Below, in pieces: positions 1-45,168 of a stretch of DNA of 45,168 nucleotides. The notes under the pieces are model-generated. The model was not told the DNA's origin. It was given only the letters and a program-made list of their open reading frames with translations, and searched no databases. Origin of the DNA: a virus. Where the stretch lies: positions 1 through 45,168 of the IMG/VR virus record IMGVR_UViG_3300008116_000196. The stretch is one strand, 5' to 3'. Position 1 is the first letter of the stretch, and every line of letters begins with the position of its first letter. A program made the position numbers and the translations under genes.

Positions 1-1782
1 GAAGCAGCCGCAGGTGCTGATGCTGCAGCAGGAGCTGCTGGTGCTGCAACAGGTGCTGCTGCCGCAGCAGGAAGTGCTGCCGCCGCTGCTGCTTCTCAAT
101 TGACAGGTGCATTAGGTGGATTAGCAAACCTTGCGAATATTCCTGGCATGGATATGTTAACGAAACTTCCTGGTTTGGAAAACTTGGAATCTTTAACTTC
201 TAGTCTCGGCAACATTGGCGATATCAGCGCTAAATTGGGCGATGTTACCGCAATTTCCGATAAACTTGGCGAAATATCTAAAATCACTTCAATCACAGAT
301 TCGATTAAAGATAAACTCGGAGCAGATTTTAATTTAGACGCATTAAAGGGTCAAATAGATCAAATTAAAGACGTTTCGAAGAATATTGATGGTATCAAGA
401 ATATTAAAGAAGCGACGGGTCAGTTGAAGCAAATTGCTGACGCAACTAAAGAACTAACGAAGATACCAGATTTAAATAAACTCGTTCAAGATGTAAATAA
501 ACTTATCGAAATCCCAGAAGTATCTAATAAGATTCCAATTCTATCCAAGATTAACGGCGTTGTCGATAACTTCAACGATCTCCAAGGCACAAGCAAAGAT
601 ATTCAAACTTTGGCTGAATCTGAAGTTACAGGTAAAGTGCTAGATCTTTCGCAAAAGATTAAATCACTACCTACCGATTTGAGTAGCATTGGCGGCTTCA
701 AGGATGGCGTAAAGGGACTATCTTCATTCAGTGAAAATCTTGGCGGTTTGAACAATCAGATTAAAGATATCTCCAAACTTGCAACTGACTTGGGCGCCAA
801 TAAACAATTGAGCGCAGTAACTGATGGATTTAAGAATCTAGAAAAGAATATGGGTGAAATTGGTTCGCTGACTTCATCATTATCAGGTGCAGCCGCTGAT
901 GTCGGTGCAATTAAAGATATTACAAAGGGTCTTACTGCCACAGCAGATATTACAAAGTTCTCCAACTTTGAAAATCAATTAGGACCTCTTTCTGGCGCAT
1001 TAAGCGGCATCACAGACGGTTCTTCTCTCGCCGCTGGCGTTCTCAGCGCTGGCGCCAAGTGCGGAAACCCATCGGCTGGCTTCATTGAACCAACCCCAGC
1101 CGACCGAGCAGCATTCTTCTTCGACGCTGGTGAAAAGGGTGCGGATGAGTGGATTAAGAAGCAAATCGATAATGGTGTTTTTGATCCTTCTGAATTGAAA
1201 GAAATTACCACAAACGAATCAAACACAGAGCCGCCGAAGGCTCCAAGCGGAAAGGTGAATGAATGCGGTATTCCTGAGGATCAGGAAGAATTTGATTCAA
1301 ATATGATGTTATCCAAGTATTGGAATTTGGGTAAACTGTCCTCAAATGCGATTGTAGAAAAGCAACCAGTTATACCTCAACGCGGTTTAACCAAAGCCCA
1401 AATCGTTTGCAACTTAAAACTTCTTGCGGTCAACTGCCTCGATCCAATCAAGGAAAAGTATGCAAATATGATTGTTACGAACGCTTTCCGCAAACCACAA
1501 GGCTCTTCAGCAGGTCGTTCGCAACATGAAATCGGTCAGGCTGCAGATCTGCAATTCCCAGGAATAAGTAAAACAGAATACTACGATATTGCTCTCTGGA
1601 TTCGCGATAACGTCCCACACGATCAGTTATTGCTCGAATATAAAACCACGGGAACTGGTTTACCTTGGATTCACATCTCATACAATAAGGCAGGAAATCG
1701 CCCAGCGGGAACGACCGTGGTGAAGAATGCAACGTTTAACAATTTTAGATTGTACAAACAGGGCTACCATCGCTTGGCATAA
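1..1782 (+). CDS. Baseplate hub/spike-type protein with C-terminal M15 zinc peptidase domain (5' partial)
   Basis: The frame is open from base 1, so the N-terminus lies outside the window. Visible parts in order: an Ala/Gly-rich stretch (window residues 1-33), a long helical, heptad-like region rich in Leu/Ile/Lys (about 35-330) in which short 'I-x-D-x-x-K-x-L' patterns recur, then a C-terminal domain. That domain carries the M15 (D-Ala-D-Ala carboxypeptidase/endolysin) signature: SxHxxGxAxD with His509 and Asp516 as zinc ligands, a Glu at 546 (LLLEY) as catalytic base and WIH with His558 as third ligand. The likely role is local peptidoglycan cleavage by the tail tip during injection. In T4-like phages the gene just before gp25 and gp6 often encodes the hub/lysozyme gp5, so this may be its functional counterpart; no OB-fold is visible because the N-terminus is missing. 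Peptidase domain confident, hub assignment inferred. Confidence 0.75.
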   Translation, partial: EAAAGADAAAGAAGAATGAAAAAGSAAAAAASQLTGALGGLANLANIPGMDMLTKLPGLENLESLTSSLGNIGDISAKLGDVTAISDKLGEISKITSITDSIKDKLGADFNLDALKGQIDQIKDVSKNIDGIKNIKEATGQLKQIADATKELTKIPDLNKLVQDVNKLIEIPEVSNKIPILSKINGVVDNFNDLQGTSKDIQTLAESEVTGKVLDLSQKIKSLPTDLSSIGGFKDGVKGLSSFSENLGGLNNQIKDISKLATDLGANKQLSAVTDGFKNLEKNMGEIGSLTSSLSGAAADVGAIKDITKGLTATADITKFSNFENQLGPLSGALSGITDGSSLAAGVLSAGAKCGNPSAGFIEPTPADRAAFFFDAGEKGADEWIKKQIDNGVFDPSELKEITTNESNTEPPKAPSGKVNECGIPEDQEEFDSNMMLSKYWNLGKLSSNAIVEKQPVIPQRGLTKAQIVCNLKLLAVNCLDPIKEKYANMIVTNAFRKPQGSSAGRSQHEIGQAADLQFPGISKTEYYDIALWIRDNVPHDQLLLEYKTTGTGLPWIHISYNKAGNRPAGTTVVKNATFNNFRLYKQGYHRLA

Positions 1783-1784
1783 CC

Positions 1785-1792
1785 TATAAATA
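1785..1792 (+). promoter_or_regulatory. T4-type late promoter box TATAAATA
   Basis: An exact match to the T4 late promoter octamer (recognised by the gp55 sigma factor with gp33/gp45) lies in the 35-base gap between the peptidase gene and gp25. Transcription would start a few bases downstream, about 20 bases before the gp25 ATG. It is placed to drive the whole baseplate operon. No -35 element is needed at this promoter class. Confidence 0.75.
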
Positions 1793-1817
1793 ATCCTATT
1801 ACCGTTTAGATACGAAA

Positions 1818-2213
1818 ATGGCATCAAACACATCAAGATTATACAAAGATTTAGATTTAAATTTTGGTATTAATCCAGTCACAAAAGATGTCGATAAGAA
1901 ACTTGGCGATCGTGCAATTATAACTGCCGTCAAGAATCTTATCTTATTGAACTACTTTGAAAAGCCATTTAATCCGTCTATCGGTTCAAATGTTCGACGC
2001 TTATTATTCGAACCAATGGATGCAGGAACTGGCTCATTATTGCAGAAAGAAATCTCACTTACGATTAATAATTACGAACCACGCGTTAAGTTACGCAACG
2101 TTTATGTTCAGGCTGACGAGGACAATCAGGGATATAACGTAACAATTGAGTTCTTTCTGATTAATCGCATAGAACCTGTAACGTTAAACCTTTTTCTAGA
2201 AAGATTAAGATAG
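1818..2213 (+). CDS. gp25: Baseplate wedge subunit gp25
   Basis: This 131-aa protein matches the GPW/gp25 family in length and pattern: an N-terminal 'LYKDLDLNF' segment, the central 'A-x-x-x-x-I-x-x-L-x-x-x-x-x-x-G-E/R-x-P-F-x-P' type region (here NYFEKPFNPSIGSNVRRLLFEP), the diagnostic EPR motif in NNYEPRV, and a C-terminal beta strand pair. In T4, gp25 forms the core bundle of the wedge with gp6 and gp53 and contacts the sheath end. It is the first gene after a late promoter and sits 10 bases before gp6, the usual order in T4-like marine phages. The old 'lysozyme' label for this family is not supported by any catalytic residues here. Confidence 0.93.
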   Translation: MASNTSRLYKDLDLNFGINPVTKDVDKKLGDRAIITAVKNLILLNYFEKPFNPSIGSNVRRLLFEPMDAGTGSLLQKEISLTINNYEPRVKLRNVYVQADEDNQGYNVTIEFFLINRIEPVTLNLFLERLR

Positions 2214-2223
2214 GTTATTTAAA

Positions 2224-4287
2224 ATGGCAGAATCGAAGATTCAAATTACCGAATTAGAATTCCAAACTATTAAGGAAAATCTAAAGAACTATCTCAAAAC
2301 CCGAGAAGAGTTTACAGATTACGACTTTGAGGGTGCAGGACTAAACATCCTCTTGGATATTCTTGCATACAACACTCACTATTTGGCATATTATACAAAT
2401 ATGATTGCCAATGAGATGTTTTTGGATACTGCCGACCTTCGTCAATCCGTTGTCTCTCATGCTAAAATGTTGGGGTATACTCCACGTTCAAGAGTTGCAC
2501 CTCTTGCTCGCGTGAACATTGAAATTACACCTCCAATCGGTGACACACAAAATCTTTTACTTGTGCCAAGATTTACTCGTTTCAGAAGCGAAAATATTAG
2601 TGGAACTAACTTTCCATTCGTTTTGCTACAAGATAAAGTTTTGACTAAATCAGGCAACAAATTTACATATGCAAATGCTGTTCTTAAACAAGGAACTCCA
2701 TTAGTTTATACTTTCGTAGTAGATAATGTTTCAAATCCAAAACAGCGCTTTAAAATACCAGATGTCGGTATTGATATATCAACGATTGAAGTAACTGTTC
2801 AACAGTCAGCAACAAATTTATCAACGCAAAAATATATTCTCGCAGACGATGCAAGTGTTGTTGATGAAAATAGTACCGTATATTATCTTGATGAAGTTGA
2901 TAACGGTAAATATCAAATTTACTTTGGTGATGGAATTATCGGTAAAAAATTAGAGGATGGTAATTTGGTTGTTGTTACATACTTAATTACAGACGGTCCT
3001 CTTGCTAATAAAGCAAATACGTTCTCAATGATTGATATTATTGATGGATTTAGCAATGTTGCAATAACAACAATTCAATCTGCAGCTTCTGGTGCTGAAA
3101 TTGAATCTATTGAAAGCATTCGCTTTAGTGCACCAAAAGGTTATTTGTCGCAAAACCGTGCAGTAACTAAAAACGATTACATTGCATTAATCAATAAAAA
3201 ATATCCATACTTCGATTCTGTTACAGTTTGGAGTGGAGAAGAAGAAAATCCACCAGAAATTGGTCGAGTTTATATTTCAGCAAAACCAAGAGATGGTTTT
3301 GAGATCACGCAAACTGAAAAAGAATTTATTAAGGAAACAGTTCTAAAACCAATCGGCATTTTAACAATTACACCAGAATTTAGAGACGCCGACTACAATT
3401 ACTTAAACTTAAGAATTAAATCAACATATGATCCTGCAAAAACAAATAAAACACCTTCACAAATTGAAAGTATCATTAAGGCTGCAGTAACATCATTTGT
3501 AAATCTTGAGTTGAATAAGTTTAATGCAACGTTTAGATCTTCGCGCTTAATTCGCCGCATTGATGATGCAGATCCATCAATATTGAGCACTGAATTAAAC
3601 GTATTTGTTGAAAAGAAGATTAAACCTTTACTAAATGCAACGGCAAGATCTTATACGCTAGATTTCGGCGTTCCTTTAATTCGTGGAACAACAGATAATC
3701 GCTTATACTCTTCCCCAGAATTTACTATTTTTGATTCTACAGATACATTACGTTCTTGCTTCATTGAAGAAGTGCCTTTCTCATTCTCTGGTGTAGATTC
3801 AATTGAGGTTGTAAACCCTGGTTCAAACTACACAGAAACGCCAACAGTTGAAATTGTCGGTGATGGTACTGGTGCTACTGCAGTTGCTGTGATTAATAAC
3901 GGTGCTCTTCGTAGCATCAATGTTGTAAAACGTGGCTTTGAATATACAACGGCTACAGTAAAAATTACTGGTGGTGGTCCTGAGGCTCGTGGCGCAACTG
4001 CTAAAGTTGTAACACAAGGTAAGAGTGGTACGTTGAGAACTTATTATTTTGACGAAAACCAACAAAAAGTTATTTTAAACGACAACATTGGAACTATTAA
4101 TTATGATACTGGTATTGTCGTTTTAAATAATATGACTTTCTTCGATATTTTAAATGACGCTAAACAATTAAGCGTTCATGCAAAACCAGAAACGACGGTA
4201 TTCCAGTCAATAAGAAATAAAGTCATCACAATGAAATATGATGATCCACAAAGTATAATTGTAGAATTAACGCCAGTCGAAGCATAA
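2224..4287 (+). CDS. gp6: Baseplate wedge subunit gp6 (baseplate J-like)
   Basis: A 687-aa protein of the gp6/baseplate-J family. The N-terminus (ITELEFQTIKENLKNYLKTREEFTDYDFEGAG followed by LNILLDILAYNTHY) is the typical helical start of gp6 in T4-like phages. It continues with the 'NEMFLDTADLRQSVVSHAKMLGYTPRS' segment and the central beta domain. In T4, gp6 dimers link neighbouring wedges into the inner baseplate ring. Residues about 526-600 hold two copies of a beta repeat with a GxxY-x-x-x-P-x-V-x-I pattern (VVNPGSNYTETP; VVKRGFEYTTA), which T4 gp6 lacks and which recurs in gp7, gp8 and the 897-aa protein here. It lies 10 bases after gp25 and 1 base before gp7. Confidence 0.92.
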   Translation: MAESKIQITELEFQTIKENLKNYLKTREEFTDYDFEGAGLNILLDILAYNTHYLAYYTNMIANEMFLDTADLRQSVVSHAKMLGYTPRSRVAPLARVNIEITPPIGDTQNLLLVPRFTRFRSENISGTNFPFVLLQDKVLTKSGNKFTYANAVLKQGTPLVYTFVVDNVSNPKQRFKIPDVGIDISTIEVTVQQSATNLSTQKYILADDASVVDENSTVYYLDEVDNGKYQIYFGDGIIGKKLEDGNLVVVTYLITDGPLANKANTFSMIDIIDGFSNVAITTIQSAASGAEIESIESIRFSAPKGYLSQNRAVTKNDYIALINKKYPYFDSVTVWSGEEENPPEIGRVYISAKPRDGFEITQTEKEFIKETVLKPIGILTITPEFRDADYNYLNLRIKSTYDPAKTNKTPSQIESIIKAAVTSFVNLELNKFNATFRSSRLIRRIDDADPSILSTELNVFVEKKIKPLLNATARSYTLDFGVPLIRGTTDNRLYSSPEFTIFDSTDTLRSCFIEEVPFSFSGVDSIEVVNPGSNYTETPTVEIVGDGTGATAVAVINNGALRSINVVKRGFEYTTATVKITGGGPEARGATAKVVTQGKSGTLRTYYFDENQQKVILNDNIGTINYDTGIVVLNNMTFFDILNDAKQLSVHAKPETTVFQSIRNKVITMKYDDPQSIIVELTPVEA

Positions 4288-4288
4288 T

Positions 4289-7200
4289 ATGGCAAAGATT
4301 AACGAAAATATTTCTAATCTTGTTGATAGCCAAGTGCCATCATTTGTCGCCGAGGATCATCCAAAATTCGTTCAATTTTTAAAAGCCTATTATGAATGGT
4401 TAGAAGATTCGAGTTTAGGCGCGACAATTTACCATAATAAAAATTTAATCAATTTATTTGATCTTGACAATTCAGAATATTCGGATTTAATTACGAATAA
4501 TACTCTTGGTGGCGTAATACCAACAACGGGTAATCAAGGACCACCAGGACCACAAGGCTCGCAAGGCTCGCAAGGCTCACAAGGCTCACAAGGCTCACAA
4601 GGCTCGCAAGGCACACAAGGATCACAAGGTTCGCAAGGGTCTGTTCGCGCTGATGGTACAATGCAGTTTGCATACGATAATTGTGGTTCTGATACATTAG
4701 ATAGAACTAAATTATCAAAACAAATTACATCTTTACGTTCCCAACCAAATTTATCTTATGCGTTCTTATTTCGGTCTTTGTATAACACAACTGTCGATTT
4801 GTATAGCCCAAGAGATGACATTTTAAAAGCGTCTCACGGTAAATGGATTTTGCCTCAGGCAATTCGTTTAACTGCATCAAACACATTGTTTGCTATTGAT
4901 ACTACCTTGTTGAAAGGAAGAACAGTTAATGGCGAGCAATCAAAGGCTAGTCGCATTATTGAAGGTGCATATAAAACTATTGATCGCGACTCTGGTAGAC
5001 AAATACTAGAAATTTTCATTTCAAGCAGAGATGAAGAAAAGAATAGACCATTCTTTGCTGGCGAATTTATTACAATAACATACGTCGATACGGACGAAAC
5101 GACTAAATTAATTCGCGAAGAATTGATTGGTTCTATTTACGATCTTAAAATTGATCCAAATAGAAGAGGAACAAAATATCGTGGATTAGAAATTGACCCA
5201 GATACAAATGCTATTTCTTATCCAGGTGACCCTGTTGTCTTTTATGGTGGACTTGCAGATTCGTTAGATGCAATTAAAGCCGAAGCCTATGTTAAAAATG
5301 TCAGTACTGGTGGTATTGAAACAATAGATCTAGTTGACGCTGGTTTAGGTTATCGCCCATTCACAGGCACCTTTGTCACCACACTCACCCCAACAGAAGG
5401 TCATGGTGCAAATATATTTGTTCGCGCCGTTGATACTGACAATGCTGTAACACTATCTTTGAATACGGATACTATTGGATTTAAAAAAGATATTGAATTG
5501 CAAGCGGCTGACTATGGATTTGTGAATATCGGAAGTTCAACAATTGCTACAACTCTTGGTCAAGCATTTGCCTTCTCTGAAGTAGAAGTTGCTCCTTTAA
5601 GAGTCGTAACAGTTCGTCAAGGCGGCTCAGGTTATGCGTCACCACCAGAAATTGAATTTGAGACATTTTACGCGAGCGATTTAGTTGCCGACGAAGATGT
5701 TATGATATCAATTGACACGACTCCGCTCGCTGGACCAAATACACGATCATTATATTTGTCTACCTCTCCTGTAGAATATTATGAGGGATCATATGTATTG
5801 ATTGTTCAAAAGAATAGTCGCGCAACACGCGAAATGCGTAAAATAGTTCAAGCATTAACTCAAGAAAATGGTTCAGTACTATTAGTTGTTGATCGTGCAT
5901 TTTCTGCCTTAATTAATGAAAATGTAAAAGTTTATGTTGAAAATCGACCAAGAATGAAAGATCTTGGTCAAGTTGCAAATGTACGAATTATTTCTGGCGG
6001 CACAGGTTATGCAGTTAACGACTTAATTTTATTCAATAGTTCAACCTCTGTCGGTTATGGCGCCAATGCTCACGTTTCTGCTATTGGTGGACTAGGTGAC
6101 ATTACAGAAATTACAGTAACTGAACGTGGAGAAGGTTATTATGCCGCTCCAAATGTTAGCGTTCAAACGACTGGTGGTGCAAACGCAGTATTGATTGCTG
6201 GCATTTTAAGTAATAATGAAATCGCAAATACACTAGTTGATGATAATGGCGTTATTGACGACTTCAGAATTGTACAACGTGGGTTTGATTATATTTCAAC
6301 TCCAAATGTCTCATTAAAAGTAAAAGACATTTATGTGAAACCAACTGATGCTGCTGGTAAAATTATTGTGGCTGGTGAAAGAGTTTGGCAAAATACTGGC
6401 GCCACAACAGACTTTACTGCATTAGTTGATAGTTATAACGAAACAACTTCTATGCTTCGTCTCTATAATTATGCAGGAACATTAAACGTCCAAAACACGT
6501 TCACAACGGCTAACGTTCGTGCAGACTCAAATGTCACCTTTAATGTTGCTCAATATTCAAATGGAACATATAAAGTTATAACATATGGTGATGGGCGCGC
6601 AAAAGCAAACGCATTTTTTGCAAACGGTGTTATTCAATACGATGGTTATTTCTTTAATACAGATGGTTTCTTAAGTTCAGGTAAACGTTTACAGGGACCA
6701 AGAAAGTATCACGATTATTCTTATGTTATTGCTGTTGATAAAGCATTAGACACTTACCGTAACGTTGTATTGAATACGTTACATCCTGCAGGTCAAATAC
6801 TATTTGGACAATATAATGTCGATAGAGAAATTAATGTTCTTTCGAATGAAGAAACATTGAATGTAGCAATCATTTCTCCGCTTGTTGGTACGATTAATGT
6901 TGAGGCTAATACTGCAACAGTAGAAGGTGTTGGTACGTCATTTACTAGCAGCGCAAATGCCAATGATATTCTTGTTATTGACACAGGAAACAGTTATAGA
7001 GAGCAATCTAAATACATTACGGAAGTTATCGACAATACAACACTAGTATTAGAAAGTAATCTTTCTTTTGTTGGATTTGGTCGCGCTAATGTTATGACAA
7101 ATTCTAACGTAATTACGATCTATGATACGACAATTGAATTGAGTTCGTTCTTAGAAATTGGTGATGTAATTAGCATTAATGTTGCAAATACTGTAAATGC

Positions 7201-7363
7201 AAATATATCAAATGTTGTAATTGCCGAGATTGAGACCATTAATGACGTAACAAATCGCATTACATGCAATACTGTATTTACAAGTTTAAACGGTAATAGC
7301 AGAATTTATATTGTTTCTCCAACTTACACAGACGTAGATTATAAAATAATCCCTGAGGCTTAA
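4289..7363 (+). CDS. gp7: Baseplate wedge subunit gp7-like protein with a collagen-like insert
   Basis: Position between gp6 and gp8 and length (1024 aa, T4 gp7 is about 1030) point to gp7. The sequence supports this: a helical segment [13 protein letters not shown] (27-39) resembles the FEAFCEAYIQYL region of T4 gp7, and [13 protein letters not shown] (154-166), followed by a '[21 protein letters not shown]' region, resembles T4 gp7's SYKFLFKVLYNEEV and following beta domain. Between these two segments lie 12 collagen-like Gly-X-Y triplets (residues 84-119), mostly GSQ. The rest is beta-rich with at least five GxGY-type repeats (e.g. [24 protein letters not shown]). Gp7 is the wedge arm that binds gp8 and gp10 in T4. 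Homology to T4 covers only the C-terminal part of T4 gp7, so the rest is a different decoration. Confidence 0.78.
4538..4645 (+). repeat. Collagen-like Gly-Ser-Gln repeat inside gp7
   Basis: Twelve in-frame 9-base units encode GPP, GPQ, six GSQ, GTQ, two GSQ and GSV. The units are nearly identical at the DNA level (ggc tcg/tca caa). It interrupts a baseplate-wedge protein between two regions that resemble T4 gp7. Confidence 0.95.
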
Positions 7364-7369
7364 AGAAGA

Positions 7370-8971
7370 ATGAATAACGTTAGCAGTAAATTATTAAAGA
7401 ATTTTGGCGCGTTAGTTGCTGAGAATTTCACAAACATATTTGCGAGCGCGACCGCAAATACTTACGTCACAATTGGTCGACCATTGCAATGGGACGAAAC
7501 AGATTCTTTAATTGAGATTCCTCAAGAAACTACTGAATATACCAATCAAGTTTATCGCGATATGATTGCGATAAAGAAGATCACAGGTTCTGATATTCAA
7601 ATTGTAGTTCCAAGAGAAGATTGGGTCGCTAATACGGTTTATGATGCATACGATGACGAGGAAGATTTATTTACGACTTTGAAAATTTCAACTTTACCTG
7701 GAACTGTAAACGTAGCCGCTGGTAGCATTAATGTTCGCGGTAATGGAACTCAATTCAGTACGAACGTTGCGACAAATAATATTATTCGAATTAATGGTAT
7801 TGTTCGCGAAGTTGTAAATGTTACTAACAATACTTTCTTAACAGTTAATACTCAGTTTAGTGCTGCTAGCATCAATACTAACACAATTTATAAAATTACA
7901 GACAGTGCGCCTCGTTATTCGAAAAAGTTTTATGTTCGCAACAGTAAAGATCAAGTTTTCAAATGTTTATTTAATAACAAAAGTGCAAACTCAGATATTC
8001 AACCAGAAATTACGGTAGCAGGACAATTACCAGAAGATCCGTTTATTGAACTTTCTGATGGTTACAAATGGAAGTATTTGTATACAATCCCTGCAAGTAA
8101 AAAGATCAAATTTATGAGTAAGACCTGGATGCCAGTTCTTACTGATTCTATCGTTGCAAGATCTGCCGCAGTTGGGGCGATCGACGTTATTAAAATTGCA
8201 AATAACGGAACACGTTATATTAGCAACGGAAATAGTAACTCTGCTCAAATTATAATCATTACTGGAGACGGTATTGGCGCAAATGTTACTGCAAAAGTTG
8301 AACGTGGAAACATTACTGCATTAACGATACTTAATGGTGGTTCTGGTTATTCTTATGCTAATGTTGTAGTTGACGATACAGGTACAACAGGTTCAAATGC
8401 TGCATTTGATGTTGTAATTCCACCAACGAACGGTCATGGCTCAGATCCAGTATATGAACTCGGCGCGTCTCACGTTATGTTTGCCGTTGAATTGGATGGC
8501 GACGAGGGCGGCAAAATCCCAACAATTTCTGGTTCTGAAAAGTTAGATTATCGCCAGATCGGTTTATTGATAAATCCAAGATTATATCCATCGACCGCAG
8601 CATTTGCTAATGATTTTGTCTATTCTACAACGACAAAACTTAACGTAACCACTCCTCCTTCGGGCAATAAATATGAGTTGGACGAAATAGTTTATCAGGG
8701 ATCTTTGCTGTCAAATTCAGAATTTACTGGTACAGTCGTCCACTGGGATATTGATACAAAAACATTACATTTGAATAATATACGTGGAACTCCGAATTTT
8801 AATAGTGCAGTGATTGGGGCAACTACAGGAACAAAAACATCAATCGTAACAAAAGAAGATACTGAGGTTTCTCCATTTACTGGTAGATTGCTCTATGTTG
8901 ATAATCGCTGCACCATCGTTCGTGACGATCAACAAGCTGAAAATATTAGATTAATTGTAAAAATTCAATAA
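7370..8971 (+). CDS. gp8: Baseplate wedge subunit gp8
   Basis: This 533-aa protein shows three landmarks of T4 gp8: VPREDW at 80-85 (IPRRDW in T4), DGYKWKYLYTIP at 230-241 (DGYVWEYLFEIP in T4) and a C-terminal strand LLYVDNRCTIVRDDQQAENIRLIV comparable to T4's MIYMENRPPIIMAMDQTEEINILF. It is about 200 residues longer than T4 gp8 (334 aa). The extra length includes a 'GTVNVAAGSINVRGNGTQFS' beta unit (about 115-175) and a GxGY repeat block (ANNGTRYISNG, LNGGSGYSYAN; about 270-340). In T4, gp8 dimers join gp7 and gp10 in the outer wedge. It follows gp7 by 6 bases and precedes the DUF4815 gene. Confidence 0.88.
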   Translation: MNNVSSKLLKNFGALVAENFTNIFASATANTYVTIGRPLQWDETDSLIEIPQETTEYTNQVYRDMIAIKKITGSDIQIVVPREDWVANTVYDAYDDEEDLFTTLKISTLPGTVNVAAGSINVRGNGTQFSTNVATNNIIRINGIVREVVNVTNNTFLTVNTQFSAASINTNTIYKITDSAPRYSKKFYVRNSKDQVFKCLFNNKSANSDIQPEITVAGQLPEDPFIELSDGYKWKYLYTIPASKKIKFMSKTWMPVLTDSIVARSAAVGAIDVIKIANNGTRYISNGNSNSAQIIIITGDGIGANVTAKVERGNITALTILNGGSGYSYANVVVDDTGTTGSNAAFDVVIPPTNGHGSDPVYELGASHVMFAVELDGDEGGKIPTISGSEKLDYRQIGLLINPRLYPSTAAFANDFVYSTTTKLNVTTPPSGNKYELDEIVYQGSLLSNSEFTGTVVHWDIDTKTLHLNNIRGTPNFNSAVIGATTGTKTSIVTKEDTEVSPFTGRLLYVDNRCTIVRDDQQAENIRLIVKIQ

Positions 8972-8983
8972 GGGTAAGATAAC

Positions 8984-11900
8984 ATGGCAAGGGTTGACGC
9001 GCAAACTTTTAATTCAACACCATACTTCGACGATTTTGACGAGGACAACAACTATGTCCGTATTCTATTCCGTCCAGAGTACCCAGTTCAAGCACGTGAA
9101 TTAACTCAAATTCAGACGATCATTCACGATCAGATTAGAAAGTTTGGCGATCACATTTTTAAAGATGGTAGTCCAGTTATTGGTGGTGAACTTACCCTTG
9201 ACACAACCAATGCGACCTACATCAAACTCTTACCAATTTTTGGTAATGAGGACGTAGATTTAGATAACTTCGTCGGTAGAAAGATTGTAAGCCCAGACGG
9301 TAGAGTTTCTGCTCGTGTTTTAACTTCATACACGTCAACAGCCGCAGGTAGTTTCCCAACACTCATCGTAAAGATGTTGACTGGTGGTGCATTTACAGCA
9401 GGTCAGACAATCGCAACTACTGGCGTCGATACTTCAAGATTTCAAGCAACCATTGCAACTACAACAAGTCCAGTTGGTCGAAGCAGTACATTAAGCGTCG
9501 GCGAAGGTGTATTTTATGTTGATGGATACTTTGTGCATGTTTCGCCATCAATTATTTCGCTAGATCCATATGGAACCTCACCAAACTATCGAATTGGTTT
9601 AGAAATTGATGATAGCATCGTCACAGCGTCACAGGATTCTACATTATTAGATCCAGCAGTTGAATCTGCAAATTTCCAAGCTCCTGGCGCTAATCGTTAC
9701 AAATTTGGCTTACGTTTAACCAAACGCAATCTAAATTCTTCTGACGATTTAAGTTTCTTCGAATTAGGTCGTATCGAAAATGGTACTTGGACGCGAAGAA
9801 CAGATAATGCGATTTATAACAAACTAGAAGAAAACCTTGCTCGTCGTACCTTTGACGAGTCTGGCGATTATACAGTTCGCAATTTCCGCGCAACTTTAAC
9901 AGCTAATACAAAAGATGCTACTGGTAACACATACATTGTAAATCTAACTCCAGGCAAAGCATACGTTAAAGGTTTTGAATTTGAGACAATTGGTGCAACG
10001 CAGTTGCTTGCTTCAAAGGCTCGCGATAAGCAAACTTCTACTGATTTCGATCTAAACATTGAATATGGTAACTATCTTTACGTTGCAAATGTAAGATCAA
10101 GCAATCAAGGTTTCTTTAACTTCTCATTACCAACTATTGACTTGCATTGCGTAGACAGCGCCAATGTCGATAAGTTCTCTTACGGAACATATTCAAATAC
10201 ACGAATCGGTACAGCAAAAGTCCGTAATTTTGATCGCGAATCTTCTGATTCGTATCTATTGTATATTTGTGACGCTAATGTTCAACCGCTCAGTTTCACT
10301 ACGGTAAGTGGATCGCTATCAACAATCACTTTACCTAACGACTTCTCTGCCGTCAATAATGCATATACGAATGCAATCGTCACTGTTGTATCAACGGGCG
10401 ATAGTCGTTTAATTACAAATTATGTTGGTGGTTCAAAAGTAGCAACTGTAACGCCACCATTTACTTCAGTTCCAAGTGGCGAAGCAAGAATCGACTTCTC
10501 AATTAAAGACGCAGATTCTCTTGCTTATACACCTTCAGCAACTGATGGTAATTGGAATTCAATTCGTAGCGTTTATGCCACAATGGACGTGCACCCAGAT
10601 AGTAAGGATGCAACAAGCAACACTTACTTAACGGATACTAATTTAAATACTATGGTATTTCGTTTGGGTCAAAATTATCTCGCAAACGGTTCAATTACTA
10701 ATGCTGACTATTACCACAGAAAAGTTTTAACAAACTTGACGTTTACAAGTAATGGTCAAATCACACTATCCGACGGTGGTGGACATCTATCAACAGGCGA
10801 ATCATTTACCTTCGGTAGAACGAACTCTTTCGTTTCCGATACACAAGCCAATGCCGATATTATGGTCGTAATTCGTAGCAATGCGGGTTCAACACTATAT
10901 TCAAATGGCGCAATTGTAGATTTAACGACCGCAACTTCTGGCGTATTCCAAACAAGCGAAAAATCTATCATTGTTTATACTGGAACAAGTGCGCCAATTA
11001 CTGCTGATGTTATCTTAACTGTTAAAGTTGATGATACTCAAACAGAATCTGTTGCTCGTCGCCGTAAGACTGTTGTTGGTAATACATCCAATACTGTATT
11101 GACTGCTTCGGATACGCCAACAAATGGTTCTTCAGTCGGTGCACCAATCGGCGCTTCGGTCAGAATTGATGGGTCGCGTGGACATATTTGGTATACCAGC
11201 GCTGGTGTAATTGAAACAGAACCTGGAATTCCAATGAGTTTGTATGTTCCAGATGTTCTTCAAATTATTAAGATTTACGATTCAGGCGATATTAATTACG
11301 CACCAAATACAACAAATGCAATTGATATCACTAATAACTATTATCTAGATGGTGGTCAAAGAGATAACTTCTACGATCACGCAAGCATTATCTTGAAACC
11401 AGGATATAATGCACCAAAGGGTCAGTTAGTTGTGTTCTGTAAATACTACGATCACTCTGCTGGCGCATCTTCTGGGTATTTTAATGTTGATTCATACCCT
11501 GCTTCAGAGTATGCATCAGGCGCAATCCCAATTTACTACAGTCAAAGTGGTGGTTATTATAATCTTCGCGATTGTATTGACTTTAGACCAACAAGAACAG
11601 CAGGTCAACCTTCTGTATCTTTCTTGGGTGGTCGCGTTCAAAAGCCATCTGAGGTTATGGAATTATCCTATCAATTCTATTTACCAAGAATTGATAAGTT
11701 GATGTTGACAAAAGACAAAGAATTTAAAATTGTCCGAGGCGTTTCCTCAGTTGCTCCTGTGCCACCATCAGACGCGCAAGACGCAATGACATTATACATT
11801 ATTAATTCACCAGCATACGCTGCGAATGTATCGGAAATTAAACTTGAGTACGTTGAAAATAAACGATTCACAATGCGCGATATTGGTACTCTTGAGAAGA

Positions 11901-12082
11901 GAATTGAATCTTTAGAAAACTATACTGCATTGACGCAAATTGAAGCGCTTGCATCAGATACCGCAATTCTTTATGAAGATAATTTGCGCGAGAAAGAAAA
12001 ATACGGTATCGTTGTTGATACGTTTGAAGGATTCTTAACTGCAGATATTACCAGTGACGACTTTTTAGCGTCGATTGAGTAA
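8984..12082 (+). CDS. DUF4815-family baseplate/tail-fibre protein
   Basis: A 1032-aa protein whose first 70 residues (NSTPYFDDFDEDNNYVRI, then FRPEYPVQARELTQIQTI, then FGDHIFKDGSPVIGGEL) are the hallmark of the DUF4815 family found next to the baseplate genes of many large T4-like phages. The remainder is beta-rich. It ends with a helical segment (NKRFTMRDIGTLEKRIESLENYTALTQIEALA) likely to be a coiled coil, followed by a short linker and the stop. The family is thought to form an outer baseplate or fibre-attachment part; no enzymatic motif is seen. A good ribosome site (AAGGG) lies 10 bases upstream of the ATG. The next two genes look like the parts that follow DUF4815 in longer relatives. 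Confidence 0.82.
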   Translation: MARVDAQTFNSTPYFDDFDEDNNYVRILFRPEYPVQARELTQIQTIIHDQIRKFGDHIFKDGSPVIGGELTLDTTNATYIKLLPIFGNEDVDLDNFVGRKIVSPDGRVSARVLTSYTSTAAGSFPTLIVKMLTGGAFTAGQTIATTGVDTSRFQATIATTTSPVGRSSTLSVGEGVFYVDGYFVHVSPSIISLDPYGTSPNYRIGLEIDDSIVTASQDSTLLDPAVESANFQAPGANRYKFGLRLTKRNLNSSDDLSFFELGRIENGTWTRRTDNAIYNKLEENLARRTFDESGDYTVRNFRATLTANTKDATGNTYIVNLTPGKAYVKGFEFETIGATQLLASKARDKQTSTDFDLNIEYGNYLYVANVRSSNQGFFNFSLPTIDLHCVDSANVDKFSYGTYSNTRIGTAKVRNFDRESSDSYLLYICDANVQPLSFTTVSGSLSTITLPNDFSAVNNAYTNAIVTVVSTGDSRLITNYVGGSKVATVTPPFTSVPSGEARIDFSIKDADSLAYTPSATDGNWNSIRSVYATMDVHPDSKDATSNTYLTDTNLNTMVFRLGQNYLANGSITNADYYHRKVLTNLTFTSNGQITLSDGGGHLSTGESFTFGRTNSFVSDTQANADIMVVIRSNAGSTLYSNGAIVDLTTATSGVFQTSEKSIIVYTGTSAPITADVILTVKVDDTQTESVARRRKTVVGNTSNTVLTASDTPTNGSSVGAPIGASVRIDGSRGHIWYTSAGVIETEPGIPMSLYVPDVLQIIKIYDSGDINYAPNTTNAIDITNNYYLDGGQRDNFYDHASIILKPGYNAPKGQLVVFCKYYDHSAGASSGYFNVDSYPASEYASGAIPIYYSQSGGYYNLRDCIDFRPTRTAGQPSVSFLGGRVQKPSEVMELSYQFYLPRIDKLMLTKDKEFKIVRGVSSVAPVPPSDAQDAMTLYIINSPAYAANVSEIKLEYVENKRFTMRDIGTLEKRIESLENYTALTQIEALASDTAILYEDNLREKEKYGIVVDTFEGFLTADITSDDFLASIE

Positions 12083-12093
12083 GGGAGTTTAAA

Positions 12094-12816
12094 ATGGCAT
12101 TAGGACCATACGTTGAAAAAGTTCCGTTAGAATTAATTTTCTCGTCAGCAATTTCTGGCGCAAGTGGCTATCGCATTAACGATAAAACCATCACATTAGA
12201 TTATACTGAAGAAGTTGCAGTTTCACAAGTAACCGCAACAAAATCAATTTCAGTACAACCTTATGAATTTGCTAGATTTGAGGGTGATTTAAAATTAAAT
12301 CCTGAGAGCGACTTTTTCGTTTCCGATAAACTTGTTCCAACTACAACAAATCAAAGCGCTGACAATCAAGGTCTAAATAATCTTGTTGGTGCTGCAACTC
12401 AACCAGGCGGAATAAATTCAACTATATTGCCAGTGACTTCTTCTGATGACTTGCTATTGAACTCATTAGTGCCAATTAATGCTGCTCAATTTACTGGTGG
12501 TTTGATTTCAACACGCGCTGGCGTAAATGTTCCATCTCTTGCTAATTTTTCAGAAGAAAGCATTTGGGGCGTTTTAAATAGTGAGCCAGCAGCAACTATA
12601 GATACTACTAGAACAGTAGATGGTCAACGTCCACTATCATCACTAGTTGAATTTTTTGGCTCATCTACAGATACTCAACCAAGAACTGGTCAAGGTGTTG
12701 ATGTTACGGTAATTGAAAATTCACTAGGTGTTGACTCTGCAAGAAGAACAGCTGCGACAAGTGGTCGCGCTTCAATTGACGTTGATTTTTTGAGATTTCG
12801 TTACGATAGAAGATAA
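12094..12816 (+). CDS. DUF4815-associated wedge/fibre protein (240 aa)
   Basis: The 240-aa product carries the segment TITLDYTEEVAVSQVTATKSISVQPYEFARFEGDLKLNPESDFFVSDK at about 27-78. From memory, in many DUF4815 proteins this 'Y-T-E-x-V-x-x-S-Q ... V-x-P-Y/F ... F-x-G-x-L-x-L-x-P-x-S-D' segment directly follows the N-terminal DUF4815 region in the same chain. Here it is a separate gene starting 11 bases after the DUF4815 stop, with its own strong ribosome site (AAGGGAG). The C-terminal half is low-complexity and Ser/Thr/Asn rich. It probably assembles with the flanking 1032-aa and 897-aa proteins. The split is observed; the claim that it derives from one longer gene is an inference. Confidence 0.6.
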   Translation: MALGPYVEKVPLELIFSSAISGASGYRINDKTITLDYTEEVAVSQVTATKSISVQPYEFARFEGDLKLNPESDFFVSDKLVPTTTNQSADNQGLNNLVGAATQPGGINSTILPVTSSDDLLLNSLVPINAAQFTGGLISTRAGVNVPSLANFSEESIWGVLNSEPAATIDTTRTVDGQRPLSSLVEFFGSSTDTQPRTGQGVDVTVIENSLGVDSARRTAATSGRASIDVDFLRFRYDRR

Positions 12817-12830
12817 TAGGTAAAATCAAA

Positions 12831-15524
12831 ATGACAGACAGCGCACAAAGAACATTAGTTAATGCACAAGTGATTCCTTTCGTTCGTGCACGAGAGGTTT
12901 TATTTACCGCAACAAATTTACGTCCAGACAAAGAAGTGAACTTCTTTTTCGACGATATTGCTGTAAATAATTTCGTTCAAAAACCAACAAGAATCGTTGT
13001 GACACAAAATGTTGCAAGTTCTAATTTTGCGCAAAATGGCGGCGTCATTAATAATACCACCAAAGCCTATGGTAAGGTTATCTCTACTGCAAATAATACG
13101 TTGTATATAAATGAGAATTTTATTACAGCAAACATGACTTTGCCTGTTGGTTCATTTACATCAACAGACTTTGCCGCAAATGACATTGTTTATCAAACAT
13201 CAGCAGCAGGTAGCAATTCATACGCAACGAGCGATTTTATCGGTCGCGTAGAACTTTGGGATCATGCCAATTCTGTATTGGCTATTTCGCCCGTTTCAGG
13301 TAATGTTGCAGTCGGTAATGTTCGCAGTACTTTGTATAAACTCAATAGTACATTTTCTGCAAATCTCGCAAGCATAATTGCAAACAATCGTTTTGCCACT
13401 TCACAAGTAATTCGTTCAGCAGAAACTGGAAATACACTAACAATTTCAACAACACAACACAATTCAGGTATTGTGTTCCGCGCAAATAGCGGAAATAGCA
13501 GAACACTATTTACTTCAACAAACGTTTCAAGTTCAATTGTTGGTAATGTCGTTTATATTGCCTCTGGTACTGGTCTTGGACAGGCTCGTACAATTGAAAA
13601 TGTTATTAATGGAACTGAATTAGTTCTCAACGTTGCACCATCAATTGAGTTTACTACAAATACCAAATATTCAATTGGTAAACTAGCCGTTGATGAATAT
13701 TCAACACTCTCTGGCATTTTTCATATCCCAGAAACACCAAACTTTAAATTTACGACTGGCGAAAAACTTTTCGTAGTTACAGATCAATTATCATCAAAAG
13801 ATAGCGATAATAGTTTATATGCATCAGCAAAATATGTTGCTCAAGGATTGGTAACACAAACAGTCGTACCACCAGTTCAAGCGCCACCAACACAGGTGGT
13901 GACACCTCCAACGACACAACCAACTACAACTCGTCGTCGTCGTAGAGATCCTGTTGCGCAAACATTCTTCACTCCGCTACCAAAAAGCGCCAAGCAAAAT
14001 TATGGTATCTTTGTAAGCAGCATTGATTTATTCTTCAAGTCAAAGCCAAAATCTGCTGAACAAGAAGGTGGTGTAGATCGTTTACAGTTGCCAGTAAGTT
14101 GCCGTATCGTTACAACTCTTAACGGTTTCCCAACTGAAAGTGTAATTGCAACGTCAGTTGTTGAATGGAAAGATGTAAAAACCTCAGACATTCCTGATGC
14201 AAACGACCCAAGCACATCAACCAAATTTAGTTTCAAAGATCCAGTTTATCTTCTACCAGAAACAGAGTATGCTCTTATCGTACAATCTGAATCCCCAGAT
14301 TATGACGTTTATATATCTGAACTTGGTCAAAACATTTTAGGATCAAATCCACCACGTCGTGTTTCTGAACAACCATATGTTGGTTCATTCTTCCGTTCGC
14401 AAAACGCTTCAACATGGACACCATATCAAAATCAAGACTTGATGTTTGTTATCAACAAGTGCGTATTCTCCAAAGACATTATTGCTCGTCTTGGATTCCA
14501 ACATACTCCACCAACAAAGTTAGTGTTGATGGATCGTTTGTTCGTACACTCAACAGAAGCAAACTTCCCATCTACTGATATTGATTATAAAATTAAAACT
14601 AAATCAGCAAACACTGGCGCATTTGACGCAGATTTTGTTACTATTACGCCAAATAGATTATACAGTTTTGGTGGCGACTTGAGCACTTCGATTAAGACTT
14701 CTTCTCGCCGTCGCTTGTTAAGCGCTGGTTCAAAACAAAGCGTCAATGTTCAAGTTGAAATGACAACTTCAGATTCTGATGTCTCACCAGTTATTAATCG
14801 TGAGCGTCTTGGTATCATTGCAATGCGCAACGTAATTAATAACGCTGGCATTTCTAACGGTAAGATTTCAATCACCAACGTTGGCACTGGTTATGTTTCA
14901 AATGCAGCGATCACAATTACTGATCCAGATGGAAATGGTACTGGCGCTAACGGTTACGCTGTAAGAAACAAAACTGCGAATACTATCGATCATATCGTGA
15001 TTGATAATCCAGGATATGGTTATATCACGACACCAACACTTACAATTGCTGCTCCAACTATTTCAGCTGGCAATACCACTGCAACGGCAGTAGTTGCTGG
15101 TGAGACAAGTAAAACTGGCGGTAATATCTTCAGTAAGTATATTTCGAAGCAAATTGTTCTTGCAGATGGATTTGATGCTGGTGACATGCGCGTATTCTTG
15201 CGTATGATCAAACCACCAGGAACTGATGTTCACGTTTATTATAAAGTTCTTTCTGCAGCAGATCCTGAGCCATTTCCAAATAAATCTTGGCGTTTAATGA
15301 CGAAGTATACAAACTTTACAAGTAAGGATCAAGTGACACCAGTTCAAATTGAGTATCGTCCAACTCTTGATAGAGGCGAATTGAGTTATGTTGAAAATAA
15401 TGTGACATACCCAATTGGCGGCAAGTTCAAAACATTCGCAATTAAGATTGCAATGGTTTCTGTTGATCCAACAGTTTACCCAACAATTCTTGATATGCGC
15501 ACTATTGCGACGCCAAAGGGATAA
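12831..15524 (+). CDS. Large tail/baseplate protein with 'DPVAQTF' domain
   Basis: An 897-aa protein. The N-terminus (QVIPFVRAREVLFTATNLRPDKEVNFFFDDIAV) matches the 'I-P-x-I/V-R-x-R-x-V-x-F-x-x-x-x-L-x-P-N/D-x-x-x-x-x-F-F-D' segment seen in DUF4815-linked proteins of T4-like marine phages. A Pro/Thr linker (about 344-367) and five consecutive Arg precede DPVAQTFF and a beta domain (YGIFVSSIDLFFKSK, LPVSCRIVTTLNGFP, YLLPETEYALIVQSE) typical of these tail proteins. Residues about 680-760 hold two GxGY repeats (ITNVGTGYVSN, IDNPGYGYITTP). It probably completes an outer wedge or fibre-attachment complex with the two genes before it. No catalytic motif is seen. Confidence 0.68.
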   Translation: MTDSAQRTLVNAQVIPFVRAREVLFTATNLRPDKEVNFFFDDIAVNNFVQKPTRIVVTQNVASSNFAQNGGVINNTTKAYGKVISTANNTLYINENFITANMTLPVGSFTSTDFAANDIVYQTSAAGSNSYATSDFIGRVELWDHANSVLAISPVSGNVAVGNVRSTLYKLNSTFSANLASIIANNRFATSQVIRSAETGNTLTISTTQHNSGIVFRANSGNSRTLFTSTNVSSSIVGNVVYIASGTGLGQARTIENVINGTELVLNVAPSIEFTTNTKYSIGKLAVDEYSTLSGIFHIPETPNFKFTTGEKLFVVTDQLSSKDSDNSLYASAKYVAQGLVTQTVVPPVQAPPTQVVTPPTTQPTTTRRRRRDPVAQTFFTPLPKSAKQNYGIFVSSIDLFFKSKPKSAEQEGGVDRLQLPVSCRIVTTLNGFPTESVIATSVVEWKDVKTSDIPDANDPSTSTKFSFKDPVYLLPETEYALIVQSESPDYDVYISELGQNILGSNPPRRVSEQPYVGSFFRSQNASTWTPYQNQDLMFVINKCVFSKDIIARLGFQHTPPTKLVLMDRLFVHSTEANFPSTDIDYKIKTKSANTGAFDADFVTITPNRLYSFGGDLSTSIKTSSRRRLLSAGSKQSVNVQVEMTTSDSDVSPVINRERLGIIAMRNVINNAGISNGKISITNVGTGYVSNAAITITDPDGNGTGANGYAVRNKTANTIDHIVIDNPGYGYITTPTLTIAAPTISAGNTTATAVVAGETSKTGGNIFSKYISKQIVLADGFDAGDMRVFLRMIKPPGTDVHVYYKVLSAADPEPFPNKSWRLMTKYTNFTSKDQVTPVQIEYRPTLDRGELSYVENNVTYPIGGKFKTFAIKIAMVSVDPTVYPTILDMRTIATPKG

Positions 15525-15525
15525 T

Positions 15526-15753
15526 ATGACCACTTACGTTAAAGTTAAAAATACTCCTTATATTCGCGACATCAATACGATGGCGCTATTAAATACTGAT
15601 CGAAAGGCAGTGAATAAGGATGAAGCATACAAACGTGAAATGGCAAAAAATAAAGAAAAAGAAAAACAAATCGCAGAGTTAAAAACTGAAATCAATGATT
15701 TGAAAGACATGGTGAAAAAACTTTTAGAAAAGGTAGAGAATTCTAATGGCTAA
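15526..15753 (+). CDS. Small coiled-coil virion-region protein (75 aa)
   Basis: The ATG at 15526 lies 1 base after the stop of the previous gene; an upstream in-frame ATG at 15415 would overlap that gene by 110 bases and is unlikely. The product begins TTYVKVKNTPYIRDINTMALLN and then becomes a highly charged Lys/Glu helix with leucine heptads (MAKNKEKEKQIAELKTEINDLKDMVKKLLEKV), a likely coiled coil. Similar short proteins, with an N-terminal 'R-D-I/L-x-T-x-A-L/I-x-N-T/N' motif, occur in the structural clusters of T4-like marine phages, function unknown. The stop overlaps the start of the following fibre gene by 8 bases, suggesting translational coupling. Confidence 0.75.
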   Translation: MTTYVKVKNTPYIRDINTMALLNTDRKAVNKDEAYKREMAKNKEKEKQIAELKTEINDLKDMVKKLLEKVENSNG

Positions 15754-16987
15754 TGCAAATATTGCACAATTACAATTAAACCAAACGTTTAATGAGTGGC
15801 GCGTCATTACGAACGTTTTAGCCAATTCAATTAATGATCTTCGTAATGGTAATTACGTTAAAGACAACGGCGATTTAATTGTTGCGTCTGGTAATGTTCA
15901 CATCACACGTCCAACAGGAACCACTCTACTTGTTTCCTCTGATGCTTCTATTGCTAATCAATTAACAACAAAAACATTTGTCGCGACAGATGACATTACA
16001 GTAAATGGTGCGAATGCTCGTTTCACAAATGTTTCATCTTATGTTCAAGTAGCAAACTCTATTTTTACTAAAAATCTAGTTTCAAATACTTTTATTACAA
16101 GTCAAAATACTATCACAACAGATTTGACTGTCGGCTCAAGTTATGCTAATGGTAATTGCTGGATCAACGGAGATCCTGAGCCATCACGCACACCAATCTA
16201 TCAAGATGGTGTTTACATTAATACACGCAGAGGATTAAACTTCCGCGGAACTGGTATTGCGACAGTTACTGTTTCAGCAAACATTGCAAACACAAAAGTT
16301 ACAGATATTGTTTTTGATGCTCCAAGCGTTCTTGGTGATAAAGGCGTCAAGGGTGAGCCTGGTGTTAATGGTGAAAAAGGCGAACCAGGTTTCCAAGGTT
16401 TTCAAGGCGCGCAAGGCGTGCAGGGCGCACAAGGTTTTCAAGGTGTACAAGGTTTTCAAGGTGTACAGGGATCAAAAGGTGAACCTGCTATTGGTGGAAC
16501 TGGAGACAAAGGCGATAAAGGCGAGCAAGGCGCTGGTGATAAAGGTTTCCAAGGAACAAAAGGTCAGAAGGGCGAGATTGGGGGTAGCGGCGCAGCAGCA
16601 GGTTCACAACTTGTAAAAGCATATGCAAACTTTAGTTCTTCTGTTGGTTCCGTTACAGTTAATGGTAGCAATAATGTTTCAAGTATTACAGTTGCTGGTG
16701 ATCAAAGTTGGGATGGTGGTACATGGAATGCAAGTTGGGGTACTTTGATTCAATACACAATCAATTTCACAACTCCAATGGATGATCAATATTATGCCGT
16801 CGCTGGTTCTGCAAGAAAACCAGGAACTTCTGATGCCCCATCATTTTATTTCTCTGGCAGCGGCAATCTACAAGTAACAAGACGTAATGCAAACTTCGTT
16901 AAAGTTGCGTATGCTCTTTCAGGTGAAAACCTTAATGAAACAAAATATTTTTATCCTGCAGATGCTGATGTAATTGTTGTAAAATAA
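15746..16987 (+). CDS. Short collagen-like tail fibre (413 aa)
   Basis: The N-terminal ~195 residues (NEWRVITNVLANSINDLRNGNY; TKTFVATDDITVNGANARFTN; CWINGDPEPSRTPIY) are beta-rich and closely paralogous to the next gene, so they probably form a baseplate-attachment and shaft region. Residues 197 to about 282 are Gly-X-Y triplets with Lys-rich ends (GDKGVKGEPG, GTKGQKGEIG) and a GFQG/GVQG core. The C-terminal ~130 residues form a globular domain (SITVAGDQSWDGGTW, YYAVAGSARKPGTSDAPSFYFSGSG, YALSGENLNETKYFYPADADVIVV), a likely receptor-binding head shared with its neighbour. The triplets suggest a trimeric triple helix. Confidence 0.8.
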   Translation: MANANIAQLQLNQTFNEWRVITNVLANSINDLRNGNYVKDNGDLIVASGNVHITRPTGTTLLVSSDASIANQLTTKTFVATDDITVNGANARFTNVSSYVQVANSIFTKNLVSNTFITSQNTITTDLTVGSSYANGNCWINGDPEPSRTPIYQDGVYINTRRGLNFRGTGIATVTVSANIANTKVTDIVFDAPSVLGDKGVKGEPGVNGEKGEPGFQGFQGAQGVQGAQGFQGVQGFQGVQGSKGEPAIGGTGDKGDKGEQGAGDKGFQGTKGQKGEIGGSGAAAGSQLVKAYANFSSSVGSVTVNGSNNVSSITVAGDQSWDGGTWNASWGTLIQYTINFTTPMDDQYYAVAGSARKPGTSDAPSFYFSGSGNLQVTRRNANFVKVAYALSGENLNETKYFYPADADVIVVK

Positions 16988-16998
16988 AGATTAATTAA

Positions 16999-18738
16999 AT
17001 GGCTAATGCAAATATTTCACATGTGACTTTAATTAACACGTTCAGTGATTGGCGTGGAGCAACCAACGACCTTGCAAATTCAGCAAACGATCTTCGTAAC
17101 GGAAACTATTTGCGAGAAGCGGGTGCCATTTTAAACATTAAAAATGGTGCGCTTTATGTTGATCGTCAGACAGGCGTAACGTTTAATGTAACTGCAAATG
17201 CAAACGTTGAAAATAATCTTACAACAAAAACAAAAATTGTTTTAGATGAAGCAATATACAATGGTGATGATGCACGTTTTACGAACACAAATGTAATTGT
17301 TCAAATTGCTAACACTTTAGCAACAAAAAATTTAATTTCAAACTCATTTATTCATAGCCAAAATACTACCACAACAGATTTAATTGTTGGTAGCGATAGT
17401 TCAGGAATGTGTTGGATTCAGGGCGATCCATATCCGTCAAAAACGCCAATTTATATTGAAGGTAACTTTGGTGCAATTGATCGTGGATTTAACCTTTATG
17501 GGAATAGTATTTCCTCCGTCATTGTTACAGCAAACGTCGCTAATACTAAAATTTTGGATATTGATATCGACGTACAAGTTCCAGATGGTCCAGGTGGTGT
17601 TAAAGGTCAAAAGGGGCAAAAAGGTCAACCTGGAGTTCAAGGCGCACAAGGAGTTCAGGGTTTCGCTGGCTTGTCTGGACATCAAGGTGTGCAAGGCGCT
17701 CAGGGGTTAGCTGGTCTCAAAGGTGATGTTGGTGAAGTTGTAGGTGGCACAAAAGGTGCTAAAGGCGACAAAGGCGAGTTTGGTTACGGTGAAGTGGGTG
17801 ATGATGGAGAAAAGGGTCAAAAGGGCGAATCGATCGGAGCAACAAAAGGCGAAAAAGGCGCAAAGGGCGAAAAAGGTGGTTTAGGGGATGCTGGTGTTAA
17901 TGCCTCAACCCCATCGAAAGGTGATACTGGAGATTCGGGACTTTCTGGAGATATTGGTGATGTTGGCTTAAATGTTGAATTTGTTCGCGGTTATGCTAAT
18001 TTTGGTGGTGGTTTTGCAGGATTTTTTGCACCTACCATTTTTGCAAGTAATAATATATCTAGTATATCCATTTCAAATCAATCTTGGGCTGGTGGTACAA
18101 TTAGACTTTATACTTTAAACTTCACAAACCCACTACCAAGTTCAAGTTATTCGGTAGTTGGGTCTTCTCGAAAACCAAATTCTTCAGAAACAGGTTTCTT
18201 TTATTCTGGATCTGGGCATTTGCAAACCTATTTAAAAGACACTAATTATACTCAAGTGGCTTTTGCGGTAAGTGGTGAAAATATTAATAATACACAATAT
18301 TTTATTCCAGCAGATGGAAGCGTTATAATTGTTGGTGATATCGTAGCCGCCTCTTCTGTTGAAATAACGAATGTTACAGCGTCGAATTTCTCGTTGGCTG
18401 GTATTGGTGGTAGTGCAACTGCAACATATCGCTTGGCTTCTTCTGGGGGCGCATTCCGAACAATCAGCTCTGGAACATTAACTGCAATTTCTGGACAATG
18501 GCTTCTCAGCGGCTCAGCGAGCAATTACGAGGCTTTCGTTAGCGTAAATAGTGGTGGCACTGGAACCCCTGGCGGCACATTTGATACTTGGGTAAACCTA
18601 GGAACTACGCAAAATTGGACATTAACGTCTGAAAACAGTTTCAGTACAACAACCTTTACTGTACAAATTCGTAATGCTGCTACATTAGCGGTGGTAGATA
18701 CTGCGCAAGTTACGATGGAAGTTGATTCCGCGCCATAA
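16999..18738 (+). CDS. Collagen-like tail fibre, paralogue of the preceding gene (579 aa)
   Basis: The N-terminus (SDWRGATNDLANSANDLRNGNY; NNLTTKTKIVLDEAIYNGDDARFTN; CWIQGDPYPSKTPIY) aligns with the previous fibre along its full shaft. Residues 197 to about 324 are collagen-like, richer in Lys/Asp triplets than the longer fibres (GQKGQKGQPG, GAKGDKGEFG). The shared C-terminal head follows (SNQSWAGGTIRLYTLNFTNPLPSSSYSVVGSSRKP; ALSGENINNTQYFIPADGSVIIV). It then adds ~130 residues (SVEITNVTASNFSLAGIGG... to the end) that look like an extra Ig-like or jelly-roll beta domain. Eleven bases separate it from the previous gene. The pair could form a hetero- or alternative fibre. Confidence 0.8.
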   Translation: MANANISHVTLINTFSDWRGATNDLANSANDLRNGNYLREAGAILNIKNGALYVDRQTGVTFNVTANANVENNLTTKTKIVLDEAIYNGDDARFTNTNVIVQIANTLATKNLISNSFIHSQNTTTTDLIVGSDSSGMCWIQGDPYPSKTPIYIEGNFGAIDRGFNLYGNSISSVIVTANVANTKILDIDIDVQVPDGPGGVKGQKGQKGQPGVQGAQGVQGFAGLSGHQGVQGAQGLAGLKGDVGEVVGGTKGAKGDKGEFGYGEVGDDGEKGQKGESIGATKGEKGAKGEKGGLGDAGVNASTPSKGDTGDSGLSGDIGDVGLNVEFVRGYANFGGGFAGFFAPTIFASNNISSISISNQSWAGGTIRLYTLNFTNPLPSSSYSVVGSSRKPNSSETGFFYSGSGHLQTYLKDTNYTQVAFAVSGENINNTQYFIPADGSVIIVGDIVAASSVEITNVTASNFSLAGIGGSATATYRLASSGGAFRTISSGTLTAISGQWLLSGSASNYEAFVSVNSGGTGTPGGTFDTWVNLGTTQNWTLTSENSFSTTTFTVQIRNAATLAVVDTAQVTMEVDSAP

Positions 18739-18753
18739 GGTAATAGGGAAATT

Positions 18754-18761
18754 AATAAATA
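18754..18761 (+). promoter_or_regulatory. Late promoter box AATAAATA
   Basis: A 7/8 match to the T4 late octamer lies in the 58-base gap after the 579-aa fibre and 35 bases before the ATG at 18797. The same variant octamer occurs in two other gaps of this window (30466 and 38615), which supports function. It would drive the long-fibre group that follows. Confidence 0.6.
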
Positions 18762-18796
18762 TAGTTATCTGTGAATGCATAGAATTTTAGGAGAAT

Positions 18797-19309
18797 ATGA
18801 GTATGAAATTAGCCGTGTACACAAACGATGATCTGAAGAATAACGGCGGTTCTTTCGCAATCTTATTCCCAACAGGCGAACTTTCTTTCGAAGCCACCGT
18901 AGCGAAAGATATTCCTGCAGGCTCAAAATACAAGGTCGTCGATACGGATAACGAAGCAGAAAAAGCAGAACTTGATAAGGTTTTTTCATCCAATACAAAA
19001 GATGTTTCTTATTGGATCGCTTGGTCAGCTAATTTAGACGATAATTCCTCTCCAATTTCTTTTTCTATTAATATGGAAAAAGCAAAAGAATGCTTTTTAG
19101 AATATATTCGTCCATTAAGAAATAACGAATTATCTAAACTAGACGTTGAATATCAACGCGCAGATGAAGTTGGTGATGTTGCTCTAAAAGCAACAATTGC
19201 CGCTAAAAAACAAAAATTAAGAGACTTGCCATCAGATACAAGGATAGTGAATTGTACTGATTTCGATACACTCAAAACACTAACCTATGAATTTCTAAGA
19301 GATAATTGA
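18797..19309 (+). CDS. Putative tail-fibre assembly chaperone-like protein (170 aa)
   Basis: The ATG at 18797 has a strong ribosome site (AGGAG) 6 bases upstream. The 170-aa product has a small beta-rich N-terminal part (KLAVYTNDDLKNNGGSFAILFPTGELSFEATVAKDIPAGSKYKVVD) and a helical C-terminal part. The latter contains 'RPLRNNELSKLDVEYQRADEVGD' and 'IAAKKQKLRDLPSDT'. This layout, with an R-x-x-x-L near a D/W-x-x-x-x-A motif followed by K/R-Q-x-L-R-D-L/I-P, resembles phage tail-assembly chaperones encoded beside fibre genes. It overlaps the next gene by 1 base and opens the unit that holds the two longest fibres. The family call rests on pattern only. Confidence 0.5.
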   Translation: MSMKLAVYTNDDLKNNGGSFAILFPTGELSFEATVAKDIPAGSKYKVVDTDNEAEKAELDKVFSSNTKDVSYWIAWSANLDDNSSPISFSINMEKAKECFLEYIRPLRNNELSKLDVEYQRADEVGDVALKATIAAKKQKLRDLPSDTRIVNCTDFDTLKTLTYEFLRDN

Positions 19310-19641
19310 TGGCTTACACAGATTTGTATGTAGATCAGGGAGCTGACTACTTCACAAATATGGATCTAACTGAAGACGATGGGACTCCCATAAACGTCTC
19401 AGGTTACGCATTCACAGGACAAATTCGTAAATCATATTATTCAACAAACCCAACCGCAAATTTAGTTATTTCAATTGTTAACGGTGCTAATGGGAATTTA
19501 AACATTACCATGAGTTCAGCAGTAACCTCAAATATTACTCCTGGGCGATATGTCTATGACGTAAAAATGACGGATACCTCGAATGTGACTATCAGAATTA
19601 TGGAAGGCATAGTAACAGTCACACCACAGGTATCTAGATGA
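19309..19641 (+). CDS. Small conserved beta-rich tail protein (110 aa)
   Basis: The ATG at 19309 shares bases with the preceding TGA (TGATG), a typical coupling overlap; a TTG three bases earlier is less likely. The product (AYTDLYVDQGADYFTNMDLTEDDGTPINVSGYAFTGQIRKSYYS, then ITPGRYVYDVKMTD, MEGIVTVTPQVSR) is an all-beta sandwich-type protein. Similar 'T-D-L-x-V-D-Q-G' proteins occur beside fibre genes in many T4-like marine phages. It may be a fibre cap, adaptor or decoration, comparable in layout to the N-terminal domain of lactococcal BppU-type upper baseplate proteins. It overlaps the next fibre gene by 4 bases (ATGA). Function unknown. Confidence 0.72.
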   Translation: MAYTDLYVDQGADYFTNMDLTEDDGTPINVSGYAFTGQIRKSYYSTNPTANLVISIVNGANGNLNITMSSAVTSNITPGRYVYDVKMTDTSNVTIRIMEGIVTVTPQVSR

Positions 19642-22600
19642 AGATTAATCTAACAAATAGAAATACCGTCGGTACAGTTAAACTTACAACTGGCAGCGCT
19701 CCACTTGCTGGCGCAGCAGGTTCTCAAGGCGCACAAGGTGTTCAAGGTGCCCCAGGCACTCCTGGTGGTCCTCAGGGTGATCAAGGTTTTCAAGGTCGTC
19801 AAGGCGTTCAAGGCGCTCAAGGTCATCAAGGCGTTCAAGGTGCAACTGGTTCTGGCGCACAAGGTGTTCAAGGTCATCAAGGCGTTCAAGGACAACAAGG
19901 TTTCCAAGGTGTACAGGGTGCACAAGGTATTCCAGGAACATTTGCTGGAGTTGGCGCACAAGGTGTTCAAGGCGCAACAGGTGCACAAGGCGTTCAAGGT
20001 GCACCTGGTGCACAAGGCGCAGCTGGTGCAGATTCTTTCGTTCCTGGTGCAAAGGGCGACAAAGGCGATACTGGTGCACAAGGCGTTCAAGGTGCAGCGG
20101 GAGCAAAAGGTGATGTTGGTCCTCAAGGTATTCAAGGCGCACAAGGTGTTGCTGGCGTAAATGGCGCTCAAGGTGCTGTTGGCGACAAAGGTGAAACTGG
20201 CGCGCAAGGTTTTCAAGGCGTTCAAGGTTCTTCTGGAATTGCTGGTGCGCAAGGCGCAACAGGCGATAAAGGTGAAACTGGAGCGCAAGGCGTTCAAGGG
20301 GCTCAAGGTGCTGTTGGTTCTCAGGGTGCAACGGGTGCACAAGGTGTTGTTGGCGACAAAGGTGAAGTTGGCGCTCAGGGTTTACAAGGCGCACAAGGCG
20401 TTCAAGGTTCTAAAGGTGATAAAGGCGACGATGTAAATTCAATCGCTGCATTCAATCAAGCCAATAGTGCATATGATCAAGCCAATGCCGCTTACTTACA
20501 AGCCAATAGTGCATATGATCAAGCCAATGCAGCATATGATGATGCAAATACTCGCGTTCTAAAGGCTGGCGATACGATGACGGGCAACTTAAATGTTGCT
20601 GCGACGATCATCTCTCAAAATATTGTTCCTAATTTAGATGTCACCTACGATCTTGGTACTCCTACAAAACGTTTCCGCGATCTTTATTTGTCAGGAACTA
20701 CATTGTTCCTCGGCAACACTCAAGTCAGCACAACTGTTGATGATGAAATTGCAATTTCAAGTTTAACAGCAAACACAATTAATCTTGCTGGCTATAACGT
20801 TCAAACTTGGATTAACGATACAACTGAACGTGCAAATTTAAAAGTTGAAACTATTGGAGGGGAATTACTTTCAGTATCAACTTCAAATACTAATAATGTT
20901 GTTGTTGCAAATATTACAATTCGCCAAGGAAATACAACACACACTGGTGTTGTTCAGTTAAGCGATAATGTTAATAATACAAGCATAACTCTTGCTGCAA
21001 CAGCAAACACTGTTAATGTAGCATTTGAACAGGCTAAATTAGCGCGCAGTGAAGTTTTTGATCTTACTGGATTATTTACAGATTTAAACACGTTTGTTCT
21101 TAATGCATTGGTACCAACTGTAGATCTTGCTGCAAATACGGTTCGTATTTCTGCAAATGGTGGTTCAACATTAAGTAAGCAACAACTTAATTTTACAAAC
21201 ACTGCAGATGTGATTGTATCTGTTGGTGCAGGAGCAGGTGCTGCTTCTGGTAATGCGAATGTTGGATTTACATTAGGAACAACTGGTGTTGTTGCAGGAA
21301 CTTACGGTAATGCTTCTAATGTTGCGTCAGTAACTGTTGATTCAAAAGGTCGTATTACTGGTGTTTCAAATATTTCAATTGCACCATCAGGTCCTGCGTA
21401 TGATCAAGCCAATGCTGCTTATGAAGCAGCAAATACAAAACTACCAATTGCTGGCGGAACTATTACTGGAGACTTAATAGTTTCTGGCAATCTTGCTGTT
21501 CTTGGCGACAGTACAACATTAAACGTCACAACATTATCTGTTGAAGATAATGAAATTATTCTCAATTCAAATGTTACTGGTGCACCATCTCTTGATGCAT
21601 TGATTACAGTCAATCGCGGTGCGAATGCAAATGTTGCACTTCGTTGGAATGAAACTTCTGACAAGTGGGAATGGACTGATGATGGCGTAACATATACAGC
21701 ATTCTCTTCAATTTCTGGTTCTGGCGCACAGGGTGCTGCTGGCGCTCAAGGTGCACAAGGCGTTCAAGGTGCAGCAGGAGCACAAGGCGAGCAAGGCGAA
21801 CAAGGTGCTACTGGCGCGCAAGGTGTTCAAGGCGCAACAGGTGCAGCAGGAGCACAAGGTGAACAAGGTGCTATTGGTGCACAAGGCGTTCAAGGCGTTC
21901 AAGGTGCACAAGGTATTCAAGGTGCACAAGGTGTTGCAGGAACCGATACTGTTCCTATTCAAGTTGCAAATACAGCGGTTGGTGAGAGAAGAACGTTAGA
22001 TTTTAGAAGCGCAAATACTTCTAATTTAACAATTTCTGGTACTGATGATCCAACCAATAATAAAGTCATTCTTATCTTTGATAATCCTAAACTTGGCGGC
22101 AGTGGCATTTCTGCTTACGGTAACACTGAACTTTATATTTCAGATACACCACCAGGTTCAGCAAATTCAAATACTGCTCTCTGGTGGAGAGCAAATACTG
22201 GTAAATTCTACATCTACTACAATGATGGTGATAGTGTACAGTGGGTTTCACTCACACCATCCCCAGTTGTAAATACATCAAGCAATTTATTCTTTAGTGA
22301 CGCGAATACTGCTGCTTCAATTGCTACAGCAAATACTTTGTATCAAGAAAAGGCAAATCGTGCTGGCGATACGTTTACAGGTAATGTATCAGTACTGCAA
22401 AATGGAACTAAATTAAACGTAAGCAGCAGATTGATTGAATCTAATAATGATTTAACAATTAATGCTACACAATACAAAGTAAACAATATTACAATTTCTG
22501 CAAACACAGGATCAACCTCTACTGTCGCACAAACTGTTGTTGACATACTACCAACAAGCGAATACCGCACAGTCAAATATTTAATTCAAATTAAGAGCGG

Positions 22601-22799
22601 CGCTTCTTATCAAGCAACTGAAATTCTTTTATTGCATAATGGAACAACAGTTTACATGACAGAATATGCTACAGTTACTACTGGTTCTTACTTGGGTTCT
22701 TTTGGCGCTGATATAAATTCAGGTCAAATGAGACTTCTATTTGATCCAGTATTCGCTGTTAATACCCTAAATATTTCAAGAACCAAAGTACCAGTGTGA
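19638..22799 (+). CDS. Long collagen-like tail fibre with YDQAN repeats (1053 aa)
   Basis: After a 25-residue lead (INLTNRNTVGTVKLTTG) the chain runs as Gly-X-Y triplets to about residue 265, with Q the commonest Y residue and GDKGE/GAKGD units interspersed. Then come YDQAN pentad-like repeats (nt about 20449-20560: [18 protein letters not shown]), probably a trimeric coiled coil. Next are tail-fibre motifs GDTMTGNL and VTYDLGTPTKRFRDLYLSG, a domain with LRWNETSDKWEWTDDG, a second short collagen stretch (about 695-770) and a C-terminal beta domain (YISDTPPGSANSNTALWWRANTGKFYIYYNDGD). The last ~110 residues (LPTSEYRTVKYLIQIKSGASYQATEILLLHNG) look like a head domain. Probably a long trimeric fibre. 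Confidence 0.83.
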   Translation: MKINLTNRNTVGTVKLTTGSAPLAGAAGSQGAQGVQGAPGTPGGPQGDQGFQGRQGVQGAQGHQGVQGATGSGAQGVQGHQGVQGQQGFQGVQGAQGIPGTFAGVGAQGVQGATGAQGVQGAPGAQGAAGADSFVPGAKGDKGDTGAQGVQGAAGAKGDVGPQGIQGAQGVAGVNGAQGAVGDKGETGAQGFQGVQGSSGIAGAQGATGDKGETGAQGVQGAQGAVGSQGATGAQGVVGDKGEVGAQGLQGAQGVQGSKGDKGDDVNSIAAFNQANSAYDQANAAYLQANSAYDQANAAYDDANTRVLKAGDTMTGNLNVAATIISQNIVPNLDVTYDLGTPTKRFRDLYLSGTTLFLGNTQVSTTVDDEIAISSLTANTINLAGYNVQTWINDTTERANLKVETIGGELLSVSTSNTNNVVVANITIRQGNTTHTGVVQLSDNVNNTSITLAATANTVNVAFEQAKLARSEVFDLTGLFTDLNTFVLNALVPTVDLAANTVRISANGGSTLSKQQLNFTNTADVIVSVGAGAGAASGNANVGFTLGTTGVVAGTYGNASNVASVTVDSKGRITGVSNISIAPSGPAYDQANAAYEAANTKLPIAGGTITGDLIVSGNLAVLGDSTTLNVTTLSVEDNEIILNSNVTGAPSLDALITVNRGANANVALRWNETSDKWEWTDDGVTYTAFSSISGSGAQGAAGAQGAQGVQGAAGAQGEQGEQGATGAQGVQGATGAAGAQGEQGAIGAQGVQGVQGAQGIQGAQGVAGTDTVPIQVANTAVGERRTLDFRSANTSNLTISGTDDPTNNKVILIFDNPKLGGSGISAYGNTELYISDTPPGSANSNTALWWRANTGKFYIYYNDGDSVQWVSLTPSPVVNTSSNLFFSDANTAASIATANTLYQEKANRAGDTFTGNVSVLQNGTKLNVSSRLIESNNDLTINATQYKVNNITISANTGSTSTVAQTVVDILPTSEYRTVKYLIQIKSGASYQATEILLLHNGTTVYMTEYATVTTGSYLGSFGADINSGQMRLLFDPVFAVNTLNISRTKVPV

Positions 22800-22805
22800 T
22801 CATAG

Positions 22806-25800
22806 ATGTCAATACCAAATTTTCCTGATTCACCAGTAGTTAACCAACAGTTTACAGTTGGGGATGTAGTCTATGTGTGGAATGGTGCAACTTGGGATCA
22901 ACTTGTATCAGCAGTCACAGGTCCGCAAGGTTTAGCTGGAGCACAAGGCGAGCAAGGCGCACAAGGTCAAAAAGGTCAAAAAGGCGACTTTGGTGAACAA
23001 GGTTATCAGGGCGTTCAGGGTACACAAGGTGCACAAGGTGTTCAAGGCGCTCAAGGTTCACAAGGACAACAAGGTGAACAAGGCTTCCAAGGTTTCCAAG
23101 GTGAGCAAGGTTTCCAAGGCGTACAAGGTGCAACTGGAGATAAAGGCGATAAAGGCGAAACTGGCGGTACAGGTTTAGCTGGCGATCAAGGACCTCAGGG
23201 TGAAGCAGGATTCCAAGGTGCACAGGGTGTTCAAGGTTCAACTGGCGCACAAGGTATACAAGGTCATCAAGGTGTACAAGGTGCTTTAGGCGCGCAAGGT
23301 AATCAAGGCATTCAAGGTGCTGTCGGTGCGCAAGGTGAGCAGGGCTCACAAGGTTTCCAAGGGGTTCAGGGCGATCAAGGTTATCAAGGCGAACAAGGTT
23401 TCCAAGGCGTACAAGGAGACCAAGGCGAACAAGGATCACAAGGTTTCCAAGGTATACAGGGCGCACAAGGCGTTCAAGGTCAACAAGGTGCACAAGGTCG
23501 TCAAGGTGAACAAGGATCACAGGGTCATCAAGGCGAACAAGGCGCACAAGGTTTTCAAGGTCGCGATGGTAACTTTGGCGGCGCATCTTTTGAATATTCC
23601 TTCTCAGACAATATAACTGCTTCTGACCCAGGAGCAGGTTATCTAAAATTCAACAATTCTCAATTAAGTTTAGCAAATACGCTTTACATTGACGATGTTG
23701 ATACTGAAAATAATGATATTCAAAGTTTTTTAAGAACAATTGATGATTCAACATCAACGCTAAAAGGTCATTTTAAAGTATCTGAACGTGGTGCTACGTC
23801 TGAATTTGCTATTTACACGATTTCTTCTCTTACGGAAAATTCAGGATACTTTACTGTTAATGCGGCGTATGTTGAAGGTTCCGTATCGACATTTGGTAAC
23901 AATACACAAGTTATTATCACATTTGCTCGTACTGGCGATATTGGTGATCAAGGTCCACAAGGTATTCAAGGCGCTCAGGGTTTCCAGGGCGCTCAAGGTC
24001 GTCAAGGTGAACAAGGTCGTCAAGGTGAACAAGGTTTCCAAGGCGTTCAAGGAGAGCAAGGACGTCAAGGTGAGCAGGGTGTACAGGGTGAACAAGGTTT
24101 CCAAGGTGTACAAGGCGCTCAAGGCAGACAGGGACAGCAAGGCGTTCAAGGTAATCAAGGTCGTCAAGGTGAACAGGGACGTCAAGGTGAGCAGGGTCAT
24201 CAAGGTTTCCAAGGCGAGCAAGGTTCTCAAGGTTATCAAGGTGAACAAGGTCGTCAGGGCGCACAAGGTGCACAGGGCGTTCAAGGTCACCAAGGCGTTC
24301 AAGGTGCACAAGGTGCTCAAGGAGCACAAGGTTTCCAAGGTGAACAGGGTTTCCAAGGTGTACAAGGATCTGTAGGTTCTAAAGGTGAAGTTGGCGACTT
24401 TGGTGGCGCGACTTTCGACTATTTCTATCAAACAGGCACATCAAATACTGATCCTGGTATCGCAAATGTAGCATTTAATAATTCAAATCTTTCTACTGCT
24501 ACGTTCATGTACATTGACACCATCGATGCTGATGGTGCAAACTCTTACAACTATTTGCAAACAATTGACGATTCAACATCAGTAATCAAAGGTCACTTTA
24601 AAGCTGCAAATGTTGCAAACACCAATGAATATGTCTACTATTCTATTAATGGTTCACATGCTCATCAAAATGGTTACTTTGCTGTACCAGTTGCATTGCT
24701 ACAATCAACACTTGTAGGAACAGCATTCGCATCAAACACTGAATTGTATATTACATTTGTTCGCACTGGCGATCAAGGCGATAAAGGTTCACAAGGTTTC
24801 CAAGGTGTACAAGGTGAACAAGGTTTCCAAGGGGTACAGGGTGAACAAGGCGTTCAGGGCGAGCAAGGCTTCCAGGGCGTTCAAGGGCAACAAGGTTTCC
24901 AAGGTGTACAGGGTGCACAAGGTGTACAGGGTCAACAAGGTTTCCAAGGTGTACAGGGTGCTCAAGGGCGTCAAGGTGAACAAGGCGTGCAGGGCGCGCA
25001 AGGTGTTCAGGGCGAACAAGGTTTCCAAGGTCATCAAGGTGATCAAGGAAATCAAGGCTTCCAAGGTGTACAGGGTGCACAGGGACGTCAAGGTGAGCAA
25101 GGTTCCCAGGGTCGTCAAGGTGAGCAGGGTTTCCAAGGACGACAGGGTGAACAAGGCGTACAGGGTGAGCAAGGTGTTCAAGGCGCTCAAGGTTTGCAAG
25201 GTTTCCAAGGTGAACAGGGTCGACAGGGCGCTCAAGGTGAACAAGGTTTCCAGGGACGTCAAGGTGCACAAGGTGTACAGGGTTCACAAGGTTTCCAAGG
25301 CATTCAAGGCGCACAAGGTGTTCAAGGGCATCAGGGGCGTCAGGGTGAACAAGGTTTCCAAGGACCACAAGGTGAACAGGGAGTGCAGGGTGCACAAGGT
25401 TTACAAGGTCTTGTAGGTGAGCAAGGAGCACAAGGCTTCCAAGGCGTACAGGGAGCACAGGGTGCACAAGGACGTCAGGGTGAGCAAGGTTTCCAAGGAC
25501 GCCAAGGCGCTCAAGGTGAGCAAGGAGCACAAGGTGTACAAGGTTCGCAAGGTTATCAAGGTCGCGACGGCAACTTTGGTGGCGCCACATTTGATTACAC
25601 CTATAGCAGCAGCACTGCAAATACTGATCCAGGAAGTGGCTTCTTAAGATTTAATAATGCAGATCTAACCGCAGTCAATAAACTTTATATTGACAATCTT
25701 GATGACAATACATCAAACGTTTATAACTTCCTTATTACAATTGATGATTCAACATCATTAATTAAAGGACATTTTAGAGTTACAAGTAAGTTTGATTCAA

Positions 25801-28800
25801 ACAACTATATTCTCTACACAATTTCTTCTCTTGCTGTACAAAACAATTATTTTGAAGTAGATTGTAGTTATGTTTCGGGAGCAGATTCATCGTTCAGTAA
25901 CAATGATGATGTATTAATTACATTTGCTCGCACTGGCGATCGTGGCGATGTAGGTGCACAAGGTGCGCAAGGTGTTCAAGGTCATCAGGGACGTCAAGGC
26001 GAACAAGGCTTCCAAGGTGTGCAAGGCACGCAAGGTTCACAAGGCTTCCAAGGCGTACAGGGTGAACAGGGTGTGCAGGGTGCACAGGGTCGTCAAGGTG
26101 AACAAGGTTTCCAAGGAACACAAGGCGATCAAGGTTTCCAAGGTCATCAGGGTGAGCAGGGCTATCAAGGTGAACAAGGTTTTGCTGGCGTTCAAGGCGA
26201 GCAGGGTTCACAAGGCTTCCAAGGTGAGCAAGGTTATCAAGGTCATCAAGGCGAACAGGGCTTCCAAGGTGTACAAGGATCTCAAGGTACACAAGGCGAA
26301 CAAGGTTTCCAAGGAACACAAGGTGAACAGGGTTTCCAAGGTGTTCAAGGTCATCAAGGCGTTCAAGGACGTCAGGGTGAACAAGGCGCTCAAGGTTTCC
26401 AAGGCGAACAGGGTGTACAAGGTTCACAAGGACGTCAGGGTTCACAAGGTCAACAAGGCGCTCAAGGATTCCAAGGTGAACAAGGTGCCCAAGGATTCCA
26501 AGGTGTTCAAGGATCACAGGGTCATCAAGGACACCAAGGTGAACAAGGATACCAAGGATTCCAAGGCGAGCAAGGCGCTCAAGGTTTCCAAGGTGAGCAA
26601 GGTTATCAAGGCGCACAAGGTGTTCAAGGTGCACAGGGTCGCCAAGGTGAACAAGGATTCCAAGGTCATCAAGGCGATCAAGGATTCCAGGGACATCAAG
26701 GTGAACAAGGTTCACAAGGTTTCCAAGGCGTTCAAGGACAACAAGGTGTTCAAGGTGTTCAAGGTCATCAGGGTCGCCAAGGTGAACAAGGTTCACAAGG
26801 TTTCCAAGGTGAACAGGGTTATCAAGGCGCTCAAGGCGTTCAAGGTCATCAGGGACGTCAAGGTGAACAGGGCGTTCAAGGCGAGCAGGGTGTTCAAGGC
26901 GCTCAAGGCGTTCAAGGTCATCAAGGTGTACAGGGTAATCAAGGTATTCAAGGTGCACAAGGACGTCAAGGTGAACAAGGTGTTCAGGGTGAACAGGGCT
27001 TCCAAGGTATTCAAGGGGCACAAGGTGTACAAGGAGCTCAGGGTGTACAAGGAGCACAAGGCGTTCAAGGTCATCAGGGATACCAAGGCGAACAGGGCTT
27101 CCAAGGCTTCCAAGGCGAACAGGGCTTCCAAGGCGTTCAAGGTCATCAGGGATACCAAGGCGAACAGGGCTTCCAAGGTGTACAAGGTAATCAAGGTCTT
27201 GTAGGACAGAAAGGTGAAATCGGTGAATTTGGTGGAGCATCGTTTGAATACATCTTCTTGTCAAACACTGCAAACACTGATCCAGGTATTGCTAATCTAA
27301 AATTTGATTCCGCAGACATTTCAACTGCAACAAGATTGTATATTGATTTTGTTGACAGTAACAGCGCAAATGTATTCAACTATCTACAAACGATTGACGA
27401 TTCAACTTCGACAATCAAAGGTAGTTTTAAAATTGCCAACACTGCAAACGTAAACGAATTTGCTTTCTTTAGCATCAATGGTACACATGCTCATGTTGCC
27501 GATTACTTCTCCGTTCCTGTTGCACACACTAGTGGCGTAACAAGTTTCACTGATCTAACGAATGTAACGATTTCTTTCGTTCGTACTGGTGATCGTGGCG
27601 ATAAAGGCGAACAAGGTTTCCAAGGACACCAAGGTTTCCAAGGTGAACAAGGATTCCAAGGTGAACAAGGTTTCCAAGGGCATCAAGGTGAGCAAGGATT
27701 CCAGGGCGTACAAGGTTCACAAGGTTTCCAAGGCGTTCAAGGAACGATTGGTGCACAAGGTGAGCAAGGAGCACAAGGCTTCCAAGGTCATCAGGGTGAG
27801 CAAGGATTCCAAGGGCGTCAAGGCGAACAGGGCTTCCAAGGTGTACAAGGATCACAAGGGCGTCAGGGTGAACAAGGTCATCAGGGCGAACAAGGATTCC
27901 AAGGTGTACAAGGTGAGCAAGGTTTCCAGGGCGTACAAGGCGCTCAAGGTCATCAAGGCGAACAAGGATTCCAAGGTGAGCAAGGAGCACAAGGCTTCCA
28001 AGGCGTACAAGGTGCTCAAGGGCGTCAAGGAGAGCAAGGCGCTCAAGGCTTCCAAGGTGTACAAGGTACTGTTGGTGCTCAAGGCGCTCAAGGTATTCAA
28101 GGATCTCAGGGACACCAAGGCGCTCAAGGTGTACAAGGTTCTCAAGGACGTCAAGGCTATCAAGGCGAACAGGGCGTTCAAGGCGAAGTTGGTGCACAAG
28201 GTGAGCAGGGCTTCCAAGGATTCCAAGGTGAGCAAGGTTTCCAAGGCGTGCAAGGCACTGTTGGCGCTCAAGGTGAGCAAGGTTTCCAAGGCGTACAGGG
28301 TGAAGTTGGACCAGTTGCTGGACAGAATACACAAATTGTATTCAATAATCAAGACAACCCAGCTGGTTCTGCTAACTTAACATTTGATCTTGCATCAAAT
28401 ACATTTACGACACGCAATGCTCAATTTAATAATAATGTAAGTGTATCTGGACTATTAACAACAAGAAATATTGTTCCTGAGTCAAATGTTACCTACGATA
28501 TCGGTACAAGCACCAATCGTTTCCGTGACATTTATTTGAGCAACAACTCAATCTTCCTTGGCAATGCTATAATTAGTAGTGTTGATGGTAATGTCTCAAC
28601 AAACGGTATTATTGCGAATACGGTTTTCATTGGTCAAAATAATGCAAACCTCGAAGCATTAATTGGTCAGACTTACGATCAAGCCAATGCTGCATATGCT
28701 GAAGCAAATCTAAAACTTAACATTGCTGGTGGTACGATTACAGGTAGCCTTGTTGTTCAAGGTAATCTTGAAATACTTGGCAACAGCACGACACTTAATG

Positions 28801-29606
28801 TTGAGACGTTGCTTGTTGAAGACAATGAAATCATCCTCAACTCAAATGCAACTGGTGCACCATCGCTTAATGCAAGTGTAACAGTTAATCGTGGGGATCA
28901 ACCAGACACCTTCTTGCGCTGGAATGAAAATACAGACAAGTGGGGTTGGTCAGACAATGGCACAACGTTCTACTCATTTGATGATGTTCGAACACAAGCT
29001 GGTGGTGCTTATGACCAAGCAAATACTGCAACAACTGCTGCTGGTAATGCATATGGTCAAGCCAATGCTGCATATCTACAAGCCAATAATGCGTACGATA
29101 AAGCCAATGCACCAATTACGATTAAAGAAGTTTATGCAGGCAACAATACTGTTGTTAATACATTTAGCAACATCAATACGATTCAGTTCGACGCTGATTC
29201 GGGAATGGCTGTTGTTGATGAAAGTTCTAACACCGTCACTATTCAACTTAATAGTACGTTCAAGAACTGGCAAGTAAATGGCGTCAATCAACTTGTTGCT
29301 TCTGGTCTCGATACTGTCAATTTAATTTCTGGTGATAATATTCTTATCAGCGGAAATGGTAATTCAGTACCACAAAGTGTAACGTTCAGTGTACCACTAG
29401 CAAATACGACAAACACTCAAGTATTGTTTAACAACAATGGTGTGTTTGGTGGTGATGCAGACTTGACGTTTAACACCGCAAGCAATATGTTGTCAACGAA
29501 TAAACTTGCTGCTGCAAATGTTCAGTATAAGAATACAACTGGAGTAATTGTTGCCTATCAATATTATAACGATTCAGAAAATAGCATTGATACAGTGTTT
29601 ATCTAA
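22806..29606 (+). CDS. Giant collagen-like tail fibre with four interspersed modules (2266 aa)
   Basis: The 38-residue N-terminus ([32 protein letters not shown]) is a short anchoring domain also seen at the start of the 1043-aa fibre. Five collagen-like tracts (about residues 39-256, 379-531, 657-923, 1046-1474, 1597-1837) follow, almost entirely Gly-X-Gln with X = E, F, V, A, H, R, S or Y. They are separated by four ~122-residue non-collagen modules. The C-terminal ~430 residues hold [24 protein letters not shown] repeats and a [16 protein letters not shown] domain homologous to the 1053-aa fibre. The final ~150 residues are the probable tip ([22 protein letters not shown]). It is the largest gene in the window. 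The tracts total roughly 1,300 residues. Trimeric triple helix is an inference from sequence. Confidence 0.85.
23574..23939 (+). repeat. Inter-collagen module, subtype I, copy 1
   Basis: Residues 257-378 of the 2266-aa fibre. Preceded by GRDGN; begins [10 protein letters not shown], contains [23 protein letters not shown] and YTISSL, and ends ITFARTGD before collagen resumes. About 122 aa, beta-rich. Confidence 0.9.
24399..24773 (+). repeat. Inter-collagen module, subtype II, copy 1
   Basis: Residues 532-656 of the 2266-aa fibre. Preceded by GSKGEVGD; contains [30 protein letters not shown] and FAVPVA, and ends ITFVRTGD. The SINGxHxH and VPVA motifs separate subtype II from subtype I. Confidence 0.9.
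25575..25940 (+). repeat. Inter-collagen module, subtype I, copy 2
   Basis: Residues 924-1045 of the 2266-aa fibre. Preceded by GRDGN; contains [36 protein letters not shown] and [16 protein letters not shown], ending ITFARTGD. Confidence 0.9.
27057..27178 (+). repeat. 50-base perfect direct repeat within a collagen tract
   Basis: Bases 27057-27106 and 27129-27178 are identical (offset 72 bases, i.e. eight triplets). They encode [17 protein letters not shown]. The exact DNA identity points to recent duplication or homogenisation. Confidence 0.85.
27228..27593 (+). repeat. Inter-collagen module, subtype II, copy 2
   Basis: Residues 1475-1596 of the 2266-aa fibre. Preceded by GQKGEIGE; contains [32 protein letters not shown] and FSVPVA, ending ISFVRTGD. 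Confidence 0.9.
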
Positions 29607-29608
29607 TT

Positions 29609-30460
29609 ATGGCAAGATCTTCGCAAATAAAAAGTGACGGCACGTTAAATGTTTTTAGTTCACTTGATGAAGTTACTCAATCGACAATCAGTGAAAGCAA
29701 AACATATTTGCGCGCTGCCGAGTTTGATGAAGTGACAATTAGTCCATTGACGAACGGTTTAGCGCAAAGAAAAACAAATGATGGTCGAATTTTAGTTGCA
29801 AATATTTTTAATGAAATTAATATTGTAACGCGAGGATTGACATTACAATTAGATGCTGAAGAAAATGCAAGTTATCCAAACTCTGGATCAACTTGGTTTG
29901 ACATAAGTGCTGGAACTGCAAATGACGTAACATTATATAATAGTCCAACATTTACAAATAGTTCGCCAAGGTATTTTACATTTAATGGTTCAAATCAATA
30001 TGGGACGAGCAGTGGAAGAGTTCTTGGCGCGAATAACTATACGAAACAAGTTTGGTTTTATTTAAACGCTTATAATGATAATAATTTAATCAGCGGTACG
30101 AGTGGACATTTTTTATATTTCGGAACTTCGACAAATAAAGTTTATTCAGGGCATACAAATTTTGGCAATTTTATGGCATATGGTTCTACAGCAACATTTG
30201 ATTTAAACAAGTGGTATAATGTAGCATTAACGTTTGATGTTGCAGTTGGTTTTACATTATATGTAAATGGTACTCAAGATAGCACATATTCTTGGACTAC
30301 TGCATTACCAGGAGATGGTTCCACAAATATAGCCTGTTTTAGCGCTGGTGGTAATTTATTAAATGGTAGAATGTCGCAAGCACTTACTTATGATGTAACA
30401 TTAACTGCAGATGAAATTAAACAAAATTATGATCTAACTAAAACTCGATATGGGTTTTAG
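29609..30460 (+). CDS. LamG/concanavalin A-like lectin tail adhesin (283 aa)
   Basis: Residues 1-70 form a lead region. From about residue 73 the protein shows the pattern of a LamG/ConA-like jelly roll: LTLQLDAEENASYPNSGSTWFDIS, then VTLYNSPTFTNSSPRYFTFNGSNQYGTSS, KQVWFYLNAYND, GHFLYFGTSTN, KWYNVALTFDVAVGFTLYVNGTQ and a closing LLNGRMSQALTYDVTLTADEIKQNYD. Such domains bind glycans, so a surface-polysaccharide adhesin at the tail is likely. No glycosidase acid residues can be singled out. It lies 2 bases after the giant fibre and is the last gene before the next late promoter, so it may cap or accompany that fibre. Confidence 0.82.
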   Translation: MARSSQIKSDGTLNVFSSLDEVTQSTISESKTYLRAAEFDEVTISPLTNGLAQRKTNDGRILVANIFNEINIVTRGLTLQLDAEENASYPNSGSTWFDISAGTANDVTLYNSPTFTNSSPRYFTFNGSNQYGTSSGRVLGANNYTKQVWFYLNAYNDNNLISGTSGHFLYFGTSTNKVYSGHTNFGNFMAYGSTATFDLNKWYNVALTFDVAVGFTLYVNGTQDSTYSWTTALPGDGSTNIACFSAGGNLLNGRMSQALTYDVTLTADEIKQNYDLTKTRYGF

Positions 30461-30465
30461 AGTAA

Positions 30466-30473
30466 AATAAATA
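30466..30473 (+). promoter_or_regulatory. Late promoter box AATAAATA
   Basis: Same octamer variant as at 18754 and 38615, in the 43-base gap between the lectin gene and the 1601-aa fibre, 30 bases before the ATG. It would drive the third fibre unit through to 38606. Confidence 0.6.
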
Positions 30474-30503
30474 TTAGATAACCAATTGGGTAAAATTTAA
30501 AAA

Positions 30504-33500
30504 ATGGCAAAATTACAAGGCAATACACGAATTTATGGTAATGTAACCGTAGATACAACAGTCATTGCCCAAACATTAAATGCGAATACAGTATTTGTGG
30601 ATGGCACAAACGTGCAGGCTCGCCTCACAAATACAGAAAGCCGAGCAAACAGCGCATTAAACGATTCTGTCTTTAAAAATGTAGCCAACACAACTGCCTC
30701 TATTTCACCTTCTTCAAATAACGATACACTTAAAATCGTTGGCGATCCAGGTGGCGTTTCTATTGTTACAGTTTCTGGCAATACAGTAAGTATTTTTACA
30801 CCAACTGTTGGTGGTGCTCAAGGTGTACAGGGTGAACAAGGCGCGCAAGGATACCAAGGTGAGCAAGGCTTCCAGGGTCATCAAGGCGAGCAGGGAGCAC
30901 AAGGTTTTCAAGGCGTACAGGGCGAGCAAGGTCATCAGGGGCGTCAAGGTTCTCAAGGTGTGCAGGGTGAACAAGGTTCACAGGGTTTCCAAGGTCATCA
31001 AGGTGAACAGGGCGTACAAGGCTCACAAGGTCATCAAGGTGAGCAAGGGTTCCAAGGACACCAAGGTGAACAAGGTCATCAGGGACATCAAGGTGAGCAA
31101 GGGTTCCAAGGACACCAAGGTGAACAAGGCGTACAAGGTGCTCAAGGCGCACAAGGTTTCCAAGGTCATCAAGGCGAGCAAGGGTTCCAAGGTGTGCAAG
31201 GCGCTCAAGGACACCAGGGCGCTCAGGGTTCTCAGGGTTTCCAAGGCGTACAGGGTGAACAAGGTTCACAAGGCTTCCAAGGACACCAAGGCGAACAAGG
31301 CGTTCAAGGTTCACAGGGTCAACAAGGTGCACAAGGTTCACAAGGTTTCCAGGGTGTACAAGGTCATCAGGGTCATCAGGGTGAACAAGGCTTCCAAGGC
31401 GTACAGGGTGAACAAGGATCTCAAGGCTTTCAAGGCGTACAGGGTGAACAAGGATCTCAAGGCTTTCAAGGTGTTCAAGGAAATCAAGGTGTACAAGGTA
31501 CAACTGGCGCCAAAGGTGAAACTGGTGAATTTGGCGGTGCATCTTTTGAATATGAATTCAGAGTCGAAACTAACGATCCAGTTAATCTTGGAAATGGATT
31601 AGTACAGTTTAATGTAAATCCATTTAATACAGCAAACACATTATACATTAGTTTCCTTGATCAAAATTCAGCGAATGTATTCAACTTCTTGCAAACGATT
31701 GATGATTCAACGTCAACAATCAAGGGCACGTTTAAGATTGCTAACACAGCAAACGTTAGTGAGTTTGCATTCTTCAGTATTAATGGATTACACACTAATG
31801 ATCTAGATCACTTCAATGTTCCAGTTGCTTGGACAAGTGGTATATCAAACCTAGCAAATACAACTGCGGTAACACTTTCGTTTGTGCGTACTGGTGATCG
31901 CGGCGACAAGGGTGAGCAGGGTTATCAAGGTATACAAGGTGCTGTTGGTGCACAAGGTGAGCAGGGAGCACAGGGCTTCCAGGGTGTTCAAGGAGAGCAA
32001 GGCGCTCAAGGTTTCCAAGGAGTTCAAGGTCATCAAGGTCATCAAGGTGAACAGGGCTTCCAGGGTGTTCAAGGTGAACAGGGCGCACAAGGTTATCAAG
32101 GTGTTCAAGGCACTATTGGTGCGCAAGGCGAGCAAGGTGCTCAAGGTCGTCAAGGCGAACAAGGTTCACAAGGTCATCAAGGTTTCCAAGGCGAGCAAGG
32201 TCATCAGGGACATCAAGGCGATCAAGGTTTCCAAGGTGAACAAGGACACCAAGGATTCCAAGGCGAACAGGGAGCACAAGGTTTCCAAGGCGTTCAAGGA
32301 GCACAAGGACGTCAAGGTGATCAGGGTCATCAAGGTTATCAAGGCGAGCAAGGTCATCAAGGGCATCAAGGCGATCAAGGTTTCCAAGGTGAGCAAGGCT
32401 TCCAGGGTCATCAAGGTCATCAAGGTGAGCAGGGTTTCCAAGGTGAGCAAGGAGCACAAGGTCATCAGGGACGTCAAGGTGAACAGGGCGTTCAAGGTGC
32501 GCAAGGACTCCAAGGATTCCAGGGTGAACAAGGACGTCAAGGTGCACAAGGTGCACAGGGTGCACAAGGTGTGCAGGGTGAACAAGGTTTCCAAGGACAC
32601 CAAGGTGAACAAGGCATTCAAGGTTCACAAGGTCAGCAAGGTGCTCAAGGCGTTCAAGGTCATCAAGGTGTACAAGGACCACAGGGCGAACAGGGTGTAC
32701 AAGGTGCACAAGGTGTGCAAGGCGATCAAGGTCATCAGGGACACCAAGGTCAACAAGGTTCACAAGGCGTACAAGGTGACGTAGGTGCACAGGGTTCTGT
32801 TGGCGCTCAAGGTTCACAAGGTGTGCAGGGCGATCAAGGTGTACAAGGTGAAGTAGGTGCTCAAGGTGCTCAGGGCGTTCAAGGTGCACAAGGTCGTGAT
32901 GGTAACTTTGGTGGCGCAACTTTTGATTATACTTTTGATACTAACACAAATGCAACAGATCCTGGAACTGGACGTTTAAAATTAAACAATAGTGTACTTG
33001 CGCTTGCAACACAACTTTATATTGATAATTTAGATGACGGTTCAACTGACATTCAAAATTTCTTAACAACAATCGACGATTCAACATCGACGATCAAGGG
33101 TCACTTTAGAATTTCAGCAAAGTTTGATTCTACAAGTTTTGCATTTTATACCATATCTGCTCTTACAAATAATTCAGGTTACTTCACCGCTAACTGTGCT
33201 TATCTTTCTGGTAGCGGTTGGTCTCCAAATAATAATGATGATGTTATAATCACGTTTGCGCGAACTGGTGACGTTGGTGACACTGGTCCACAAGGTGTTC
33301 AAGGTGCGACTGGCGCACAAGGTGCTGTCGGTGCTCAGGGTGAACAAGGTGCTGTTGGTGCTCAGGGCGATCAAGGCGTACAGGGTGCTGTTGGTGCACA
33401 AGGTGAGCAGGGAGCACAGGGTGTGCAAGGCGCTCAAGGTGCTGTCGGTGCGCAGGGTGAACAAGGTTATCAAGGACATCAAGGTTCTCAAGGCGTTCAA

Positions 33501-35309
33501 GGTGCACAAGGCGCACAAGGCGCTGTTGGTGCGCAGGGTGAACAAGGATTCCAGGGCGTACAGGGTGCACAAGGCGCACAAGGAGCTGTCGGTGCACAAG
33601 GTACAGAAGGCGCACAAGGCTCAACAGGCGATAAAGGTGGATTGCGTTATACGTTCAATACAACGGTAACGATGGCGGATCCAGGAACTGGATTAATTCG
33701 TTATAATAATTCAGCAATTGGTAGTGTAACAAAAGTAGCCATCAGCGATCTAGATGTCACATCAACAGACTTTAGCGCATATCTCTTAACTGCTGATGAT
33801 TCAACAAATGCTGTTAAGGGCTACTTGATTATTAAATCAAATAATCCTAGCGATCCTACTTCAACAATATTCCAAATCAATAGTCTTGTTGATAATGTTG
33901 GATGGGTTGAATATGATGTAACGTATGTTTCTGGCGCACGTCCATCAAGCGGTGAAGGTCTCGTAATTGAATTTGCACGATCAGGCGATAAGGGCGCTGT
34001 TGGTGCTCAAGGTGCTGTTGGTTCTCAGGGCGCTCAAGGCGTTCAAGGTGCTCAAGGTGCTGTTGGTTCTCAGGGCGCTCAAGGTGTGCAAGGCGCTCAA
34101 GGTTCTGTTGGTTCTCAGGGTGCTCAAGGCGTTCAGGGCGCACAAGGTTCTCAAGGCGTACAAGGTTCTCAAGGTCAACAAGGTGCCGTCGGTGCTCAAG
34201 GTACTCAAGGCGTACAAGGTGCTCAAGGTGCTGTTGGTTCTCAGGGCGCTCAAGGTGAACAAGGCGTTCAAGGTTCTGTTGGCGCACAAGGTGCACAAGG
34301 TTCTCAAGGTATACAAGGTGCACAGGGTGTGCAAGGCGCTAAAGGTGAGATTCCTACAGGTGCTGTGATCTACACAAGTGGTGCAACAGCACCAGTGTCG
34401 CCAGCAGAGGGTGATGAATGGTTTGATACTGACCTTGGATTGCTATTCAAATATATCAACGACGGCGACAGCACTCAATGGGTAGAAGTTGGTCCTGCTG
34501 GCTCAGGCGGCGGTGGCGGTGGCGGCGGTGCACAAGGTGCTCAAGGATTCCAAGGCGTACAAGGCGCGCCTGGTTCTGCTGCAGCAGCAATTGCTGTAGC
34601 AAGAAATTCTTTTGTTGGTGATGGTAATACAAATTCGTTTACTTTGGCAACTGCACCACTTAATGAAGATCAAGTGCTTGTATTCGTTAACAATGTATTC
34701 CAACGTAACAGCGCATACAATGTAAGTTCTACGACTCTATCGTTTGATGTGGCGCCAGATACAAATGACGTAATTGATGCTTATCATATTACTGGTACTG
34801 CTGGCGCTCAAGGTGCAACTGGTGCAACTGGCGCAAAGGGCGAACAAGGATTCCAAGGTGTACAAGGTGCATCAGGTGGTCCACAAGGTGCTCAAGGATT
34901 CCAAGGTGTTCAGGGTACTGCTGGCGCTCAGGGTTCTCAGGGTGTTCAAGGCGCAGCAGGAACAGGCACAAAGGGAGATAAGGGGGACTCTGGTTCAGCA
35001 GCAATTTCTGTAACAAGAAATTCATTCCTTGCAAATGGCGTTGCTGTTGACTTTACACTTACAACGACACCATTTAATGAAGATCACGCTCTTGTCTTTG
35101 TTGATCGCGTTCTTCAAAGAAATAACGAATATAACGTATCTTCAACAACACTCACTTTTGATGGCGCACCAGATGCAAATGCAAACGTTGACGTATTTGT
35201 AATCGCTGGAACTGCTGGTCCACAAGGTCCTGCTGGCGCGCAAGGTGTACAAGGTGCCACAGGTGCTGGTGCTGAGGTTCTCCATCCTTTCTTACTCATG
35301 GGTGCTTAA
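30504..35309 (+). CDS. Long collagen-like tail fibre with three interspersed modules (1601 aa)
   Basis: The N-terminal ~104 residues ([31 protein letters not shown]) form a beta-helix-like start different from the other fibres. Collagen tracts lie at about 105-342, 466-801, 924-1046 and 1163-1285, separated by modules of subtype II, subtype I and a diverged form. The first tracts are GxQ with E/F/H/R/S; the last two are dominated by [10 protein letters not shown]. The C-terminus holds a '[29 protein letters not shown]' domain, an eight-Gly linker and two tandem ~67-residue beta domains ([36 protein letters not shown] and its copy) separated by short collagen. It ends HPFLLMGA just before the next gene's ATG. 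Confidence 0.84.
31032..31129 (+). repeat. 44-base perfect direct repeat within a collagen tract
   Basis: Bases 31032-31075 and 31086-31129 are identical, offset 54 bases (six triplets), encoding [15 protein letters not shown]. It indicates recent duplication within the tract. Confidence 0.8.
31395..31466 (+). repeat. 36-base perfect tandem duplication in a collagen tract
   Basis: Two adjacent identical 36-base units (31395-31430 and 31431-31466) encode [12 protein letters not shown] twice. The absence of any silent difference suggests very recent slippage or unequal recombination. Confidence 0.88.
31530..31898 (+). repeat. Inter-collagen module, subtype II, copy 3
   Basis: Starts at residue 343 of the 1601-aa fibre. 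Preceded by GAKGETGE; contains [46 protein letters not shown] and FNVPVAW, ending LSFVRTGD. Its closest relative is the module in the 1043-aa fibre. Confidence 0.9.
32907..33272 (+). repeat. Inter-collagen module, subtype I, copy 3
   Basis: Starts at residue 802 of the 1601-aa fibre. Preceded by GRDGN; contains [44 protein letters not shown] and AYLSG, ending ITFARTGD. Its closest relative is the module at 25575. Confidence 0.9.
33642..33989 (+). repeat. Inter-collagen module, diverged copy
   Basis: Starts at residue 1047 of the 1601-aa fibre. It keeps the frame [39 protein letters not shown] but lacks the FGGA start and the conserved TIDDSTS block. Closest to subtype I by the YVSG and FAR-S/T-GD motifs. 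Confidence 0.7.
34599..34799 (+). repeat. C-terminal beta domain, first of two tandem copies
   Basis: Encodes [48 protein letters not shown]. The second copy lies at 35013-35213. A collagen-like linker (GAQGATG onward) separates them. Confidence 0.85.
35013..35213 (+). repeat. C-terminal beta domain, second of two tandem copies
   Basis: Encodes [48 protein letters not shown], clearly paralogous to 34599-34799 and of the same length. Confidence 0.85.
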
Positions 35310-35642
35310 ATGCCATTTACATACAAAGTATTAGGACAAGCTGCTCCAAACGCAGCATCAACTTCGAATGTGTATACGGTTCCTGCCGCAACACAGGCTG
35401 TTATTTCTTCCATTGTAATTACAAATCGAAATAACAATGCAAATGCAACGTACAGATTAGCAGTTCAACCTGCTGGTGCTGCTCTTGCAAATCAACATTA
35501 CATTGCTTTTGATGCACCAATTAATGCACTTGACTCAATTGCATTAACACTTGGTGTGACAATGGGCAACACAGACGTATTGTCTGTCTATTCAGCAAAT
35601 GCAAATATTTCCTTCAGCGTATTTGGTTCAGAGATTACCTAA
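35310..35642 (+). CDS. Conserved small beta-sandwich virion protein (110 aa)
   Basis: The 110-aa product (PFTYKVLGQAAPNAASTSNVYTVPAATQAVISSIVITNRN, ANQHYIAFDAPINALDSIALTLGVTMGNTDVLSVYSANANISFSVFGSEI) matches a type of small protein that recurs beside fibre genes in T4-like marine phages. It is all beta, without Cys or catalytic motifs, and resembles proteins that carry a 'T-V-P-A-A-T-x-x-V-I/V-S' start and 'N-x-H-Y-I-A-x-D' centre. It starts on the base after the stop of the 1601-aa fibre. A likely role is a fibre-associated or capsid/tail decoration protein; not known. Confidence 0.75.
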   Translation: MPFTYKVLGQAAPNAASTSNVYTVPAATQAVISSIVITNRNNNANATYRLAVQPAGAALANQHYIAFDAPINALDSIALTLGVTMGNTDVLSVYSANANISFSVFGSEIT

Positions 35643-35647
35643 TAAAC

Positions 35648-37351
35648 ATGGGCATTAAGTTATATTCAATTCAGGGTATTTCTGCGATGAGTGCGAACGG
35701 CGCTGTTCGTTATGCACTCACAAATCCAAGTACAAATCGAAATCCGAATTGGAATTTTACTCCACCAGGTAAAACAGTAATTCTCACTTTTAAACAGTCT
35801 GGTTTATGGGTTGCGCCTGAAGGTGTGACTGAAGTTGAATACCTTGTCGTTGCTGGTGGTGGCGGTGGTGCATCTAGAAATGGAGCAGGTGGTGGTGGTG
35901 CTGGTGGATTTAGAATAGGATCTTCATATCCAGTGACTGCTGGAAACACTTATACAATTACGATTGGTTCTGGTGGAGCAGGTGGAGGCGATGACACTGC
36001 GCCATATAATGGCGCAAATGGAACTAGTTCAGTTTTTGATACAATCACTTCTGCTGGCGGTGGTGGTGGTGGTTTGGGTGCTGGATTTAATGGTGGTTCA
36101 GGTGGTGGTGGTGGAAGAAATTCACCAAATGCTGGCGGATCAGGAAATATACCATCGGTAAGTCCATCACAAGGAAATAATGGTGGAAGTGGTTTTGGTG
36201 GCGGAGGCGGCGGTGGTGGTTCAGGCGCTGCTGGTAATGCTGGAAGCCCAAGCACTGGTAATGGTGGTGATGGTGGCACTGGTGCTGCATCTTCAATAAC
36301 AGGCACGTCAGTGACTTATGCTGGCGGTGGTGGCGGATCTGGTATAGATAGTCCGGGAACTGGTGCAGGCGGCGCAGGAGGAACAGGTGGCGGTGGTGCA
36401 GGAGCATCAACAAGTAGTGGAACTGGACCATCAGGAACAGCTGGAGAAACTAACACTGGTGGCGGCGGTGGTGGTGGTGGTTATAATTTTTCAGCAAATA
36501 TCACTGGTGGCACTGGCGGCTCTGGTATCGTCATCCTCAAATATACAATGCCAGCAACAGGTGTACAAGTATTCAATTCCACAGCAGAATGGATTTGCCC
36601 AACTGGTGTGACGTCTGTTGACTATCTTGTTGTTGCTGGTGGTGGAGGAGGAGGATCTCGATATGGTGGTGGCGGTGGAGCAGGTGGATTTAGAACTGGA
36701 ACTGGATTTGCAGTAACTGCTGGCCAGACCTATACAATCACTGTTGGTGCTGGTGGTAGTGGTGGTGCGCAGGGCGGTTATAATGTTGGTTCTGATGGTA
36801 ATGACTCTGTTTTTAGCACTATCACTAGCACAAGAGGTGGTAAAGGTGGAGCAGGCACACCTGCTGTGTCTGCTGGAAATGGTGGTTCTGGTGGTGGTTC
36901 TGGATTGTCAGGCACAAGTGGTGGAACTGGTAACACTCCAAGCACATCGCCAAGTCAAGGAAATAATGGCGGAAATTGCCCAACAGTAAATCCAAATACT
37001 GGAGTTGGTGGCGGGGGAGGTGCAGGTGCAGCTGGAGAAAATGGAAATACAGACGGTGCAGGTCATGGTGGTGATGGTGGTAATGGCACTGCATCATCTA
37101 TAACAGGAACATCAGTCACATATGCTGGTGGCGGCGGCGGAGGTGGATATCGAATTAGTGGAACGGGTGGTACTGGCGGCGCAGGCGGCGGCGGCAACGC
37201 AGGACCATCATCCAATTCAAATGGATCTGCTGGTAGCCCTAATACTGGTGGCGGCGGTGGTGGTGCCTCTTGGGACGATAATGCTGGCGATTCGAATAGT
37301 GCAGGCGGCAACGGCGGTTCAGGTATCGTTATTCTAAAACTTAATGCGTAA
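35648..37351 (+). CDS. Glycine-rich tail adhesin with two tandem Gly-rich domains (567 aa)
   Basis: After a ~37-residue lead, two copies of the same domain follow (about 38-299 and 302-567). Each begins with a W-x-A/C-P-x-G-V-T-x-V-x-Y-LVVAGGGGG motif, continues with GGGGAGGF and YTITIGSGGAGG / YTITVGAGGSGG, contains SSITGTSVTYAGGGGG, and closes with GGSGIVILK. Runs of five to eight Gly dominate. In Salmonella phage S16, the gp38 adhesin packs such glycine runs into a polyglycine-II lattice that presents host-binding loops; a similar receptor-binding role is inferred. The loops between Gly runs differ most between the two copies. It sits in a fibre operon just ahead of three small genes including an oxygenase. 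Confidence 0.78.
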   Translation: MGIKLYSIQGISAMSANGAVRYALTNPSTNRNPNWNFTPPGKTVILTFKQSGLWVAPEGVTEVEYLVVAGGGGGASRNGAGGGGAGGFRIGSSYPVTAGNTYTITIGSGGAGGGDDTAPYNGANGTSSVFDTITSAGGGGGGLGAGFNGGSGGGGGRNSPNAGGSGNIPSVSPSQGNNGGSGFGGGGGGGGSGAAGNAGSPSTGNGGDGGTGAASSITGTSVTYAGGGGGSGIDSPGTGAGGAGGTGGGGAGASTSSGTGPSGTAGETNTGGGGGGGGYNFSANITGGTGGSGIVILKYTMPATGVQVFNSTAEWICPTGVTSVDYLVVAGGGGGGSRYGGGGGAGGFRTGTGFAVTAGQTYTITVGAGGSGGAQGGYNVGSDGNDSVFSTITSTRGGKGGAGTPAVSAGNGGSGGGSGLSGTSGGTGNTPSTSPSQGNNGGNCPTVNPNTGVGGGGGAGAAGENGNTDGAGHGGDGGNGTASSITGTSVTYAGGGGGGGYRISGTGGTGGAGGGGNAGPSSNSNGSAGSPNTGGGGGGASWDDNAGDSNSAGGNGGSGIVILKLNA

Positions 37352-37365
37352 TTGAGGTGATTTAA

Positions 37366-37614
37366 ATGCAAGCAAAAATTTATCGTTTTTATGGAATTGA
37401 TACGGCAATGGATCTTCTTCGCCCAGGAGCAAAATGGGAGTGGACAGGTGGCGTAGGTTTTACTCGTTGGGATGATCCACGACCACAACCAACAAAAGAA
37501 GAAGTTGAAGAAACACTAGAAAAAATCAAGGCTTTTGAAGATTCAATACATACTATTTGGACAGATGAACAATTAGCAGAAATTGTGGGGCAATTTGATT
37601 CACAACAAACTTAA
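37366..37614 (+). CDS. Small XkdW-like tail-region protein (82 aa)
   Basis: The ATG has a GAGGTG ribosome site 7 bases upstream. The product (QAKIYRFYGIDTAMDLL, then RPGAKWEWTGGVGFTRWDDP, then PQPTKEEVEETLEKIKAFEDSI) has a small beta N-terminal half and a helical C-terminal half. The 'W-x-x-x-x-P-x-P-T-x-E-E-x' centre resembles the XkdW family of phage tail-region proteins, which sit next to fibre genes and may act in fibre assembly. That link is tentative. It lies 14 bases after the glycine-rich adhesin and 11 before the oxygenase. Confidence 0.6.
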   Translation: MQAKIYRFYGIDTAMDLLRPGAKWEWTGGVGFTRWDDPRPQPTKEEVEETLEKIKAFEDSIHTIWTDEQLAEIVGQFDSQQT

Positions 37615-37625
37615 AGGATGATACT

Positions 37626-38231
37626 GTGAAAACATATAATATTTTTCCAACGACAGTTGGCATTGTTGAACTTGAACGAGAATTTACTAAAAAAGAAATT
37701 GATACATTTACAAAATTAGAACGTAGACCAAACGAGGGAAATCAAACAAGTAAAAATTATAACGTTTTAGAACTAAAGGAATTTAAAAAGTTAAAAGAAT
37801 TTGTGACGACTTCTGTAAATAATTATTTTCAAACGATACATCAACCAAAAGAAGATTTAAAGTTGTATGTAACGCAGTCTTGGATTAATTATACAGGTAA
37901 AGGTCAATTTCATCATAAGCATGCTCATCCAAATTCTTTTATTTCTGGCGTTTTATATTTGAATGCTGATATAACAAAAGACAGAATTTATTTTTATAAT
38001 GATGGTTATAAAATGATTGATGTTGAAGCGAAAGAATGGAATGTTTCAAATTCTAAATCATGGTGGTTTGAAGTTGGAATAGGAAAACTTGTAATGTTTC
38101 CTTCTTCACTTACACATATGGTTCAGACGGTAGATCATGAAGAGACAAGAATTAGTTTATCCTTTAATACTTTTTTGAAAGGAAAACTTGGTGTTACTGA
38201 TTCGTTAACAGAGTTAATCTTAGGAGATTAA
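37626..38231 (+). CDS. 2-oxoglutarate/Fe(II)-dependent oxygenase (201 aa)
   Basis: The start is GTG with AAAGGATG about 8 bases upstream. The 201-aa product matches the small 2OG-Fe(II) oxygenase family common in T4-like marine phages. It has a His-rich metal site (His96, 97, 99, 101 in GQFHHKHAHPNSFISGVLYLN), a distal ligand His164 in VMFPSSLTHMV and Arg175 (ETRISLSFN), which would bind the 2OG carboxylate. A double-stranded beta-helix pattern fits between them. The enzyme would couple 2OG decarboxylation to hydroxylation of a substrate. The superfamily includes collagen prolyl and lysyl hydroxylases, and the gene lies in one transcription unit with a collagen-like fibre and a Gly-rich adhesin, so modification of a tail protein is plausible but unproven. 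Confidence 0.82.
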   Translation: MKTYNIFPTTVGIVELEREFTKKEIDTFTKLERRPNEGNQTSKNYNVLELKEFKKLKEFVTTSVNNYFQTIHQPKEDLKLYVTQSWINYTGKGQFHHKHAHPNSFISGVLYLNADITKDRIYFYNDGYKMIDVEAKEWNVSNSKSWWFEVGIGKLVMFPSSLTHMVQTVDHEETRISLSFNTFLKGKLGVTDSLTELILGD

Positions 38232-38237
38232 AATAAA

Positions 38238-38606
38238 ATGGCACATTTTGCACAGCTAGATGAAAATAATGTAGTGACACAAGTTATTGTTGTTGCGAAC
38301 ACAGACACAGCAGATGCAAATGGTGTGGAAAAAGAGCACATCGGAGCAGCATTTTGCGAACGTCTTTTAGGCGGTACTTGGAAACAAACATCATACAATG
38401 GAAATTTCCGTAAACGTTATGCTGGTGTTGGTTACACATATAATGTTGAATTAGATGCATTCGTTCCACCAAAACCCTACTCTTCTTGGGTATTAGATAA
38501 TGATACTGCAACTTGGATTGCACCCGTATCAAAACCAGATGATGGTAAATTATACCGCTGGGATGAACCAACGTTGAGTTGGGTTGAAATTGAAGAACCA
38601 GTTTAA
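38238..38606 (+). CDS. Conserved phage protein beside tail-fibre genes (122 aa)
   Basis: The 122-aa product (AHFAQLDENNVVTQVIVVAN, LLGGTWKQTSYNGNFRKRYAGVGYTYNVELDAFVPPKPYSSWVLDNDTATWIAP, WDEPTLSWVEIEEP) belongs to a type often seen near tail or neck genes in T4-like marine phages. It is beta-rich and rich in Trp and Tyr, with two W-x-(A/E)-(P/I) strands near the end that look like small carbohydrate-binding type strands. No function is known. It ends the third unit, 6 bases after the oxygenase and 8 before the next promoter box. Confidence 0.7.
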   Translation: MAHFAQLDENNVVTQVIVVANTDTADANGVEKEHIGAAFCERLLGGTWKQTSYNGNFRKRYAGVGYTYNVELDAFVPPKPYSSWVLDNDTATWIAPVSKPDDGKLYRWDEPTLSWVEIEEPV

Positions 38607-38614
38607 CTTTTAAA

Positions 38615-38622
38615 AATAAATA
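38615..38622 (+). promoter_or_regulatory. Late promoter box AATAAATA
   Basis: Third copy of this octamer variant, in the 42-base gap before the 1043-aa fibre and 26 bases before its ATG. Its position at the start of a new fibre block matches the other boxes. Confidence 0.6.
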
Positions 38623-38648
38623 CATTTACCTAAACACAGAGTTAAATA

Positions 38649-41600
38649 ATGGCAATTAATTTCCCAAATTCACCAGTAGATAACGATTCATATACCTATA
38701 ATAATCGAACGTGGGTATACAATGCTGCATCTGGTGCATGGGTCGCTCAAGGTGCGCAGGGTGCTCAAGGCGTTCAAGGTGCAACTGGAGCGCAAGGCGC
38801 GCAGGGCATTCAAGGCGCTGCTGGCACTAATGGTGCGCAAGGTGAGCAAGGTGCTACTGGTGCTCAAGGTGTTCAGGGCGCACAAGGTTCTGTTGGTTCT
38901 CAAGGCGCTCAAGGTGTTCAAGGCGCGCAGGGTGTTCAGGGCGCACAAGGTTCTGTTGGTTCTCAGGGCGCACAAGGCATTCAAGGCGCTCAAGGCGCTG
39001 TTGGTTCTCAGGGTGCTGTTGGCGCACAAGGCGCTCAAGGTGTTCAAGGTGCTCAAGGCGCTGTCGGTGCACAGGGCGCTGTTGGTTCACAAGGCGCTCA
39101 AGGTGTTCAAGGTTCTGTCGGCGCTCAAGGCGCACAAGGTGAAAAAGGTCAAAAAGGAGATACAGGCGCACAAGGCGTACAAGGAGCGACTGGAGATAAA
39201 GGTGAAACTGGTGCACAAGGTGTGCAAGGTTCAGCAGGTGCTACTGGTGCTCAAGGCGCAACAGGTTCTCAGGGCGTACAAGGAGCGACTGGAGATAAAG
39301 GTGAAACTGGCGCACAGGGTGCGCAGGGCGTTCAAGGTTCAACAGGTACAAAGGGTGACGTTGGCGAATTCGGTGGTGCGTCGTTTGAATACGAATTTAG
39401 AATTCAAACAGATGATCCTGCAACACTAGGTTCTGGTCATTTACAATTTAATGCCAATCCATTTAATACTGCAAATACGTTGTATATTAGTTTCAATGAT
39501 TCAACAAGCGCAAACATTTATAACTTTATTCAAACAATTGATGATTCCACATCAACAATTAAAGGTACGTTTAAATTAGCAAACACTGCAAATGTAAACG
39601 AATTTGCCTTCTTCAGTATTAACGGCAATCACATTCACGACGACGATCACTTCAATGTTCCAGTTGCATGGAATACTGGTGTAACAAACTTTGCAAATAC
39701 AACTGCTGTTGTCATTTCTTTGGTTCGTACTGGTGACGCTGGTGATAAAGGTGCACAAGGTTTTCAAGGCGTTCAAGGTGCAGCAGGCACTGCAGGATCA
39801 CAAGGCGCTCAAGGTTTTCAAGGCGTACAGGGTACAAATGGCGTTGATGGTGCTCAAGGCGCGACTGGCGCTCAAGGAGCACAAGGTGAGAAAGGTCAAA
39901 AAGGAGACAATGGAGCACAAGGCGTTCAAGGCGATGCTGGAGCGAAAGGTGAAACTGGCGCACAAGGTGCTGTTGGCGCTCAAGGAGCACAAGGGGTTCA
40001 GGGTGCACAAGGTCTTGTTGGTGCACAGGGTGCCGTCGGCGCACAGGGTTCTCAGGGCGTTCAAGGCGCTGAAGGTGCCGCTGGTGCTCAAGGTGCTGTA
40101 GGTGCTCAAGGTGCGATTGGTGCACAGGGTGCGCAAGGTGTCGTTGGTGCACAAGGTGAACAAGGTGCTGTGGGTGCTCAAGGCGCAACAGGTTCTCAAG
40201 GTGTGCAAGGTGCGGCAGGTTCCGCTGGCGCACAAGGTGCTCAGGGTGTACAAGGCGCGACAGGCGCTCAAGGCGCAGCAGGTGCTGCTGGTGCTCAAGG
40301 TGAACAAGGTGCTGCTGGTGCTCAGGGCGCTGCTGGCGCTCAAGGCGCAGCAGGTGCTGCTGGTGCACAAGGCGCTCAGGGCGTTCAAGGTGCGACAGGT
40401 TCTGCTGGTGCACAAGGCGCTCAAGGCGTTCAAGGTGCAACTGGCTCTGCTGGTGCTCAAGGTGCACAGGGTGCACAGGGTGCTCAAGGTGTACAGGGCG
40501 CAGAAGGAACAGCAGGTGCACAGGGTGCACAAGGCGCGCAAGGTGTTCAAGGTGCTGCTGGTACTCAAGGTGCTGTAGGTGCTCAAGGTGCACAAGGGGT
40601 TCAGGGCGCGACAGGTTCTGCTGGTGCTCAAGGCGCTCAAGGCGTTCAAGGTGCTCAAGGCGCTGTTGGCGCACAAGGCGCTGTTGGTGCACAAGGTGAA
40701 CAAGGTGCTGTAGGTGCTCAAGGTGCGACTGGCTTTGCTGGCGCTCAAGGCGCTCAAGGTGTACAAGGCGCTCAAGGTGCTGTAGGTGCACAGGGTGCTG
40801 CTGGCTCTAATGGAGCCCAAGGTGAACAAGGTGCTGCTGGCGCTCAAGGTGCACAAGGCGTTCAAGGTGCTGAAGGTGCTCAGGGCGTACAAGGTGCAAC
40901 TGGCGTAGGTGTACAGGGTGCTCAAGGTGTTCAAGGTGCTTCTGGTGGTGGCGGTAGTGGTTGGACAGTTAAAACGGCAAACTACACCGCAGTCAACAAT
41001 GATCAAATTATTGCAGACACTTCTGGCGGAGCATTTACAATTACGCTTCCAGCAACACCATCAACAGGCAATTATATTAAAATTGCAGATGGCGCTGGGG
41101 ATTGGTCAGTAAATAATCTTACGGTCGCAAGAAATGGCTCAACTATTGAAGGTGTTGCCGATGATGTAATTCTTGACATTGAAAACGTTTCTGTTGAATT
41201 TATTTACGATGGATCAACTTGGCAAGTTACTGCAACCACTGGTGCAACTGGTGCTCAAGGTCCGCAAGGCGTACAAGGTGCTGCTGGTGTAGGATCTAAC
41301 ATTATAGATCAAGTTAGTTCTGCTACAATTCATTATCCTGTTTTCACAACGTCAACTTCTGGCACGTTGACGCCAAATGTTGCAACTAGTAAATTGCAAT
41401 TCCAACCATCAATTGGTGAATTGAGCGCGAATATATTTGCCTCTAATTCTTATGTTCATTATGCGGCTAATCCGACAATTTCAGGAAGTGCACTAACATT
41501 AGATCTTCGATTGGCGAATTTCTTTTATGTGACGTTAAATAGTGATATTGTAACATTAACAGTAAACAATGTTGAACTAACTAACAACGTCAGTTCCTTT

Positions 41601-41780
41601 GCGGTGTTGTTTACTGCAGATGGAACTACAAGAACAGTTAATTGGCCAGGAAGTTTTAATTGGCCAAACGATACGGCGCCAACTATAACAGCAACAAACG
41701 GTAGAAAAGATTTATTCTTCTTCTTTACTCATGATGGCGGAACAAATTGGTATGCTCTTATTTCAGGACAAAATCTATAA
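38649..41780 (+). CDS. Long collagen-like tail fibre with one module (1043 aa)
   Basis: The N-terminus ([31 protein letters not shown]) shares the 'FP-N/D-SP-V-x-N-x-x-(Y/F)' start of the 2266-aa fibre, so both may anchor at the same kind of site. Collagen-like triplets run from about 33 to 240 and from 364 to about 770, split by one subtype II module. Ala and Val dominate X ([10 protein letters not shown]), unlike the Glu/Phe-rich tracts of the 2266-aa fibre. After a short Gly linker come a beta domain ([45 protein letters not shown]) and a ~160-residue tip ([34 protein letters not shown]). The first beta domain resembles tail-spike motifs that bind or cap. The stop overlaps the next ATG by 1 base. 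Confidence 0.83.
39369..39737 (+). repeat. Inter-collagen module, subtype II, copy 4
   Basis: Starts at residue 241 of the 1043-aa fibre. Preceded by GTKGDVGE; contains [45 protein letters not shown] and FNVPVAW, ending ISLVRTGD. Very close to the copy at 31530. Confidence 0.9.
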
Positions 41781-42313
41781 TGAGTAACTATGCAATTGTA
41801 GAAAATAATGAGATCGTCGGAGTTTACTGGAATCTTCCAACAAACTGGAAAAATATCAGTAATTTTTTCGCGCTTCAAGATAAAGAAGAGCATAAGGATT
41901 TTTTGAAAACGCTCGGCTGGTATAAAGTTCAAAAAGTTACACCAACGTATGATCCAACTCGTCAAAAACTTGAAGGTTCTAGACATTGGTATGACGCTAC
42001 AACCGACACAGTTTATGAAGAAGATCTTGTTGTAGATGTTGAGCAGGTATTTCCTGAACACTCATCATTTTTAACAGAAGAAGAAATAGAGCAACAAAGA
42101 CTTGCAAATCTTGCGACTCGCTGGGCAGAAGTCCGCATTGAAAGAGATAAAAAAATGCAAGAGTTTGAGTGGCGTTATGTCAGATACGAACGTCAAGTTC
42201 GCTTAAATATAACACCAACAGACAATATTAATGATCTAGATAATTATATGCAAACCCTTGCAGATATCACGCAACAATCAGATCCATATAACATTGTTTG
42301 GCCAAACTTTTAA
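41780..42313 (+). CDS. Tail-fibre assembly chaperone (177 aa)
   Basis: The ATG at 41780 overlaps the fibre stop (taATG); an in-frame ATG 33 bases upstream would overlap the fibre gene and is less likely. The N-terminal part (SNYAIVENNEIVGVYWNLPTNW, FFALQDKEEHKDFLKTLGWYKVQ, LEGSRHWYDATTDTVYEEDL) is the typical start of phage tail assembly chaperones. The C-terminal helical part (WAEVRIERDKKMQEFEWRYVRYERQ) ends with LADITQQSDPYNIVWPNF. This resembles the R-D-x-x-L-x-x-x-D/E-W ... L-x-D-I-x-x-Q-x-x-P-x-x-I/V-x-W-P signature of the family. These proteins help fibre tips fold and are placed just after the fibre they serve, here the 1043-aa fibre, and just before the RCC1 protein. Confidence 0.8.
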   Translation: MSNYAIVENNEIVGVYWNLPTNWKNISNFFALQDKEEHKDFLKTLGWYKVQKVTPTYDPTRQKLEGSRHWYDATTDTVYEEDLVVDVEQVFPEHSSFLTEEEIEQQRLANLATRWAEVRIERDKKMQEFEWRYVRYERQVRLNITPTDNINDLDNYMQTLADITQQSDPYNIVWPNF

Positions 42314-42328
42314 AGATGATGAATAAAA

Positions 42329-45168
42329 ATGATTTTAAATAATTGGTTACTCAGTATACAAAAAACCGACAATGCCGTTATACCAACTAGTCTTTATACT
42401 TTTGGTTTAAATAATGTCGGTCAACTTGGTTATGGAACAACCATAGATTCTCAATCGCCTGTAAAGGTTGGTCTAGAATCTTGGAAAAAAATATCATCAG
42501 GATTGAGTCATACTGTCGGCTTATTATCAAACAATCGTCTTTATGCTTGGGGATTAAATACTTCTGGTCAATTAGGTGATGGAACAACATTAAGTAAATC
42601 TTCCCCTGTTGTAATTGGAACTGGCACTTGGAATGACGTTTCTGCTGGCGCTTTTCACACTGCTGCTATTGCTGCAAATAATAAACTTTTTACATGGGGC
42701 AACAATCAACAAAGTCAATTAGGTGATGGTACAATAATTAGTAGATCATCGCCAGTAATAATTGGCGATTCAAGTTGGAGCGCAGTTAGTGCAGGTTGGT
42801 CACACACCGCAGCAGTTTTAGCAAATGGATCAATGTTTGCATGGGGTCTTGCGATGCATTTTGGTGAAGATCAATTTGTTCGCGGTTCCAATTATAATTC
42901 TCCTGTTGCAATTCAATCAACAGAATTTTTTACGCAAGTTTCTGCTGGCGCAGCAAACTTATTAGGTTTAGACGCTAGTGGTAGAATTTGGTCCTCTGGT
43001 CCTATTGGCACACCAGGAAATTACTGGAATGAAATTGCAATTGGATCCGATCACGTTCTTGCTCTTAGATCTGATGGTTCATTATTTGCGTGGGGCGACA
43101 ACGCATTTGGTCAACTTGGAGATACTACCTTATTTAAACGTTCTGCACCTGTAAAAATTGGTCCATCAAGTTGGGCTGCAATTGGTGCAGCAGGAAATAC
43201 TTCTTATGCAATTCGTGGTGATGGTAGTTTGTTTGCATGGGGTAACGCAACGGGTGGTGAAATTGGCGACAGCACTGTTGTAAGAAGTATATTTGATGAT
43301 GCGCAAGGATCCTACTCTTGGATTAAAATAGAAGGTGGTGCTGGTAGTGGTGTATCTGGACCATCTGGAAATCAGATTATGGCGCTCACTTCTACTGGAA
43401 GACTTTGGGGTTGGGGTAATAACGCACAGGGAACAATAGGCGACGGCACAACAATTTTCAAAAGCAATCCAGTAAACGTTGGTCTTGGTATTGGTCCTGA
43501 AGTTACATTTATAGATTTCTCTGCTGCTGACGGTCACACTTGTGCAATCACATCAAATGGTGCCTTGTACTGTTGGGGAAATGGTGTTGCTGGTAATTTA
43601 GGCGATGGTACAACAATTAGTAAATCATCACCAGTTAAAATTGGCAATCAAAGTTGGCAAAAAGTTTTTGCTGCATTAGGTTCTTCTACATATGCTATTC
43701 ATGCTAACGGTGCATTATTTGCATGGGGAGCTAATAGTTTTGGTTCACTCGGTACAAATGATTTTGTGAGCAGAAGTTCCCCTGTACAAATAGTTGCTGG
43801 GGTTGGAGCAGCTGAAGGAAGTTGGTCAACTGTTGCGCCAGGAGTTTCTGTTGTTGCTGCAATATCATCTACGGGTAATTTATACACCTGGGGTATAAAT
43901 TCATTTGCAGGCACAAGTGCTGGTCAACTTGGTATTAATTTAACTAATAGTCCCAGCGGTGACCCATCATATCCATTGGTCAATTTTACATACTCATACA
44001 CACAAATAGCAGCAACACATGGTGGTGCAGTTTTCGGTATCATTGGTAATCCAGGACCCAATCAAAATAGATTACATGCATTTGGTTTTGGCGGTTCAGG
44101 AATAATTGGTGATGGCACAACAATCAGTAAATCTTCTCCTGTGCTCATCACCGCTGTCGGAGGTGTTAGTACCTTCACAAAAGTCGTAGGAAAACATGGT
44201 TCGGCTGCAGCAGCAATTGGTACAAATGGACTTCTTTATACTTGGGGATCGTCGTTAAATGGTGAAGGTGGTAGAGGAGCTATTTTTGCAGTTTCACTTC
44301 CATCCGCAGTTGGTGCTTTAAATAGTTGGTCTGATGTTTCAATGAATCCTGCCAGTTGTGCTGGTCTTTTGTCGAATGGTGCTTTGTTCATGTGGGGATT
44401 AGGCAGTTCTGGTCAACTTGGTGACGGCACAACAATCAGTAAATCTTCTCCAGTCAAAATTGGTAATGAGAGTTGGCAAAAAGTTGCAGGAACATTGCAA
44501 GCAACAGCGGCAATTCATGCGAATGGTGCATTATACACTTGGGGGTCTGGTGAAGCAGTTGGTGCAGATGGCACTGCAAGATCTTCGCCAGTTCAATTAG
44601 GAACAGATAGTTGGATAACTGTCGAAGCAGGTACTGATCACTTCTTAGCAATTCGTTCAGACGGAGCGTTATTTGCTTGGGGTAATAATCGTTTTGGTAT
44701 GCTTGGTGACGGCACTACAGTAGGTAGATCTTCTCCAGTGAAAATTGGTAATGAGAGTTGGTCTCAGGTGCATGCTGCAAGCGTAATATCAAGCGGTAAA
44801 TATGCGAATGATAGTATAAACTTATATTCTTGGGGATTTGATTATAGAACGCCAAGTGATTCTTCAACACATTTCAAAAGCTCTCCTGTATTTCTTGGAG
44901 CGTTCAGAGCGGAATTTTTCCCAACCGCAAATGGATATTTAGGTGGATTCACAGACGCTCGTGTAATTTGTAACACAAAGGGTGAAATTGTTGCTTGGGG
45001 AAATAATGGGTTAGGACAATTAGGAACTGGTGTCACTCGTCCACTCAATTCTGCAATTAAATCTGGTATATTAGTTTATAATGCTTCTTCATACAGAGCA
45101 TATCCTGAATTATTAATGTCGCGCGGTGATCATTTATCTATACCAACAATATCGTCAAGTTGGTCACT
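42329..45168 (+). CDS. Giant RCC1-repeat (beta-propeller) protein, 3' partial
   Basis: The frame is open from the ATG at 42329 to the window end (at least 946 residues, no stop). Two earlier ATGs at 42316 and 42319 are in another frame that stops after nine codons or fewer. The chain is made of RCC1-type repeats, each about 45-55 residues. A typical unit reads LYAWGLNTSGQLGDGTTLSKSSPVVIG followed by W-x-x-V-S-A-G-x-x-H-T-x-A-x-x-x-x-G. I count about 18 'L-x-x-W/F-G' blade cores, enough for more than two seven-bladed propellers. Sequence spacing varies in places (e.g. around 42841-43020 and 43981-44100), so some blades are diverged. No signal peptide is seen. Placed right after a fibre chaperone, it is most likely a tail adhesin or receptor-binding protein. 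The RCC1 call is confident; the role is inferred. Confidence 0.85.
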   Translation, partial: MILNNWLLSIQKTDNAVIPTSLYTFGLNNVGQLGYGTTIDSQSPVKVGLESWKKISSGLSHTVGLLSNNRLYAWGLNTSGQLGDGTTLSKSSPVVIGTGTWNDVSAGAFHTAAIAANNKLFTWGNNQQSQLGDGTIISRSSPVIIGDSSWSAVSAGWSHTAAVLANGSMFAWGLAMHFGEDQFVRGSNYNSPVAIQSTEFFTQVSAGAANLLGLDASGRIWSSGPIGTPGNYWNEIAIGSDHVLALRSDGSLFAWGDNAFGQLGDTTLFKRSAPVKIGPSSWAAIGAAGNTSYAIRGDGSLFAWGNATGGEIGDSTVVRSIFDDAQGSYSWIKIEGGAGSGVSGPSGNQIMALTSTGRLWGWGNNAQGTIGDGTTIFKSNPVNVGLGIGPEVTFIDFSAADGHTCAITSNGALYCWGNGVAGNLGDGTTISKSSPVKIGNQSWQKVFAALGSSTYAIHANGALFAWGANSFGSLGTNDFVSRSSPVQIVAGVGAAEGSWSTVAPGVSVVAAISSTGNLYTWGINSFAGTSAGQLGINLTNSPSGDPSYPLVNFTYSYTQIAATHGGAVFGIIGNPGPNQNRLHAFGFGGSGIIGDGTTISKSSPVLITAVGGVSTFTKVVGKHGSAAAAIGTNGLLYTWGSSLNGEGGRGAIFAVSLPSAVGALNSWSDVSMNPASCAGLLSNGALFMWGLGSSGQLGDGTTISKSSPVKIGNESWQKVAGTLQATAAIHANGALYTWGSGEAVGADGTARSSPVQLGTDSWITVEAGTDHFLAIRSDGALFAWGNNRFGMLGDGTTVGRSSPVKIGNESWSQVHAASVISSGKYANDSINLYSWGFDYRTPSDSSTHFKSSPVFLGAFRAEFFPTANGYLGGFTDARVICNTKGEIVAWGNNGLGQLGTGVTRPLNSAIKSGILVYNASSYRAYPELLMSRGDHLSIPTISSSWS

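Follow-up and report, generated by a model that had tools for sequence, protein, structure and literature searches.

Organization of the fibre gene cluster

The window analysed here is a 45,168-base IMG/VR virus record. It contains four substantial collagen-like genes, all on the plus strand (19638-22799, 22806-29606, 30504-35309 and 38649-41780), and we concentrate on the second of these (22806..29606), an open reading frame that starts with ATG and encodes a protein of 2266 aa. T4-type baseplate wedge genes lie upstream, at 1818-2213, 2224-4287 and 7370-8971; the closest named relatives of the protein encoded at 2224-4287 are 30–40% identical and belong to phages of Methylophilales, Pelagibacter and cyanobacteria. 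A large upstream protein sits at the position occupied by VrlC in Pelagibacter phage HTVC008M, with which the gene order is shared. In pelagimyophages the region behind VrlC is a host recognition cluster that holds tail fibres, and collagen repeats are listed among the structural proteins of these phages (PMC7029224).

The other genes of the cluster are also of fibre type. An L-shaped tail fibre assembly-like protein (19306..19641, plus strand; phrog_3304, E 6e-20) is encoded just before the first collagen-like gene (19638..22799), whose 1053-aa product has 102 triplets, a run of five AYxQAN heptads and a single match to Phage_fiber_2 (23.6 bits); this protein is absent from the preliminary description of this DNA. 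Directly behind the 2266-aa gene is a gene for a LamG/ConA-like lectin protein of 283 aa (29609..30460, plus strand; PF13385, 59 bits), a candidate adhesin. The second long collagen-like fibre gene (30504..35309) encodes 1601 aa with 314 triplets and three copies of the spacer domain described below, and the third (38649..41780) encodes 1043 aa with 207 triplets and one spacer. A tail fibre assembly (chaperone) protein is encoded at 41747..42313 (plus strand; PF16778, 35.9 bits; phrog_4912), and a Gly-rich PF21722 protein, which is another type of fibre, is encoded in the same cluster.

A 2OG-Fe(II) oxygenase is also encoded among the fibre genes (37626-38231). A Gly-rich ORF is found upstream of relatives of this enzyme, mostly directly, in 13 of the 17 loci for which 1 kb or more of upstream sequence is available, compared with any such Gly-rich ORF in 12 of 80 fibre loci (Fisher p 1.5e-6, which is indicative, the loci being partly related). 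No collagen ORF was found beside these relatives outside this virus in the available DNA, and as the relatives adjoin Gly-rich rather than collagen ORFs, a function of the oxygenase as a collagen-modifying (hydroxylating) enzyme is unsupported.

The collagen-like tracts

The 2266-aa protein contains five strict Gly-X-Y runs that together comprise 444 triplets; their 1332 residues make up 59% of the protein, and the Gly periodicity is unbroken throughout. Tract 1 (22920..23585; residues 39-260) has 74 triplets, tract 2 (23934..24410; residues 377-535) has 53, tract 3 (24768..25586; residues 655-927) has 91, tract 4 (25935..27239; residues 1044-1478) has 145, and tract 5 (27588..28316; residues 1595-1837) has 81, all on the plus strand. 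The Y position is dominated by Gln (400 of 444), with Val (11), Ala (8), Lys (8) and others making up the rest; the X position is more varied, with Glu (86), Phe (69), Val (68), Ala (62), Arg (31) and His (25) the principal residues. Proline occurs at 5 of the 888 X and Y positions, all five in X (1%) and none in Y. The preliminary description had reported five Gly-X-Gln tracts of about 1,300 residues in all with few prolines, and the counts bear this out on both points.

The Pfam Collagen profile (PF01391) matches the protein in 20 stretches with 683 bits (cut-off 27.2) and an E-value of 4.2e-211, which excludes chance as the source of the repeat, and it is the sole Pfam family detected. Matches to tail-fibre PHROGs (phrog_5073, phrog_6320, phrog_819 and phrog_1806) run through the repeats. 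The tracts also matched PDB entry 8zxl, a Gly-X-Y fibril ('spindlefibril/axialfibril'), by way of shared repeat composition.

The gene as a whole is not a product of misassembly, which is ruled out by the shortness of exact repeats in the window (50 bases at most) together with the tract lengths of L090, a contig assembled separately from another metagenome whose five tracts are identical in length to those of the window gene. Two further contigs of this virus depart from it in tract 5, which is longer by two triplets in L091 and is locally scrambled, with a broken frame, in L089; tract 5 is thus the place where copies or assemblies differ. Two more distant homologues have kept the C-terminal part of the protein (77–80% identity) and changed the tracts: L095 (C-terminal identity 77%) encodes 2282 aa with tracts of 148, 108, 94 and 134 triplets (484 total), and L094, the 5' end of which is missing, has tracts of at least 59, 110 and 167 triplets.

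A composition rich in Gln and poor in Pro is a common viral type. Gln fills more than 60% of the Y positions in 32% of 100 distinct viral collagen ORFs, and the 12 longest of the sampled collagen ORFs average 78% for Gln at Y and 4% for Pro at X; the corresponding values for viral collagens tabulated previously are 13% and 22% (PMC3368898, Ghosh et al. 2012). Measured against those tabulated values the 2266-aa protein is far poorer in proline, as would suit tracts that form a flexible, extended or disordered brush under host conditions, with a reach much below 380 nm. Disorder would not, however, demand a Gly periodicity that runs unbroken over 444 triplets and is also retained in relatives with other tract lengths, and tracts of this composition are widespread and include the longest ones; we regard a brush as unlikely. 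Another glycine-repeat fold, such as a polyglycine-II bundle, likewise needs Gly at every third residue, and the PF21722 protein shows that a Gly-rich fibre is encoded in the same cluster. Nevertheless, long runs of large X residues (Phe, Glu, Arg and His) with Gln in Y would be unsuited to tight bundles, and the match to the collagen profile is strong, so that such a fold is highly improbable here.

A recurring spacer domain

The five tracts are separated by four spacer domains, spacer 1 (23586..23933; 116 aa), spacer 2 (24411..24767; 119 aa), spacer 3 (25587..25934; 116 aa) and spacer 4 (27240..27587; 116 aa), all on the plus strand. Eight homologous copies of this domain of about 116 aa are present in the window, four in the 2266-aa, three in the 1601-aa and one in the 1043-aa protein. 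In a tree of spacer sequences, spacers 2 and 4 group with copies from other genes in one supported class (class B); spacer 3 clusters with copies from L094 and L095, with spacer 1 loosely placed near it (class A), and the final spacer of the 1601-aa protein represents a third class. The recurrence of the classes across paralogous genes and contigs points to reuse of spacer modules among them, as judged from these sequence groupings.

No credible match to the spacer was found by sequence in Pfam, NCBIfam, PHROGs or PDB, where matches were at chance level at most. AlphaFold2 run on spacer 3 with 39 sequences predicts one confident domain (mean pLDDT 86, pTM 0.79), a beta-rich single-chain fold of seven strands and one helix. 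Comparison of this predicted fold with the PDB gave no credible match (best E 0.044, TM at most 0.37), and a fold search of BFVD returned 48 entries at E ≤ 0.001, mostly named collagen triple helix repeat, from phages, including collagen protein A0A1D8KUV5 of Synechococcus phage S-CAM7, and from giant viruses (Marseillevirus LCMAC102, Indivirus and Klosneuvirus). A search of cellular genomes with a narrow pattern, covering the nearest spacer class only, gave one match, which lies in a metagenome-assembled genome, on a contig whose ORF resembles the viral ones.

The association of the spacer with collagen is strong but not absolute. Collagen lies on both sides of 156 of 165 non-edge copies in a sample fetched by the domain itself, and of 83 of 88 non-edge copies in a sample fetched by the collagen pattern alone; in the latter sample the spacer is present in 39 of 119 loci. 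Spacer number rises with total collagen (Spearman 0.56). The confident fold, the placement between tracts and this rise in number argue for the reading proposed below, in which the spacers hold the chains in register and may act as joints. Against this role stands the isolated Pelagibacter phage HTVC010P, which has two tandem spacers and hardly any collagen in a putative tail fibre.

Phage tails often bear accessory binding domains, and the spacers could instead be surface-binding (lectin-like or Ig-like) domains set along a collagen fibre, making many weak contacts with host sugars. The tandem pair of HTVC010P would agree with this, as would the diversity of copies within one protein (about 44–53% identical to the first copy). 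A known lectin or Ig domain was rejected, however, as Pfam, NCBIfam and PDB provide no such family or fold match, and the near-constant position between tracts and length of 116–119 aa fit a structural joint better; surface binding is possible but rather doubtful. We prefer the structural joint, and suggest tentatively, as a proposal still some way from probable, that the spacer represents a viral domain family, as yet undescribed and common to phages and giant viruses, that trimerises and re-registers the chains, giving segmented and almost proline-free rods.

Ends of the protein and the downstream lectin

The N-terminal segment (22806..22919, plus strand), which contains YVWNGATW, carries a motif (FPxSPxxN...WxWNGxxW) that opens many other collagen-like fibres, being found at the N-termini of collagen ORFs at many loci. 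This shared sequence suggests that the segment has a common role in capping or attachment.

The C-terminal part of 429 aa (28317..29606, plus strand) is about 80% identical in L094 and L095, and Synechococcus phages have tail-fibre-like proteins that match a portion of it. It includes an alanine-type heptad repeat (29001..29108, plus strand) with AYxQANx heptads at residues 2068, 2082, 2089 and 2096, whose 7-residue spacing and predicted helix make a coiled coil likely; in L095 the repeat is longer by 21 residues, or three heptads. The model of the C-terminal monomer is poor (pLDDT 41), although a helix is predicted at the heptads, and its fold was discarded as too poor for use; poor monomer models are common for intertwined fibre ends.

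The lectin gene is found in the same place in L094 and L095, behind the fibre gene, and the encoded homologues are 37–39% identical to the window protein. Set against the ~80% identity of the fibre C-terminal part this fits a fast-changing adhesin, and the lectin-like protein is likely the separately encoded adhesin or tip of the 2266-aa fibre.

The 2266-aa protein might belong to a non-tail virion appendage, such as a head or neck fibre. Such a location is nonetheless very unlikely, given that the gene lies directly behind the baseplate genes, is accompanied by chaperones of tail-fibre type, matches tail-fibre PHROGs and shares its C-terminal segment with the Synechococcus phage proteins.

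Proposed architecture of the fibre

The sequence architecture of the gene, its recurrence in other contigs and its genomic context are direct observations, and they lead us to a reading in which the protein is probably a homotrimeric, segmented collagen tail fibre of a T4-like (Kyanoviridae-type) phage, with the spacers as knobs that hold the register. Three identical chains would wind into collagen triple helices to give five segments, and between segments each chain would fold into a compact beta-rich spacer domain. The most likely arrangement is a knob formed by the three spacers, in which register is kept and from which the next triple helix restarts, and the knobs may also serve as joints. 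The end of the rod would comprise a short coiled coil of the alanine type and a beta-structured part; the lectin-like protein encoded downstream is the likely adhesin. We infer trimerisation, the triple helix, the length of the rod and the roles of spacer and lectin.

Several features argue for this reading: the 444 perfect triplets, the position in the fibre region behind baseplate genes, the fibre-assembly proteins nearby, the heptads adjoining collagen, an arrangement like that of the trimeric coiled coil in E. coli prophage collagen proteins, and a lectin gene that follows the fibre gene in L094 and L095 as well and is less conserved than the fibre C-terminal part. That the gene codes for a phage fibre containing a long rod of collagen type, as first described, is thus well supported, both by the collagen profile and the fibre cluster behind the baseplate genes and by the fibre-chaperone-like neighbours, the coiled-coil heptads and the fibre-type C-terminal part. 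Phe in the X position is thought to be unfavourable for the triple helix (host-guest peptide data), and its presence at 69 of the 444 X positions counts against the favoured reading. Proline is nearly absent, whereas it makes up about half of X in the tested prophage collagen, and stability of the triple helix is therefore not a given.

Predicted length of the rod

At 0.286 nm per residue the segments would be ~64, 45, 78, 124 and 70 nm long if triple-helical, or 381 nm together, to which the spacers and the end of the protein would add. The ~370 nm first calculated for the collagen part is thus right as arithmetic, on the condition that the tracts are triple helices, but the description made no mention of the four spacer domains, which interrupt the rod and leave segments of ~45–125 nm. 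Comparable estimates for the other two rods were somewhat low: for the 1601-aa protein, put at ~230 nm, all 942 aa would give about 270 nm and the four main tracts alone about 240 nm, and for the 1043-aa protein, put at ~170 nm, 621 aa would give about 178 nm.

The description of this rod as exceptionally long, by contrast, is unsupported. A scan for 30 consecutive Gly-X-Gln triplets found at least 119 viral stretches, and longer frames exist among viruses: L238 has 522 triplets in a complete frame of 2986 aa, L027 (a locus fetched via the spacer) has 490 in one complete frame of 2791 aa, L095, as noted, has 484, and truncated frames, missing one or both ends, reach 632 (L180), 619 (L159), 594 (L155) and 530 (L175) triplets or more. 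The 2266-aa gene is long but not exceptional; both samples were selected, and no rank follows from them.

Animal fibrillar collagen is roughly 300 nm in length, and a triple-helical fold of the tracts would make the collagen rod longer than this. Such a rod, containing 1% Pro in X and lacking it in Y, would also offer a direct test of the extent to which Gln contacts can replace hydroxyproline. The spacers would, if the proposal for them is correct, allow Gly-X-Gln collagen rods of several hundred nanometres without hydroxyproline. The spacer is in any case a widespread module, apparently without a name, and may account for the way long chains keep register; it could also serve as a component of designed collagen rods, and a family model for it would help to annotate viral fibre genes labelled merely 'collagen repeat'.

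Relationships with known collagen-like fibres

Phage collagen-like fibres themselves are already known; collagen in phage fibres has been recognized since at least 1998 (Smith, Science 279:1834, as cited in PMC5155283). The genes that PMC5155283 studied as essential for Stx2 phage formation include one for a collagen-bearing tail fibre. As far as the databases searched show, two things are new here: the recurring spacer, and the fact that very long tracts rich in Gln and poor in Pro are prevalent. A literature search, with most subscription journals outside its coverage, turned up no publication that describes this spacer or a phage collagen dominated by Gln.

The closest characterized counterparts are EPclA-D of E. 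coli prophages, which are likewise phage fibre-type Gly-X-Y proteins with low Pro in Y. For the E. coli prophage collagen a triple helix has been shown, with 111 residues forming a rod of about 30 nm and a collagen part that melts at 42 °C, and the coiled coil is trimeric and poor in Leu, Val and Ile (PMC3368898). A trimeric coiled coil beside collagen is thus established for EPclA-D, and the heptads suggest one in the 2266-aa protein. The differences are substantial: the collagen domain of EPclA has 111 residues, and none in EPclA-D exceeds 322, compared with 1332 here; the Pro-rich X that marks the EPclP proteins (48% Pro in X, with 14.5% Gln in Y, in EPclA-D) gives way to 1% Pro and 90% Gln; and the four spacer domains are a further difference from EPclA-D. 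The PfN, Pf2 (Phage_fiber_2) and PfC domains of EPclP proteins were not found in the 2266-aa protein using Pfam. Its long Gly-X-Y sequence above the Pfam cut-off and its place in a tail-fibre module are nonetheless those of a phage collagen-like tail fibre.

The T4 long tail fibre consists of four beta-rich proteins without collagen. The fibre proposed here would resemble it in being long, trimeric and borne on a T4-type baseplate. No gp34, gp36 or gp37 family is present among the best 25 of 40 PHROG matches or in the Pfam results. The collagen-like tail-fibre PHROGs are likewise collagen-rich phage tail or fibre proteins, although the spacer alone has no credible PHROG match. The Gly-X-Gln fibres of uncultivated viruses (L027, L095, L180, L238 and others) have the same composition and the same or greater length, and several of them carry the same spacer; these fibres differ in their tract lengths and ends.

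Collagen-like stretches and another repeat type

Short collagen stretches are also present in other genes of the window. A baseplate-type structural protein (4289–7363) has 13 Gly-X-Y triplets at residues 81–119, and two neighbouring genes (15746–18738), coding for proteins of 413 and 579 aa, each contain a stretch of 17 triplets. The stretch lies at residues 197–247 in both of these adjacent gene products, which suggests that the two genes arose by tandem duplication. A collagen-like orf in another contig, L019 (8837–12670), carries the same spacer domain as the window's fibres; Thr occupies the X position in 193 of its 231 triplets and Gln is absent from Y, a distinct repeat type. The counterpart of the 1043-aa fibre gene in L137, which represents the same virus as the window, is present as two overlapping frames (10289–13317) that split inside the collagen tract; this is either a real variant or a repeat-induced assembly error.

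Genes neighbouring the fibres

A gene for a 2OG-Fe(II) oxygenase (PF13759) comes after a glycine-rich fibre-type gene (PF21722; the pair spans 35648–38231), and the oxygenase is a possible modifier of a Gly-rich adhesin. An upstream Gly-rich orf is present at 13 of the 17 loci of oxygenase relatives with at least 1 kb of upstream sequence. Downstream of the 1043-aa fibre gene and its chaperone gene lies a gene (42329–45166) whose product, a beta-propeller protein with RCC1 repeats, is at least 946 aa long; it extends past the window end and is possibly another fibre tip.

The VrlC-like protein is represented by three successive orfs (8984–15524: 8984–12082, 12094–12816 and 12831–15524), all of which match phrog_358, in order, whereas in the Pelagibacter phage HTVC008M it is a single 2001-aa orf.
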